Shown here piece by piece: positions 1-45,214 of a stretch of DNA of 45,214 nucleotides. Positions within the stretch are counted from its first letter, which is position 1; each line of letters starts with the position of its first letter. Under the pieces are notes generated by a model. It was not told the origin of the DNA and did not search any database. It saw only the letters and a program-made list of their open reading frames with translations. A program made the translations under genes and the position numbers. Origin of the DNA: a virus. The DNA lies in the IMG/VR virus record IMGVR_UViG_3300014839_000014, positions 1 through 45,214 of that record; one strand, given 5' to 3'.

Positions 1-54
1 AATTGGAGCAATTGAAAGTTTCGGAATTCTGAAATGATCCGATCAATAAAACAA
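1..54. repeat. Direct repeat, copy 1 (circle overlap)
   Basis: These 54 bases are identical to 44768-44821, where they form the 3' end of a small phage gene and the bases just after its stop. The copy here is therefore the same locus read a second time, which is the usual sign that a phage contig closes into a circle or is circularly permuted. Beyond base 54 the two copies diverge, each into its own GGTCGN hexamer array. Confidence 0.9.
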
Positions 55-61
55 AAATATT

Positions 62-97
62 GGTCGGGGTCGGGGTCGGGGTCGGGGTCGCGGTCGC
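62..97. repeat. Hexamer tandem repeat, GGTCGG/GGTCGC
   Basis: Six consecutive 6-bp units: four GGTCGG followed by two GGTCGC. The array is intergenic, between the end of the 87-residue gene (read across the circle) and the first gene here. A related GGTCGT/GGTCGC array follows the second copy of the 54-bp repeat at 44829-44870. Such arrays are prone to slippage and to assembly errors. Confidence 0.85.
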
Positions 98-158
98 GTG
101 CGCGGTGAGGAAGGGTTTATGAGTTTGTTCGGTTATTGAGAAAACTAAGAAGGTCAAA

Positions 159-362
159 ATGACACGCGAAGAAGCACTTGAACTCTTTTGTAAATCAATA
201 GATGGCCGGGCTGCTAGTGTAGCAGATATGTTTTATGCCGGATGGGATGCGGGGAGGAAGCAGGGGATTGAGGAAGCTGCCAGAAAAGCTAACGGATGCC
301 GTGGCGGTGAGTTTGCGCGTGCAATATCAAGACAGATCCGCGCTCTTTTGGAGGAGAAATGA
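159..362 (+). CDS. Small hypothetical phage protein (67 aa)
   Basis: No family is recognised. The 67-residue product is soluble, mildly charged and predicted mostly helical, with a central FYAGWDAG segment and a C-terminal IRALLEEK helix. This resembles many small early phage proteins. The ATG is preceded by AAGAAGGTC as a ribosome site. Its TGA overlaps the next ATG (ATGA at 359-362), so the two genes are probably translationally coupled. Read around the circle, it continues the early operon that carries the Rad52-like and SSB genes. Confidence 0.7.
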   Translation: MTREEALELFCKSIDGRAASVADMFYAGWDAGRKQGIEEAARKANGCRGGEFARAISRQIRALLEEK

Positions 363-826
363 ATAAAAAGCACGATTGGAAAGACTATACTCAATTTTAT
401 TACGACGAAAACGGAACTAAATGGGTTTTAGAAGACAACGCGCAATCCGCCATCTCCGCGCTCAAAGAGCATAAACGGCTATTATTTGAAGCAAACGGCA
501 GACTGTTAGAGGAAAAAGAATCGGGGTTATGGGACCATAATCACCCGATAAGGAAAGAACTCGAAACCCTGAGGGCTAACTTTAATATCGTAAATAAAAC
601 TGCAACTGAATTAGCCTATGATCTTAAGAAGGCGCGGAAAGAACTCGAAACCCTGAAGGAGCTGGACCGCGTGCATTGCAGGAATTTGGATAAGGCTATC
701 GGGGCACTTAAAGACATAGACGATATTTGCAATTTTGGGTGGTCAGACACCAAGACGTGTCATCCAAAATGTAAGTCGTGCACAGCGCGAGACGTTCTCG
801 CCGAGATCGGGAAGGATAACAAATGA
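359..826 (+). CDS. Coiled-coil hypothetical protein with C-terminal Cys cluster
   Basis: 155 residues of unknown function. The middle (about residues 35-115) is rich in E, K and L with heptad spacing and holds two copies of an RKELETL segment, which suggests a coiled coil or internal duplication. The C-terminus has a cysteine group of the form C...C-x3-C-x2-C that could bind zinc. It starts on an ATGA overlap with the previous gene. Similar small helical proteins with a terminal Cys group are common in phage early operons, but no role can be assigned. Confidence 0.7.
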   Translation: MNKKHDWKDYTQFYYDENGTKWVLEDNAQSAISALKEHKRLLFEANGRLLEEKESGLWDHNHPIRKELETLRANFNIVNKTATELAYDLKKARKELETLKELDRVHCRNLDKAIGALKDIDDICNFGWSDTKTCHPKCKSCTARDVLAEIGKDNK

Positions 827-840
827 ACAAAGGAGTAATA

Positions 841-897
841 GTGCACGAAAATTTCCTTTCGCCCTTTCATGCACCGTCGCCCGCATATGCACGCTAA
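841..897 (+). CDS. Possible micro-ORF (18 aa) with strong ribosome site
   Basis: A GTG codon sits 5 nt after a clear AAAGGAG ribosome site and opens an 18-codon frame (MHENFLSPFHAPSPAYAR) ending at TAA. It lies in the 138-bp gap between the coiled-coil gene and the helix-turn-helix gene. The support is the ribosome site alone; the peptide is too short to judge by composition, so it could be a leader peptide or chance. Confidence 0.35.
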   Translation: MHENFLSPFHAPSPAYAR

Positions 898-964
898 GTA
901 GTAGTGCACCGTGCTTAAACGGTACAAACAGAACAAACGCCAAATAACATATGGAGTCGTAAAA

Positions 965-1204
965 ATGAAACAGCATAAAACATTCGATAAACCTCAAACG
1001 CCGCCCCTTCTTACGCCTGACGAAGTGGGGCGAATTCTCAGCGTAAACCGCCGAACGATTTATACACTTATCAGGACGCGCCAACTCGCTGCCGTTAACG
1101 TAGGCCATCGCCTACGGGTTTTTAAGGAAGACCTATTCGCCTACCTCGAACGCAGCCGAGCCAAGGGAGCGCGCGAGGCTTGTGTAATGGCTACAGAACA
1201 ATAA
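965..1204 (+). CDS. Helix-turn-helix DNA-binding protein, excisionase/MerR-like
   Basis: The 79-residue product has the compact winged-helix pattern of the HTH_17/excisionase-type family: a LLTPDEVGRILSVNRRTIY helix pair, a recognition-helix region (TLIRTRQLAAV), a short wing (VGHRLRVFK) and a closing helix (EDLFAYLE). Such proteins bind DNA as small regulators or recombination directionality factors. No integrase was found, so a regulatory role is more likely here. The ATG at 965 is chosen because GGAG lies 9-10 nt upstream; an in-frame ATG at 911 lacks such a site. Two hairpins follow the gene. Confidence 0.8.
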   Translation: MKQHKTFDKPQTPPLLTPDEVGRILSVNRRTIYTLIRTRQLAAVNVGHRLRVFKEDLFAYLERSRAKGAREACVMATEQ

Positions 1205-1213
1205 CTGGGTTGA

Positions 1214-1254
1214 GGTCGCCAAGTCCTTCGGGGATGACTGGCGGCCTTGCTCTT
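1214..1254 (+). terminator. Stem-loop, possible terminator after HTH gene
   Basis: GGTCGCCA-AGTC pairs with GACTGGCGGCC around a 10-nt loop containing CTTCGGGG, giving a GC-rich stem of about 11 bp with one bulge. A T-rich stretch (TTGCTCTT) follows directly. The position just after the HTH stop codon fits an intrinsic terminator or attenuator. Confidence 0.5.
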
Positions 1255-1305
1255 GGCGAGCGGAAAGGTTCACGTTTTCACTGGCTTGCCAATTGTCGAA
1301 TGTTG

Positions 1306-1340
1306 AGATCGCCATAACATTCCTTTGGCGATCTTGTTTC
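1306..1340 (+). terminator. Second stem-loop before HNH gene
   Basis: AGATCGCC (1306-1313) pairs perfectly with GGCGATCT (1327-1334) around a 13-nt loop and runs into TGTTTCT. Together with the hairpin at 1214 it fills most of the 155-bp gap ahead of the HNH gene. It could end transcription or protect and regulate the downstream message. Confidence 0.5.
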
Positions 1341-1359
1341 TGGGAAAGGGTAGCAAGAT

Positions 1360-1629
1360 ATGACGATAAGTAGCTGCTTTTATTGTCAGGCGTGCGGCCA
1401 AATGAAACCCATTATTCAACAGCAGCAGCATCATCGATTCAGACAAACTAAGTGGGCAAAAAAACTTTATGGAAACTTGATCCACGACTCAAGAAACATT
1501 ATGATCGTTTGTGCCGATTGTCATGTGGGGCATCAATCTACGAAGATAGAGTTCTGGACTGAGTTGGAATTCTGCACGGCACTAGGCATTGAACCCAGAT
1601 CAAAGCTATCGCTAAGGAGGTTTGTTTGA
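1360..1629 (+). CDS. HNH-type endonuclease-like protein
   Basis: 89 residues with the layout of a small zinc-bound HNH/treble-clef protein: an N-terminal CQAC pair, HHRF in the middle, then LIHDSRNIMIVCADCHVGHQ, which supplies N, a second Cys pair and the terminal H. HNH proteins nick or cut DNA, and in phages they often sit beside terminase genes and assist packaging. The stop codon overlaps the TTG start of a 24-residue membrane peptide (TTGA at 1626-1629). An AAGGAGG near the 3' end of this gene is the ribosome site of that peptide. Confidence 0.75.
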   Translation: MTISSCFYCQACGQMKPIIQQQQHHRFRQTKWAKKLYGNLIHDSRNIMIVCADCHVGHQSTKIEFWTELEFCTALGIEPRSKLSLRRFV

Positions 1630-1700
1630 AATATATTTTGATTCCAGCCTTATTAGTAGCCATAGCGTTTTGTGTCTGTTTATTTCGGTGCATGAGATGA
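1626..1700 (+). CDS. 24-aa hydrophobic micro-protein between HNH and RusA genes
   Basis: A TTG start lies 5 nt after a perfect AAGGAGG (1614-1620) and opens 24 codons for a peptide that is one hydrophobic stretch (ILIPALLVAIAFCVCLF) ending in RCMR, as expected for a single membrane helix with a positive cytoplasmic end. The start overlaps the previous stop as TTGA, and its own stop overlaps the next ATG as ATGA (1697-1700). The exact fit between two real genes, the ribosome site and the membrane-helix composition together argue that it is translated. Function unknown. Confidence 0.6.
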   Translation: MKYILIPALLVAIAFCVCLFRCMR

Positions 1701-2065
1701 GTTACTCTTTTCTGTTTGAAATCCCAGGGCTTCCTCGCATGACCAACCCCTCGGGTAGAAAAATGCACTGGGCAGTGCTGGCAAAAGAAAATAGACACTG
1801 GAAGGCAATGGTAAACCTAATGGTCTGTGGCCATCGCCCCAAAGCGCCCCTTAAACGCGCCAGGCTGACCCTCACGCGGTTTAGTTCGGTATCCCCGGAC
1901 TCCGACGGCCTGGTCTCTGGATTTAAGAGAATCATAGACGGCCTGGTCGCTTCAGGGGTATTGGAGAATGACCGATATGAAAATATTGGAATGCCTCAAT
2001 ATTTATGGCAGAAGGAAGCTCCAGGACGGGGAAGAGTTCATATTAAAATCGAGGAGATAGTATGA
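1697..2065 (+). CDS. rusA: RusA-like Holliday junction resolvase
   Basis: 122 residues from the ATG at 1697. An earlier frame opening at 1622 would overlap the upstream genes and lacks family similarity. The product matches the RusA family: an N-terminal strand and PRMTN segment, then PDSDGLVSGFKRIIDGL (aspartates near 68 and 70) and GVLENDRYENIG (acidic residue near 92). These correspond to the metal-binding acidic residues of RusA. The family cuts four-way junctions and is thought to resolve branched DNA before packaging. Location upstream of the terminase genes fits. The 3' end overlaps the next gene. Confidence 0.88.
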   Translation: MSYSFLFEIPGLPRMTNPSGRKMHWAVLAKENRHWKAMVNLMVCGHRPKAPLKRARLTLTRFSSVSPDSDGLVSGFKRIIDGLVASGVLENDRYENIGMPQYLWQKEAPGRGRVHIKIEEIV

Positions 2066-2337
2066 TTTGTGCAAACTGTAAAAAATCATCAGAGAATCTA
2101 CTAAACAGTTTTACTAGGCTCGAGCGATTACATCTGCTGGCCAGCGCCGCAGCCATGGCCAGAAGCATAGACCAAGGACCAGCCATGGACAGAGAGATAA
2201 GCAGCAGTGTTGTAACAAAGCGTCTCATATCGTTTCCGGAACAAGAGCAGCAAGCCCTTCTCGAATATCTCAAAAGAGCTGTAGGCGTAGAAATCAAGCT
2301 CGGTAGCTGTGCACACGGAATTCAGATAATCTCATAA
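2062..2337 (+). CDS. Hypothetical protein with N-terminal CxxC
   Basis: 91 residues, unrecognised. It begins MICANCKKSS, so one CxxC pair could bind metal if a second site is supplied by a partner or dimer; a single further Cys lies near the C-terminus. The rest is predicted helical. The ATG overlaps the end of the RusA-like gene by 4 nt (ATGA), which makes it the last gene of the early block before the late promoter at 2359-2387. Confidence 0.65.
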   Translation: MICANCKKSSENLLNSFTRLERLHLLASAAAMARSIDQGPAMDREISSSVVTKRLISFPEQEQQALLEYLKRAVGVEIKLGSCAHGIQIIS

Positions 2338-2358
2338 AATATCCTTGACAAATAGCCT

Positions 2359-2387
2359 TTGACTCACCCTTTCCGGAGAGTTATCAT
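2359..2387 (+). promoter_or_regulatory. Sigma70-type promoter for terminase operon
   Basis: TTGACT (2359-2364), a 17-nt spacer, then TATCAT (2382-2387). The predicted start of transcription, about 7 nt past the -10 box, falls on or next to the ATG at 2394, so the message for the small terminase would have no leader. A second -35-like TTGACA lies at 2344-2349 but has no -10 box at the right distance. Prediction from sequence only. Confidence 0.55.
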
Positions 2388-2393
2388 CAATTC

Positions 2394-2918
2394 ATGATAG
2401 ATTCTGTCGCTCCGGAGACAAAAGATATAGGCGGGAGACCGCGAAAATCATTCGACTGGAACCTAGTCGAATCCCTCGCCATAGCAGAATCAACAGTTGA
2501 CTTCGTTGCGGAACGCCTCGTTATTAAAGAGAAAAAAGTAATATCTAAGAACTCCATAGCTGCAAAAGTAAAGCTTATAGAGCGGCGCATTAGAGAGAAA
2601 TTCGACTGCACATATGTCGAGTACCGAAGTAAAAAGATTGAGAACAAGCGGATTCAATTAAGGGACTGGCAGTGGCGGGCGGCTCGAGGCGGGAATATTA
2701 CAATGCTTATCTGGCTAGGTAAGCAGTATTTAGGGCAGAGCGACAAGCTAGATCAAAGCGTGGAGCACTCTGGAGAGATCTCCGCAGGAAAGATCAGTCA
2801 AGAGAAGATGGACAAGATTTTAAGCGACCCAGAATCAACCAAACTTGCGCAAGAGCTTGCGATCAGGCTAGCCGGCGCAAACAGTGAAGGAGATGGTATA
2901 AATGGGAAAGATTTATAA
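2394..2918 (+). CDS. terS: Terminase small subunit (putative)
   Basis: 174 residues directly upstream of the large terminase region. It has an N-terminal GGRPRKSFDW start, helical segments of homeodomain-like type (residues about 20-75), an RAARGGNITMLIWLGKQYLGQ segment and a charged C-terminal tail. The last segment is a pattern often seen in phage small terminases, which bind the packaging site and load the large subunit. No ribosome site is close to the ATG; the promoter just upstream implies a leaderless message. The 3' end overlaps the next gene by 17 nt. Confidence 0.75.
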   Translation: MIDSVAPETKDIGGRPRKSFDWNLVESLAIAESTVDFVAERLVIKEKKVISKNSIAAKVKLIERRIREKFDCTYVEYRSKKIENKRIQLRDWQWRAARGGNITMLIWLGKQYLGQSDKLDQSVEHSGEISAGKISQEKMDKILSDPESTKLAQELAIRLAGANSEGDGINGKDL

Positions 2919-3342
2919 ACACAGCCTTAGGCGGGACGTAGCCCAAGACCACGTTCACGCGCTACCCGATGGCCGGATGACCGAAGGAGTTTTATATAAA
3001 CCGAACGCTAATCAGCGCGCAGGGTGGCACAGCCATCTGTATGAGCATGACGGAATGGTTTATGAGTCGGATGCACGCTATGAAGATGGAGATCATGTGC
3101 ATCACGTGCATGAGTTTGGAGGAATGACGAGCGCACCGCTTACCGGCGTTCCCACCGCATATCCAAAACATAAGGGCGAAGAAATGGGCAGGATGGACGC
3201 AGCAGAGGAAGAGGTCCGAGCCGTGATAGGAGACGTGGACGAGGGTAGGTGGAATAAGGCAAAACAGGCATCAGAACGGACCCTTGGCGTTCAGAAGTGG
3301 CCATTCATAGTTTGGTGGTATCAGCAACACGGTAACAACTGA
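2902..3342 (+). CDS. Histidine-rich protein between terminase subunits
   Basis: 146 residues. The first half (to about residue 75) is made of repeated His-containing turns: DHVHALPDGR, GWHSHLYEHDG, and DGDHVHHVHEFGG. This is a beta-rich, possibly metal-binding pattern seen in short phage structural add-on domains. The second half is a helical region (MGRMDAAEEEVRAVIGDVDEG) with a Trp-rich end. It starts inside the small terminase gene and is followed 12 nt later by the large terminase, so it is co-expressed with the packaging motor. Function not known. Confidence 0.7.
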   Translation: MGKIYKHSLRRDVAQDHVHALPDGRMTEGVLYKPNANQRAGWHSHLYEHDGMVYESDARYEDGDHVHHVHEFGGMTSAPLTGVPTAYPKHKGEEMGRMDAAEEEVRAVIGDVDEGRWNKAKQASERTLGVQKWPFIVWWYQQHGNN

Positions 3343-3354
3343 GAATAGAGAAAA

Positions 3355-4740
3355 ATGAGCGATGCCAATGCTCTCATTGGCCTAACGCCCAGAGAGATTG
3401 AAGGATTAGTAATAAAAATGCCCTGCTCCTTCGCTAGTTACGCGAGCGGTGGGAGGTGGCTTCCTTATCGGTGGATCCAGCATATATCTAGGCGAGTTAC
3501 ACCAAAAATAAACGAAGGAGACGGAAGGTTCTTAATAGAAGCGCCACCTCAACACGGCAAGTCAGAGTTTATATCTCACTGGTTGCCTACGTGGTACTTA
3601 AAGAACAATCCGAGAGGAAAGGTTATTCTGGCTTCATATGCAAGCACATACGCCGAGAAATGGGGAGCAAAGGTTCGAGAAGAGCTTACGCTTAACCCAC
3701 GCTGTGCTATCCCAATGCGTACTGACACCAAGGCCAAAAGCAGGTTTATGACCAAAGAGGGCGGTTACATGATCGCCACGGGTATCGGAGGACCCATCAC
3801 GGGCGAAGGCGCAGACCTTCTTATTATTGACGATCCGTTTAAAAACTACGAAGAGGCCATGTCCGAGAGGATCCGAGAGCGAAACTCGGACTGGTATCGA
3901 TCGGTGTGCCGCACACGACTACAGCCAGGCGCAACCGTGGTCATTTTGCATACCAGGTGGCATGAGAACGATTTAATCGGTGAACTAAACGCCGAGGGTG
4001 GGTGGGATCGAATACGCTTTCCGGCGCTTGCCGAGGAAGAGGGGGATCCGATTGGGAGGAAGCCTGGAGAGGCGCTCTGCCGAGCTAGATACGACGAGGC
4101 TGCGCTTAATGCCCTTCGGGTAGACCTAGGCCCTATGATTTGGGAAGCCCTGTTTCAACAGAACCCGGTAGCGATAGGCGGAAATATCATTCATGGCGAT
4201 TGGATTAAGAGATACGATGCATTGCCAAAGGATATGGACGAGATCGCTATATTTTCTGACCTAACTTATCAAGAGGGCCAGGAGAATGATTTCGCAGTAA
4301 TCGAGGCATGGGGCCGGCGCGGGGCAAACATATACCTGATCACGCAGATCCGACGACAGATGGGGTTTAAGGACCAAATGGATGCAATTATCCGGATGAA
4401 AGAACGATACCCAACGGCCTATCACGTTGAGATCGAAGAGGCGGCAAATGGCGCGGCCGTAATCGAAATGCTTAAACAAAAGATACCTGGAATCTATCCC
4501 AATAAACCGAGAACATCCAAAGAGGCACGCCTTAATGCAGTAGCTCCTATTTATCAGGCCGGGAACGTGTGGTATCCAAACGAGCATACTAATCCATGGG
4601 TAAAAACAAACATAACCGAGGTAACAAAATTTCCGAGATGGAAAAACGACGATACAGTTGACGTCGCTAGTATGGCCGTGGGACATTTCGGAAGGTTCTG
4701 TTCTTCACTCCAGAGGCTTGCCGCTTTAGGCCGAAGGTGA
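3355..4740 (+). CDS. terL: Terminase large subunit
   Basis: 461 residues, a normal length. The ATPase half has a Walker A variant APPQHGKSE (residues 63-71), a Walker B LLIIDDP (about 155-161) and a coupling-type segment LHTRWHENDLIG. The nuclease half begins with FSDLTYQ, whose Asp near 302 is a likely metal ligand, and ends with DDTVDVASMA. This is the phage packaging motor: it pumps DNA into the prohead and cuts the concatemer. The weak GAGA-type ribosome site lies 6-10 nt upstream. Order small terminase, His-rich protein, large terminase, portal is typical apart from the inserted gene. Confidence 0.95.
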   Translation: MSDANALIGLTPREIEGLVIKMPCSFASYASGGRWLPYRWIQHISRRVTPKINEGDGRFLIEAPPQHGKSEFISHWLPTWYLKNNPRGKVILASYASTYAEKWGAKVREELTLNPRCAIPMRTDTKAKSRFMTKEGGYMIATGIGGPITGEGADLLIIDDPFKNYEEAMSERIRERNSDWYRSVCRTRLQPGATVVILHTRWHENDLIGELNAEGGWDRIRFPALAEEEGDPIGRKPGEALCRARYDEAALNALRVDLGPMIWEALFQQNPVAIGGNIIHGDWIKRYDALPKDMDEIAIFSDLTYQEGQENDFAVIEAWGRRGANIYLITQIRRQMGFKDQMDAIIRMKERYPTAYHVEIEEAANGAAVIEMLKQKIPGIYPNKPRTSKEARLNAVAPIYQAGNVWYPNEHTNPWVKTNITEVTKFPRWKNDDTVDVASMAVGHFGRFCSSLQRLAALGRR

Positions 4741-4754
4741 GAAAGTAGAGAAAC

Positions 4755-7073
4755 ATGGCAAAAATAACTTCGATTCGTAATGGTGTTAAACGCGGTCCAA
4801 TCGAGCGCAATCAAAAGCGCACAGACGGCTGGTCAAACTTAATTACGCTTCTCGGCACTACTCTTGATAAACGGGAGCACGCGCACTTACGCTGGGACCA
4901 CAGGGAACCAGAGTTCTATGAGCAAATGTACGCAGGCGGAGGAATTCCTGCGCGCATCGTTGATCTTATTCCAGAAGAGTCTTTAAGGCACTGGGTTGAC
5001 TGGACCGGAGTTGATAAGGACAAGTATGAAGAGATTAACGATCGCTGTGAACACTTAAACGTGCGAGACGCGCTTGCTAAGTCTTGGAAATGGGGAAGAG
5101 CTTACGGCGGAGCAGCATGTCACATTGTCACTGACACGATCGACCCTGCCTCTCCGCTTCAGGTTGGAGAAAAAGTTATCGGCCTTCGCGATCTTTCCCG
5201 ATGGGACCTGCGCGTATTAACCACAGATGTAGAGTTTGATTTTGGATCTCCTAATTGGGGGCATCCACGAATTTATTATTTAAACGTTCAGATGGGATCG
5301 CAATATAAAGGCTATCCGATTCACTGGACTAGGATGCTTAGGTTCGACGGACAGCTAGTTCCTAGAAGGACATATATCCGAAATAATTACTGGCATGATT
5401 CGATTTTGAATCGGCTTTATAACGCTATCCGCAACTACGAGATTTCAAACGATGCAGCGGCGGCCTGTTTACAGGACTTCAACGTTGACGTGTTTAAGAT
5501 GAAAAATCTAGCGAACCTTGTAGCTAGTGGACATGAGCATATAATCAAGGATCGCATTGAGATCATGCAATATGCGAAGTCTGTTATCAACGGAATGCTT
5601 ATTGATTCAGACGAGGAGGACTACGAGAACAAAGGCAGAAATATGACGGGCGTGGCCGAGCTACTCGTACATCAAGCCAACAGATTAGTTGCCGAGACGG
5701 ACATACCACACACGAAGCTTCTAGGGGAAAGCCCGGACGGATCTAATGCCACGGGTAACTCCACCTCTCAACAGTGGTACAACTTCATAGCCACCGAGCA
5801 GGAGAACTATCTAAGGCCCAAGCTTAAGCGCCTTATCCAAATATTATTCCCAGATATTCCTGATCTTGGATTCAAGTTTAAATCCCTGCGCGTGCTAGAT
5901 GATAACGAGAAGTCAGATCTGCGATTAAAAACTGCTCAGACCGATCAGATATATCACGATATGGGAGCGCTAGATGCTACCGAAATCACCAACTCACGAT
6001 TCGGCGGAGACGAGTGGACAATGGAAACCACGCTGGACAAGGAAGGAAGAGAATCAGGACTAATCGTTCCCGGCCAGCAACCGATGGAATCAGGAGGCGA
6101 AGAAAATGAGCCGGACGAAGCCAAACACGTTGCGGGAGAGCAAGCGCCGGAAGGCAAGTCAAGATTCTCGAGCACAAGCGGAACGGGAGAAAAAGAAGAG
6201 GAGCCAGGAGCTTCCGAAACCGAGCCGGGACATGATATGCGCGGACATGAAGGCGAGGGAAAGGATATCTCTGGGGTTCCCAAGGAGAAGCACCCTCAAC
6301 CCAAAGACTCGGTAGAGGGGCAGGGCATCGGCGAGGTATTCTCTGGAATGCTTAAGCCAGGAACAGAGTTCGATCTTAAAAACGAGGAACACATAGTTCC
6401 AGATGGTAAAAAACCAGAGAGCACATTTATAAGCCAGACCATGAGCGAACCAATGAGAGATCCTCGTACCGATCCACACATCAAAGGTCCGGGAATTCCA
6501 AGCCATAATCGCACAGTGCTTCCAACTCGAGGAACGGGATTAATAGCGCCGAGCGGGTTTGATTTCGAGAAGGATGCAGGTAAGAAGGGCGCAATCCGAG
6601 AGCAGACGCCAACCGCAGCAAGCGGGGGATCCACGTACGTTGTTGAAAAGAAGGACTCAGTAGAACCACAACGCCGACGAGCGGCTACGATTATTGTCCG
6701 AAAGGACGATAAATTCCTGATGGGCACAACCAATAAGAACGGTCGATGGACTCTACCCGGAGGAATCGTTGAGGATAATGAATCCATGCATCAGGGCGGC
6801 ATCCGAGAGCTTGCCGAGGAGTCGGGGCTTGAAACAAAGAAACTAAAGTTTGTTGGTAGCCGGCTAGTTGAAAGCGCGCTGGGTAAGCCATACGAGGTAG
6901 CAATTTATGAAGTCAATGCGCCGGAAGGCTTTAAGCCGACCACGAAAAACGATCCGGACAAAGAAGTTGCCAGGTGGGCGTGGCACCCGACTGATAAACT
7001 GGATAAAGAGGTTCTGGCAAATCTTAAACACCCCAATAACGTGGCACTAGATCACATGGGGCTTTTAAAATGA
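4755..7073 (+). CDS. Portal protein (DUF1073 type) fused to C-terminal Nudix hydrolase
   Basis: 772 residues, much longer than a plain portal. Residues 1 to about 440 match DUF1073 portal proteins (GGIPARIVDLIPEESLRHW near the start; KLLGESPDGSNATG and a helical stem later). Residues about 440-635 are a low-complexity linker rich in E, G, K and P. Residues about 640-772 form a Nudix domain with a complete Nudix box at 670-692: G-x5-E, x7, then RELAEESGL. Nudix enzymes hydrolyse nucleoside diphosphates linked to another group. The portal forms the ring at the head vertex, so each virion would carry up to a dozen Nudix domains. Substrate unknown. Confidence 0.92.
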   Translation: MAKITSIRNGVKRGPIERNQKRTDGWSNLITLLGTTLDKREHAHLRWDHREPEFYEQMYAGGGIPARIVDLIPEESLRHWVDWTGVDKDKYEEINDRCEHLNVRDALAKSWKWGRAYGGAACHIVTDTIDPASPLQVGEKVIGLRDLSRWDLRVLTTDVEFDFGSPNWGHPRIYYLNVQMGSQYKGYPIHWTRMLRFDGQLVPRRTYIRNNYWHDSILNRLYNAIRNYEISNDAAAACLQDFNVDVFKMKNLANLVASGHEHIIKDRIEIMQYAKSVINGMLIDSDEEDYENKGRNMTGVAELLVHQANRLVAETDIPHTKLLGESPDGSNATGNSTSQQWYNFIATEQENYLRPKLKRLIQILFPDIPDLGFKFKSLRVLDDNEKSDLRLKTAQTDQIYHDMGALDATEITNSRFGGDEWTMETTLDKEGRESGLIVPGQQPMESGGEENEPDEAKHVAGEQAPEGKSRFSSTSGTGEKEEEPGASETEPGHDMRGHEGEGKDISGVPKEKHPQPKDSVEGQGIGEVFSGMLKPGTEFDLKNEEHIVPDGKKPESTFISQTMSEPMRDPRTDPHIKGPGIPSHNRTVLPTRGTGLIAPSGFDFEKDAGKKGAIREQTPTAASGGSTYVVEKKDSVEPQRRRAATIIVRKDDKFLMGTTNKNGRWTLPGGIVEDNESMHQGGIRELAEESGLETKKLKFVGSRLVESALGKPYEVAIYEVNAPEGFKPTTKNDPDKEVARWAWHPTDKLDKEVLANLKHPNNVALDHMGLLK

Positions 7074-7150
7074 TTGATCGATGGGAAGAGATGTGCATCC
7101 TGTTGTTTGGACTACTTATTATTATGGCCTACTTAAATAGACTGCCATGA
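7070..7150 (+). CDS. 26-aa membrane micro-protein between portal and head genes
   Basis: ATG at 7070 overlaps the portal stop (ATGA), and its own TGA overlaps the next ATG (ATGA at 7147-7150). The 26-residue peptide has a short charged start (MIDRWEEM), one hydrophobic helix (CILLFGLLIIMAYL) and a basic end (NRLP), as for a single-pass membrane peptide. The perfect double overlap and membrane-like composition support translation by coupling. Role unknown. Confidence 0.5.
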   Translation: MIDRWEEMCILLFGLLIIMAYLNRLP

Positions 7151-7989
7151 AGTTCACACGCAAGCCGAAAATCCTTCCGAAACCAGTAGCTCCTAACTCA
7201 GCAGAGCGCGACTACTTACGCTACATTAATAAATACGTCAAGCTATATATTGATCTAATGCGCACAGGGCTTGAGGAGATTATTCCGGATTTAAAAGAGA
7301 CGGCCGGAAAGGAGATGCCGCAGGTTCGTATGGACGCAAACGTCGAGTCGCGGGTTAGGAAACTGTTCGACAAGATCCAGGCGCAACTAGATGATTCTTT
7401 TTCGGATGCGATGCTTCGACGATGGGCGAAAAACATGGTTGGAAATGTCAATCGTAACTCTAAAAAAAATACAACCAGAGCAATTAAGGCAGGATATAAA
7501 AAGACGGGAGAGGTTCCTAACTTCGAGCCGCTCATGCAGGACGGAAAACTTTCTCCATACTTCGAGAACGTAGTTGACGAGAACGTGGGATTAATCCGCA
7601 GTATTCCATTGCATAGGCTTGAGCCGTTTAAAAATCAGCTAGTTGCGGTGATCACTAAAGACAGGTCTTACTCAGAGATTAAGAAAATAATTATTAAGCA
7701 CTTCGGCGCAACTCGCGCGCGCGCAGCGCTTATCGCTCGAGATCAGGTTGGAAAATTAAACGGGCAGTTGAATAAATATCGGCAACAGCAGCTCGGGGCG
7801 AAAAGATATATTTGGAGAAGCAGTGCAGACGCTAGAGAGCGAAAGGATCATCGAAGGCTTAACAACACGGTGCAGCTATGGTCTAGGCCGCCGATTGTAA
7901 ACAGAAGCACGGGAGAACGCGGGCATCCTGCCGACGATTATCAATGTCGCTGCTGGGCGGAAATGGTCTTAGAGGACATATTAGAATGA
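7147..7989 (+). CDS. Head morphogenesis protein, SPP1 gp7 / Mu gpF type
   Basis: 280 residues. The C-terminal part has the family pattern: ARAALIARDQVGKLNGQLNK, then KRYIWRSSADARERKDHRRLNN and a closing HPADDYQCRCWAE motif with H, C and C residues. The N-terminal half is helical. Members are minor head proteins present in a few copies near the portal, and SPP1 gp7 binds the portal and affects DNA entry into the cell. Position directly after the portal is the usual one. Its end overlaps a possible 16-codon ORF. Confidence 0.9.
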   Translation: MKFTRKPKILPKPVAPNSAERDYLRYINKYVKLYIDLMRTGLEEIIPDLKETAGKEMPQVRMDANVESRVRKLFDKIQAQLDDSFSDAMLRRWAKNMVGNVNRNSKKNTTRAIKAGYKKTGEVPNFEPLMQDGKLSPYFENVVDENVGLIRSIPLHRLEPFKNQLVAVITKDRSYSEIKKIIIKHFGATRARAALIARDQVGKLNGQLNKYRQQQLGAKRYIWRSSADARERKDHRRLNNTVQLWSRPPIVNRSTGERGHPADDYQCRCWAEMVLEDILE

Positions 7990-8036
7990 ATCTTGATGAT
8001 TATTCGATAATCTGTCAGACTAGAAAGAACGCATGA
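7986..8036 (+). CDS. Possible 16-aa coupling micro-ORF
   Basis: ATG at 7986 overlaps the previous stop (ATGA) and the frame ends 16 codons later at a TGA overlapping the ATG of the DUF2213 gene (ATGA at 8033-8036). The peptide (MNLDDYSIICQTRKNA) has no evident feature. It exactly bridges the gap between two genes, so it may serve to carry terminating ribosomes to the next start rather than to make a useful peptide. Confidence 0.3.
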   Translation: MNLDDYSIICQTRKNA

Positions 8037-9697
8037 AAATTCAACGTCGCGCCTTACGCTTTGATTTGGGAGAACTTCGAGAGTCATCGCGAACTCCGCA
8101 GGGATTCCTCAAGGTGCCGGGCTTTGCCACGCGGGTCGGAGTATTCCCTTACATGGACGGTTCTGGCAAGATTCGGCGTGAGCTGCGTCATCCCGATGAC
8201 GTATTCGACCCAAAATCTTTAGAAACTCTTAAATATGCTCCTGTTACCATCGAGCACCCTCCAGAGATGATTAATCCCGAGAACGTGGATCAATATCGAG
8301 TGGGACACACTACCGAGCGCGTTGAGATCCAGCAAGACAAGGTTGACACGGACTTGATTGTTGAAAGCAAGGAAGGAATTGACGCGATCGAGAAGGACGG
8401 AATCCGGGAACTTTCAAGCGGATACGCAGCGGACATAATCGAAGAGGAAGGCGACTTTAATGGCGCGCCATACGACTATCGGCAAGTAAACATTCGATAT
8501 AATCACCTTGCAATGGTGCGTAGAGGTCGGGCTGGACCGGAGATAAGAATGCGGTTAGACTCAGCAGACGCCGTTATGCAGAACGAAGGAATTTCAGTAC
8601 CGATGGAATCAGAGTTTTCTCAAGAGCCAAGCACAAACGATTCAGAGCAGAGACCTGGATCCGAGAATGCTATAGGCGAGCCAGAAGTTAAGCAGCTTGT
8701 AATATCAGGCCGGGAGGTTGAGCTGCCCTCCGATGTCGCCGACACGGTTCAAGATTATATTGACCGCTTCGACGAGATGCGTGCCAAACTAGCTCAATTG
8801 GAGGATGAAATGAAAGCAAGCAGAAAAGACGCCGACATCAATCAGCCCGGCATCTCCCCTCAGGTTAAGGTGGAGCAGCAGGGTCCAGATGGACGCGCCG
8901 CAAGTGGGAAGGTCGCCGCGAAAACTGGAACCATTACTGGTCCAGTAGGTCCGGAGGCTCAGCTACCAAAAAACGATAAGGACGAGGAAGAGGAAAAGAA
9001 AGACGTCGAAGGAGCCGAGGAACAGGGCGGAGTAAAGAAGCGCGGTAAAGCCGATAAAGAAGAGGAAAAAGACGACGACGATGACGACGACAAAAAAGAC
9101 GATGACTACGCCGCTGGCGCTGGCACGGGAGCCGGTGGGGCTGCGGCTGGTCCAGTCGAGCGCATGAAGCAAGACATCGAAGCCATTAGAGATGCCTATA
9201 AGGGCGATGCCGATCTTGAAAAGAAGCTCGATGCCCTCGAAGGCAAAATGGACGCTTTCGCATCAGAAGGCTTTGGCAAAAACGAAAAGAAGGGAGACCG
9301 TAAGGACTCCGCTTCTAATAGCCAGGGTGCCGTTCGCGCGCGCGTGAAGCTAGAGCGTAACGCTGAGAAGATGGTTCCGTATGAAGTAGCTCAGAAGTTT
9401 GACTCCATGTCTGACAATGAAATCCGCGCCGCTGTGATTAAACACCACAACCCACGCGCCGATCTGGAAGGCAAGAGCCACGTTTACATTCAAGCGAGAT
9501 TCGACAGCATGTGTGAATCCATTGAAGAGACGGACACCTCTGAATATCGCAAGGAAATGGGCCGGAGAATGCTGGGCATTGATGGCGAAGACCGTATGGA
9601 CGGTTCCGAAGAAGTTGATCCAAACGCGGCGCGTCTCCGCATGATCAAGGCTGGACGCGAAGAGTTCAAGTCGAACTTGTCGGCCACAAAAAAGTAA
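8033..9697 (+). CDS. DUF2213 prohead protease/scaffold-like protein
   Basis: 554 residues. The first about 175 residues match DUF2213, thought to be a prohead protease fold: PVTIEHPPEMINPENV with a His, IRELSSGYAAD with a candidate Ser, and NHLAMVRRGRAGPEIRMRLDS near the end of the domain. After it comes a long charged region with a very acidic stretch (about residues 316-360, including DDDDDDDKKDDD) and a helical C-terminus, as expected for an internal scaffold. It is plausibly a protease with its scaffold fused on, needed to assemble the capsid encoded two genes downstream. Catalysis is inferred. Confidence 0.82.
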   Translation: MKIQRRALRFDLGELRESSRTPQGFLKVPGFATRVGVFPYMDGSGKIRRELRHPDDVFDPKSLETLKYAPVTIEHPPEMINPENVDQYRVGHTTERVEIQQDKVDTDLIVESKEGIDAIEKDGIRELSSGYAADIIEEEGDFNGAPYDYRQVNIRYNHLAMVRRGRAGPEIRMRLDSADAVMQNEGISVPMESEFSQEPSTNDSEQRPGSENAIGEPEVKQLVISGREVELPSDVADTVQDYIDRFDEMRAKLAQLEDEMKASRKDADINQPGISPQVKVEQQGPDGRAASGKVAAKTGTITGPVGPEAQLPKNDKDEEEEKKDVEGAEEQGGVKKRGKADKEEEKDDDDDDDKKDDDYAAGAGTGAGGAAAGPVERMKQDIEAIRDAYKGDADLEKKLDALEGKMDAFASEGFGKNEKKGDRKDSASNSQGAVRARVKLERNAEKMVPYEVAQKFDSMSDNEIRAAVIKHHNPRADLEGKSHVYIQARFDSMCESIEETDTSEYRKEMGRRMLGIDGEDRMDGSEEVDPNAARLRMIKAGREEFKSNLSATKK

Positions 9698-9719
9698 CAG
9701 AGAAGGAAAGGAAAATATA

Positions 9720-10262
9720 ATGTGTCCTCAAATCAGTTACTCAACTAACATTCCAGCGGTGTCTTACCCTGGACAACTCGCCGACGGCTGTCAAGTCAAA
9801 GACGTCCTATCGGCCGCTGCCTTTTTGGCCGCGATGAATTACGGAACCCTTGCCGTGACTGATGAGGCCAATACCCTTGGCTTCGACCAGCTTGCATGTA
9901 AGGCTCCTGGTCTTACGACTGATATCTCTGTGATGGGCGCGGTCCTCGGTGTAGTGCTTGCCGATCAAGCCCGCGCACAGAATCCAGCCGTTCCGACAGC
10001 ACAGTATCCGCAGAAATCTGCGGTTCCTTGCTTAAGGAAAGGCCGAATTTGGGTATATGCCGAAACAGCCATGACCGATGGAACTAATCCATTCATTCGC
10101 TTTGGAGCTTCCGTTAATGGTGCGGTACTCGGTGCATTTAGAAATGATGCCGACACGGTTACTGCGGTTGATCATGCGGTACAGATGCCTCTTGGACAAG
10201 CCGTTGTTCGTGGAACAACCACTGGCCCAGGCTATTGCGTGATTGAGCTGGATATCGTCTAA
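9720..10262 (+). CDS. Head decoration / structural cement protein
   Basis: 180 residues, directly upstream of the major capsid gene after an AAGGAAAGGAAA ribosome site. It resembles phage structural cement proteins: an N-terminal arm (YSTNIPAVSYPGQLADGC), a beta-rich body with AVLGVVLADQARA, a GRIWVYAETAMTDG strand pair and a C-terminal GPGYCVIELDIV. Such proteins sit on the outside of the capsid lattice and stabilise it. The family match is from overall pattern and location, not from a catalytic motif. Confidence 0.75.
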   Translation: MCPQISYSTNIPAVSYPGQLADGCQVKDVLSAAAFLAAMNYGTLAVTDEANTLGFDQLACKAPGLTTDISVMGAVLGVVLADQARAQNPAVPTAQYPQKSAVPCLRKGRIWVYAETAMTDGTNPFIRFGASVNGAVLGAFRNDADTVTAVDHAVQMPLGQAVVRGTTTGPGYCVIELDIV

Positions 10263-10289
10263 ACCTAGACTCAAGGAAAGGAAACCAAT

Positions 10290-11285
10290 ATGAAAACGCG
10301 TTCTTTTAAATCCCAGAGTCAGGTTCGGATGGACTCCGCTCGCCTGATTCAACGTGGTTTGCGCTGCGACTCAAACGAGTCAATGTTCATGCTTCGTCAA
10401 TTGGACTACATCAAACAACAGACCTACGATATCAAGTACCCGGAACTCAAAGCCCGTAAATTGATTCCCGTAAGCTCTGAGGCCGATCCGGGCGCAGAGA
10501 ATATCTTCTATCGTCAATACGACCAGTCTGGCATTGCGAAGATTATCAGCAACTATGCTGACGACCTTCCAGACGCAGACGTTGCCGGCAGGGAATTCTC
10601 AGCGGCCGTAAAAACACTGGGCGCTTCGTATAAGTACAGCATCCAGGAAATGCGCGCTGCGATCTATGGGAACGTTCCCCTGGAACAGCGTAAAGCCAAT
10701 GCTGCACGTCGTGCGGTTGCCCAGAAGGAAACTCGAATTGCCTTCTTTGGTGACACACTGACCGGACTGATTGGTTTGTTTACGGCTCCGAACGTAACCT
10801 CTGTTACGATTCCGGCTACCGGCTCAGGCACGACAACCCAATGGGTTAACAAAACCCCGGATCAGATTTTGTTTGATATGAATCTGGTTGCGAACACGGT
10901 TGTTAGCGTTTCGCTCGGTATCGAGAACCCGGACACCATGCTGTTACCGCTTGCGCAGTACAACTACGTAGCGAGCACGGCACGGTCCGACTACTCGGAT
11001 AAGACGATCCTGAACTACTTCCTCGAAAACAACCCCTATATCAAACAGGTTGAATGGGTTAACGAGCTGAAGGGTGCAGGCGCGACTGGTTCTGGCGCAG
11101 GTCCGTATGATCGTATGTATGCCTATCGGCGATCGCCGGAAGTGCTTACACTCGAAATTCCTTCGGACTTCGAGCAACTCGAGCTTGAAAAACGGAATCT
11201 TGTTTACAAGGTTCCTTGCATCGAACGTCTCGGTGGCGTGTTGGTTTATTACCCGCTCGCGATCGCATTCGGAGATGGCATCTAA
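10290..11285 (+). CDS. Major capsid protein (DUF2184)
   Basis: 331 residues, with the HK97-fold layout of DUF2184 capsid proteins: N-terminal helix region, ELKARKLIPVSSEADPGAE, SYKYSIQEMRAAIYGNVPLEQRKANAARRA (spine helix), FGDTLTGLIGLF, PDTMLLPLAQYNYVAST and the C-terminal CIERLGGVLVYYPLAIAFGDGI. It forms the icosahedral shell. The upstream CAAGGAAAGGAA is a strong ribosome site. A clear intrinsic terminator follows, as expected for the most highly expressed gene. The codon use is GC-richer and cleaner than in neighbours, also consistent with high expression. Confidence 0.93.
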   Translation: MKTRSFKSQSQVRMDSARLIQRGLRCDSNESMFMLRQLDYIKQQTYDIKYPELKARKLIPVSSEADPGAENIFYRQYDQSGIAKIISNYADDLPDADVAGREFSAAVKTLGASYKYSIQEMRAAIYGNVPLEQRKANAARRAVAQKETRIAFFGDTLTGLIGLFTAPNVTSVTIPATGSGTTTQWVNKTPDQILFDMNLVANTVVSVSLGIENPDTMLLPLAQYNYVASTARSDYSDKTILNYFLENNPYIKQVEWVNELKGAGATGSGAGPYDRMYAYRRSPEVLTLEIPSDFEQLELEKRNLVYKVPCIERLGGVLVYYPLAIAFGDGI

Positions 11286-11325
11286 TCGCCTTGGGACGAT
11301 CATGCTCTGATCGTTCATAATCATA

Positions 11326-11369
11326 CCCGGAGCGGCACGGAGGACGTACCTCCCCTGCTCCGGGTTTTT
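11326..11369 (+). terminator. Intrinsic terminator after major capsid gene
   Basis: CCCGGAGC (11326-11333) pairs with GCTCCGGG (11357-11364), with an inner GGAGG/CCTCC pairing, and is followed by TTTTT (11365-11369). This is a classic rho-independent terminator. It probably trims capsid transcription so that the connector and tail genes are expressed at a lower level. Confidence 0.92.
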
Positions 11370-11388
11370 AACAAAGAGGGAAAATATA

Positions 11389-11682
11389 ATGTCCAGAGAA
11401 AAACGCTTCCCATCGGATGCCAATAAGTCACGCTCCAGGCCGGCGCCGATACAAGTCAAAGCTCCCGATCCAGTTGTGGGAGAAAAACAAGAGTTGATTC
11501 AGGTCATATACGAAAGAGAGAATCATCATCTCTTAAATAACGTATTCGCTCTAGTTAGGGGCCTGAATAACGTTCCCGTTTCAGTTTGGGATAAGGTAAA
11601 AGACCACCCAGAGGTTAAGCACATGCTTACAGTTGGAGATCTTAAATATCCCAGCGGGAAAAAACAGAAAAATAACGAATAA
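11389..11682 (+). CDS. Hypothetical protein, paralogous to the next gene
   Basis: 97 residues with a basic N-terminus and a segment FALVRGLNNVPVSVWDKVKDHPEVKHMLTVGDL that lines up with a segment in the following protein (WNEFPRDAWEQNKENPAIQKMLKKGTIELL). Both share the scheme G-x-N-x-P...W...K-x2-P-x2-x-x-ML. This short helical module recurs in unknown phage proteins near head-tail genes. A GAGGGAAAA ribosome site precedes the ATG. Role not known; likely minor virion or neck accessory. Confidence 0.65.
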   Translation: MSREKRFPSDANKSRSRPAPIQVKAPDPVVGEKQELIQVIYERENHHLLNNVFALVRGLNNVPVSVWDKVKDHPEVKHMLTVGDLKYPSGKKQKNNE

Positions 11683-11697
11683 ACGAGGGAAAATACA

Positions 11698-12219
11698 ATG
11701 TTTATAAAATACAATGGCTCAAACGTTCACGCTCTTCCATATATCAATACGCTTGCCTTAAAGGAGATGCGCAACCCTTCTCGAAAAAACAAAACCATGA
11801 TTCAAAGCCCACAAGATGTTAAGTGGCTTCGCCCTGGATGGAATGAGTTTCCAAGGGACGCATGGGAGCAGAACAAGGAAAACCCTGCTATCCAAAAAAT
11901 GCTTAAGAAGGGAACCATCGAGCTGCTTGCACATAAGGCCAAGATCAAGGTTAGAACAAAGGATGGAAAGCTCAAGATCGTAGAGCGCATGGTTGGAGCG
12001 GACGACGCGCCAGTAAGGCTTCGGTATTTCGACGAGGCCATGGCAATTAATATTGCTAAGGGTACGTTTGATAGGGAACTGCTTCAGCGATGGATGGACG
12101 AGGAAACTCGACACAAAGTAAAGAAGGTGCTCGGTAAGCAAATCGAGCCATTACTGAACCACGCCTCTGATGACGACGACGATGAGGATAATGATGTTTA
12201 TGAAGAGGACTTTGATTAG
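11698..12219 (+). CDS. Hypothetical protein with acidic tail, paralogous to previous gene
   Basis: 173 residues. The N-terminal part carries the module shared with the upstream 97-residue protein (WLRPGWNEFPRDAWEQ... then PAIQKMLKKG). The middle is mixed alpha/beta, and the C-terminus is strongly acidic (ASDDDDDEDNDVYEEDFD). Its position between capsid and connector genes suggests a role at the head or neck. No enzyme motif is visible. The ATG follows a GAGGGAAAATAC ribosome site like that of the previous gene. Confidence 0.65.
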   Translation: MFIKYNGSNVHALPYINTLALKEMRNPSRKNKTMIQSPQDVKWLRPGWNEFPRDAWEQNKENPAIQKMLKKGTIELLAHKAKIKVRTKDGKLKIVERMVGADDAPVRLRYFDEAMAINIAKGTFDRELLQRWMDEETRHKVKKVLGKQIEPLLNHASDDDDDEDNDVYEEDFD

Positions 12220-12246
12220 CCCGAAAGGGCGAAAGGATGACCAATA

Positions 12247-12690
12247 ATGGACGACCATCACGATGATCATTGTGAGGAACATTGTCACTTAAGCTCTCAG
12301 CATTTTCTGACAATATTCAGTGAATTTCAACACGTTGATCCGGCGACATTAAAGGTCTACCTGCGGCTTGCCAGTTGTAGAACGCCACCCTCGGTCTGGG
12401 GAGAGAGCACCCAGTACGCTACGGCGCTCTTGACTGCGCATATGCTGACCGCCAGTGGGAAGCAAGGAAGCGGACCTACTGGCGGTACTATAACGGCGGA
12501 ACAGGTTGGAGACCTTTCTCGCTCGTTCGAGTCTATTGCCGAGATTGGAAGCGGAGACGCTCCATTAATGGTAACTCGGTATGGGATAGATTACGTTGCG
12601 CTTAGAAAAGAAAGGATCGTTGGGGCACAGCCAGTGCATACGCCGAGGCACCCCCATCTACACCACCTTTATTTTCCGGGCCGACGCTAA
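12247..12690 (+). CDS. Head-tail connector, DUF4054 family
   Basis: 147 residues. After a His/Asp/Glu/Cys-rich start (DDHHDDHCEEHCH) comes the DUF4054 pattern: FLTIFSEF, WGESTQYATALLTAHML, GPTGGTITAEQVGDLSRSF and TRYGIDYVALR. The family forms the adaptor ring between portal and tail in many myo- and siphoviruses. The His-rich N-terminus is unusual for the family and could bind metal. The stop overlaps the next start. The C-terminal HTPRHPHLHHLYF is again His-rich. Confidence 0.82.
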   Translation: MDDHHDDHCEEHCHLSSQHFLTIFSEFQHVDPATLKVYLRLASCRTPPSVWGESTQYATALLTAHMLTASGKQGSGPTGGTITAEQVGDLSRSFESIAEIGSGDAPLMVTRYGIDYVALRKERIVGAQPVHTPRHPHLHHLYFPGRR

Positions 12691-13178
12691 TGGCTGTCTT
12701 CACAGATAAGGACAAGGGCTGGAATAAGCTCATGACCTCATTTAAAGTAAACGCCGGAGAGACCGCCGCGTTTGCTGGATACCTTCGCTCATCGGGAGAG
12801 CATAAACCAAAAGAAGAGGGAAAGCCGGCTACGCCAATAACCATGGCGGCCCTTGCCAGGGTTCATGAGTTTGGCGCTCCAGATAGAAACATTCCGGAGC
12901 GTAGTTTTATACGCTCTGCAATGAACGAACACGGCAAGGAGTTTGAGAGATTAATTAAGAAAATCGCGCGGTCTATGGTCTCGGGAAAAATAAATAAGAA
13001 GCAGGGCCTTGGCATTCTAGCTCAAAAGGCGATAGACTGGATTAAAGCGAAGATTGATTCAATCGTGCCCCCACCGAATGCACCTTCAACAGTTCGGCGT
13101 AAGGGGTCGGATGTTACTCTGGTTGACACAGGTCAGCTACGTAACTCCTTGGATTGGGAGCTTAAGGAAGGCAAATGA
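12690..13178 (+). CDS. Neck / tail-completion protein
   Basis: 162 residues with a module typical of phage virion-morphogenesis and HK97 gp10-like proteins: LARVHEFGAPDRNIPERSFIRSAM, a helical middle (GILAQKAIDWIKAKI), then a C-terminal LVDTGQLRNSLDWEL. Such proteins cap or join the tail to the head. Its start overlaps the DUF4054 stop, and its end overlaps the next gene by 4 nt, so the neck genes are tightly coupled. Confidence 0.78.
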   Translation: MAVFTDKDKGWNKLMTSFKVNAGETAAFAGYLRSSGEHKPKEEGKPATPITMAALARVHEFGAPDRNIPERSFIRSAMNEHGKEFERLIKKIARSMVSGKINKKQGLGILAQKAIDWIKAKIDSIVPPPNAPSTVRRKGSDVTLVDTGQLRNSLDWELKEGK

Positions 13179-13489
13179 CCTGCTCAATGCTCAACTGTAA
13201 AGGGGAAGCGTGTTGGGAGCCGGTTATTTTGTTATGGGCATATGGTCACGATCCGGTCAGACACCAGCCGGCCAGCCTTACGATACATGGGGCTAAAGTT
13301 TGCGATTTGTGCAAGTCTAGGGCTACAATCGACGATTATTTGTCAGAAACGACCATAAAAAGGATAAAAACAACGTTTTTCATACGGAAAAAGGCAATTC
13401 CGGACGTAGAAAGGGCGAAGATCGTTTATTTCGCGCCGGGCACGATCAGTATTGGTGGAGAGCGGATATTCGATGGGGCGGTCACATGA
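13175..13489 (+). CDS. Hypothetical protein with scattered Cys pairs
   Basis: 104 residues, unrecognised. Cysteines occur as MTCSMLNCKGEACW at the N-terminus and CDLCKS near residue 46, with a His between, which suggests a small zinc-binding fold. The rest is basic and beta-rich, ending in TISIGGERIFDGAVT. It sits between two neck genes with 4-nt overlaps on both sides (13175-13178 and 13486-13489). It could be a virion or regulatory protein. Confidence 0.6.
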   Translation: MTCSMLNCKGEACWEPVILLWAYGHDPVRHQPASLTIHGAKVCDLCKSRATIDDYLSETTIKRIKTTFFIRKKAIPDVERAKIVYFAPGTISIGGERIFDGAVT

Positions 13490-13869
13490 CGCTATTGATT
13501 GGAAGATTTTTGACTGGGAGATACAAAGTAATCCGGACCAAAAACGGTGAATACGTTCGTGGAAGATATGTTCCAGGACAAATGGAGACTATTCACGTGG
13601 CCGGCTCTATGCAACCCACTACGGCTAGAGAGCTTAAGCTACCAGACGAGGGCAATCGGCTGCGTCAATACTATAGATTCTTTTCTGATCAGCCCGTGCT
13701 CGTTAACAGCATGGCAACCCTATCTCAGGGCGATAAGGTGATTATAAACGGGGATGAGTACCGAGCAATGTCTCTTTTGACGTGGCATAATACGGATCTT
13801 GACTATTTTATGACCGTGCTATGGAGAGAGCCGGAACAAGACAGCGATGGACATGGGAGGGTTGCTTGA
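13486..13869 (+). CDS. Head-closure / tail-attachment protein
   Basis: 127 residues with the small beta-barrel pattern of phage head-closure proteins: RFLTGRYKVIRTKNGEYVRG, then GSMQPTTARELKLPDEGNRLRQ, SQGDKVIINGDEYRAMSL and a final beta strand. The segment 'QPTTARELKLPDEGNR' is the best hallmark, matching the usual QP-x-T-x-x-EL-x2-LPEG scheme. These proteins plug the connector and bind the tail. The 3' end carries the GGGAGG ribosome site for the next gene, whose TTG overlaps this stop. Confidence 0.78.
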   Translation: MTLLIGRFLTGRYKVIRTKNGEYVRGRYVPGQMETIHVAGSMQPTTARELKLPDEGNRLRQYYRFFSDQPVLVNSMATLSQGDKVIINGDEYRAMSLLTWHNTDLDYFMTVLWREPEQDSDGHGRVA

Positions 13870-14438
13870 GCAAGTACCCTGTTGGCACATTGAATATTGC
13901 GGCGGTTCAAGATGCCCTGTATGATTGGATTAAAGAAGTAACGAAGGGTGTTCTTACCGATGGAGGTGAGATCATTTGGAGAAACCAGTCGGAGCCATTG
14001 CCGCCCAGGCCATGCGTAACGCTGAAGTTGATTGACGGTCCGCGTCCTATCGCGCGTAACGGGAGTTTGTTTTTTAATACAAAGCGAGCCCCCTTTACGG
14101 TCGGCATTCAGATGGAGGCGACGCTTTCAATCCAGGTCTTTGGCAATACGCGGGTTCATAGACCAGTGGCTAACCAACTGCTTTTGGATATAAACTCTTC
14201 CTTGCTTCGACAAAGCGTGCTTGATGACCTTAAGATGGCCGGGATTGCAATTCAAGGGGTTGGGTCTCCGAGAAACTTAACGGCAATTGAGGAAACCGAG
14301 TACGAAGAGAGAGCTGGAATGGACATTTCATTAGGACTGGCTCAGAATGTTTCGGATAAACCGGGAGTTATTGAAACGATAGACGTCGAGATCAATACGG
14401 ATGCCGGTACTGAACAGAAAACGATTAACCTACCCTAA
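13866..14438 (+). CDS. Phage neck terminator / tail completion protein (LIC_12616-like)
   Basis: 190 residues, starting at TTG 13866 (TTGA overlap with the previous stop; GGGAGG at 13855-13860, 5 nt before). An ATG at 13821 in the same frame is rejected because it lies deep in the previous gene and has no ribosome site. Features: LYDWIKEVTKG, EIIWRNQSEPLPPRPCVTLKLIDGP, a central ATLSIQVFGN strand and RAGMDISLGLAQNV. These match the neck terminator proteins that end the tail tube just upstream of the sheath gene. Confidence 0.8.
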   Translation: MSKYPVGTLNIAAVQDALYDWIKEVTKGVLTDGGEIIWRNQSEPLPPRPCVTLKLIDGPRPIARNGSLFFNTKRAPFTVGIQMEATLSIQVFGNTRVHRPVANQLLLDINSSLLRQSVLDDLKMAGIAIQGVGSPRNLTAIEETEYEERAGMDISLGLAQNVSDKPGVIETIDVEINTDAGTEQKTINLP

Positions 14439-14452
14439 GGAGGGGGAAATAA

Positions 14453-15787
14453 ATGGCGGCATCATCGCTGATTGTAACAGTGAACATTTTAAAATCGACT
14501 CGCGTAGTGAGTCAGCAGGCATTCAATGTGCCGGCTATATTTGGAACGTCTGCTCGATTTATAGATGCCTATCGGGTCTATACGAACACCGCAGCGATGC
14601 TGGCAGACGGGTTCCTCCCGTCGGATCCGGAATACATCGAGGCAGTTGCTTTGATGGCGCAGGCCATTAAGCCTAGCAAGTTTGTAGTCTCTCACTTTAC
14701 GAACGCCGTGGCCCAGGTCGATACCCTTGCGATCAACAGCCTTACCGTGGGTCATCCGTATTCGTTTACACTTAATGGAACCGTTATTTCGTATACTGCT
14801 CTGCTTGCCGATACCGAACAGTCAGTTCTGGCGGCTCTGCTGTCCGCGATTGGAACGGCGTTCCCGGTTAATCCTCCCGTGACCGGAGCGGTAACTGGAA
14901 CAGGGCCTAGTGCTTTGTTAACGCTTACTGCAAGCGTTCCCGGAGCCGGTATTAGTTACATAGTAACGGATGCTAAGATTACTCATGCTGCTGTTACGCC
15001 TAATCACTCAATTATTGGTGATATCGCCGCTGCACAGTCTGCCGTTAGTTTGGAAAACCAGTTCTATGGCGTGATTGTAACGAGCCATCTTGCTTCAGAC
15101 ATTGAACAGGTTGCTGCATATATCGAAACTCAGCTCCTTGTTTATGTCACGGCTACGAATGATGCAGGAGTTCTTTCAAACGCTCCGGGTAACATCATGG
15201 CGGTTTTAAAGGCCAGGGCCTATGACCGAACCATAATCATGTACTCTGCCGAGGCCAATACGCACGGCCCGGATGGCGCGTGGATGGGATACATGCTCCC
15301 GACTACTCCTGGAATTGGAAACTGGGCAATGAAAACCCTGGTTGGAGTTACTGCGGATACCCTTACGCCGACACAGATTGGAAACATCCTTTCAAACAAC
15401 GGCAATATTTATGTTGTAGTTGGCGGGAATGGTTGCACATTGTATGGAATCGCTCCTGGAGCGGATTACTTCGACGTGACGATTTTCATTGATTGGCTCA
15501 CATCAACGATTCAGAACGGGGTTATTGCAGTTGAAACGGATCCTCTTAACCTGAAGATTCCTTATACTAATCAGGGAATCACGATGATTGAGAACCCGAT
15601 TCGCCATGCCCTTAAACAAGGTCAGGACAATCAGGGGATCGTTCCGGGATGGACCGTAACGACTCCGGACATTACTCAGATATCTAAGGCTGATAAGTCG
15701 GATCGCACATTAAACGGGATAAGCTTCGACGCAACTCTTGCTGGAGCGATTAACCAAATTAACATTCAAGGATATGTCAGTTCATAA
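14453..15787 (+). CDS. Tail sheath protein (DUF3383)
   Basis: 444 residues. It matches DUF3383 sheaths: N-terminal IVTVNILKSTRVVSQQAFNVPAIFG split by changing positions, then PSDPEYIEAVALMAQAIKPSKFVVS, YDRTIIMYSAEAN, MGYMLPTTPGIGNWAMKTL, a central DVTIFIDWLTSTIQ and C-terminal INIQGYVSS. The contractile sheath drives tail contraction. An extra beta-rich module at about residues 90-185 (HPYSFTLNGTVISYTAL...LLTLTASVPGAG) interrupts the domain, and similar modules occur in the baseplate J-like protein and the 588-residue fibre-region protein. AAGGAGGGGGAAAT is a very strong ribosome site. Confidence 0.9.
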   Translation: MAASSLIVTVNILKSTRVVSQQAFNVPAIFGTSARFIDAYRVYTNTAAMLADGFLPSDPEYIEAVALMAQAIKPSKFVVSHFTNAVAQVDTLAINSLTVGHPYSFTLNGTVISYTALLADTEQSVLAALLSAIGTAFPVNPPVTGAVTGTGPSALLTLTASVPGAGISYIVTDAKITHAAVTPNHSIIGDIAAAQSAVSLENQFYGVIVTSHLASDIEQVAAYIETQLLVYVTATNDAGVLSNAPGNIMAVLKARAYDRTIIMYSAEANTHGPDGAWMGYMLPTTPGIGNWAMKTLVGVTADTLTPTQIGNILSNNGNIYVVVGGNGCTLYGIAPGADYFDVTIFIDWLTSTIQNGVIAVETDPLNLKIPYTNQGITMIENPIRHALKQGQDNQGIVPGWTVTTPDITQISKADKSDRTLNGISFDATLAGAINQINIQGYVSS

Positions 15788-15815
15788 CTAAGAAGGGACA
15801 TGGAGGTAACTATAA

Positions 15816-16262
15816 ATGTCAAGCGGAATTATTAGAGAGTACGCTCCCGATGATATCGTTCAAGTAGTGGGTACTCAGCCCGTTACCGGAGTTCATGAGG
15901 GAACGTTTGTTGAAATAGAGCGTGCAGTTGATACAACGGCTCTTGATGTAGGATCTGACGGCGAAGTAACAATGACGATTAGCCCGAATCAATCAGGCAC
16001 GATTAAGATGACACTTCAGCAGGCCAGCCCGATGAATGATTATTTTAATACTCTGTTTCAGGCTATTCAGCAAAAAAACACTGCGGTAGGGGTTGTCCCA
16101 TATACACTTAAGGATAAAAACGGTAACACCGTTGTGTCTGCCAAACAGATCTTTGTCCAAAAGGTAGCGAAGGTAAGCTTTGGAGACAAACCAGAGGGTC
16201 GTGAGTGGACGTTCCTCGCTGGATACCTGGACATTGAGCCGGGCAGCGAAGCATCGATCTGA
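15816..16262 (+). CDS. Tail tube protein (DUF3277)
   Basis: 148 residues. Hallmarks of DUF3277: N-terminal YAPDDIVQVVGTQPVTGV, FVEIERAVDTTALDVGSDGEVT, SGTIKMTLQQASPMNDYF and the C-terminal EWTFLAGYLDIEPG. This is the inner tube that stacks inside the sheath and conducts DNA. A GGAGG ribosome site lies upstream. Sheath-tube-chaperone order is the standard myovirus tail order. Confidence 0.9.
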   Translation: MSSGIIREYAPDDIVQVVGTQPVTGVHEGTFVEIERAVDTTALDVGSDGEVTMTISPNQSGTIKMTLQQASPMNDYFNTLFQAIQQKNTAVGVVPYTLKDKNGNTVVSAKQIFVQKVAKVSFGDKPEGREWTFLAGYLDIEPGSEASI

Positions 16263-16288
16263 TCTCGATCCAATAGCACGAGGGAAAT

Positions 16289-16726
16289 ATGGAAATCGAG
16301 ATGAGTAAAGAGGTTGAGGTGGATGGGGTGAGGTATTTAATTACTCATCCTAATCCAGAGGCCGGGATTCGGCTTGGTGTTGAGCTTTTAAAGCTTATCG
16401 GAGAATCGGCGGCATCGCTTGCGCAGGTGGATCCAGATAAGGCTTCAGAGGCTCTTGCAAGCGCAGTTAAGTTACTGCTCCAGAATCTCGAACCAGATAA
16501 GTTCGTTGATATAACGAAAAGAGTTCTGTCAACCGTGGAAATACAAAGCGATAAAAAGATGTTGATTAACTCCACGGTTTACAGCGCTCACTTCCGGGGC
16601 CGGCTTGGATCATTGATGACCTTAACGGCCGAGGCACTAGCCTTTACTCACGAGTCTTTTTTCAACGCGATTGTGGATGGAGTCGCGGTGATGATGAAGA
16701 AAGCGGGGGAAAAAATAACGGCGTAA
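16289..16726 (+). CDS. Tail assembly chaperone (first frame)
   Basis: 145 residues, mostly helical, between the tube and tape-measure genes, which is the fixed place for tail assembly chaperones. Segments include VDGVRYLITHPNPEAGIRLGVELLKLIG and LTLTAEALAFTHESFFNAIVDG. In most tailed phages this gene makes a second, longer product by ribosomal frameshift. Here the end of the frame contains GGGGGAAAAAA (16705-16715), and the -1 frame is open across the stop into the next short frame. The protein coats the tape measure during tail assembly. Confidence 0.8.
   Translation: MEIEMSKEVEVDGVRYLITHPNPEAGIRLGVELLKLIGESAASLAQVDPDKASEALASAVKLLLQNLEPDKFVDITKRVLSTVEIQSDKKMLINSTVYSAHFRGRLGSLMTLTAEALAFTHESFFNAIVDGVAVMMKKAGEKITA
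16705..16715 (+). promoter_or_regulatory. Candidate -1 frameshift slippery site
   Basis: Five G followed by six A (GGGGGAAAAAA) nine bases before the zero-frame TAA. In frame the codons read GGG GAA AAA ATA. A -1 slip re-pairs the AAA codon perfectly and the GAA codon as GGA. It is not a canonical X-XXY-YYZ heptamer, but the homopolymer run and the open -1 frame support slippage here. Confidence 0.55.
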
Positions 16727-16941
16727 CCATCCAGGTCCCAGAGGATATGTGTTGGCCTATTTTAAGGCTAGTACTCGAGGGCCACGATTACGCGAAAATA
16801 CTGACTACGTGGACCATGGGGATGGTCCTTAGGGCGAATCGAGCGATAGACTTGCAAGATCACCTTAATCGTAAAGCGGTTGCGCGGGCGCGGTCTGATT
16901 CTGACAATAAATCCAGGGGAGGATTGATTGGCACTCGGTGA
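16711..16941 (+). CDS. Tail chaperone frameshift extension (T-like part)
   Basis: This frame is -1 to the upstream chaperone and is open from the GGGGGAAAAAA run through to TGA 16939-16941, giving about 76 residues (KNNGVTIQVPEDMCWPILRL, then LEGHDYAKILTTWTMGMVLRANRAI and a basic tail). The usual interpretation is a G/GT-type fusion made by slippage. A start at ATG 16747 with a weak GAGG is possible but less likely. The C-terminal part would bind the tape measure, whose gene begins within this frame at 16928. Confidence 0.7.
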   Translation, partial: KNNGVTIQVPEDMCWPILRLVLEGHDYAKILTTWTMGMVLRANRAIDLQDHLNRKAVARARSDSDNKSRGGLIGTR

Positions 16942-18433
16942 GGCACTAAGAGAGTTTGGCGTTAAGATAAGTCTAGCGTTCGACCAAAAGAAGGTGGACG
17001 CAGCTCAGGACAGTATTGCCAAGCTTGGGTCTAAGATGCGCGGGTTCGCTTTTGACGTAACCGCTATCTCCGCCGCACTGTTTGAATCCCAGAATCTTTT
17101 TACCTCTAATGCTCGAGCCATGGAAGATCAGTCAGCAATTCTCGGTATTACATCAGAGAAGCTTGCTGAATACGAGTATGCTGCTAAGGTCGGAGCAAAC
17201 GTAAATCGGGATGAGCTTGTTGGATCGTTTCAGAAGCTTGCTGATACAATGGACCTCGCGCGCGCGGGCGTGCCTGAGGCCACCCAGGCGATCTATCAGA
17301 TGGGACAGGCGGCAGGTATTGGGGGTTCTGAGCTTCTAGGTAAGATGAGAGATCCAGCCTTTAAGGTAACGGATGCAATGCGCGTAATGGCGGACGGCAT
17401 AAAGAATATGTCCGCAACCTCTCCACAGGCCGCCGCAAGGTTAGCAGAGTTTGCGCTTGGAAACGCCAAGCTTGTTCCTCTATTAAGACAAGGCTCTGGC
17501 GCGCTGGATATGTTAACGGCTGAGGGGAAAAAGAACTTCGCTCTTACCGATAAGATGTACAAACAGGGCAAGGCCATGGATGTACAGATCACAAAGCTTT
17601 GGCTTACCTTTAGAAAGTTCGGATATGAGATCGGCTATAAGGTAATGAAACACCTTGCACCGATGATTGCACAGTTTCAAAAGTGGTTTGCTCTAAATAA
17701 AAACATTATAGCATCAGATATAAACGCGTTTCTGGATACCCTAGCCGACGTTCTTAAGGCCGTGTACCAGGGTGCAACGGTATTATTCGAGGCATTCCAT
17801 AGTTTTTCTGACTACGTTGGGGGCGCGAGTAACGCAATAAAAATTCTAGTTGGAGCACTCGTCGCATTTAAGGCTATTAGTTTTGCCGCATCGGTTGCGT
17901 CTATGGTCTCATCCTTTGGCGGACTGGCTGTGATGGCCGTCAAAATTGTGCCGGCCTTTATATCTCTCGGCGCATCGGTGGCTGGAGTACTTGGTCCTTT
18001 GTTGGCAATTGTAGCCGCAGCCACGGCCGGGTATGAACTAGGCAAGAAATTAAATGAACTAATCAATGAAAAGACCGGAGGCGAGGGAATAGGCGGCAAG
18101 ATTTATGACTGGCTGCACCCAGGGGAAACGACAGAGGCGATTAATAATAAAAATAAGGCTAAATCCCCCGGCATGCTGAATAAAATGCAAACGGCGGCTA
18201 AGGGCCTACCCAGTGCCGATCAGTTCGCCTATGCGGCTCCTGCGGCGTCTGCGGGCACATCTGGAGCCGGCCCGGTAAACCAAACGAATAATAATCATAT
18301 TACTCAGAACATAGCTATTCCGCCGGGCACTACGGTCCCACAGGCGGCCGCGATACTGTCTAAATCTCATGAGGACAGTGATGCTAGATTAAGAAAGGCA
18401 AATGCAGACGCTATGACTACGAGGACTCATTGA
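16928..18433 (+). CDS. Tail tape measure protein
   Basis: 501 residues, short for a tape measure and implying a short tail. The start is TTG with GGGGAGGA upstream. N-terminal helical part (LGSKMRGFAFDVTAISAAL), then LARAGVPEATQAIYQMGQAAGI and a hydrophobic centre (about residues 295-375) with two or three membrane-like stretches (AIKILVGALVAFKAISFAAS; AVKIVPAFISLGASVAGVLG). The C-terminus is Asn/Pro-rich and ends helical. The protein sets tail length and may form a membrane channel on infection. It is placed between chaperones and baseplate genes as expected. Confidence 0.88.
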   Translation: MALGEALREFGVKISLAFDQKKVDAAQDSIAKLGSKMRGFAFDVTAISAALFESQNLFTSNARAMEDQSAILGITSEKLAEYEYAAKVGANVNRDELVGSFQKLADTMDLARAGVPEATQAIYQMGQAAGIGGSELLGKMRDPAFKVTDAMRVMADGIKNMSATSPQAAARLAEFALGNAKLVPLLRQGSGALDMLTAEGKKNFALTDKMYKQGKAMDVQITKLWLTFRKFGYEIGYKVMKHLAPMIAQFQKWFALNKNIIASDINAFLDTLADVLKAVYQGATVLFEAFHSFSDYVGGASNAIKILVGALVAFKAISFAASVASMVSSFGGLAVMAVKIVPAFISLGASVAGVLGPLLAIVAAATAGYELGKKLNELINEKTGGEGIGGKIYDWLHPGETTEAINNKNKAKSPGMLNKMQTAAKGLPSADQFAYAAPAASAGTSGAGPVNQTNNNHITQNIAIPPGTTVPQAAAILSKSHEDSDARLRKANADAMTTRTH

Positions 18434-19188
18434 TGGCAACGTCAATTGCTTCGCTTTCAGCAGGGCTAGGACAAGTAATCAGCCGGACGGTTTTAATACA
18501 AATGAACACCGCAACGGGCATTCCAATTCCTCTTGCCATCCTTGATGTAGTAAAAGAGGAACGAATTGATTATGACGCCGAGATAACTGATCATCCAGTA
18601 GAGCGCGGGATGGAGATAACCGATCATGTTCAGTTAAAAAATCCATCGCTTCACCTTAAGGGCACGATATCTAACACGCCGCTAGATCTGTCAGTAGCGA
18701 TCGCAAACCTTGCTGCAGGGGCATATGCCGCAACGCTTTCTGCCACCTCTTCACAGATGAGAACCAACCTATTAAACTCTGGACTTTCTCAGGGCATGGG
18801 AATGATAGGAACGGCACTACAGGGCAAGGCCGGAAACACGCTGTCTAGCGCATATGTTGGTGCTGTAGATGCAGTTTCACGCGCCATTCTATTAAGCGTA
18901 TATCAAGCTAGGCTACCGTTCTCTGTTATTACTCGCCGGCAGCGATTCGATAATATGATCATTCAAAAGATGTCTTTCCCGCGCGGTGAAGATACCGGAT
19001 ATTCATTAGCGTTTGAAATGGACCTTAGACAGCTCAGAATAGTAAGCCCATTAACCTCCAACTCAAACCAGCTTGACGAAAAAATTATATCTTCAGCATC
19101 TTCTACAACAAACTTGGGCAGCCAAGCGACACAATCGGTAAGTCCACAGATGGCTGCGTCTATTAAATCAGCAGGATTTCTAGCATGA
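18433..19188 (+). CDS. Dit-like / baseplate protein
   Basis: 251 residues from ATG 18433, which overlaps the tape-measure stop (TGATG). TTG at 18430 is an alternative. The protein resembles Dit-like phage tail proteins found after the tape measure in contractile-tail phages: RTVLIQMNTATGIPIPLAIL, ITDHPVERGMEITDHVQLKN, then FSVITRRQRFDNMIIQKMSFPR and a long variable C-terminus. It would form the ring linking tube to hub. The match covers the N-terminal two thirds; the Ser-rich tail is unassigned. Confidence 0.78.
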   Translation: MATSIASLSAGLGQVISRTVLIQMNTATGIPIPLAILDVVKEERIDYDAEITDHPVERGMEITDHVQLKNPSLHLKGTISNTPLDLSVAIANLAAGAYAATLSATSSQMRTNLLNSGLSQGMGMIGTALQGKAGNTLSSAYVGAVDAVSRAILLSVYQARLPFSVITRRQRFDNMIIQKMSFPRGEDTGYSLAFEMDLRQLRIVSPLTSNSNQLDEKIISSASSTTNLGSQATQSVSPQMAASIKSAGFLA

Positions 19189-19194
19189 GGAACT

Positions 19195-19536
19195 ATGGCT
19201 CTACTTGAAATACCAACATCAAATCAAATCCCGACTTATGAATTTGGAACAACGCTCGATGGAACAAACTATATATTACAGCTTTATTTCAACCCTAGAA
19301 TGAACAATGGCGCGGGCGAATGGATGCTAAGCATTTCTGATAAGAGTCGAAATCTAATTGTTGCTCCGGTTCCCTGCGTAGTTTCTGAGGGTTTGTTTAA
19401 TCGATTTATTGATCTCGCTATTCCATCCGGAACCGTATTTACCTTCGACACAAGTGGTAACACCGAAGACGCTGGGCAGTTTGATCTAGGCAACAGGGTT
19501 CGCCTCTTCTACCTAGAATCGGAAACTATCCTATGA
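19195..19536 (+). CDS. Baseplate plug protein
   Basis: 113 residues, all beta, matching small baseplate plug proteins that lie between Dit-like and hub genes: MALLEIPTSNQIPTYEFGTT, then NYILQLYFNPRMNNGAGEWMLS and GNRVRLFYLESE. The family closes the centre of the baseplate. The assignment rests on length, order and these segments. The ATG overlaps nothing, and the stop overlaps the next start by 4 nt. Confidence 0.72.
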   Translation: MALLEIPTSNQIPTYEFGTTLDGTNYILQLYFNPRMNNGAGEWMLSISDKSRNLIVAPVPCVVSEGLFNRFIDLAIPSGTVFTFDTSGNTEDAGQFDLGNRVRLFYLESETIL

Positions 19537-20486
19537 AGCAATTGAGCTTTAATAGACACGTAAAGATTAGAGTGTATGCAACAACATCGTCTAGCGAAGA
19601 TAGCGTTCCTACAATTTCATACACAAATGGATATACGGAATTCAGTTCATTACAGGATGACGGATCTCCTGGATATAGAATCAAGGGAAAGGTTATCATT
19701 CAGCAGCAGACTATTTCATTCGGAAGCAACCCAATATTTGTTGCGATCTATAATCTTGGGAAAAACTCTCGAGCCATCGTTGAATCATCAATCGGGACAA
19801 ACATAGAGATTTATGCAGGATACGGAGATGCGCCCAAAATAATAGGCGTCGGAAATATCCTCTGGGCCAAGACGCACAAAGAACATTCAGACTATATTAC
19901 TCAGATCCAAATAGGAGATGGACATTTTGGCCTTGTAAACGGCGTAATTAATACGAACTTTAAGGGCGCAGTAACATATCGTCAGGTAGTTTCGGCACTA
20001 ATGAATGCATTATCTGGCACTGGAATTATAGCCGGCACGCTCAACATTCCAGACGGGGGCTTTAATAATGGAATCGTACTTGCGCGGTCTCCCCTTAAAG
20101 CCTTGTCCGAGATATGCCCAAAGATGGGATGTCAACTTCTTTTTCAGGCAAACACATTAAATATAGTTCCGGTTGGCACCGACCTTGGTCATCCGGCCAT
20201 AGATATTTCGACGGATCTTGGAATGGTGGGCATACCAGAGATTCACCCTCCTGGAGAGATTGGAATAATTAAAACCGCAGAGTCCGCTTCAGTACAGAAT
20301 AACCTTTCAATAAAAATGCTGATGCGGCCGGAGATTGGAATAGGACAGGAGCTTAATATTTCAAGTGCCTTTGTTAATGGTCTGTATGTAACTGGGCGGG
20401 TAGTCCATGACTTTGACTCATGGGACGGGCCATTTTATACTGAATGCGAATGCTTTTTGGCAAACAAGAGTAAGGCTAATGGATAA
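19533..20486 (+). CDS. Baseplate hub protein (gpD/gp27-like)
   Basis: 317 residues following the plug protein on an ATGA overlap. It shows hub-type features: IRVYATTSSSEDSVPTISYT at the start, PIFVAIYNLGKNSRAIVE, an INIEIYAGYG-like segment (TNIEIYAGYGDAPKIIGVGN), then KALSEICPKMGCQLLFQANT and a C-terminal beta barrel (SSAFVNGLYVTGRVVHDFDSW). Hub proteins form the trimeric platform that holds the spike. Gene order plug-hub-spike agrees. Confidence 0.8.
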   Translation: MKQLSFNRHVKIRVYATTSSSEDSVPTISYTNGYTEFSSLQDDGSPGYRIKGKVIIQQQTISFGSNPIFVAIYNLGKNSRAIVESSIGTNIEIYAGYGDAPKIIGVGNILWAKTHKEHSDYITQIQIGDGHFGLVNGVINTNFKGAVTYRQVVSALMNALSGTGIIAGTLNIPDGGFNNGIVLARSPLKALSEICPKMGCQLLFQANTLNIVPVGTDLGHPAIDISTDLGMVGIPEIHPPGEIGIIKTAESASVQNNLSIKMLMRPEIGIGQELNISSAFVNGLYVTGRVVHDFDSWDGPFYTECECFLANKSKANG

Positions 20487-21123
20487 TCTATCAACCTTTA
20501 CACCAGAACTATCTACTGTAATCAGGGCAAACATAGATTCAGTTCTGATGGATGCAAACTTTTGTCTACCCGGAAAGATTACAGCGTACGATCCGGATAC
20601 CCAATATGCAGATGTTGAGGTTCAGTTATTACAAAAATTCACGGATGGATCGCTTATTCCATTCCCAGTAATCCCACACGTTCCCGTTAAGCAGCTCCGC
20701 TCAAACGGCGGCAAGACATTTATTCACATGCCGCTAGTTATTGGGGATGACGTGATTTTGGTGTTTAGCCAGCGGTCGCTAGACAACTGGAAGACCTCGG
20801 GAGGCATGACCGATCCAGACGATCCAAGGAAGTTTAATATCACTGACGCGTTTGCTCTTATCGGTGGGTCAGCAATTCCAGATGCATTCACGCCGAGCAC
20901 AGATGATTCTATCGAAATAGTAAACGGAGAATCATCGCTTATTATTAGCCCCGACGGCACGTTCAATATTAAAAACTCTAACCAGGATTTAATAAGTAAT
21001 TTAATCACGCTGGTTAACACATTAATCGCCTCAAGCACGGTTGTTGGTGGGCCATTTGTTCCGAGTACGATTACACAGCTTCAGCAAACCCTTGCAAACC
21101 TTCAAACACTGGAGGGTTCATAA
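20479..21123 (+). CDS. Baseplate spike protein (Gp138/gpV-like)
   Basis: 214 residues from ATG 20479, overlapping the hub stop by 8 nt; an earlier in-frame ATG at 20407 lies inside the hub gene and is rejected. The N-terminal OB-type domain has CLPGKITAYDPDTQYADVEVQ, then PFPVIPHVPVKQLRSNGGKTF, HMPLVIGDDVILVFSQRSLDNW and an ISPDGTFNIKN beta-helix start. This is the pattern of Gp138 N-terminal/gpV spikes that puncture the outer membrane. The C-terminus is short, so no His-box tip is visible. Confidence 0.85.
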   Translation: MDNLSTFTPELSTVIRANIDSVLMDANFCLPGKITAYDPDTQYADVEVQLLQKFTDGSLIPFPVIPHVPVKQLRSNGGKTFIHMPLVIGDDVILVFSQRSLDNWKTSGGMTDPDDPRKFNITDAFALIGGSAIPDAFTPSTDDSIEIVNGESSLIISPDGTFNIKNSNQDLISNLITLVNTLIASSTVVGGPFVPSTITQLQQTLANLQTLEGS

Positions 21124-21124
21124 T

Positions 21125-21394
21125 ATGGCGCTAAGCGGGTCTCGCCTACGGACGGCAATAGTCAATGCGCTCCAGTCGGTTGATCCTAGTATGACCTCCG
21201 GACAAGTAACTCAACTATCGAATGCCTGGCTTGCCGTAGCAAACGCGATAATCGCCGAGATCACTGGAAACGCGGTGGTTAATCCGGGTACGTTTCAGAA
21301 TACGGCAGCGATTCCGGTACAGGTAAGTCCGCCGCTATATACTGGAGCGACAACGGCGGCTGAGCCAATAACCGGGGCAGGAACGGTGAGTTAA
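21125..21394 (+). CDS. Small baseplate-region protein (89 aa)
   Basis: 89 residues from ATG 21125; GGAGGG at 21111-21116 is its ribosome site, and the longer frame from 21041 lies in the spike gene. The sequence (SRLRTAIVNALQSVDPSMTS, ending in PLYTGATTAAEPITGAG) is seen in small unknown proteins between spike and gp25-like genes. The N-terminal half is helical and the rest is extended and Pro/Thr-rich. Function unknown; probably a minor baseplate part or assembly factor. The stop overlaps the next start as TAATG. Confidence 0.65.
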   Translation: MALSGSRLRTAIVNALQSVDPSMTSGQVTQLSNAWLAVANAIIAEITGNAVVNPGTFQNTAAIPVQVSPPLYTGATTAAEPITGAGTVS

Positions 21395-21795
21395 TGACTG
21401 ACCTAACAATGGATTTTCATACAAACGATCTGCTAATAACCAACGGAGACCTTTCCCTTATTTCAGGACAGGACGCAATCGCGCAGGATCTTCAACAGCG
21501 GCTACAGGTCTGGCTTGGTGAATGGTTTTTAGATACAGCGTTTGGGGTTCCTTACCGCCAACAAATATTAATTAAGAATCCAAATATGGATATCGTTCAG
21601 GCGGATTTAATCGCGACCATAACTGCGACGCCCGGAGTAACCCAAGTGTTAGATTTTGAATTTACATACTCTACTGTTGGGAGAACGCTTAATGTCTCAA
21701 CTGTTGTTCAAACTAGCAATGGACAAACCATTCAGGTACAGGCGAATATTAATTCACAAGTTAGCGTTGGGACGATTGAAGGGACTGTGTACTAA
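21394..21795 (+). CDS. Baseplate wedge protein, gp25/gpW-like
   Basis: 133 residues with the family pattern: NDLLITNGDLSLISGQDAIAQ split around D and G residues, then LQQRLQVWLGEWFLDTAFGVPY, a helical middle and the beta C-terminus. This matches the gp25/Mu gp46 class, which joins sheath to baseplate wedge and starts sheath polymerisation. It lies immediately before the J-like wedge gene, as in Mu and P2. Confidence 0.88.
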   Translation: MTDLTMDFHTNDLLITNGDLSLISGQDAIAQDLQQRLQVWLGEWFLDTAFGVPYRQQILIKNPNMDIVQADLIATITATPGVTQVLDFEFTYSTVGRTLNVSTVVQTSNGQTIQVQANINSQVSVGTIEGTVY

Positions 21796-21807
21796 TGGGG
21801 GCTTACG

Positions 21808-23307
21808 ATGTCATCTAATACTGGATGGGGCATAACAAAACAGGGATTCGTCATGCCACTAATGACGGATATTATCACCGACCTTAATCAAGCGCTCCAG
21901 GCGCAGTTTGGCGCGGGTATTAATCTAAGCCCCGAGTCGTTCTTTGGTCAGCTTGTTGGAATTATGGCCGAGCGGATCGAGCTTGTTTGGGAGGCTGCGC
22001 AGGACGTTTATTTTTCTCAGACACCCAATACAGCCCTTGGAGCATCGCTTGATAATGTTGGAGCACTGCGCGGGATTCCCAGACTTCAATCAACTTCATC
22101 TACAGTTCAAAATGTTCGTTTATTTGGAGCTGCCGGAACGCTGATTCCTAACACAACTCAATTTTCGGTGGTGGGGTCGCCTTTATCAATATTCCAAATA
22201 AGCTCAGCCGTTACGCTGGCTGCGGGAAGAAGTTGTATACAAAACGTCGCATTTTCCGCCATTTCTGTGGCTGGAAACTGGTCGTTGTCTATTAACGGAT
22301 CGGCCTCTGCCTCTCTGCCGTACAATGCAACTGCATTGCAAGTTCAGAATGCGATACAGGCGTTAACGTTTTGTTCTGGATGCACGGTTACTGGAAACAT
22401 GACGTCGGGATTTGTTATTACGTTTAATGGAGCTGGTACTGGCGGGTTAATGGTTCAGCCCTTGTTTGGAGTAACAACCGATACACTTTTAGATTCTGGA
22501 TCTAATCCTGTAATCATTACGCCGAGCATTGTTACTTCTGGAATAGACCAAGCAAGCGTTACCTTAATCGCCGTAAACGCCGGCCCGGTATCTGCAAACG
22601 CAGGAGCGGTAACGGTCATTGTTACGCCGATCTCTGGGCTATCTGCTGTTTTAAATACAGAGGACGCGGTTGCGGGAACCAATGTTGAAACAGATAGCGC
22701 GTACCGCGCGCGTATGGCCGCAGAGCTTGCCTCGGTTGGTGCTGCTACTGTTCCGGCAATTCAAGAAAAGCTAATGACTGTCGAGGGCGTAACCTCAGCC
22801 CTTGTTTATGAGAACATCACAGATATAACAGATGGCCACGGGCGGCCGCCGCATAGTTTTGAATGCGTAGTCAGCGGTGGAAGTGATTCAGACGTTGCAT
22901 ACATGATCTGGAATAATAAGCCGGCTGGAATTGCAACCTATGGAACATCGTCTTTTATAATCACAGACTCACAGGGCCAGCAGCATACGATTTATTTTTC
23001 TCGTCCGTCTCAAGTGGACCTCTACTTAATTGTGAATCTTGTTGTTAATGGTAACTATCCGTCTTCTGGAAATTCATTAGTTCAACAACTATTATCCACA
23101 TATATAAACAGTCTGGGTCAGGGCGTAAGCGTTATCGTGATACCAAACCTTATCGCGCAGCTTGCGGCTATTGCTGGAATTGATGGCGCTGTGATTCTTA
23201 TTGGAACCTCTCCAAGTCCGTCTAGCTCCAATAATATTCCAATCGCAGCTTATCAACAGGCGTATACCCAAACCGACTTTATAACCGTTAACACTGTTCC
23301 GGGATAA
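21808..23307 (+). CDS. Baseplate J-like wedge protein
   Basis: 499 residues. N-terminal GFVMPLMTDIITDLNQALQA, then LVWEAAQDVYFSQTPNTALGAS and DNVGALRGIPR are typical of Mu gp47/P2 gpJ. The C-terminal part has EDAVAGTNVETDSAYRARMA and VEGVTSALVYENITD, also typical. An extra beta-rich module of about 90 residues (roughly 145-235, containing GNWSLSINGSASASLPYNAT) interrupts the family fold and resembles the module inserted in the sheath. The protein forms the wedge core of the baseplate. Confidence 0.9.
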   Translation: MSSNTGWGITKQGFVMPLMTDIITDLNQALQAQFGAGINLSPESFFGQLVGIMAERIELVWEAAQDVYFSQTPNTALGASLDNVGALRGIPRLQSTSSTVQNVRLFGAAGTLIPNTTQFSVVGSPLSIFQISSAVTLAAGRSCIQNVAFSAISVAGNWSLSINGSASASLPYNATALQVQNAIQALTFCSGCTVTGNMTSGFVITFNGAGTGGLMVQPLFGVTTDTLLDSGSNPVIITPSIVTSGIDQASVTLIAVNAGPVSANAGAVTVIVTPISGLSAVLNTEDAVAGTNVETDSAYRARMAAELASVGAATVPAIQEKLMTVEGVTSALVYENITDITDGHGRPPHSFECVVSGGSDSDVAYMIWNNKPAGIATYGTSSFIITDSQGQQHTIYFSRPSQVDLYLIVNLVVNGNYPSSGNSLVQQLLSTYINSLGQGVSVIVIPNLIAQLAAIAGIDGAVILIGTSPSPSSSNNIPIAAYQQAYTQTDFITVNTVPG

Positions 23308-23318
23308 GGAGATAATTT

Positions 23319-23999
23319 ACGTTTATAAATATTCCGAATCACATTCAACTCGCACTCGCAAGGCTTTTGACTCAATATCAAAATAGTCCTAATTTGCAGG
23401 CATTATTGACGGCGCTTGTAGGGCCAGTTCAGGAGTTAGAAGACGAACTATCCGGGATGAATACCGCCAGATATCTTCCGGATGCAATCGGACAACAGCT
23501 TGATAATATTGGAATCATTATTGGTCTGCCTAGACCCGTTGGCGCAACCGATGCTGAATACATACAGCTCCTCTATGGCAAGATTGCCGAGGACATATCT
23601 CAGGGAACCCCGGAGCAGGCGATTAGAGTATTTCAGCTCTTTACTCAATCCACACTTATTATTCTGGACGAATATCATAACGCAAGTTTAATACTTGAGG
23701 GCAACTGGACTGCCGCCAGTCAGGCCGTAGTCGATCAGATTATAGATATTATTCAGAACACAATTCCGGTCGGGGTTAGGTGCGATGGACTTATTGGATT
23801 CGATTCTACAGATGCATTTGCATATGACGGGTCGCTTCCAGGATTAGGATATAGCGATAACAGTGGAATCATCGGCGGAAAATACCCGAATCATTATCTT
23901 TATCTTGGACCGGGTTTCGCTTACGATGGAAACGATTTAACTGGACAGGGTTATGGAACTACTGCCGATCCGCTGGCGGGCGGAGCTTATTTAAGTTAA
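23319..23999 (+). CDS. DUF2612 baseplate/tail protein, probable ACG start
   Basis: About 226 residues. The family-like N-terminus (IPNHIQLALARLLTQYQNSP) extends upstream of the first conventional start (TTG 23367), so the gene very likely starts at ACG 23319, 7 nt after AGGAG (23307-23311). Upstream of that the frame closes at TAA 23313. Features: PVQELEDELSG, ARYLPDAIGQQLDNIGIIIGLPR, TDAEYIQLLYGKI and a C-terminal DGSLPGLGYSDN beta part. DUF2612 proteins follow J-like proteins and complete the wedge, like gpI. A sequencing difference at the start codon is possible. Confidence 0.82.
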   Translation, partial: TFINIPNHIQLALARLLTQYQNSPNLQALLTALVGPVQELEDELSGMNTARYLPDAIGQQLDNIGIIIGLPRPVGATDAEYIQLLYGKIAEDISQGTPEQAIRVFQLFTQSTLIILDEYHNASLILEGNWTAASQAVVDQIIDIIQNTIPVGVRCDGLIGFDSTDAFAYDGSLPGLGYSDNSGIIGGKYPNHYLYLGPGFAYDGNDLTGQGYGTTADPLAGGAYLS

Positions 24000-24014
24000 G
24001 ATTAAGGAGATTAT

Positions 24015-24497
24015 ATGCCAAGTAGACCTTCAGTAATGCCGATATGGACCGTTGGAAACACTCCGGCGAGAACACAACCAACAGACGGCGAACAATTTTC
24101 GGGGTTTTCTCCGAATCAGCGCCCTAGTGCTTATTGGCATAACTGGCTATGGGGTGTGATGTCTGACTGGCTTGCCTGGTTTGATTACGTGATTCAAACC
24201 GGACAATCTCCTATGTCTGTAGCCACACCAACAGGCGTATACGTTGCGGCCAACCCAGTAACAAAGATTATTGCTAACCCGGCAGGTGGGGCGTTTAATA
24301 TTACGCTTCCGTCCGCCGCTTTAAATCTTGGATATCAGTTGACAATTAAAAACGTCTTTGGAGGATCCAATAACGTAACGGTTTTACCTTCTGGCAGCGA
24401 TCTATTAGAGGGCCAATCATCGATCGTTTTAGCTCCAGGCGATGCCATCACGCTCTGCTCGGATGGCGTGAATAAGTACCACAGCTTTAATCCATAA
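24015..24497 (+). CDS. Tail fibre-region structural protein (160 aa)
   Basis: 160 residues. The N-terminus (MPIWTVGNTPARTQPTDGE then GFSPNQRPSAYWHNWLWGVMSDWL) is typical of short phage proteins that begin tail-fibre clusters. The C-terminal part is beta-rich (AFNITLPSAALNLGYQLTIKN, NNVTVLPSGSDLLEGQSS) and ends with GDAITLCSDGVNKYHSF, a fold used in fibre tips. It lacks a signal peptide, unlike the next protein. It is likely a virion-bound fibre base or small receptor-binding protein. AAGGAGATTAT is a strong ribosome site. Confidence 0.7.
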   Translation: MPSRPSVMPIWTVGNTPARTQPTDGEQFSGFSPNQRPSAYWHNWLWGVMSDWLAWFDYVIQTGQSPMSVATPTGVYVAANPVTKIIANPAGGAFNITLPSAALNLGYQLTIKNVFGGSNNVTVLPSGSDLLEGQSSIVLAPGDAITLCSDGVNKYHSFNP

Positions 24498-24507
24498 CGG
24501 GGGAACA

Positions 24508-25536
24508 ATGAAAAATATAATCCTATCAATCTCAATACTTCTCGCGGCTTCCCTGTCGTGGGCGAAGTCCATAGATCAAGTTTATGTAATGCCTCACTCT
24601 GGCAATGTACCTGTTTGGGGCCAGGTTGATCTGAGTCAGTCTGCTTCTGTAAAGAATCAGCTTTCGGCCGCAAATGGTGGAACCGGGGCATCTTCTCTGT
24701 CGTTGGCCTTTGTTTCTCTTTATGAAACGGTTTCAACCGCAACCGGAGATCTTATTTATGGCGACGGAAGTGGCGCTCCCACCAGGCTGCCTGGAAACAC
24801 AACAACCTCAACTAAGGTTCTTACTCAAACTGGAAATGGTAGTATTTCTGCCGCTCCGGTATGGAGAACCTTTTCGGCTCCCACGGCTCAGCACTTCCTA
24901 ACTGGAAGTGGAACATATACTACTCCGGCAGGCGCACTATATATTAAAGTAACGGTGGTTGGAGGCGGAGGCGGTGGCGGAGGCGGTGGCGGAGGAACCC
25001 CCGGAGGAAATGGTGGGATCGGATCTAACTCTACTTTTGGAACGTCTTTATTAACCGCTGCCGGGGGTGGTGGCGGAGAAGGCGCCGCAAATGCTTACGG
25101 TGGGGGCCGGGCCGGCTCCGGAGGGGGCACGGTTACAATCAATTCTCCTGCAATACAAGTCTATGCAGTTACGGGCGGTGGCCAAACATCTGGAACTAGC
25201 GCACAACCAAACCAAAGCACAGGAGGAGTTGGAAACTCTAACGGTTTTGGCGGTGGAGGCGGAGGCGCAATAAATAACTACGCCGGAGAGACCGCTGTGG
25301 CCAATACTGGCGCTGGAGGTGGCGGTGGAGGATCTGGGTCTGGCGGTGGATTTGGCGGAGGCGGTGGCGCGGCAGGAGGATATGCAGAGGCGCTTATAAG
25401 CGCTCCATCGGCATCATATTCTTACTCGGTGGGTGCAGGCGGAACGGCCGGAACAGCTTCAAACGATCCTGGAAATGGATATTCAGGCGGAGCGGGCGGA
25501 TCGGGCATGATTGTTGTTCAGGAGTATTATCAATAA
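24508..25536 (+). CDS. Glycine-rich adhesin-like fibre protein with Sec signal peptide
   Basis: 342 residues. Residues 1-19 are a clear Sec signal peptide (KN, then IILSISILLAASLSWA, cleavage after AxA-like SWA). Next come ANGGTGASS and LIYGDGSGAPTRL fibre-type segments, then GTYTTPAGALYIKVTVVGGG leading into long polyglycine runs (about 150-335) with GGGGGGAxN patterns. Such domains form polyglycine II sandwiches in T-even-type adhesins. The signal peptide is unusual for a fibre protein made in the cytoplasm, and three other large proteins nearby share it. GGGGGAACA precedes the ATG. Confidence 0.8.
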   Translation: MKNIILSISILLAASLSWAKSIDQVYVMPHSGNVPVWGQVDLSQSASVKNQLSAANGGTGASSLSLAFVSLYETVSTATGDLIYGDGSGAPTRLPGNTTTSTKVLTQTGNGSISAAPVWRTFSAPTAQHFLTGSGTYTTPAGALYIKVTVVGGGGGGGGGGGGTPGGNGGIGSNSTFGTSLLTAAGGGGGEGAANAYGGGRAGSGGGTVTINSPAIQVYAVTGGGQTSGTSAQPNQSTGGVGNSNGFGGGGGGAINNYAGETAVANTGAGGGGGGSGSGGGFGGGGGAAGGYAEALISAPSASYSYSVGAGGTAGTASNDPGNGYSGGAGGSGMIVVQEYYQ

Positions 25537-25537
25537 C

Positions 25538-25783
25538 ATGAGCGAATCAATCGAGGTACGTCTAGCACGAATAGAAGAGCGACAGATAAGATCCGACGAG
25601 CGCATGGAGGCAAACCATGACGAAATCATGGGGAACATACGCCCATTAATAGTTGTTTCCAAAAAAGATCATGACTCTATCGTGATTTTAAAGAGGGATC
25701 GATTTTGGATATTTGCGCTTGCTGGCTCGGCTATAAGTGCGGCAGGATATGCTTTGATTGATCGATTTATCGGTAGAACTTAA
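25538..25783 (+). CDS. Coiled-coil protein with C-terminal membrane helix, holin-accessory-like
   Basis: 81 residues from ATG 25538. The N-terminal part is a charged helix with heptads (EVRLARIEERQIRSDERMEA), the C-terminus a single membrane helix (FWIFALAGSAISAAGYALI) and a short basic tail. This is the layout of XhlA-like lysis accessory proteins. It opens a group of membrane genes that ends in the spanin-like pair, which supports a lysis role. The start chosen avoids a shadow extension to 25511 inside the previous gene. Confidence 0.68.
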   Translation: MSESIEVRLARIEERQIRSDERMEANHDEIMGNIRPLIVVSKKDHDSIVILKRDRFWIFALAGSAISAAGYALIDRFIGRT

Positions 25784-25813
25784 CGTCGGCATGACCGACA
25801 GAAAGAGGGAAGT

Positions 25814-26032
25814 ATGGCACAGAACATTATCGCGTTTCTTCAGGCGCACGGACTTGGGATGATCCTGTTAGTATTCACACTTATCAGTATTTTGTTGGAT
25901 ACAGCGGCAAAAATCTTTTTGGCGCTAGGGAAAGTCGCTCCAGCCTGGCTTGCTACGGGTGCAAACTGGGTTGGAAAGATTATTCATTTCTTAAATGGAA
26001 ATACAACGGCCGCCGCACAGATACAAAAATAA
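25814..26032 (+). CDS. Small membrane protein, candidate holin
   Basis: 72 residues. Residues 12-40 form a hydrophobic helix (GLGMILLVFTLISILLDTAA), followed by a moderately hydrophobic stretch with Pro and Trp (KVAPAWLATGANWVGKIIHFL), so one or two membrane passes. Holins of this size let endolysin reach the wall. The position between the XhlA-like and spanin-like genes fits. A small 5-bp inverted repeat (GTCGG/CCGAC) lies just upstream, and AGAGGGAAGT gives the ribosome site. The stop overlaps the next ATG (TAATG). Confidence 0.65.
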   Translation: MAQNIIAFLQAHGLGMILLVFTLISILLDTAAKIFLALGKVAPAWLATGANWVGKIIHFLNGNTTAAAQIQK

Positions 26033-26256
26033 TGACCGCCGCGACGATTATTGCTGCAATTATCGCAATATTTAAGGCGATTCCTGTACTAGATAGCTGG
26101 TTTCGGGAGCTGTTGGCTTCCTATCTGTCGAGTCAGGCAACGGAAACGCAAACACAAATATGCGATGCTGCGGCAATGTCCGCGAGGGCCAAAACTGATG
26201 ATGACCGTTATAAGGCCGCTGCTGCTTGGCAGTCTGCTATGTCTCGTCCTCGGTAG
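26032..26256 (+). CDS. Inner-membrane spanin-like protein
   Basis: 74 residues: an N-terminal hydrophobic helix (TIIAAIIAIFKAIPVL) and a periplasmic-type helical tail rich in Ala, Gln and Thr (SSQATETQTQICDAAAMS, and DDRYKAAAAWQ). A lipoprotein gene starts inside it in another frame at 26198, which is the Rz/Rz1-style embedded arrangement. Inner spanins join with outer lipoprotein spanins to fuse the membranes at lysis. It is short for the family, so the assignment rests on architecture more than on sequence. Confidence 0.55.
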   Translation: MTAATIIAAIIAIFKAIPVLDSWFRELLASYLSSQATETQTQICDAAAMSARAKTDDDRYKAAAAWQSAMSRPR

Positions 26257-26494
26257 TTGCCGAACTGACTCTCCACCTCCAAAGGAGATATGTATCCTCG
26301 ATGGGTTCGGGGGTGGAGACTGTATTGAGTCAGATGGCTCTAAGCTGTACCGGCCGCCTTCTCAGATGATTAACTATTGGTCTACAAATCAGCCAGATAT
26401 ACAGGCGTTTGTGTCATGGTGTTATAATATCCCGCTGTCTTCGGCGGCCAAAAAAATGGAAGAAATTAATGACTCGGCGAGGGCGCATAAATGA
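26198..26494 (+). CDS. Outer-membrane lipoprotein, spanin-like
   Basis: 98 residues from ATG 26198 (26201 also possible). A lipoprotein signal, VIRPLLLGSLLCLVLGSC, has the lipobox L-G-S-C at about residues 18-21, followed by a Pro-rich start (RTDSPPPKEI) typical of outer spanins. The mature part has several Cys and an NYWSTNQPDIQAFVSWC segment. It starts inside the previous gene in a different frame, as in Rz1. A Gram-negative host is implied. The end overlaps the next start by 4 nt. Confidence 0.7.
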   Translation: MMTVIRPLLLGSLLCLVLGSCRTDSPPPKEICILDGFGGGDCIESDGSKLYRPPSQMINYWSTNQPDIQAFVSWCYNIPLSSAAKKMEEINDSARAHK

Positions 26495-26901
26495 TTTTTC
26501 GGCTTATACGAAATAAATACTGCTCGTCAGGAATTTTTGGAAAGCTAGTAAACGAAGAGGATAATACCATTGCCTATACGCTAGAACATGCATATGCAAA
26601 TGGAGATGTCTGGACGCCTAAGGTTGCTAAGGGAACGTATGTTTGTCGGCGGCACCAGCCAGAACACCTTCCATATGTAACCTTTATGATTACAAATGTT
26701 CCTCCGTTTCAAGGCGAGGAAGTAAATGGAATACTGATTCATATCGGAAATTATAATGAGGATTCTGAGGGCTGTGTCCTCCTTGGGGCAAACATTATGA
26801 ACCTTAATGTTCGACCAATGCTAACGGCAAGCGAGGCAACATTTAAGAAATTTATGAACGATCTGTCTGGTGTGGATTCGTTTGAGTTGTGCGTATCGTA
26901 A
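26491..26901 (+). CDS. DUF5675 family protein, possible lysis enzyme
   Basis: 136 residues. The family pattern is clear: SSGIFGKLVNEEDNTIAYTLEHA (short charged start), KVAKGTYVCRRH, then ILIHIGNYNEDSEGCVLLG with H and C residues placed like those in L,D-transpeptidase-type active sites. The C-terminus is FKKFMNDL. DUF5675 proteins are common in phages and suspected to act on peptidoglycan, but the activity is not settled. It sits with holin- and spanin-like genes, and no other endolysin was found in the window, so it is the best candidate for the wall-degrading enzyme. Confidence 0.72.
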   Translation: MIFRLIRNKYCSSGIFGKLVNEEDNTIAYTLEHAYANGDVWTPKVAKGTYVCRRHQPEHLPYVTFMITNVPPFQGEEVNGILIHIGNYNEDSEGCVLLGANIMNLNVRPMLTASEATFKKFMNDLSGVDSFELCVS

Positions 26902-26912
26902 AGGAGACTTCT

Positions 26913-29048
26913 ATGAAATTTTTTATTCAACTTCTGCCATTATTGGTTCTGTGCTCTATCGGGGTTGCCGCAGATAATCTTATAAGCGATGGAACCTCTG
27001 GAAACTGGCAGTTAATTGATAACGCCAATAACCGATGGAATGCGCACGTTGCCTATACTACAGACGGAAGCGGAGATATTTATACTCTTGGCGGGCTGTC
27101 TGCTTCTGCGGATAACGTAATTGGAGACGCCCTTTCTGGAAACCATCAGCTCATTGATAATAATGGGGCCAGGTGGGGCCTTAGCGTATGGTATACAACC
27201 GACGGCGCAGGAAATGTTATTCCGATCTCTGGCGGAGGAGGTGGTGGTGGGGTTGCGTCTGTTACGGCTTCGGCTCCAGTTTTAAGCTCTGGCGGATCTC
27301 ATCCAAATATTACGATAACCAAATCAGACGCTACTCATAATGGCTATCTGGCAAGTGCAGACTGGACAACATTCAACAATAAGCAAGATACGCTCGCGGC
27401 GGCTAATGGCACTACGAATGGTTATTTAGTTAGTACTGACTGGAGTACGTTTAGCGGAAAGATTGGCGGAACTGGGACAGTAAACACAGTACCAAAGTTT
27501 ATCAGCCCAAACACACTATCCGCTTCTTCTATTACAGACGATGGGCTAAACCATGTGGGTATTAACAATACGGCCTATGATTCCGCTCTCCACATTACTG
27601 CTGGCCATATTACACAGACCGGGACTACCACAATAAACTCGCCCACAATAACCGTTGCAGACGCTACTGGAATCGTAGCTGGAATGTGGGTGTCTGATTC
27701 TGCGGGAGCATTCACTAATTCTAATTTTTCTCCAGTTCAGATTGAAACTATGTACAGGGTTGTGACTGTTGTAGGAACCAGTATAACGCTGAATCAAAAT
27801 GCTGCGTCTACTCAGGCCGCTGACACATTTACTTTCTCTAATCCGAGTCTGTTAATAGCAGACTATGGCAATCCTACTCGTGGATTATTTATTGGGGCAA
27901 CTGACGGATTTGGCAGACCAACTCTAAATTGGGCTGCACCGAACAGTATGCTGAAGCTTGGTCAATGGAACGTAGACGGCGATCCATACGAGATTCCATC
28001 GCAGGGGCTAGTCACTTATTTTAATACTATCAATGGCACGCCGCTCGATAATACCAATGGAAGCATCCAGTTATTTGGCCAGAATATCCTATGGTTTGCC
28101 GACATGGAAAATGGCGCATATAACACATGGATGAACATTGACCCAACAAGCATGTATTATGCTGATTACAACACGGGCAATGTTAAATTCAGCGTGCAGA
28201 GTGCAACTGGTAACACGGTTATTGCTGGAACCGTCCAGATTAAAGGCGGATCTCCTGCTGCTGGCTACGTACTTACTTCGGATGCGACTGGTAATGCCAC
28301 ATGGCAAACTGGCGGAGGAGGAGGGGTTACTAGCGTAACCGGAACAGCTCCCGTGGTTTCCTCTGGAGGAACTACTCCTGCGATATCAATGCACGCAGCA
28401 GACACAAGCCATGATGGTTATCTATCTTCTGCGGATTGGACTGCCTTTAATGGCAAACAGGCCACGCTTGGGTTTACTCCGGTTGCAAATACCGAGACAA
28501 TATCTACAAGCTCTCCGCTATCTGGAGGGGGAGACCTGTCGGCAAACCGAACAATATCTATTACAAAGGCCGACGGGAGTACAAACGGATATCTTGCGTC
28601 GTCTGACTGGACTGCGTTCAACAGCAAAGCCGCAGTAAGCCGACGAACGATTTCTCTTACCAACGCAACAGTTTTTTTGGTTGCGGCAGGCTCTCAGTCG
28701 GATGTAAATAGTATTTCGGTCGTTCGCAACACCGACGATATCGTAATTTCTGCAATTCCGTCTGGGGTTAAGGTTATTTCGATATGTGTAAACTACACGT
28801 CCATGGTGAATTCGTCTGGGTCAGCCTATGTGTATTATCCGGAGCCAAACGGATCAACGACTCTTTCAGCGGCAACTCTTCCGGCAATCATGCGGTTTAC
28901 TTCGGTCGGCGCGTGGATATCTAGTAGCACGGGCGCTTCGGTGGCGATTACAAACGTAAGTGGAACTTATATGGTTCAGCTCGGCCTTCCGATTGCGGCT
29001 GGGCAGTTCTCTCAGGCAGCGGGTGGAATAGCTAAGATCGTTCCATAG
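26913..29048 (+). CDS. Large fibre/adhesin protein with Sec signal peptide and NGYLSSADW repeats
   Basis: 711 residues from ATG 26913 (AAGGAG about 7 nt upstream). Residues 1-20 form a Sec signal peptide ending VAA. Two early GNWQLIDN/GNHQLIDN repeats follow, a VPISGGGGGGG hinge, then four copies of the module seen in several local proteins (NGYLASADWTTFNNKQ, NGYLVSTDWSTF, DGYLSSADWTAFNGKQ, NGYLASSDWTAFN). The middle is beta-rich with QLFGQNILWFADMENGAY. This is a long repetitive surface protein. The signal peptide predicts export, which a normal virion fibre would not need. Confidence 0.78.
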   Translation: MKFFIQLLPLLVLCSIGVAADNLISDGTSGNWQLIDNANNRWNAHVAYTTDGSGDIYTLGGLSASADNVIGDALSGNHQLIDNNGARWGLSVWYTTDGAGNVIPISGGGGGGGVASVTASAPVLSSGGSHPNITITKSDATHNGYLASADWTTFNNKQDTLAAANGTTNGYLVSTDWSTFSGKIGGTGTVNTVPKFISPNTLSASSITDDGLNHVGINNTAYDSALHITAGHITQTGTTTINSPTITVADATGIVAGMWVSDSAGAFTNSNFSPVQIETMYRVVTVVGTSITLNQNAASTQAADTFTFSNPSLLIADYGNPTRGLFIGATDGFGRPTLNWAAPNSMLKLGQWNVDGDPYEIPSQGLVTYFNTINGTPLDNTNGSIQLFGQNILWFADMENGAYNTWMNIDPTSMYYADYNTGNVKFSVQSATGNTVIAGTVQIKGGSPAAGYVLTSDATGNATWQTGGGGGVTSVTGTAPVVSSGGTTPAISMHAADTSHDGYLSSADWTAFNGKQATLGFTPVANTETISTSSPLSGGGDLSANRTISITKADGSTNGYLASSDWTAFNSKAAVSRRTISLTNATVFLVAAGSQSDVNSISVVRNTDDIVISAIPSGVKVISICVNYTSMVNSSGSAYVYYPEPNGSTTLSAATLPAIMRFTSVGAWISSSTGASVAITNVSGTYMVQLGLPIAAGQFSQAAGGIAKIVP

Positions 29049-29064
29049 TAAGAAGAGGAAAGAA

Positions 29065-30831
29065 ATGTCACTTCCAAAACTAAACGCGAAAATCACGCTA
29101 ACGAACTTTGAGCCTATAACTCCACCTTCCGTTTGGAAGTTGACGTTTAATGTTTTCGATCTTGAAGGCATTTTTTACGCAACAGATATTCAAGTTGGGG
29201 ATATGATTTGTTTGGACACAAGCGCGTCATATCCCGAAACGATAACAAGATATCGTGTAACATCGATAGATCCGGCCACCACGCCGTCCGTAGGCGTTAT
29301 GACCGTTACCTTTGATGACAACATGGATCCTAGTTCAATCGACATTACTGCGGCCCAACCCGACGGCTTAGTGTGTCATCCTAGTACAAATAATAAATTT
29401 TCATATACCGCAGACCCTTCAGCGCAGGGGCTTCCAACCAAATTTGTTACCTATCTTCGTAATAGGGATTTCGAGATTGTTGATTCAATGGCTGCATCGG
29501 GAGGAAACTATTCCGAGATAGTTCGACATACTATTACCCCTGAAGATATTACGGCCAAGCAGTTTCTTTTTAGCCCATCTCTTTTGGCTCCCCTTAATGT
29601 TATGGCCTTTGTGTCTGGTGGGGCGGCGTGCATGCCTCCTAACGACTTTGAAATAACATCTGGAAATACGTTTAATTGGAACGGTAAAAACCTAGACAAC
29701 GTGATTTCTGCGGGTGACGTTGTTGTTTTGGTATATGCAAACGCAAGCGGAACGCCTCCAGAGCCATTTCCAATTAATACGTATACCCAGCCTAAAGGAG
29801 TGCTAACAACGGCAGATGTTGGAAAGTTTTTAATGGATGACTCTGGGGTTGCCGCCGTGTGTTCACAAACGGCGCCGGTACCTGGACAATATAATACATG
29901 GACGATCGAGTTTTTAGGTATTCCAGTTGTAGGTGCTCCAACAAAGTTTACAGTTGAAATATTAGCTATACCAACGGTAAATACAGACCGCCTTAACTTC
30001 ATTGGCGGTGCTCCCTACACTCCATATGGCGGCTCGGATTGGGCCGAGGGAGCTACGATTGAAGAGGTTGCTGCGAATCTAGCAACTGCATGGACAAATA
30101 TAAACCCGGACGATAATGGAAACTTTTATATTGCGGTTGCTGTCGGATCAGTGGTTACGTTTACAGCTCAGCAAAATAGGCCATCTGGAAGTAGCACATT
30201 TCAATGGGTAGGAAATCCTGCTCATGCTTCCGTAACTCAAACCCAGGTTGGAATTGCAGCAAGCACGTTTTATTTTGATAATTATAGCGATGCACAGTTT
30301 GTTGTTTATGGAGATAACTGGACCACGGCGCTTAACCTTTCCGACTTGGCCGCGAACTTTGTAACAGCTTGGAACTTATTAAGTCCGGCTCCCATTTGGT
30401 GGAAGCTAGACCAAAACGCAGAACCAATTAGTGACACTCCGTGGGTTGCCTCTTCGACCGGCGCATTGGTTACTCTTACTCAACAGGCGTTTGGAGACCC
30501 TGGATACATTGGTCCAACAGCACTAAATTTTCCAGATAACCCTACAATAATAAATACCGTAGTTGGCGTGGACTATGTTCCCCCAAAGTCTGTTAAGTCA
30601 TTTTTGGGGCGATTAAAAGCTATCGATGGGGCGAGCGCAGTAATTGAGGTTTTGCCCTTTTATTCCGCTATCGCGAAGGGTGCAATTGACGCATCGGGAG
30701 GAGATGGAAACAATAATGGAAGGGTGTCCGCCGTAGACGGAACGCATGTTGAACAAAGCGGACAAAGCCCAGTTTATGCCGGGAAAGCGTTTTTTGATGT
30801 GGTAGACGGGGGAACTGTAATTTTTAAGTGA
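29065..30831 (+). CDS. Large beta-rich structural protein of fibre region
   Basis: 588 residues with no signal peptide, starting on an AGAGGAAAG ribosome site. The protein is nearly all beta, with two or three modules similar to those inserted in the sheath and J-like proteins (for example RLNFIGGAPYTPYGGSDW... LATAWTNIN and FVVYGDNWTTALNLSDLAANF). It has a DGDGNNNGRVSAVDG-like Gly/Asn-rich end (GGDGNNNGRVSAVDGTHVEQ). No enzyme motif is seen. It probably forms part of the tail-fibre network. The stop is followed closely by a small gene. Confidence 0.65.
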   Translation: MSLPKLNAKITLTNFEPITPPSVWKLTFNVFDLEGIFYATDIQVGDMICLDTSASYPETITRYRVTSIDPATTPSVGVMTVTFDDNMDPSSIDITAAQPDGLVCHPSTNNKFSYTADPSAQGLPTKFVTYLRNRDFEIVDSMAASGGNYSEIVRHTITPEDITAKQFLFSPSLLAPLNVMAFVSGGAACMPPNDFEITSGNTFNWNGKNLDNVISAGDVVVLVYANASGTPPEPFPINTYTQPKGVLTTADVGKFLMDDSGVAAVCSQTAPVPGQYNTWTIEFLGIPVVGAPTKFTVEILAIPTVNTDRLNFIGGAPYTPYGGSDWAEGATIEEVAANLATAWTNINPDDNGNFYIAVAVGSVVTFTAQQNRPSGSSTFQWVGNPAHASVTQTQVGIAASTFYFDNYSDAQFVVYGDNWTTALNLSDLAANFVTAWNLLSPAPIWWKLDQNAEPISDTPWVASSTGALVTLTQQAFGDPGYIGPTALNFPDNPTIINTVVGVDYVPPKSVKSFLGRLKAIDGASAVIEVLPFYSAIAKGAIDASGGDGNNNGRVSAVDGTHVEQSGQSPVYAGKAFFDVVDGGTVIFK

Positions 30832-30839
30832 GGAATAAT

Positions 30840-31052
30840 ATGCCAGGACAAAATACGATCATAATTAAAAAAATTACTGGAGAAGTCATCCAAACAATTC
30901 ATGATTCGGGTATATCAATTATTCCACGGGTATCCGATACGCTGAGGATAACCATGGGCACAAGCAGTATTCTTTTTAAAGTTATTGGCGTTATTATTGG
31001 TGTGCCCAATAAGGGTATCATAGAGATTTTAGTTGTTGATCTAGTAAAATAG
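30840..31052 (+). CDS. Small hydrophobic beta-rich protein (70 aa)
   Basis: 70 residues from ATG 30840, 5 nt after GAGGA; a GTG at 30828 overlapping the previous stop is an alternative start. The sequence is Ile/Val-rich (NTIIIKKITGEVIQTIHDSG, SSILFKVIGVIIGVPNKGII) and reads as beta strands rather than membrane helices. No family recognised. It lies between two fibre-type genes and may be a fibre chaperone or small structural piece. Confidence 0.6.
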   Translation: MPGQNTIIIKKITGEVIQTIHDSGISIIPRVSDTLRITMGTSSILFKVIGVIIGVPNKGIIEILVVDLVK

Positions 31053-31078
31053 TTTTTAAACCAAGGAAGGAAGTCGAT

Positions 31079-32257
31079 ATGAAATATCTAGTTTTATTAT
31101 TGGTCTTGGCGTCAACCGTGGCGCAGGGAGCAATAATTAATCCCAAGTTCTTGCCGTGTAACGTGGCAAATGGAGTCGCCTGTACTAATGGAGCAAACAA
31201 AATCGACGTAGCACAATTGCCAAGTGCAACGATGATTTTTAAAGACACGTTTGATCCAACGGCCACCCCTGCAAGCCCGCTTTTAAATGGCGATGTTCTA
31301 GCTCGGGCTGGCGACGAATACATAGCCACCCAACAGGGTACCTATGATTTTGGAGCCGGTGGAGTATTATTTCAGACTGGAGATTTCGCTATTTATAACG
31401 GAAGCATTTGGCGTCATTCCCCTGCGGCCGACGGCGTTGTGTCGGTAAACGGTTTACAGGGTGCTGTGGTTTTACACACAGACGATATCAGTGAAGGTGG
31501 AAGCCCAACTAATATGTGGTTCACAAACACAAGGGCAAGGGGCGCAGTTTCGGCCTCGGCTCCTTTGTCGTTTAATTCGGGAACTGGAGTTTTTTCAATT
31601 CCTCAAGCCGGAGCAAGTGCAAATGGATATCTATCCTCTGCCGACTGGAGCACGTTTAATGGAAAGCAATCTTCATTATCCTTTACCGCTCCGCTTGTAA
31701 ACACCACTGGAACCGTATCAATACACGTGGCCGATGCATCTGATAATGGTTATCTGTCTTCTGCTGACTGGAGTTCGTTTAATGGTAAGGTTAGTAGCCA
31801 GTGGACAACGACTGGATCTGATATTTATTACAACGCTGGAAACGTAGGAATTGGAACAACGTCTCCTGGATCTTTTAAGTTAGACCTCGAGGGAACTTCC
31901 GGTGCAACGCTTAAGGTTGTAGATGGAAATCAGGGCGTTGGGAAAATCCTAACTTCGGATGCAAACGGCGTTGCGTCTTGGACTAGCCCTGCGGCAACCC
32001 CAACATGGTTGCATCAGGATATTACGCTGGTAACGCTTGATATAACGCATCAATATATAGACGCCTCACAGCAGTGCCTTCCGGCTTCTGTAATGCTAAG
32101 TATAAGTGGTGTTTGGGGCGTGTTGACTGCCGACTACACGCTTTCGGTTGTAAGCAGTAAAACTCGTATTAGCTTTGTGGCGACCACGGGCTTTGGAACC
32201 GGAAGCCCTCAGGCTCTTGCTGCTGGAGACGTGATTAGTTTAGTATGTCAATACTAA
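31079..32257 (+). CDS. Fibre/adhesin protein with Sec signal peptide and NGYLSSADW repeats
   Basis: 392 residues. Residues 1-18 are a signal peptide (LVLLLVLASTVAQGA core, AQGA cleavage). Then come a DTFDPTATPASPLLNGDVLA segment, GSIWRHSPAADGVVSVNGLQ and two repeat modules (NGYLSSADWSTFNGKQ and NGYLSSADWSSFNGK). The C-terminus is a beta domain (IDASQQCLPASVMLSISGVW). AAGGAAGGAAG is the ribosome site. It resembles the 711- and 713-residue proteins and may arise by module duplication. Confidence 0.76.
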   Translation: MKYLVLLLVLASTVAQGAIINPKFLPCNVANGVACTNGANKIDVAQLPSATMIFKDTFDPTATPASPLLNGDVLARAGDEYIATQQGTYDFGAGGVLFQTGDFAIYNGSIWRHSPAADGVVSVNGLQGAVVLHTDDISEGGSPTNMWFTNTRARGAVSASAPLSFNSGTGVFSIPQAGASANGYLSSADWSTFNGKQSSLSFTAPLVNTTGTVSIHVADASDNGYLSSADWSSFNGKVSSQWTTTGSDIYYNAGNVGIGTTSPGSFKLDLEGTSGATLKVVDGNQGVGKILTSDANGVASWTSPAATPTWLHQDITLVTLDITHQYIDASQQCLPASVMLSISGVWGVLTADYTLSVVSSKTRISFVATTGFGTGSPQALAAGDVISLVCQY

Positions 32258-32271
32258 TAGAATAACAACGG

Positions 32272-32293
32272 GGAGGGGGCTTCGGCTCCCTCC
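32272..32293 (+). terminator. UUCG-loop hairpin between fibre genes
   Basis: GGAGGGGGC pairs with GCTCCCTCC (one G-T pair) around a TTCG tetraloop, which makes an exceptionally stable hairpin. There is no T run after it (ACATTAGC follows), so it may pause or protect mRNA ends rather than terminate transcription by itself. It lies in the 60-bp gap between two fibre genes. Confidence 0.5.
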
Positions 32294-32317
32294 ACATTAG
32301 CTAACGGGGCCTGCTCT

Positions 32318-34459
32318 ATGCAACTAACAAGGTTAATAATAATTGGTTTACTAGTCGGATTGCAGCCGGCATATGCGGCTAGAATCTCGGCTAAGTTTGT
32401 TACTGCTGCGGGTTCCGATAATCAGATTCAATTTAATAACTCTGGGTCATTTGGAGCTAGTTCTTATTTTACTTATCAGCACGCGCTCGGTGAGCTTTGG
32501 TTAAGTGGTCTAGGTAACTTAACCCTTGATGCAATACTTATCGGGGGTTCGTCGCAGGCCGGACCCTCGCTCCTTGCAAACCAGCCAGGCGAAGCCGTTT
32601 TAATCGGATCTGGAACTGGCCCTAATCTTTCGGGCGGAGGAACATATGATGTTCATGTCGGGTTTCACGCGGGAAAAACACTAACAACTGGCACGGGTAA
32701 CACAATAACTGGAACAAACTCAGACGTTGCAGCGGCATCATCTTACAACTCTGTTTATGGTTTTGCCGCAAGTGCTACCGGAAATAGAAGTGTTTCGATT
32801 GGATCTTACGACGGCGGAGGGTATTCCGCTAGTGCGTCGGGCAATAGTGCCGTGGCCGTTGGTAACGGTGCCGTAGCATCTGGAAACACGTCAAGCGCTT
32901 TTGGCAGCCCCGCAAACGCGGGAGGAGATTACTCTGCTGCATTTGTTGGAAACGCTGCGGGACAGTATGCTTCAGCGTTTGGTTATGGCTCTTCGGCAAG
33001 TGGCACGGGCGGGCTTGCAATTGGTGGCTATTCAACATCAACCTCTGGTGCCTATGCAACCATGATTGGCTATCACATCACTGGCGGCTCATACGCTGGT
33101 GCAGTGGCAATTGGTGCTGACCATACAGGAACAGGTGCGGCGCCCACAGCACAAGATGATTTTATTTTGGGAACCGCAAACCATCACGTAAAGATTCTAG
33201 GAACTCTTGCTGCTCCAACCATAAAGCTTACTACCGGCGCAGGCGCGGGGTTGGTGTTGACCTCTGACGCCAGCGGAAACGGAAGCTGGACAAGCGCCGG
33301 AGCAGGAACCGTAACGGCAGTAACCGCATCAAGTCCACTTGCATCAAGTGGAAGTTCTGCTCCAAACATTACAATTTCTAAGTCCGACGGAAGCACAAAT
33401 GGATATCTCTCCTCCGCCGATTGGACAACTTTTAATAATAAGCAGGCTGCGCTTGCTAAGGCAGACGCTTCGCATGATGGATATCTATCAAGCGGAGACT
33501 GGAGCACATTTAATTCCGCAAGCTCTGCACAGACGTTTCATAATGAAACATATAATCTGGGAATAAAGGCCGCGATCGCCTCAAACACGCTAGTTGTAAG
33601 TTTGGTTCAGGCCGATGGGTCCACAAATCCATCAACTGGCGCGGCGGCAGTTAAGGTTGGATTTAGAAGCACAACGGCAACGACCGGAGGATATTCAGAG
33701 GTTTCATTTACTGCTGCTGCATCAATAACGCTTGCTGCTGCGGACTCTATTGGAGCTGTGGCGGCGGTACAGGCTGGGCTTTATGTTTACTTAATTTCTG
33801 ATTCGACAAATGAAATCTGTTTATCGTTTGGACAGATTGACGACAGCGTTGTTCAGTCTGCTTCGGCGCTTACTGGCGGAGCAGATACGGACGGAACAAA
33901 GCTTTGGTGTACTGGTGCTCATACATCTAGGCCAACTAGATTAATTGGGCGAGTTGTAGCTACATGGTCAAACCCAAACTGGGGATCTATAACGAATGTA
34001 AACATTACTGATAATATACCGATTATTACATCATGGATTCCCTATACCCCCACCATTAGTGCTGGAATGTGTGGAGGTGGCTGCAATTTAATATCCTTTT
34101 TTTGGCGCAGAGTTGGTGACACCTTAGAGGTGAGAGGTAACTGGACAAACGGAACCGTAAGTGGATCTGTTGCCTCTATCTCTCTGCCTACTGGCCTGAC
34201 AATGGATGCATCAAAACTACCAACCTTAGCCGCATCAACTGCATCAATGGTTGGCACTTGGTGGCACAACAATCACGCCTATGAAGATGGAGCAATTCTT
34301 TCTCAAACATCAACCTCTCCCAATAATGATTATACCAAAGTGAACTTTGGAACTAGCACTACAGGGACAGGAATGCTGACTCCACAGTGGGCAAGCAGCA
34401 TCATGTCTGGCTATGATGTGCTCTCAGCTAACTTTGCTGTTCCTGTTGTGGGGTGGTGA
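32318..34459 (+). CDS. Large adhesin with Sec signal peptide and YadA-head-like repeats
   Basis: 713 residues. Signal peptide of about 20 residues (TRLIIIGLLVGLQPAYA). Residues about 140-280 consist of 14-16-residue repeats such as GNSAVAVGNGAVASGN, SSAFGS, YASAFGYGSSASG and GGLAIGG, the left-handed beta-roll pattern of trimeric autotransporter heads. Two NGYLSSADWTTFN-type modules follow, then a beta C-terminus (YTPTISAGMCGGGCNLISFF). It combines a bacterial adhesin head pattern with the local phage repeat. It has no autotransporter anchor at the C-terminus. No strong ribosome site: GGGGCCTGCTCT precedes the ATG. Confidence 0.78.
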   Translation: MQLTRLIIIGLLVGLQPAYAARISAKFVTAAGSDNQIQFNNSGSFGASSYFTYQHALGELWLSGLGNLTLDAILIGGSSQAGPSLLANQPGEAVLIGSGTGPNLSGGGTYDVHVGFHAGKTLTTGTGNTITGTNSDVAAASSYNSVYGFAASATGNRSVSIGSYDGGGYSASASGNSAVAVGNGAVASGNTSSAFGSPANAGGDYSAAFVGNAAGQYASAFGYGSSASGTGGLAIGGYSTSTSGAYATMIGYHITGGSYAGAVAIGADHTGTGAAPTAQDDFILGTANHHVKILGTLAAPTIKLTTGAGAGLVLTSDASGNGSWTSAGAGTVTAVTASSPLASSGSSAPNITISKSDGSTNGYLSSADWTTFNNKQAALAKADASHDGYLSSGDWSTFNSASSAQTFHNETYNLGIKAAIASNTLVVSLVQADGSTNPSTGAAAVKVGFRSTTATTGGYSEVSFTAAASITLAAADSIGAVAAVQAGLYVYLISDSTNEICLSFGQIDDSVVQSASALTGGADTDGTKLWCTGAHTSRPTRLIGRVVATWSNPNWGSITNVNITDNIPIITSWIPYTPTISAGMCGGGCNLISFFWRRVGDTLEVRGNWTNGTVSGSVASISLPTGLTMDASKLPTLAASTASMVGTWWHNNHAYEDGAILSQTSTSPNNDYTKVNFGTSTTGTGMLTPQWASSIMSGYDVLSANFAVPVVGW

Positions 34460-34461
34460 TT

Positions 34462-34656
34462 ATGAAAGAACGATGGGCTTTAATTATATTGATTCTATCC
34501 CTCTCGAGCTGTGCAACTACCATGGACCACGGGATGCGCGCGTTTGATCGCTGCGCTAAGCATTGCAAGGATAATCCAACACTATCTGTAAAAATTACCG
34601 GAGAAATAGATTTAGGCATTGACTGCGAGTGCGGTCAGAACAAGGAGAGTTTATGA
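34462..34656 (+). CDS. Small lipoprotein
   Basis: 64 residues from ATG 34462. The signal is RWALIILILSLSSC with a lipobox L-S-S-C near residues 14-17, then ATTMDHG. The mature part is only about 45 residues, with paired Cys (RCAKHC and DCECG), so it would be a small disulphide-bonded lipid-anchored protein. It is the fifth exported product of this region. Possible roles: superinfection exclusion or a second spanin-type lipoprotein. The stop overlaps the next start as ATGA. Confidence 0.7.
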   Translation: MKERWALIILILSLSSCATTMDHGMRAFDRCAKHCKDNPTLSVKITGEIDLGIDCECGQNKESL

Positions 34657-35378
34657 TCATTCCAGCTAATCAGCCGATTCCATTTAGTGCGGACTATGGC
34701 GCATCAGGATTGAATATAGGCGCAAAAGTCTTTGATTGTAGCTCTGGCTCTCCTGTGCAGTTAACGGGACGCCCTGGGCAAACGTCGGGCGTATATCCGC
34801 TATCCAACGTTGCCGGGAGCTTCTGCTACCTGTTTACATTCTCCGGCCTTCCTCAGCATTCTTATCTGGTTCTTATCCAGGCTTATACGGACAATGCCTT
34901 TACGATAGTTGACATAAGTAAGCCGGAATTCTCGGAGTCGGTCTCAGCGAAGATTTTGGCACCGCTTATAACTTATAAATTAAAAATTGAGCTTGGTTGT
35001 GAAAACCAGCCTCCACAGAGGCCGGTTATTGTCGCGCAGAATTCAGACGCAAACATTGTTCTGTCCTTCTTTGATGAGGATAGAAATCCGATTGATATTA
35101 CATCTGCCACCGAGCTTGAAATCAAAATGATGGAGCACGACAATATAACTGTTTTAATTAAAGAGCTTGGCGCGGCCATTTCCCTGATCGATGGGCATCC
35201 AAACCAAGTCCTTCTCGAGATGCGCGCGGCAGACTTTGAGGTGTTGCCTGGCGGAGACAACGATATTTCGGTTACTCTTCATCTTGCTGGATCAACATAC
35301 GTTATCAATCTTTACGATGCAATAAACGTAGAGCCAGACGTAACTGAAGTTTGGGTTAACGGACACCCGGTTTTTTAA
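34653..35378 (+). CDS. Beta-rich protein at end of late operon
   Basis: 241 residues from ATG 34653 (ATGA overlap, AAGGAG upstream). Two similar beta halves: QPIPFSADYGASGLNIGAKVFDC, then an IVLSFFDEDRNPIDITSATELEIKM half, and VNLYDA-like C-terminal strands (STYVINLYDAINVEP). The pattern resembles N-terminal domains of small phage baseplate or fibre-attachment proteins, but no family is certain. It is the last rightward gene before the opposite-strand island; the two stop codons overlap by 23 nt tail to tail. A GGGT/ACCC mini-stem with TTTTTT overlaps its end. Confidence 0.6.
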   Translation: MIIPANQPIPFSADYGASGLNIGAKVFDCSSGSPVQLTGRPGQTSGVYPLSNVAGSFCYLFTFSGLPQHSYLVLIQAYTDNAFTIVDISKPEFSESVSAKILAPLITYKLKIELGCENQPPQRPVIVAQNSDANIVLSFFDEDRNPIDITSATELEIKMMEHDNITVLIKELGAAISLIDGHPNQVLLEMRAADFEVLPGGDNDISVTLHLAGSTYVINLYDAINVEPDVTEVWVNGHPVF

Positions 35379-35580
35379 TCGGTAGTAACATGATTGCTTC
35401 GATCGCGGCATTCATGCCGATTTCATGGCCGGATTTATATCTTACTTTTTGGTATTTAATAAATCCCGTGCCCGAGCAATATTGGCATGAATCGATATAC
35501 CAGTCTTCATTGTTGGCATCACCATGATTATTAAGCAATGTTCCTAGCCCATAGCAACACCAACACGTCTTCTCTTCCAT
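35356..35580 (-). CDS. Small protein with DnaJ-type CxxCxGxG zinc motifs
   Basis: 74 residues with two zinc-knuckle motifs of DnaJ type: CWCCYGLGT near residue 6 and CQYCSGTGF near residue 33. These resemble half of the DnaJ zinc-binding region. Small phage proteins with this motif are frequent and poorly understood, and may bind zinc as modulators of a larger partner. The C-terminus is helical (EIGMNAAIEAIMLL). A GAGGAGT ribosome site precedes the ATG, which overlaps the stop of a 39-residue ORF as TAATG. Its promoter is split by the insertion sequence. Confidence 0.72.
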   Translation of the reverse strand: MEEKTCWCCYGLGTLLNNHGDANNEDWYIDSCQYCSGTGFIKYQKVRYKSGHEIGMNAAIEAIMLLPIKKPGVR

Positions 35581-35699
35581 TACTCCTCCTCAAAGGTTGA
35601 ATAGATTTTTGGGGTAATTCCTGCCCGGAGAAGGGCGGATTCTAATTTTCTGATATAAGGAATTGAAAAATTTGAGGCGACCAGTCGTGTAAACTTCAT
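35580..35699 (-). CDS. 39-aa small ORF ahead of the zinc-motif gene
   Basis: A 39-residue frame starting at ATG 35699, 8 nt after AGGAGG, with a stop at 35580 overlapping the next ATG (TAATG). The peptide starts MKFTRLVASNFSIPYIRK and ends in an acidic FEEE. It has an internal helix (KLESALLRAG). The ribosome site, exact coupling to the downstream gene and a good upstream promoter (before the insertion) support it. Function unknown. Confidence 0.65.
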   Translation of the reverse strand: MKFTRLVASNFSIPYIRKLESALLRAGITPKIYSTFEEE

Positions 35700-35729
35700 A
35701 CTATGATCCTCCTATAAAAGATCATAGTA
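35699..35729. promoter_or_regulatory. 10-bp dyad around promoter -10 and ribosome site (operator-like)
   Basis: TACTATGATC (35699-35708) is perfectly complementary to GATCATAGTA (35720-35729), with 11 nt between. Read on the minus strand, the first arm contains the -10 box TATGAT (35726-35721), the middle holds TATAGGAG, and the second arm runs into the ATG. The predicted transcript would start inside the loop, so the dyad is more likely an operator for a repressor than an RNA hairpin. Confidence 0.55.
35721..35726 (-). promoter_or_regulatory. -10 box of a promoter split by the insertion sequence
   Basis: TATGAT on the minus strand. If the insertion sequence and one copy of its 7-bp duplication are removed, this box lies exactly 17 nt from TTGACT at 37106-37101, a strong sigma70-type promoter. 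At present the two halves are separated by the 1.35-kb element. Confidence 0.6.
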
Positions 35730-35748
35730 TATATTACAACCTGCCCCA

Positions 35749-36624
35749 CTAGACTGCGCCTGACTTCGACTTGAAAATCGGGTAGCCGTTGTTCCAAGCG
35801 ATGTACAAATCAAGGTGCGCCTGAAGCGCCCATTGAGCCTTGGTCGTTACCCAGGTCTTGCGAGTCATCCGGCTCAAGTCATTCCGAATCTTGGCGGCGG
35901 TATAGTTCAAGGCGAACATTGCATCGGGTCCGCCGTCTTTGGCGATCCGGCTTGGCACTTGGACGAACTCAGCATCCGGCGCAAACTTCTTTGCCAGCTT
36001 TGGATAATCGGTCTTGGCATCGCTCAAGATCGTGAGATTTGTTTTTGGCTTCTGGCGCTTGGCTACCATCTTGAACACGTCTTCACGGGCGGCGTCACGA
36101 GTGTCTTGCCGCCATCCGTATTTCTGTTGGGAAGTGGAAGCAGCTTTACCGTGGCAGTTCATTTCGCCAACACGAGCCTCAATGATTTCGCCGGTCTTAG
36201 CTCTGACGGCGAAGGCGATTGAGAGAGGTTTCAGCTTGGTATGCTCGAAGGTTTCCATCTCATCGAACTGAGCGTAGGTCGTGGTCAGACCGCCCGCAGC
36301 TACCTGTTTCTCATGGTACTTCCGGGCTTCGCCAGCGATGAACACGAGCTTGCGTGCGACGGTCTTGGGGTTGCAGCCAAGGACTATCGCCAACCGCCGT
36401 TGAGTGGTGCCCGATGCGTATAGTTTGAAAATCTCATGATTCAGTTCTGGCTTCTTCTGTCCTTCGGTTGGGCGTCCCGTATGCGAGCTAAAGAACTTTC
36501 CACATTTCTTACACTTGTAGCGGGGAACGGGCTGAGCGTTGTGCTTGTTCTTGAAATAGCCCTTCTTGATGAAGAACTTACCCGTGGCTTTGCATTCGGG
36601 ACACTCCGCAGGTTTGGTGAACAT
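35749..36624 (-). CDS. IS1-family-like transposase
   Basis: 291 residues. The N-terminal zinc ribbon is CPECKATGKF... then YKCKKCGKFFSSHTGRPT. A helix-turn-helix follows (LYASGTTQRRLAIVLGCNPKTVARK). The catalytic half has AQFDEMETFEHTKLKPLSIA with a first Asp, LTILSDAKTDYPKLAKKF with a second, and a C-terminal NDLSRMTRKTWVTTKAQWAL region that in this group contributes the last residues. It resembles IS1 InsB-type enzymes joined to InsA-type N-termini in one frame. It is intact. The 104-residue gene lies immediately upstream (3-nt gap). Confidence 0.85.
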   Translation of the reverse strand: MFTKPAECPECKATGKFFIKKGYFKNKHNAQPVPRYKCKKCGKFFSSHTGRPTEGQKKPELNHEIFKLYASGTTQRRLAIVLGCNPKTVARKLVFIAGEARKYHEKQVAAGGLTTTYAQFDEMETFEHTKLKPLSIAFAVRAKTGEIIEARVGEMNCHGKAASTSQQKYGWRQDTRDAAREDVFKMVAKRQKPKTNLTILSDAKTDYPKLAKKFAPDAEFVQVPSRIAKDGGPDAMFALNYTAAKIRNDLSRMTRKTWVTTKAQWALQAHLDLYIAWNNGYPIFKSKSGAV

Positions 36625-36627
36625 AAA

Positions 36628-36942
36628 TCACTTCCCCTTTAGGTCTTTCCAGAAGGGATCAACTAAGTGAATGAGTAGGCACCCGCTTTGGGGGTCGGGA
36701 ATTATGTCCTGTCGAACAAAGCGAGCAAAAATCTTTTGTAATTCGTGGGCGTTGTGCCACTGCTTCGGGTCATTTCCATGGTCCCCCCGAACCCAAATAG
36801 CAATATTTTCGTAACGGCGACTCCAATGACACACGCCGAGCTTCTGTGCGTGATTCAAATAGGCGTAGAGCTTCTTTTGCGTCCAGCCGCATTTTCGTAG
36901 CCACTTGATTTTCTCAGAGCGGGACTTAGTTTTTGTCGTCAT
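36628..36942 (-). CDS. Accessory/passenger gene of the insertion sequence
   Basis: 104 residues, start at 36942, placed just before the transposase in the same direction. No family recognised: a basic N-terminus (TTKTKSRSEKIKWLRKCGW), a helical part (KKLYAYLNHAQKLG) and C-terminal WHNAHELQKIFARFV. It does not resemble the zinc part of a split transposase, as the transposase is complete. It may help transposition or regulate it. Such a second gene is not expected in a simple IS1-like element. Confidence 0.6.
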   Translation of the reverse strand: MTTKTKSRSEKIKWLRKCGWTQKKLYAYLNHAQKLGVCHWSRRYENIAIWVRGDHGNDPKQWHNAHELQKIFARFVRQDIIPDPQSGCLLIHLVDPFWKDLKGK

Positions 36943-37100
36943 AAAAGCCTCACTTCCTATCTAATACTTTACCAAAATCATCAAATATTGCAAGGTCAAA
37001 ATGGCTTATTGCGTCATTAGCGTGAAACTATTGACGTTTTTACATTACGTCGTGTGGTTAGGCGCAATGTGGTGGGGCAGGTTGTATATATTAGTATAAT

Positions 37101-37106
37101 AGTCAA
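37101..37106 (-). promoter_or_regulatory. -35 box of a promoter split by the insertion sequence
   Basis: TTGACT on the minus strand, in the gap just after the stop of the 72-residue gene. It pairs with TATGAT at 35726-35721 at exactly 17 nt once the element and one duplication copy are removed (8 + 7 + 2 nt). See that entry. Confidence 0.6.
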
Positions 37107-37109
37107 TAA

Positions 37110-37328
37110 CTATTTAATAGTATTTTCTATATATTGTTTAGACATCTCTAGGTATAGCTTAAAGCATGACTCAACAAGGTCTCTCCAAGAGAGGTTTTCT
37201 CGGTGCCTTTTCGCTGTAACACGGGCAAGAAGGTCTTGGTCGATCCAAGCCTGGAACAATTTTGTTGGGGTTGCTCTACCCTTTAGGGATGCTCTAAACT
37301 GTTTACGTAATGAAAGTATACTTGCCAT
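37110..37328 (-). CDS. Small possible DNA-binding protein (72 aa)
   Basis: 72 residues, basic: ASILSLRKQFRASLKGRA, then FQAWIDQDLLARVTAKRH and LSWRDLVESCFKLYLEMSK. The last part resembles the ribbon-helix-helix regulators with a long C-terminal helix, which could make it the repressor of the dyad-bearing promoter downstream. A clear promoter (37354-37382) and AGGTGG ribosome site precede it. The insertion sequence lies just after. No clear family; inference is weak. Confidence 0.6.
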   Translation of the reverse strand: MASILSLRKQFRASLKGRATPTKLFQAWIDQDLLARVTAKRHRENLSWRDLVESCFKLYLEMSKQYIENTIK

Positions 37329-37353
37329 ATGACCACCTATACGGGACGACTAG

Positions 37354-37382
37354 CCTATATCTTAAACTATATAAAAACTCAA
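37354..37382 (-). promoter_or_regulatory. Promoter of the 72-aa gene
   Basis: Minus strand TTGAGT (37382-37377), 17-nt spacer, TATAGG (37359-37354). The predicted start near 37347 leaves a leader of about 19 nt with AGGTGG. The gap between the HNH-like gene and the 72-residue gene is AT-rich and contains no gene. Confidence 0.55.
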
Positions 37383-37388
37383 TATTAT

Positions 37389-37703
37389 TTATTTGTGAAT
37401 CCATCTTTTTCTCGATTCACTTAACACCCATCCAGAATTAATTAGCCATCTATAAACAGTGTCATTATGAAGAGATAATTCTTCTATTCCGACGTCACGC
37501 ACTAAGAGGTGGCACCTTAAACACATCGGCATCACGTTCCAATAAAGATCCGACTTAACCCTAATATAATGCGGAATGCTTTTGATTGTTGTCGTTCTCA
37601 TATTCCTTAGCGCTTCCTCTGGGTTAAGGTCTGCGCAGGCAAGACATGGAATCCTAACGATTGTATCTATAAGGGCAACGTCTATGGTTTGGCGAAAGAC
37701 CAT
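37389..37703 (-). CDS. HNH-like protein at end of modification island
   Basis: 104 residues with a small zinc/HNH-like pattern: CLACADLNPEEALRN, then HYIRVKSDLYWNVMPMCLRC ending in CHLLVRDVG. The C-x2-C, HY-I, N and C-x2-CH order is that of HNH nucleases. Its ATG overlaps the stop of the ParB-like gene as TAATG, so it is cotranscribed with the island. It may cut unmodified DNA or assist homing; activity is not established. Confidence 0.68.
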   Translation of the reverse strand: MVFRQTIDVALIDTIVRIPCLACADLNPEEALRNMRTTTIKSIPHYIRVKSDLYWNVMPMCLRCHLLVRDVGIEELSLHNDTVYRWLINSGWVLSESRKRWIHK

Positions 37704-38272
37704 TAAGAATTTGTATCAAAACTTTGTCCACAATGCGGACATACATAGGTTTTAATCGCCTTCTGCCTACTGTCTACTAGGTCCTTAAATTTATTGCCGA
37801 GCGCATCTGAGGTATTATTAATATCCTCTTGAGACACTCCCGCGTGCGCCGTGCTTCCTATTGATTTTCCGTCGAGGATATCGGGATTAAGCTCTGGATA
37901 ATGAATAAGGAATGGCTCGAAATCAACAAGCTCTCGGATCTCCGGAATAAGGTTTGTTAACTCCCACGTTGCCTTTGTTGACGACTCGTTATCGATAATA
38001 CGATATGCCTTGGCCTGGTCATGATTTAGGTTAGAGATAAGGCATTCAATATGAGTTACCCCATTTCTCTTTGCCGCCTTATAGCGGGTATGTCCTGTAA
38101 TAATTACATATTCGGAGTCGAGCACTAAAGGAACATTAAGCCCATACGCATTGATCGATTCTTCTACGCCTCCGACTGCGTCGTCATTGTTTCTTGGGTT
38201 TCTCCAGTAGGGAACGATTTTTTCGATTGGTACAAGCTCTAGGCGTCCATTAAGCTTTAGTTGGTTTTCCAT
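37703..38272 (-). CDS. ParB-like protein with C-terminal zinc knuckle
   Basis: 189 residues from ATG 38272 (AAAGGA upstream; a longer frame to 38341 lies in the next gene). The ParB/Srx-type domain (about residues 10-110) shows LVPIEKIVPYWRNPRNND, VEESINAYGLNVPLVLDSEY and ITGHTRYKAAKRNG. The end has CPHCGQSFDTNS. ParB-fold proteins bind CTP or act on nucleotides and DNA; in phages they often pair with modification genes. It overlaps the next ParB-like gene by 23 nt. Confidence 0.8.
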   Translation of the reverse strand: MENQLKLNGRLELVPIEKIVPYWRNPRNNDDAVGGVEESINAYGLNVPLVLDSEYVIITGHTRYKAAKRNGVTHIECLISNLNHDQAKAYRIIDNESSTKATWELTNLIPEIRELVDFEPFLIHYPELNPDILDGKSIGSTAHAGVSQEDINNTSDALGNKFKDLVDSRQKAIKTYVCPHCGQSFDTNS

Positions 38273-38828
38273 TTTCGTGTTCCTTTCTAATTTGAATCTG
38301 TTTATCGGTTTCATACGCCCGAGAATACTGGGTGTTGGCAAACAGCTTAGAGAATCCCGTAATATGTTTTAGGCGCACTAGCTCATCAGCCTCCATGCCT
38401 AACTGATTACATATATCGGCGTCCTTCCATCCATTATTTAACATTTCAAAGACCATGGAGGACATCCCAGCAACACTATGTTTACCGCGCGCGCGATTGT
38501 GACTAACGGTTGCGGCCATTCGGTCGTTAATATCTTTCTTTAATACGGCGATCGGAAGAAGACCCCGGTTAAGATCATGAATGTCCTTATTCATTCTCAT
38601 TGTTGAATATCGGTGAAATCCGTCTACGATAACGTATTTATCTCGCTTTTCATCATAGATGGCGACGATGGGCTGAGTATACCCGTCGTTCTTTATCGAT
38701 ACATAGAGGAGCCGCATTTCATTAGTGGCAACTGCATTCGGGTTATAGTCGTTTGCCTCTACCTTATCGATCGGCACCCAAATAACATTAGATACTGGAT
38801 TATGCTTTACACAGTCTGGTGTACTCAT
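38250..38828 (-). CDS. ibrB: IbrB-like ParB-domain protein
   Basis: 192 residues. ParB-type motifs: WVPIDKVEANDYNPNAVAT, RLLYVSIKNDGYTQPIVAIY and VIVDGFHRYSTMRMN. A helical C-terminus follows (AGMSSMVFEMLNNGWKDADI). The gene directly follows the PAPS-reductase-like gene on an ATGA overlap. This is the IbrA-IbrB order described in E. coli (immunoglobulin-binding regulators) and seen in many phages. The pair is thought to act together on nucleic acids or nucleotides, but the reaction is unknown. The name is by similarity and order. Confidence 0.82.
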   Translation of the reverse strand: MSTPDCVKHNPVSNVIWVPIDKVEANDYNPNAVATNEMRLLYVSIKNDGYTQPIVAIYDEKRDKYVIVDGFHRYSTMRMNKDIHDLNRGLLPIAVLKKDINDRMAATVSHNRARGKHSVAGMSSMVFEMLNNGWKDADICNQLGMEADELVRLKHITGFSKLFANTQYSRAYETDKQIQIRKEHENGKPTKA

Positions 38829-39976
38829 TGTTTAGCCGCCTTACGTTCATTACGTCTGCGCTTATACTCTTCCCAGTGTTCGCGCGGGACGGGGACATTA
38901 TTTAGTTTTACGTGTTCCCAGTCGTTACATAGAATCGAGGTAATATGTAACCTCATTAGCTTGTCTCCAAAGATCCAACCAAGAAGCTCTTCCATTTCTT
39001 TAAACTTCTTTCGGAACCCCTCTTTCCAGTCGGGATTATCAATAAGGTTTTCCAAAAGATAATCTCTATATTCCTTCCAAGAGCTAAACATCGGAGGAAG
39101 GTGGTGAGGACAATAGAAATCATCCCATCCCATTTTGCCGGCCATGTCTATACCCTCAACGCGGGCAACGATCTTATTATAATTCTCCGGTTCTAGCTCC
39201 TGAAGAATAAACAGTGCTCGGACGGCCGTTTCATGGTGAAGATTAGATACGCGCATATCATTAACCGGCACGCCGTACTGATACATTTTATCGTAGACCT
39301 TATTATAGGGCCACCCGTTATCATGAATTGCCTTCCAAACGTCGGTATAAGACCAATCATAAATTGGGTAAAACGTATAGTGTTCTCGCCTCTTATTTAA
39401 TTCTTTTCCCCAGGTAACGCCTCCATAGGTATGCCCACCCGTTAGTCCGCTCGCACGCCTTGGGGATTCTTCTGCCCGGACGCCGGCAATATAACAGCTT
39501 TTCTGATTAGGAAACTCTACGGCAAAGATTCGCTCAAATAGTTCTCCAAAACGGTCGGTTCCATATCGATTCTCTTTATATGAGTTCGGCTCTTTAGGTC
39601 GGATCCAGTTGGCCTCGTCGTTGGGATTCCAACACTGAAGCCAGTGATCTTTGAATGACGTTGCATTAAATAGTTTAAAGGGAAACTGTAACCACATGGG
39701 GATTACTTCGGGCCGGAGCATAATTTCACGAACCGTGTCTACTGTTGATAGCCACTCCGCTTCTTGATCGAGCCACATAACACGAAGCGGGAGACGTCCC
39801 TTCTCACGTGCCACCAGGAGCGCTAGGTGGAGCACCACTGTACTATCTTTTCCTCCAGATACTCCGACGACTACATTAGGGAATTCGTCGAATAGCCAGC
39901 GTATACGGACGAGTGCAGCGTCAAACACATTCTCTTTAAGAAATACTTTCTTATTGCTCATTTGAGGCTTGTCCAA
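38825..39976 (-). CDS. ibrA: IbrA-like PAPS reductase / ATP pyrophosphatase family protein
   Basis: 383 residues from TTG 39976 (ATG 39961 is equally plausible; neither has a strong ribosome site, so coupling to the 36-aa ORF is likely). The PP-loop SGGKDS is at residues 40-45, inside VVVGVSGGKDSTVVLHLALL. Further family parts: VMWLDQEAEW, SCYIAGVRAEESPRRAS, HYTFYPIYDWSYTDVWKAI and DMRVSNLHHETAVRAL. PP-loop enzymes adenylate a substrate and often transfer sulphur; DndC of DNA phosphorothioation is a relative. IbrA-type enzymes lack a settled reaction. Confidence 0.88.
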   Translation of the reverse strand: MDKPQMSNKKVFLKENVFDAALVRIRWLFDEFPNVVVGVSGGKDSTVVLHLALLVAREKGRLPLRVMWLDQEAEWLSTVDTVREIMLRPEVIPMWLQFPFKLFNATSFKDHWLQCWNPNDEANWIRPKEPNSYKENRYGTDRFGELFERIFAVEFPNQKSCYIAGVRAEESPRRASGLTGGHTYGGVTWGKELNKRREHYTFYPIYDWSYTDVWKAIHDNGWPYNKVYDKMYQYGVPVNDMRVSNLHHETAVRALFILQELEPENYNKIVARVEGIDMAGKMGWDDFYCPHHLPPMFSSWKEYRDYLLENLIDNPDWKEGFRKKFKEMEELLGWIFGDKLMRLHITSILCNDWEHVKLNNVPVPREHWEEYKRRRNERKAAKQ

Positions 39977-40061
39977 TGGCTACAGGTAAGCCGAACCACA
40001 GCCGGAGCGGTTGCGCAGCAGAGTGAGCCGTGTTTCCGTGGCCCGAAACGGCGGTTATCAT
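39951..40061 (-). CDS. 36-aa ORF between MazG-like and IbrA-like genes
   Basis: ATG at 40061 overlaps the MazG-like stop (ATGA), with AAAAAGGA 7 nt upstream. The 36-residue product (MITAVSGHGNTAHSAAQP, then LRLWFGLPVAIGQASNEQ) overlaps the start of the IbrA-like gene by 11-26 nt. It fills an otherwise empty 80-bp gap. No family recognised. It could be a real micro-protein or a coupler that loads ribosomes onto the IbrA gene. Confidence 0.5.
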   Translation of the reverse strand: MITAVSGHGNTAHSAAQPLRLWFGLPVAIGQASNEQ

Positions 40062-40297
40062 AGCCTGTCCTTTTTGATGGTAGCATTGAGCCTAGCTATT
40101 GCTTCTGATAAGTCGGCCAGTTCTCGCTTCAGCCAATGGATGTTAGTTTCTTGCTGCTCACGCGGCAAAAGAGGATTAACACTTTGTGCCCCCCATCGTT
40201 GCAGCTTTCCCGCTGCCGCGAGAACTTCACCGCACTCTTCAACAAGATGGGCTAATTGCTTGTTAAAACCTCTTTGCAAAAACCGTTTATCGCTCAT
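40058..40297 (-). CDS. MazG-like nucleotide pyrophosphohydrolase
   Basis: 79 residues, a minimal all-alpha NTP pyrophosphohydrolase domain. The metal-binding signature is present: EECGE (residues 20-24, EExxE) and ELAD (59-62, ExxD). MazG-like enzymes hydrolyse NTPs or (p)ppGpp-like alarmones and can steer nucleotide pools for modified DNA. The start has AAGGAG 8 nt upstream. It lies between the methyltransferase and the IbrA-like gene, so it is probably part of the same pathway or a nucleotide-level counter-defence. Very short but with all motif residues. Confidence 0.78.
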   Translation of the reverse strand: MSDKRFLQRGFNKQLAHLVEECGEVLAAAGKLQRWGAQSVNPLLPREQQETNIHWLKRELADLSEAIARLNATIKKDRL

Positions 40298-40336
40298 AAT
40301 TCACTCCTTAATTTCTAGCCGTTTTCGGGCTGTACC

Positions 40337-40951
40337 CTATTGTAGCCTTTCAATCGTCTTTTGGAGCCGCTTAGGATTAAGCTCATTCCCGCGAAATCTC
40401 ATTCCGTATGAAACTGCGGCTCGGGCTGAATATCCAAGTCCGCAACATGGATCTAAAAATATTCCATTATCAACGGCAAATGGGTGAGTAGCCCTTGAAA
40501 TAGTGTCCCATCCCTGGGTGTGTAATATTAAATCGTTATAGTCAGCAGGAAGAGTAATTCCGTGCTTAGAGAATACGTGTAGGTCCATGGGTAGTTTTTT
40601 AGATCCAGACTGATAAAGTGTTTCAATCGTTGTTTCGTGGCGAAGTCCAGAACCGCGCGCCAAAGAAAGCATTTGATCTCTCCACTTCTTTCCGTACTCG
40701 ATAAATACGGCGTTTTTGGCATATTTCTGAATAGTCAAGAAAAAAGAATATAAAAACTCGTCAATATTATTTTCTCGCCTAACTGACGCTCCGGTCATCT
40801 TAAGTCGCATTGTTTCCCAATATTTAAGATTTCCGGCTCCCCACGGCGGGTCTGAATAGAATATGTCTGCCTGCTCGGCGCCCATAATATTATCTATCCC
40901 GTCTATGATGTTTCCGCACTGAACAATGTGATGACCAATCTTAGTTATCAT
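40337..40951 (-). CDS. DNA methyltransferase, beta-class (N6-adenine or N4-cytosine)
   Basis: 204 residues. The catalytic motif DPPW lies at residues 34-37 (FYSDPPWGAG), and the SAM-binding motif lies near the C-terminus (FLDPCCGLGYSARAA, about 165-179), followed by RGNELNPKRL. The order catalytic-then-SAM motif is the beta class. The region between them is short, so the recognition part is small. It would methylate phage DNA to evade restriction. GGAGG CTAG precedes the ATG. No partner restriction enzyme was seen, so it looks like an orphan. Confidence 0.88.
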   Translation of the reverse strand: MITKIGHHIVQCGNIIDGIDNIMGAEQADIFYSDPPWGAGNLKYWETMRLKMTGASVRRENNIDEFLYSFFLTIQKYAKNAVFIEYGKKWRDQMLSLARGSGLRHETTIETLYQSGSKKLPMDLHVFSKHGITLPADYNDLILHTQGWDTISRATHPFAVDNGIFLDPCCGLGYSARAAVSYGMRFRGNELNPKRLQKTIERLQ

Positions 40952-40965
40952 CTAGCCTCCGAGTT

Positions 40966-41295
40966 TTATATAAGCGCTCGATTTAATATATATGTTGTAT
41001 CGTTGCCAAATGTTCTCGCTATGGATGCATCATTATGAATTGGACATCCCATGGTCCAATACTTATACTCGCCTATGTCTAAGTACAAAAGACGCTTTTT
41101 AAAAAATTGCCCAGGGTATCCGTGATCTCGGATATATTGGGTAAACCAACAGAACTCTGTATCTAATGCCGGCCAGTCCCATCGAACTACATACCAGTGT
41201 GGGAACCGGGCCATGGTCTTTGCGAATCGCCAAGATGTAGATGAAATGAATTTCTCTATCCTTTGTAGATCAGAGGGCTCGATAGTTATCGTCAT
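40966..41295 (-). CDS. Hypothetical protein, probable leaderless message
   Basis: 109 residues from ATG 41295. A TTG at 41331 in frame is rejected because it is the -35 box of the promoter 41331-41303. The sequence (TIEPSDLQRIEKFISSTSWR, then AKTMARFPHWYVVRWDWP and EYKYWTMGCPIHNDASIAR) matches unknown phage proteins with many Trp/Tyr; the ending GNDTTYILNRAL suggests a compact alpha/beta domain. It is the first gene of the opposite-strand operon and lies 14 bp from the methyltransferase. Role unknown. Confidence 0.68.
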   Translation of the reverse strand: MTITIEPSDLQRIEKFISSTSWRFAKTMARFPHWYVVRWDWPALDTEFCWFTQYIRDHGYPGQFFKKRLLYLDIGEYKYWTMGCPIHNDASIARTFGNDTTYILNRALI

Positions 41296-41302
41296 AGGAA
41301 AA

Positions 41303-41331
41303 TATATATCTAACGGGCTCGCTCGGGTCAA
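41303..41331 (-). promoter_or_regulatory. Promoter of the opposite-strand island
   Basis: Minus strand TTGACC (41331-41326), 17-nt spacer, TATATA (41308-41303). The start of transcription, about 7 nt on, falls on the ATG at 41295, so the message would be leaderless. No ribosome site precedes that ATG (TTTTCCT). Compare the promoter at 2359. Confidence 0.6.
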
Positions 41332-41348
41332 GAATATTTTATTAATAT

Positions 41349-41795
41349 AAAAAAAGAGTTGACCTTTATTTCGAGTTCGCGTAACCGACTAATGGGGCCG
41401 TCACAAGCGGCCTACAGCGCCGGATGAGGGGATGGAAGGCGTGGGGTCGCGGAGACCCTCCGGAAGTAATTCCGTAGCATAGATTTGGGGCTTCCTCGGC
41501 CGTCAGACCACTTGTGGGCTTATGCTGCATACTGCGGACTCATACCGCTAGTGACGTGCATTAGGCTAGGACTCATATGTACCTCCTGGGAAGTGCAGGG
41601 AATGGGCATATGACTAAAGTCTGGTACTCTCGGGCTGCCTAGACCTAAGATAGATCAGAGACAAGTCTCTTGCCATAAAGAGAAGTAATCTCCGATGACA
41701 GGCAGAGTTACGCTACCAAATACTTCAAGAAGTCTTTCAGGGCACTTCTGCACCTACGCCTCACCCGCTAGTGGCTAATGATCGCCTTAACTTAA
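41349..41795 (-). ncRNA. Candidate large structured RNA gene, unknown family
   Basis: No protein-size frame occurs here, yet the sequence is GC-rich between AT-rich flanks and full of inverted repeats: GGCCG/CGGCC (41396-41412), GGGTC/GACCC (41444-41458), CGGAA-GTAA-TTCCG with a GNRA-type loop (41461-41474), TCATATG/CATATGA (41573-41613), CTGCCT/AGGCAG (41635-41705), AGAGA/TCTCT near 41660, AGAAGT/ACTTCT near 41730. The loop CACAAG (41402) can also pair with CTTGTG (41511). A minus-strand promoter (41830-41802) would start it near 41795, and a T7 run ends it near 41349. Orientation is not proven. Confidence 0.5.
41520..41576 (-). CDS. 18-aa leader-type ORF inside the structured RNA
   Basis: On the minus strand a perfect AGGAGG (41587-41582) lies 5 nt before ATG 41576. 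The 18-residue frame (MSPSLMHVTSGMSPQYAA) ends at 41520. The ATG is part of the CATATG arm of the local inverted repeat, so translation could be coupled to folding. It supports the minus orientation of the RNA. Confidence 0.4.
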   Translation of the reverse strand: MSPSLMHVTSGMSPQYAA

Positions 41796-41801
41796 AAAAT
41801 A

Positions 41802-41830
41802 TATATAAAACAAAAAAAAAGACTTGACAA
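41802..41830 (-). promoter_or_regulatory. Promoter for the structured RNA region (minus strand)
   Basis: Minus strand TTGTCA (41830-41825), 17-nt T-rich spacer, TATATA (41807-41802). It points into the structured region at 41795 and below. The -35 overlaps a + strand TTGACA (41824-41829) for which no -10 box lies 16-18 nt away. Confidence 0.5.
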
Positions 41831-41872
41831 AGAATGTTTAAAATATTCTTCCCATATAGAAAAATCTATGAT
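41830..41872 (+). promoter_or_regulatory. Control region before the early (Rad52) operon
   Basis: Between the RNA region and the Rad52-like gene lie AAGAAT/ATTCTT arms (41830-41850, with AT-rich centre), ATAGA/TCTAT arms (41856-41869), and a -10-like TATGAT (41867-41872). This resembles an operator and promoter for the rightward early operon, but no good -35 box was found 17 nt upstream. Confidence 0.4.
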
Positions 41873-41917
41873 ACCTTACACAAAGATAGTTAAAAACACT
41901 ATAAGGGGTATAAAAAA

Positions 41918-42682
41918 ATGAACTTAGACAAATTAAAAGAGCCGTTTGCAGAATGCGATATTGAGTGGAGACTCGCTCAGTGCGGAGAAACAAACGGTAA
42001 GCTATGGGGTTTGTGTTTGGCCTATATTCAGGCCCGAGCCGTGATGGACAGACTTGATGAGGTTTGCGGTTCAGAGAACTGGAAAGTAAAATACGATGTA
42101 ACCGCCTCTGGAACCATATGCACGCTTGCGATTAAGGTCGGATCCGAGTGGATCGAGAAGCAAGACGGAGCCGAGGCCACCGACATCGAAGCCTTTAAGG
42201 GCGGAATCTCTGGAGCGCTCAAACGGGCTGGCTCGGTATGGGGAATTTCAAGGTACTTGTACCGGCTAGAAAGTGGGTTTATTCAGGTTGTCGATAAGGG
42301 TACGCAGGGCGCGCTCTACGGCAAGACCAAAGAAGGAAAAACTTTTTATTGGCTCCCTCCGGCGCTTCCTAGTTGGGCGCTTCCGCCGGTGCCAACTAAG
42401 CAGCCTGCTCCGCAGGGAACGATTACGGCACCGGCATCCATAACCGAACCCGAACCGCCAAAGCCCCAAGACAGACAAGCTGAACCCAAGCCAATGGCTC
42501 GAGTCGAGCTGATCAAAACAATCATGGAAACGGCTAGGCAGTTAAGGTTATCAGACCGGGAGCTAGGAGACTGGGCAACGGAGGAGTTTAAGAAACCAAC
42601 TAAGAATCTATCACCTACGGAGCTTGAGCAGTTTCTGGGTATCTTACAGGGAGAGGTTGGAAGGATGGGGGATGTAAAATGA
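41918..42682 (+). CDS. Rad52-like single-strand annealing protein
   Basis: 254 residues. The N-terminal 125 residues match the Rad52/22 domain: CDIEWRLAQCGETNGKLWG, then LAYIQARAVMDRLDEVCGSENW, EWIEKQDGAEATDIEAFKGG and SGALKRAGSVWGISRYLYRL. These proteins anneal ssDNA in phage recombination. The C-terminal half is a Pro-rich linker and a helical domain (LRLSDRELGDWATEEFKKP) that likely binds SSB or a nuclease. The start follows AAGGGG. It heads the early rightward operon and lies two genes from SSB. Confidence 0.88.
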   Translation: MNLDKLKEPFAECDIEWRLAQCGETNGKLWGLCLAYIQARAVMDRLDEVCGSENWKVKYDVTASGTICTLAIKVGSEWIEKQDGAEATDIEAFKGGISGALKRAGSVWGISRYLYRLESGFIQVVDKGTQGALYGKTKEGKTFYWLPPALPSWALPPVPTKQPAPQGTITAPASITEPEPPKPQDRQAEPKPMARVELIKTIMETARQLRLSDRELGDWATEEFKKPTKNLSPTELEQFLGILQGEVGRMGDVK

Positions 42683-43416
42683 GTACAGAATTACAGCAAT
42701 TTAATGAAGTCAAAGCCGAGATCACAACCCTAGTTGCTCCGGTGCTCCAGGTAAAGGTCGTCGATTTTAAATCAAGCCTGGGAGCGATAGAGGCAGCTAA
42801 GACGCTTAAAGCCATGGCCAACCGGCTAGACGATCTACGGCGAGCAGAGGTAGACCCCCTGAATGCTAAGGTCAAGTCAATAAATGAATACGTTAGACAG
42901 ATAAAGGCACCTCTTGATGCCGCAGATGTATATATCCGAAACGAGCTTAATCGCTTCGCTGCCGAGCAGGAGAAGTTCCGCCAGGAGGAGCTACGCAAGG
43001 CCGAGGAGGAGCGCATAAGGAAAGAAAACGAGCTTCGCATTAAACAAGAGGAGGAAAGAAAATCCGTAGAAGAGGGGATGCAAATTTTCGGTGCAGACTA
43101 TGGAGAAGCCAAGGAACTCGAGAAAAAACAAGAGATAGAGCGCGCGCAGGTAGCTGTCGAGATTAAACAAAAGGAATGGGACATTAATCAGGGGCAGCTT
43201 AAAAATACCCGCAAGACAACCAAGGTAAGGGTCATTGATCTAACCAAGGTTCCTCGAGAATTTCTAATTATTGAAGTAAACGAGCGTGCCGCGATTGCAG
43301 CGCATAAAGCAGGTGTACAGATCGCAGGGCTTGAGTTTTACCAGGAGATAGGTCTTGCGATAGGACAAAAAACAAGGGTTACACGCATGGCACTGGAAGG
43401 AGAGGCACATGGTTAA
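42679..43416 (+). CDS. Coiled-coil recombination-associated protein
   Basis: 245 residues on an ATGA overlap. The N-terminal part has LGAIEAAKTLKAMANRLDDL, then a long charged coiled coil (about 85-175, EEERIRKENELRIKQEEERK) and a C-terminal domain VPREFLIIEVNERAAIAAHK with GVQIAGLEFYQE. Proteins of this plan often sit between recombinase and SSB genes in phages, and may organise the recombination complex. No enzyme motif seen. Overlaps the SSB start by 8 nt. Confidence 0.72.
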   Translation: MSTELQQFNEVKAEITTLVAPVLQVKVVDFKSSLGAIEAAKTLKAMANRLDDLRRAEVDPLNAKVKSINEYVRQIKAPLDAADVYIRNELNRFAAEQEKFRQEELRKAEEERIRKENELRIKQEEERKSVEEGMQIFGADYGEAKELEKKQEIERAQVAVEIKQKEWDINQGQLKNTRKTTKVRVIDLTKVPREFLIIEVNERAAIAAHKAGVQIAGLEFYQEIGLAIGQKTRVTRMALEGEAHG

Positions 43417-43804
43417 TAAATGCATTTTAATAGGCAGACTAGGGAAAGACGTTGATATTAGGTATACACAGACGGGAGTGGCAGTTGCGAGCTTCTCCGT
43501 TGCCTGTGCCAAAAAGTGGACAGATAAGACCGGAAAGAAAAACGAAAAAACAAACTGGATATCAGTTGTAGTTTGGGGAAAGCTCGCTGAACTATGTACT
43601 AAATACCTGCACAAAGGATCGCTTGCCTTCATTGAGGGAGAAATCGAAACCCGAAACTATGAAGCCAAAGACGGAACCAAAAAATACATAACCGAAGTGG
43701 TGGCGCAGAATGTGCGCTTTCTAGATAGTCAATCAAAGGACGATCCAGAAAACACCAAGGATCTGGGCGAGCAGTTTGATCCAGAACCAGGAATGTTCGG
43801 ATAA
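43409..43804 (+). CDS. ssb: Single-stranded DNA-binding protein
   Basis: 131 residues. OB-fold pattern of bacterial SSB: VNKCILIGRLGKDVDIRYTQ, then GVAVASFSVACAKKW, TNWISVVVWGKLAELCTKYL, GSLAFIEGEIETRNYEAKDG. The acidic C-terminus ends DPEPGMFG instead of the usual DDIPF tip, so partner binding may differ. It protects ssDNA during phage replication and recombination. A long inverted repeat follows. Confidence 0.93.
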   Translation: MVNKCILIGRLGKDVDIRYTQTGVAVASFSVACAKKWTDKTGKKNEKTNWISVVVWGKLAELCTKYLHKGSLAFIEGEIETRNYEAKDGTKKYITEVVAQNVRFLDSQSKDDPENTKDLGEQFDPEPGMFG

Positions 43805-43840
43805 TTTTGTGGGCGCGCTTTTACGGGACGCGACTACGAA

Positions 43841-43886
43841 ACGCGAGCCGGATCGACTAAAGGTATAAAAGATCGCCGGCTCGCGT
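43841..43886 (+). terminator. Long GC-rich inverted repeat after ssb
   Basis: ACGCGAGCCGG (43841-43851) and CCGGCTCGCGT (43876-43886) pair perfectly over 11 bp, with an inner GATC/GATC that can extend the stem. The loop is about 24 nt (or 16 with the inner pairing). No T run follows, so it may be an mRNA stabiliser, attenuator or protein-binding site instead of a terminator. Confidence 0.45.
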
Positions 43887-43910
43887 AAACCTCAATGGAA
43901 GGAATTGAAA

Positions 43911-44216
43911 ATGAATACTAAACAAAACAAAGAACTCGGGAAATTAATGGAAGAGAGCGCAGGGCTTAGGATGCGAATCGACGCACTAAACGCAAAGATT
44001 AACGGCCAGATTAAGCTCCTCGAGATGAGAGGGCATATTATAAAAAGCCTTGAGGCCAAAGCAGAGGCATTCGAGGCGGTGGCGCTTAAAATTATGGGCC
44101 TATGCATAAACAGATGCATTAACCACACAACAAATAATGCCAACAAACCCGAGCCGGCACCTGGGAGAACAGTAGAAGACGTTGTGAGGGATTTAGAAAC
44201 TAAATACTCAAAATAA
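43911..44216 (+). CDS. Helical hypothetical protein (101 aa)
   Basis: 101 residues from ATG 43911 (GGAAGGA about 8 nt upstream; a TTG at 43905 is also open). It is a helical, charged protein with heptads (LGKLMEESAGLRMRIDALNA and KSLEAKAEAFEAVALKI), then Cys/Asn-rich CINRCINHTTNN and a C-terminal VEDVVRDLETKY. No family recognised. It follows ssb in the early operon. Confidence 0.65.
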   Translation: MNTKQNKELGKLMEESAGLRMRIDALNAKINGQIKLLEMRGHIIKSLEAKAEAFEAVALKIMGLCINRCINHTTNNANKPEPAPGRTVEDVVRDLETKYSK

Positions 44217-44223
44217 GGAAACC

Positions 44224-44313
44224 ATGGGCGAAAAAGTTGCGATCACACTTGGAATGATGACTTGTTTTGCTGTTGGAGTTTATATTGCGAGGTTCATTTA
44301 TGGAGCTTGTTAG
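44224..44313 (+). CDS. 29-aa membrane micro-protein
   Basis: ATG 44224 follows AAGGAAA and opens 29 codons: MGEKVAITLGMMTCFAVGVY, then IARFIYGAC. This is a single membrane helix of about 20 residues with a charged start. It starts 8 nt after the previous stop and overlaps the next gene by 14 nt. Composition and placement support a real gene. Role unknown. Confidence 0.5.
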   Translation: MGEKVAITLGMMTCFAVGVYIARFIYGAC

Positions 44314-44491
44314 GGTTAATCGAGACGACGGCACACAGAATAAACCAAAGACGTATGAGGCCAAAGTAATAAAAAGATTTACTAAGGCCGACGGAAGGAC
44401 CTGGCTTAAGATCATTCCAACCGAGATTTTAGATGCACACATACGATCGGTACTCGAAAAGAACACCAGAGAAATAAATGACGCACAATAA
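44300..44491 (+). CDS. Small basic hypothetical protein (63 aa)
   Basis: 63 residues from ATG 44300, 7 nt after GCGAGG (44287-44292). Earlier in-frame start 44267 lies inside the micro-protein frame. The sequence (MELVRVNRDDGTQNKPKTYE, KADGRTWLKIIPTEILD) is a small alpha/beta protein rich in charged residues, of a type found in phage early regions. No function assigned. Confidence 0.6.
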   Translation: MELVRVNRDDGTQNKPKTYEAKVIKRFTKADGRTWLKIIPTEILDAHIRSVLEKNTREINDAQ

Positions 44492-44540
44492 ATCCAAATG
44501 GAAATTAACATGAGAGCCGAAAGGTAGAAAGAAGGAAGAA

Positions 44541-44804
44541 ATGAAAAAGATAGTTAGTGTTACGGAAGTATCTGGAGAAGGCTTGGTTAAGTTTTTAGGC
44601 GAAAGGTTGACATTATTTTGCCTAAATTACATTTATACGGGCAAATTAGAGGGTGGTAACGATTCTTGCGTTTTGTTGTCTGATGCCGCCGTTGTTTACG
44701 AAACTGGGGCATTTAATGAAAAGGGATGGAAAGACGCACAGAAGCTTCCTGGTGAATGGTACGTCCAAATTGGAGCAATTGAAAGTTTCGGAATTCTGAA
44801 ATGA
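44541..44804 (+). CDS. Hypothetical phage protein (87 aa)
   Basis: 87 residues with an AAGGAAGAA ribosome site. It has KKIVSVTEVSGEGLVKFLGE, then LFCLNYIYTGKLEGGNDSC, VVYETGAFNEKGWKDAQKLP and ends GAIESFGILK, as in several small phage proteins of unknown role. The ending overlaps the 54-bp repeat, so the gene's last 35 bases and stop also occur at 3-37. It is the last phage gene before the circle joins position 1. Confidence 0.7.
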   Translation: MKKIVSVTEVSGEGLVKFLGERLTLFCLNYIYTGKLEGGNDSCVLLSDAAVVYETGAFNEKGWKDAQKLPGEWYVQIGAIESFGILK

Positions 44805-45041
44805 TCCGATCAATAAAACAATTTTGGCGGTCGTGGTCGTGGTCGCGGTCGCGGTCGCGGTCGCGGTCGTAGTCACACCGCCGCCGGCAACACCGCCACC
44901 GGCAACACCGCCGCCTGCAACACCGCCGCCTGCAACACCGCCGCCCGTTGCGCCAGCGTCAGCCTTGGTTGCCGGAGAGCTGTCTCCGCAACCGACGATC
45001 AAACCTGCGAAAACCAAAGAACAAATAAGCGAATATTTCAT
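44646..45041 (-). CDS. Bacterial-type lipoprotein gene, probably a chimeric joint
   Basis: 131 residues from ATG 45041, after AGGAGGTCTTTC. The start is a lipoprotein signal: KYSLICSLVFAGLIVGC with lipobox L-I-V-G-C, then GDSSPATKADAGA. Next come GGGVA repeats (five 15-bp units, 44877-44951) and a Thr/Ala run from the hexamer array. The remainder is the reverse strand of phage DNA (below 44821), so it is almost surely not the natural C-terminus. Higher GC and a bacterial lipoprotein point to a foreign sequence joined at the repeat. Confidence 0.55.
   Translation of the reverse strand: MKYSLICSLVFAGLIVGCGDSSPATKADAGATGGGVAGGGVAGGGVAGGGVAGGGVTTTATATATATTTTTAKIVLLIGSFQNSETFNCSNLDVPFTRKLLCVFPSLFIKCPSFVNNGGIRQQNARIVTTL
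44768..44821. repeat. Direct repeat, copy 2 (circle overlap)
   Basis: Exact copy of bases 1-54, covering the end of the 87-residue gene and 17 bases beyond. After it the sequence diverges from the start of the window (44822 onward). Confidence 0.9.
44829..44870. repeat. Hexamer tandem repeat, GGTCGT/GGTCGC
   Basis: Seven 6-bp units: GGTCGT twice, GGTCGC four times, GGTCGT once. It matches the type of repeat at 62-97 but with different last bases. It lies on the boundary between phage-like and bacterial-like sequence and is a likely assembly crossover. Confidence 0.8.
44877..44951. repeat. 15-bp tandem repeat (GGGVA-coding)
   Basis: Five copies of a 15-bp unit of type CACCGCCGCCGGCAA, coding GGGVA on the minus strand in the lipoprotein frame. 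Units differ by one to four bases. Typical of a repetitive linker in a bacterial surface lipoprotein. Confidence 0.8.
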
Positions 45042-45214
45042 GAAAGACCTCCTGGGCAAGACCCATTCGCATCGTGCCCCGCGAGTGGCTCTGCCGCAAC
45101 GACAAGCACGCACAATTCCGGAACGAGCGTTGTCTTGCGTCGTGGCTGTCATGCACGTAGGCCTTCCCGCATGCGTCGCATCCTGATTCGCAAGCCTGGT
45201 GGGTATGACCGCCT
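44952..45214. other. Right-end bacterial-like segment
   Basis: This is GC-rich (visibly higher than the phage body) and contains only the 5' half of the lipoprotein gene and its upstream DNA (45042-45214), where no gene or clear promoter is seen. It is not repeated at the left end. I treat it as host or unrelated DNA attached by assembly or recombination. Confidence 0.5.

Follow-up and report, generated by a model that had tools for sequence, protein, structure and literature searches.

The window, by which we mean the whole 45,214-nucleotide stretch of DNA analysed here (IMG/VR virus record IMGVR_UViG_3300014839_000014), encodes a portal protein that continues, through a long linker, into a complete Nudix hydrolase domain. 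Our overall reading, to which we give a probability of roughly one half, is that this is a virion-borne Nudix effector, carried on the portal and packaged with the genome, which would act early in infection on an NDP-X compound. The portal-Nudix architecture itself is already known, and the window is a well-documented further case. Coordinates of the relevant features are collected in Table 1.

Table 1. Features of the portal-Nudix gene and of neighbouring head genes in the window
Feature	Position	Strand	Description or basis
Portal-linker-Nudix open reading frame	4755-7073	+	772 aa; ATG at 4755, stop ends 7073
Portal core, residues 1-432	4755-6050	+	PF06381/DUF1073-type dodecameric portal; Pfam, PHROG and solved homologues
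Linker, residues 433-640 (~205 residues)	6051-6674	+	Rich in polar, charged, Pro and Gly residues, few hydrophobics; disordered-looking
Linker motif FISQTMSEPMRDPRTDPHIKGPGIP, residues 558-582	6426-6500	+	Invariant across seven sequences at 22 of its 25 positions
Nudix hydrolase domain, residues 641-772	6675-7070	+	PF00293, AlphaFold2, Foldseek
Nudix box GIVEDNESMHQGGIRELAEESGL, residues 670-692	6762-6830	+	Exact GX5EX7REUXEEXGU
DPDKE motif, residues 733-737	6951-6965	+	Loop before last strand; signature of phage Nudix clade
Terminase large subunit	3355-4740	+	PF03237/PF17289, PHROG 38
MuF-like head morphogenesis protein	7147-7989	+	PF04233, PHROG 324
DUF2213 head maturation protease, possibly with scaffold part	8033-9697	+	PF09979 (E 6e-42), PHROG 530
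Major capsid protein	10290-11285	+	PF09950 (E 1e-70)

The fusion is genuine. The gene forms one continuous frame with 0 internal stops, and Pfam places PF06381 at residues 55-399 (E 3e-76) and PF00293 at residues 640-751 (E 5e-14) of its product, bearing out the order portal, linker, Nudix that had been proposed in a sequence-only reading of this DNA. PHROG 146 (portal) matches residues 18-505 (E 1e-92), and homologues of the portal core with solved structures are 9jlf, 9l01, Pam3 (8hds) and E217 (8fvh). Scans of viral contigs yielded five more distinct relatives in which a single frame runs from portal through linker to Nudix (L002, L003, L008, L010 and L011; three others, L012, L013 and L022, nearly duplicate L011 and were left out of the count). 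Although portal and Nudix genes do occur as separate neighbours in L021, a relative of the L155 clade described below, the fusion without a stop recurs in six distinct sequences, the window included, from independent contigs, which rules out the frameshift considered in the sequence-only reading, or a contig join, and makes any artefact that united a portal gene with a separate Nudix gene, be it frameshift, sequencing join or chimeric contig, exceedingly improbable. As for a free Nudix protein made from an internal start, just one in-frame start in the linker, Met532, has a Shine-Dalgarno sequence of any kind, and that a partial one; this candidate is weak and lies about 108 residues before the domain.

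The Nudix domain is complete and is predicted to adopt the Nudix fold. Its box, described earlier as perfect, does match the consensus exactly, and G670, E676, R684, E685, E688 and E689 are invariant in an alignment of 60 related viral domains; the catalytic glutamates, whose possible loss had been raised in the earlier reading, are therefore present, and a degenerate Nudix domain is ruled out. AlphaFold2 modelled the domain alone, with 13 related sequences, at a mean pLDDT of 93.3 (the model of the full-length 772-aa protein, at pLDDT 33, is unusable). The top 50 Foldseek matches of the predicted domain were all Nudix enzymes, the first being YmfB/NudJ with a TM score of 0.79; further matches were AtNUDX1, NudC, MTH1 and NUDT15. 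Between relatives, fourfold-degenerate sites differ by 51-82%, while the Nudix protein sequences are 58-77% identical; dS is mostly saturated, and for that reason no dN/dS ratio is given. Near-saturated synonymous sites together with a conserved protein point to strong selective constraint on the domain. Judged from its sequence, the Nudix part of the portal protein is very likely to be an active enzyme.

The domain also bears the mark of a phage lineage. The motif DPDxE was found in 58 of 72 viral Nudix domains as against 3 of 51 cellular ones, with D733, P734, D735 and E737 kept in 95-98% of the 60 viral rows, and the Nudix tree sets a viral group of 57 rows apart from the cellular domains at moderate support (85/87). 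Over longer stretches, no cellular Nudix domain exceeds about 31-32% identity to that of the window. A genome scan with the fusion for a cellular origin or a prophage host found no relative, and a plasmid search gave matches to the portal part only, at about 32% identity or less.

Comparison of related portals shows the Nudix domain to be gained or lost as a module. The portal protein of L004, which shares 76% identity overall with that of the window and 82% within the portal part, has the same linker and then, at the point where the Nudix domain would start, KKKK and a stop; the MuF gene starts about 85 bases past it. Such a clean end marks the Nudix domain as dispensable cargo. A second fusion, L155 (971 aa; PF06381 at 92-422, NUDIX at 831-950), belongs to a separate portal clade. 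In the portal tree it falls with L184, L185, L188 and L021 in a fully supported clade of their own, the other four members of which have no fused Nudix, and in L021 a free-standing Nudix gene (148 aa) lies between the portal gene, which it follows directly, and those for MuF and the DUF2213 protein. In the Nudix tree L155, L020 and L021 group together (100/99), apart from the group of the window (100/97). Portal-Nudix fusions are likely to have arisen separately, a single origin being disfavoured by the portal and Nudix trees, with the limit that one clade of all portal-fused Nudix domains was not rejected in an AU test (p 0.175).

Near relatives of this Nudix domain are also found within large phage proteins, where their partners are an XkdF-type prohead protease (L122, L129), LPD1 (L124), ART-PolyVal (L127, Myxococcus phage Mx1) and GNAT domains (L126, L134, L135), while a more distant Nudix domain lies at the N-terminus of the DUF2213 protease of Yersinia phage vB_YenM_29.18. 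The polyvalent proteins among them (Myxococcus phage Mx1 WNM70333.1, L124 and L127) are large, are predicted to be injected and carry a Nudix of the same phage clade as the window, with the DPDxE loop in Mx1 WNM70333.1 and L124; unlike the window protein, they have no portal and have other partner domains. In L015, a PF04860 portal contains an intein splicing domain (344-2260) and a free Nudix gene of the same clade lies nearby (3416-3904).

Other portals of the PF06381 family carry different enzymes at the position that the Nudix domain takes in the window. In the portal of Rhizobium phage RHph_I72 (L210, 1070-2905), PF06381 at 40-386 is followed by Acb1, PF23474, at 460-607 (E 2e-30), so that the premise of the earlier reading, that this portal family carries Acb1 at the same place, holds. 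The portal gp18 of Pseudomonas phage PB1 (L211, 9111-11417) has PF06381 at 115-463 and an InPase, PF18823, at 639-757 (E 2e-43), and gp12 of Aphanizomenon phage CL131 (L192, 3423-7601) unites portal, InPase and MuF in one polypeptide of 1393 aa. All three, like the window protein, consist of a PF06381 portal, a linker and then a small nucleotide or phosphate hydrolase, but the folds and chemistry of these C-terminal enzymes are unrelated to those of the window Nudix. On these domain matches, one C-terminal slot of the portal family holds Nudix, Acb1 or InPase. Pfam gave no match to the Acb1 domain PF23474 in the window protein. A search of the available papers for Acb1-portal fusions returned nothing relevant, and the presence of Acb1 in a portal rests on the Pfam result. 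Acb1 is a member of the 2H fold class. Fusions of 2H domains and of InPase to portals were described in 2017 (PMC5512222).

Solved virions indicate where such a C-terminal domain would lie. E217, Pa193 and Pam3 (8fvh, 9b41, 8hds) have a homologous portal core and are contractile-tail phages like that of the window; E217 and Pa193 (portals of 765 residues) are, like PB1, members of Pbunavirus. The model of the E217 portal covers residues 97-528 and shows a C-terminal barrel that projects into the head and is ordered in DNA-filled heads only (PMC10329688), and residues 529-765 of the Pa193 portal gave no density (PMC11042391). Past residue 528, then, the C-terminus is not built in E217 and Pa193, and their relative PB1 has an InPase there, not a Nudix. 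By homology to these portals, twelve copies of the Nudix domain are expected in the head interior, each on a flexible tether, and we infer, from the E217 homologue, that the head is its probable location. The earlier estimate of about twelve copies per virion is likewise backed by a dodecameric portal whose C-terminal barrel enters the head, as in E217 (PMC10329688).

The linker that would serve as tether is composed to 75% of DEKRSPGQNT and to 17% of hydrophobic residues. It contains no extra domain in the window, whereas L003 and L010 carry a DUF6496 unit just before the Nudix domain, and a scan with the linker alone found matches solely in portals of this group. Within this otherwise fast-changing region stands the conserved motif FISQTMSEPMRDPRTDPHIKGPGIP, which is kept in the Nudix-less L004 too; its role must therefore be independent of the Nudix domain, and it could be a docking or cutting site for scaffold, capsid or protease.

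The fusion gene lies in a head module with the order terminase large subunit, portal, MuF, DUF2213 protease, cement protein and major capsid protein, followed by genes for sheath, baseplate hub and baseplate wedge. The sheath and baseplate genes identify a contractile-tail phage, with head genes related to those of Pam3 and E217, which agrees with the trend for Nudix domains in myoviruses reported by Iyer et al. 2022 (PMC9503650) and supports the effector reading. Elsewhere in the window, two ParB_N-like genes lie beside a PAPS-reductase/DUF3440 gene on the minus strand (37703-39976), a possible host-takeover or DNA-modification cassette, and a short run of GTCGGG repeats occurs near the left end of the record (60-97). 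In L002 the terminase large subunit gene (3580-5985) is split by a LAGLIDADG-type insert, probably an intein, that the window gene does not have.

The data presented above have led us to propose a model in which the portal dodecamer would hold about twelve Nudix copies on long flexible C-terminal tethers on the interior side of the capsid, where they would be packaged together with the genome. The Nudix domain would then be freed from, or moved past, the portal into the newly infected cell and cut the diphosphate of an NDP-X compound, the lead candidates being ADP-ribose or NAD-derived defence signals or toxins. Since the portal remains in the capsid after ejection, injection of the tethered enzyme would need a cut, and the DUF2213 protease encoded two genes downstream is a candidate for cutting the linker, in which no cut site was found. 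For action in the newly infected cell as such, we put the chances at somewhat less than even.

The alternative that fares best, though we think it rather unlikely, is that the Nudix domain acts late, in the producing cell: made with the late genes, it would clean or regulate nucleotides (oxidised dNTPs, Ap4A or RNA 5' ends) or suppress a late defence signal before or during assembly. Its gene does sit among structural genes, the structural matches include MTH1, NUDT15 and NudJ, and there is no sign that the domain exits the head; Iyer et al. 2022 (PMC9503650) state, for ARTs, that head-module enzymes may counter packaging-directed immunity. For such a task, however, a free gene would do better than a twelve-copy tether on the portal, and related Nudix domains have repeatedly been joined to proteins for which packaging or injection is assumed. 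Less probable again is a structural role, with the domain as an inner decoration of the portal that would bind nucleotides or DNA ends and whose catalysis would be irrelevant. A position beside packaged DNA, and the ordering of the E217 portal barrel only with DNA present (PMC10329688), would suit that role, but conservation of all the catalytic residues is strict throughout the relatives, and the close relative L004 manages without the domain.

The diphosphate bonds of NDP-X compounds are what Nudix enzymes cut, while Acb1 cuts 3'-5' phosphodiesters, and this difference makes cleavage of cyclic oligonucleotides or SAM-AMP unlikely for the window protein. A strict counterpart of Acb1, degrading a cyclic or adenylated messenger of immunity such as those of CBASS or type III CRISPR, is accordingly a slim prospect, in spite of the place that Acb1 has in the same slot of the same portal family in RHph_I72; the slot in PB1, moreover, holds an InPase, which is no obvious signal hydrolase. 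Of the comparison with Acb1 drawn in the earlier reading, the shared position in a shared portal family stands, but neither the functional equivalence nor action on a defence signal finds support.

As regards the substrate that the virion-borne effector would act on, the evidence points in several directions. ADP-ribose pyrophosphatases have as their signature a proline at position 15 or 16 past the Nudix box. The window has S15 and A16 and thus does not carry it; L010 and L011 have P15. The NudC NAD(+) diphosphatase model scored 30 bits against a cut-off of 158, and other equivalog models scored far under their cut-offs. The best structural matches are pyrophosphatases of NTP, NADH and other compounds and so cover several specificities, and among the genes scanned no Macro or NADAR partner was found. 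T4 NudE, which was not part of the Nudix tree, is linked to the clade by weak tblastn matches only, which pair L120, a member of the clade, with the NudE genes of RB43 and other T4-like phages (E ~1e-3 to 1e-4). An ADPr- or NAD-type signal as the target is put forward tentatively.

Iyer et al. 2022 (PMC9503650) describe Nudix domains of phages in fusion with MuF, with the portal and with prohead peptidase; they propose that these are packaged in the head and injected, and they call the portal-fused ones T4 NudE-like and tie them to ADPr. The window shares with these fusions a Nudix on a portal and a myovirus setting; it differs from them in having no ADPRase signature. The PHROG 15528 'portal protein' profile likewise contains a portal part (~28-466) and a Nudix part (~520-628). 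The window protein aligns with the two of them, its Nudix domain at profile positions 523-628, but the spacing between the two parts is shorter in the profile and the portal part of the window matches PHROG 146 better. These fusions, together with a profile spanning both parts, reduce the novelty implied by the earlier reading. The DPDxE clade, the absence of the module in L004 and the second fusion in L155 were not found in the available text of Iyer et al. 2022 (PMC9503650). What the present analysis adds is the signature of the phage clade, the Nudix-less sister, a second fusion with its unfused neighbour, and a slot common to Nudix, Acb1 and InPase.

A wider proposal, speculative and in our view doubtful, is that PF06381 portals offer at their C-terminus an exchangeable site for the delivery of nucleotide hydrolases that counter host defence. 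The DPDxE Nudix clade would, in this view, be an enzyme family specific to phages and specialised for delivery by the virion, destroying a host immune nucleotide not yet known as the target of a packaged phage enzyme. The findings also draw attention to the unbuilt portal C-terminus in the solved virions of E217 and Pa193, given the InPase of their relative. With Nudix, Acb1 and InPase in one slot and a natural Nudix-less form in L004, these phages offer a comparative system for the question whether portals act as cargo carriers. If the enzyme does travel in the virion, the phage would act on a host nucleotide signal before expressing its own genes.

Follow-up and report, generated by a model that had tools for sequence, protein, structure and literature searches.

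The usual site of tail fibre assembly is the cytoplasm. Fibre-like proteins with signal peptides are nevertheless described from Bdellovibrio bacteriovorus, in which the MAT (mosaic adhesive trimer) proteins resemble phage fibres (PMC10769870) and belong to a superfamily typified by a trimeric beta-prism fibre. Among phages, PblA and PblB of streptococcal prophages are tail proteins that work outside the cell once it has lysed (PMC9917116), and a putative signal peptide has been reported for pneumococcal PblB (PMC4508584). In S. mitis, lysis sets PblA and PblB free and they attach to other cells. They resemble the fibres described here in being phage tail proteins that serve as adhesins outside the cell, but they are single proteins of Gram-positive prophages, and neither of these two papers reports a multi-gene, cysteine-paired set. 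The open-licence papers searched gave no description of a phage group that has an exported fibre set; isolated precedents like PblB aside, this agrees with the first-pass annotation of the present locus, which knew of no standard description of such a set.

The window is the whole of a 45,214-base virus record (IMGVR_UViG_3300014839_000014). Its genes for terminase, portal, head, sheath, tape measure and baseplate are those of a contractile-tailed phage, and all matches of known phages to the structural genes tested are below 60% identity. The portal protein (4755-7073) carries a C-terminal NUDIX hydrolase domain (residues 640-751, 5.3e-14), and the corresponding frame of a relative (L223 1-1224) also ends in a NUDIX domain (1e-18). 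The region under study begins where the baseplate genes end and closes with a terminator-like site at 35351-35370, and a terminator scan found no strong intrinsic terminator between the fibre genes before 35351.

All of the genes in this part of the tail operon are on the plus strand. The fibre end begins with a baseplate J-like protein (21808..23307; Pfam Baseplate_J 3.3e-13, PHROG baseplate wedge 2.8e-57). It is followed by a protein without a signal peptide (24015..24497) that aligns with proteins of related phages and whose position suggests a virion adaptor or short fibre. The adaptor has an N-terminal motif, QPT-GEQ..WHNWL, that defines the clade, and a C-terminal domain that aligns with the C-terminal domain of the exported fibres. 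The first putatively exported fibre (24508..25536, 342 aa, Sec signal MKNIILSISILLAASLSWA) has a glycine-rich distal part and matches a PHROG for tail fibre assembly (6e-08). Then comes a lysis region (25538..26901), in the middle of the cluster as the first-pass annotation had placed it, with roles assigned from position and membrane segments. It comprises small membrane proteins at 25538 (with a homologue in the related contig L007), 25814 and 26032, a lipobox-bearing lipoprotein in a spanin-like position (26201-26494) and a DUF5675 protein (26491-26901; Pfam 5.4e-19). The second fibre (26913..29048, 711 aa, Sec signal MKFFIQLLPLLVLCSIGVAA) has a signal-bearing homologue in another relative (L170 9236-11491), and a 588-aa protein without a signal (29065..30831) has no convincing family match in Pfam or PHROG. 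The third (31079..32257, 392 aa, Sec signal MKYLVLLLVLASTVAQG) matches a minor tail protein PHROG (4.1e-16). The fourth (32318..34459, 713 aa, Sec signal MQLTRLIIIGLLVGLQPAYA) has four cysteines and weak YadA-head-like repeats (Pfam YadA_head E 0.0043, below cut-off). A 64-aa lipoprotein (34462..34656) with the lipobox LSSC and four further cysteines, for which Pfam and PHROG searches gave no family match, and a 241-aa protein without a signal (34653..35378), partly similar by eye to L170 11513-11905, complete the late operon. The signal-less cluster proteins at 29065, 30828 and 34653 are additions to the first-pass annotation. The assignment as fibres is based on the tail PHROG matches of 24508 and 31079, on a repeat motif in 26913 and 32318 that is common to many viral fibre genes, and on a position after the baseplate and adaptor genes in the late operon, which is where the tail fibres of Caudoviricetes lie.

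Signals were called with a rule-based detector that combines n-region charge, an uncharged h-region, a hand-entered von Heijne cleavage matrix and a lipobox; it called 10 of 10 exported E. coli proteins and none of six control proteins. Of the 48 plus-strand genes scored between 0.2 and 35.4 kb, signal peptidase I type signals were called at 24508, 26913, 31079 and 32318 and lipoprotein signals only at 26201 and 34462. The remainder had no signal, and all six signal-bearing genes fall within 24.5-34.7 kb. This bears out the earlier reading of Sec signals on these four fibre-like proteins and of a small lipoprotein at 34462, and it adds the second lipoprotein at 26201. A previous version of the detector found no signal in any of nine minus-strand genes or 98 spurious ORF starts. 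A chance origin of the signals was considered and rejected, shuffled N-termini being called at a rate of only 1.5%. Start-codon misassignment was likewise rejected, since three of the four fibre starts have good ribosome-binding sites (that of 32318 is weaker); the correct start of 26913 lies 24 bases inside a longer GTG frame.

Relatives were recovered with the adaptor gene as bait, which gave ten contigs. One of these, L007, was also found by a baseplate bait, and a Baseplate J bait against genome contigs found no relative. The distinct further phages that cover the fibre region are L007, L165 and the L166-L170 group, making a clade of four phages with the window. The first-pass annotation had pointed to homologues as the place to look for the same signal, and it is present in all ten fibre-like genes after the adaptor in three relatives: 7569, 8526 and 8994 of L007; 7731, 8658 and 9256 of L165; and 4606, 5355, 5813 and 9236 of L170 (nine of the ten scored under the final detector, L165 9256 being left out). 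The adaptor lacks a signal in every clade phage covered, and the exported fibre genes directly follow it in L007, L165 and L170. Between homologues, the signal regions are 19-41% identical versus 47-74% for the next 40 residues, but every homologous signal keeps its n-h-c form, as expected if it is the form and not the sequence that is conserved. At the level of sequence, Sec signals on fibre-like proteins are real and conserved, and the signals are probably functional. In searches for a host, 290 genomes from the phylum of Bdellovibrio sp. qaytius showed no close prophage, and the baseplate matches in 63 genomes from the order of a Piscirickettsiaceae MAG were all distant. An adaptor profile gave one marginal match, containing a stop (E 6.8e-4), in 369 genomes of that MAG's class and nothing convincing in 58 genomes of another phylum. 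No named phage matched fibre 32318, the L170 adaptor or an L170 exported fibre.

We surveyed loci encoding the NGYLSSADW-type fibre repeat, reading the N-terminus wherever the gene start lies within the locus. Ordinary Caudoviricetes fibres with this repeat share the motif and the fibre-like make-up of the window fibres, but 72 of 73 lack a signal, and most of them have no cysteine or an odd number. The window has a signal on four of four fibres as against one of 73 viral motif genes, and so it departs from a trait that is typical of Caudoviricetes fibres, if not strictly defining. In cellular genomes, a signal was called on 28 of 50 motif proteins with the strict detector, and several that fell below it look signal-like by eye. 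Signals are therefore usual for cellular motif proteins and rare for viral ones, and the cellular motif proteins are often from Bdellovibrionota and Bacteroidota.

The MAT proteins are the nearest functional likeness to the window fibres: both are fibre-like with signal peptides, variable C-terminal tips and several paralogues, and the N-terminal signal of MAT proteins is present in the window fibres as well. The MAT proteins differ in being bacterial and in having a conserved beta-rich domain of ~130 aa straight after the signal, which the phage late-operon genes lack. We built an HMM from seven cellular proteins, five of them from named Bdellovibrionota-type MAGs and two from MAGs less well named, which have in common a YxGR N-terminal domain that we took to be the MAT domain. 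Leave-one-out controls scored from 1.7e-24 to 1.3e-62, while the window and clade fibres gave E 0.1 or worse. Since the defining domain is absent, we rejected membership of the window fibres in the MAT family.

Proteins that pass through the periplasm tend towards paired cysteines. The mature cysteine counts of 14 clade fibres are 0, 1, 4, 4, 2, 2, 4, 2, 2, 12, 0, 2, 14 and 8, so that 11 of the 12 cysteine-bearing ones have an even count. Within the window, 24508 has none, 26913 has a single (odd) cysteine and 31079 has four, at 27, 35, 333 and 390. Non-signal proteins on the same contigs divide into 10 even and 24 odd (10/34; Fisher p=0.0004 versus the exported fibres), and viral motif fibres without a signal into 8 even and 23 odd (8/31; p=0.0001), these p-values being generous since the homologues are not independent and the clade amounts to four distinct phages. 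A cleaner control is available within the phages, because two domains are common to the signal-less adaptor and the exported fibres. The exported copies have two cysteines 49 residues apart in five of six cases (L170 4606 lacks both), while the adaptor copies lack the pair, as do two named phages that have one of the domains in a signal-less protein. Even and paired cysteines supply independent support for real export.

A viral motif fibre with a signal, on contig L027, led to 37 contigs (its own included) of a siphovirus-like group that is unrelated to the window clade. The fibres carry a signal in 37 of 37 contigs, including nine or ten that match the query only from residue 13 onwards. The gene order is tape measure, distal tail, proteins of 224 and 83 aa, the signal-bearing fibre (about 770-1700 aa) and lysis genes, one of which encodes a lipoprotein. 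The window likewise passes from tail genes to a signal-bearing fibre and on to lysis genes. Most of these fibres have no cysteine and the others have mixed counts, so the disulfide argument is confined to the window clade. Two near-complete contigs have no fibre-like gene besides the signal-bearing one, which favours a role in the virion. From the style of the cleavage sites we would guess a host in Bacteroidota; a search of 296 genomes from the phylum of an Emticicia strain gave one weak match. In the contigs examined, a small signal-bearing protein (about 130 aa) follows the exported fibre (L198 8116-8553, L207 9647-10045 and L222 5772-6158) and is possibly a chaperone or partner of it. A separate siphovirus-like contig, L006, encodes a 1313-aa fibre with a signal peptide (6883-10824); a further fibre-like protein, encoded downstream, has none. 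No named phage matched the fibre N-termini of the second group or of L006.

The first-pass annotation had called export of tail fibres unexpected. Export has gained support from the homologous signals, the disulfide signature and a second, unrelated group; the sequences point strongly to export and more weakly to the later fate of the fibres. We consider it probable that the fibres are exported late, disulfide-bonded where their cysteines are paired, held in the periplasm and released at lysis. The four fibre proteins would be made late with cleavable Sec signals and would cross the inner membrane with removal of the signal, and those with paired cysteines would gain disulfides in the oxidising periplasm. 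They would wait there for the neighbouring lysis genes to open the cell, be freed together with the virions, and then act outside, where they would either attach to virions or bind receptors in free form. Of the single fates, docking after lysis onto the virions set free is the likeliest, ahead of free binding and then of display, though we put it somewhat under an even chance. It fits the second group best, since it would be strange for a phage to have no fibre at all; in the window clade, the adaptor could be the only fibre of the virion. A little more tentative is the generalization that tailed phages of at least two unrelated groups export receptor-binding fibres by Sec, with disulfides in one group, and join them to virions after lysis.

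A less likely fate is that the fibres are free, soluble receptor blockers, in which exported copies of the distal domains of the virion fibre occupy receptors and keep progeny off debris or already infected cells. Receptor blocking is a role of small lipoproteins such as T5 Llp. The lipobox in a small protein that marks such exclusion lipoproteins is found at 34462, beside the fibre genes as in the T5 Llp type, but the fibres themselves are not lipoproteins. The domain structure fits blocking: in L007, L165 and L170, the adaptor's C-terminal domain recurs at the end of the first exported fibre and its middle domain at the end of the second, and most exported domain copies carry the cysteine pair. 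The fibre genes also flank the lysis genes, with the small lipoprotein in the same block. The shared domains may, however, be trimerisation domains instead, and a mere decoy is unlikely where the exported fibre is the sole fibre-like gene, as in the near-complete contigs of the second group.

Display as adhesins on the host surface, by lysogenic conversion or late decoration in the manner of Bdellovibrio MAT or YadA-like adhesins, is improbable. It would accord with the usual presence of signals on cellular proteins of the same motif, often in Bdellovibrionota and Bacteroidota, and with the weak YadA-head likeness of 32318. Against it, the N-terminal domain of MAT proteins is missing and the genes are in the late operon. 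Pfam gave no anchor or autotransporter domain for the four window proteins, and no integrase was recognised in a search of window proteins. Display is made less likely by the lack of a recognised anchor, and the lack of a recognised outer-membrane or cell-wall anchor together with the late operon favours release at lysis over decoration of a living host. That the N-terminal segments serve as hydrophobic tips or as docking segments on ordinary fibres assembled in the usual cytoplasmic site, in line with the earlier suggestion that the signals are read differently, is very unlikely for the window clade, given an n-h-c form kept in homologues despite divergence, even cysteine counts in the exported fibres and paired cysteines only in the signal-bearing copies.

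Signals of this kind in the window phage, its relatives and an unrelated group suggest that the attachment fibres of some phages are built or used outside the cytoplasm. As it stands, the exported set is a variant of phage fibres and exported adhesins, and it would become more than that if post-lysis assembly is demonstrated, in which case tailed phages would have a split assembly route completed after lysis. If whole groups export their fibres, assembly, extracellular stability and protection of the progeny at lysis would differ in those phages. Phage receptor-binding proteins would then be misclassified, in annotation and in receptor prediction alike, by pipelines for which a signal peptide indicates a bacterial gene. 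Cysteine parity is a simple sequence test that is applicable to any phage collection.

Three further features of the window lie beyond the late operon. Near the end of the contig there is a minus-strand frame (44646-45152), possibly spurious, with a lipoprotein-like start and GGGVA repeats. Between the late and early genes lies a protein with a zinc ribbon and a helix-turn-helix and a transposase-like look (35749-36624). Finally, a ParB_N protein is encoded near a PAPS reductase/DUF3440 protein on the minus strand (37703-39976), an arrangement that we take to resemble the IbrA/IbrB pair.
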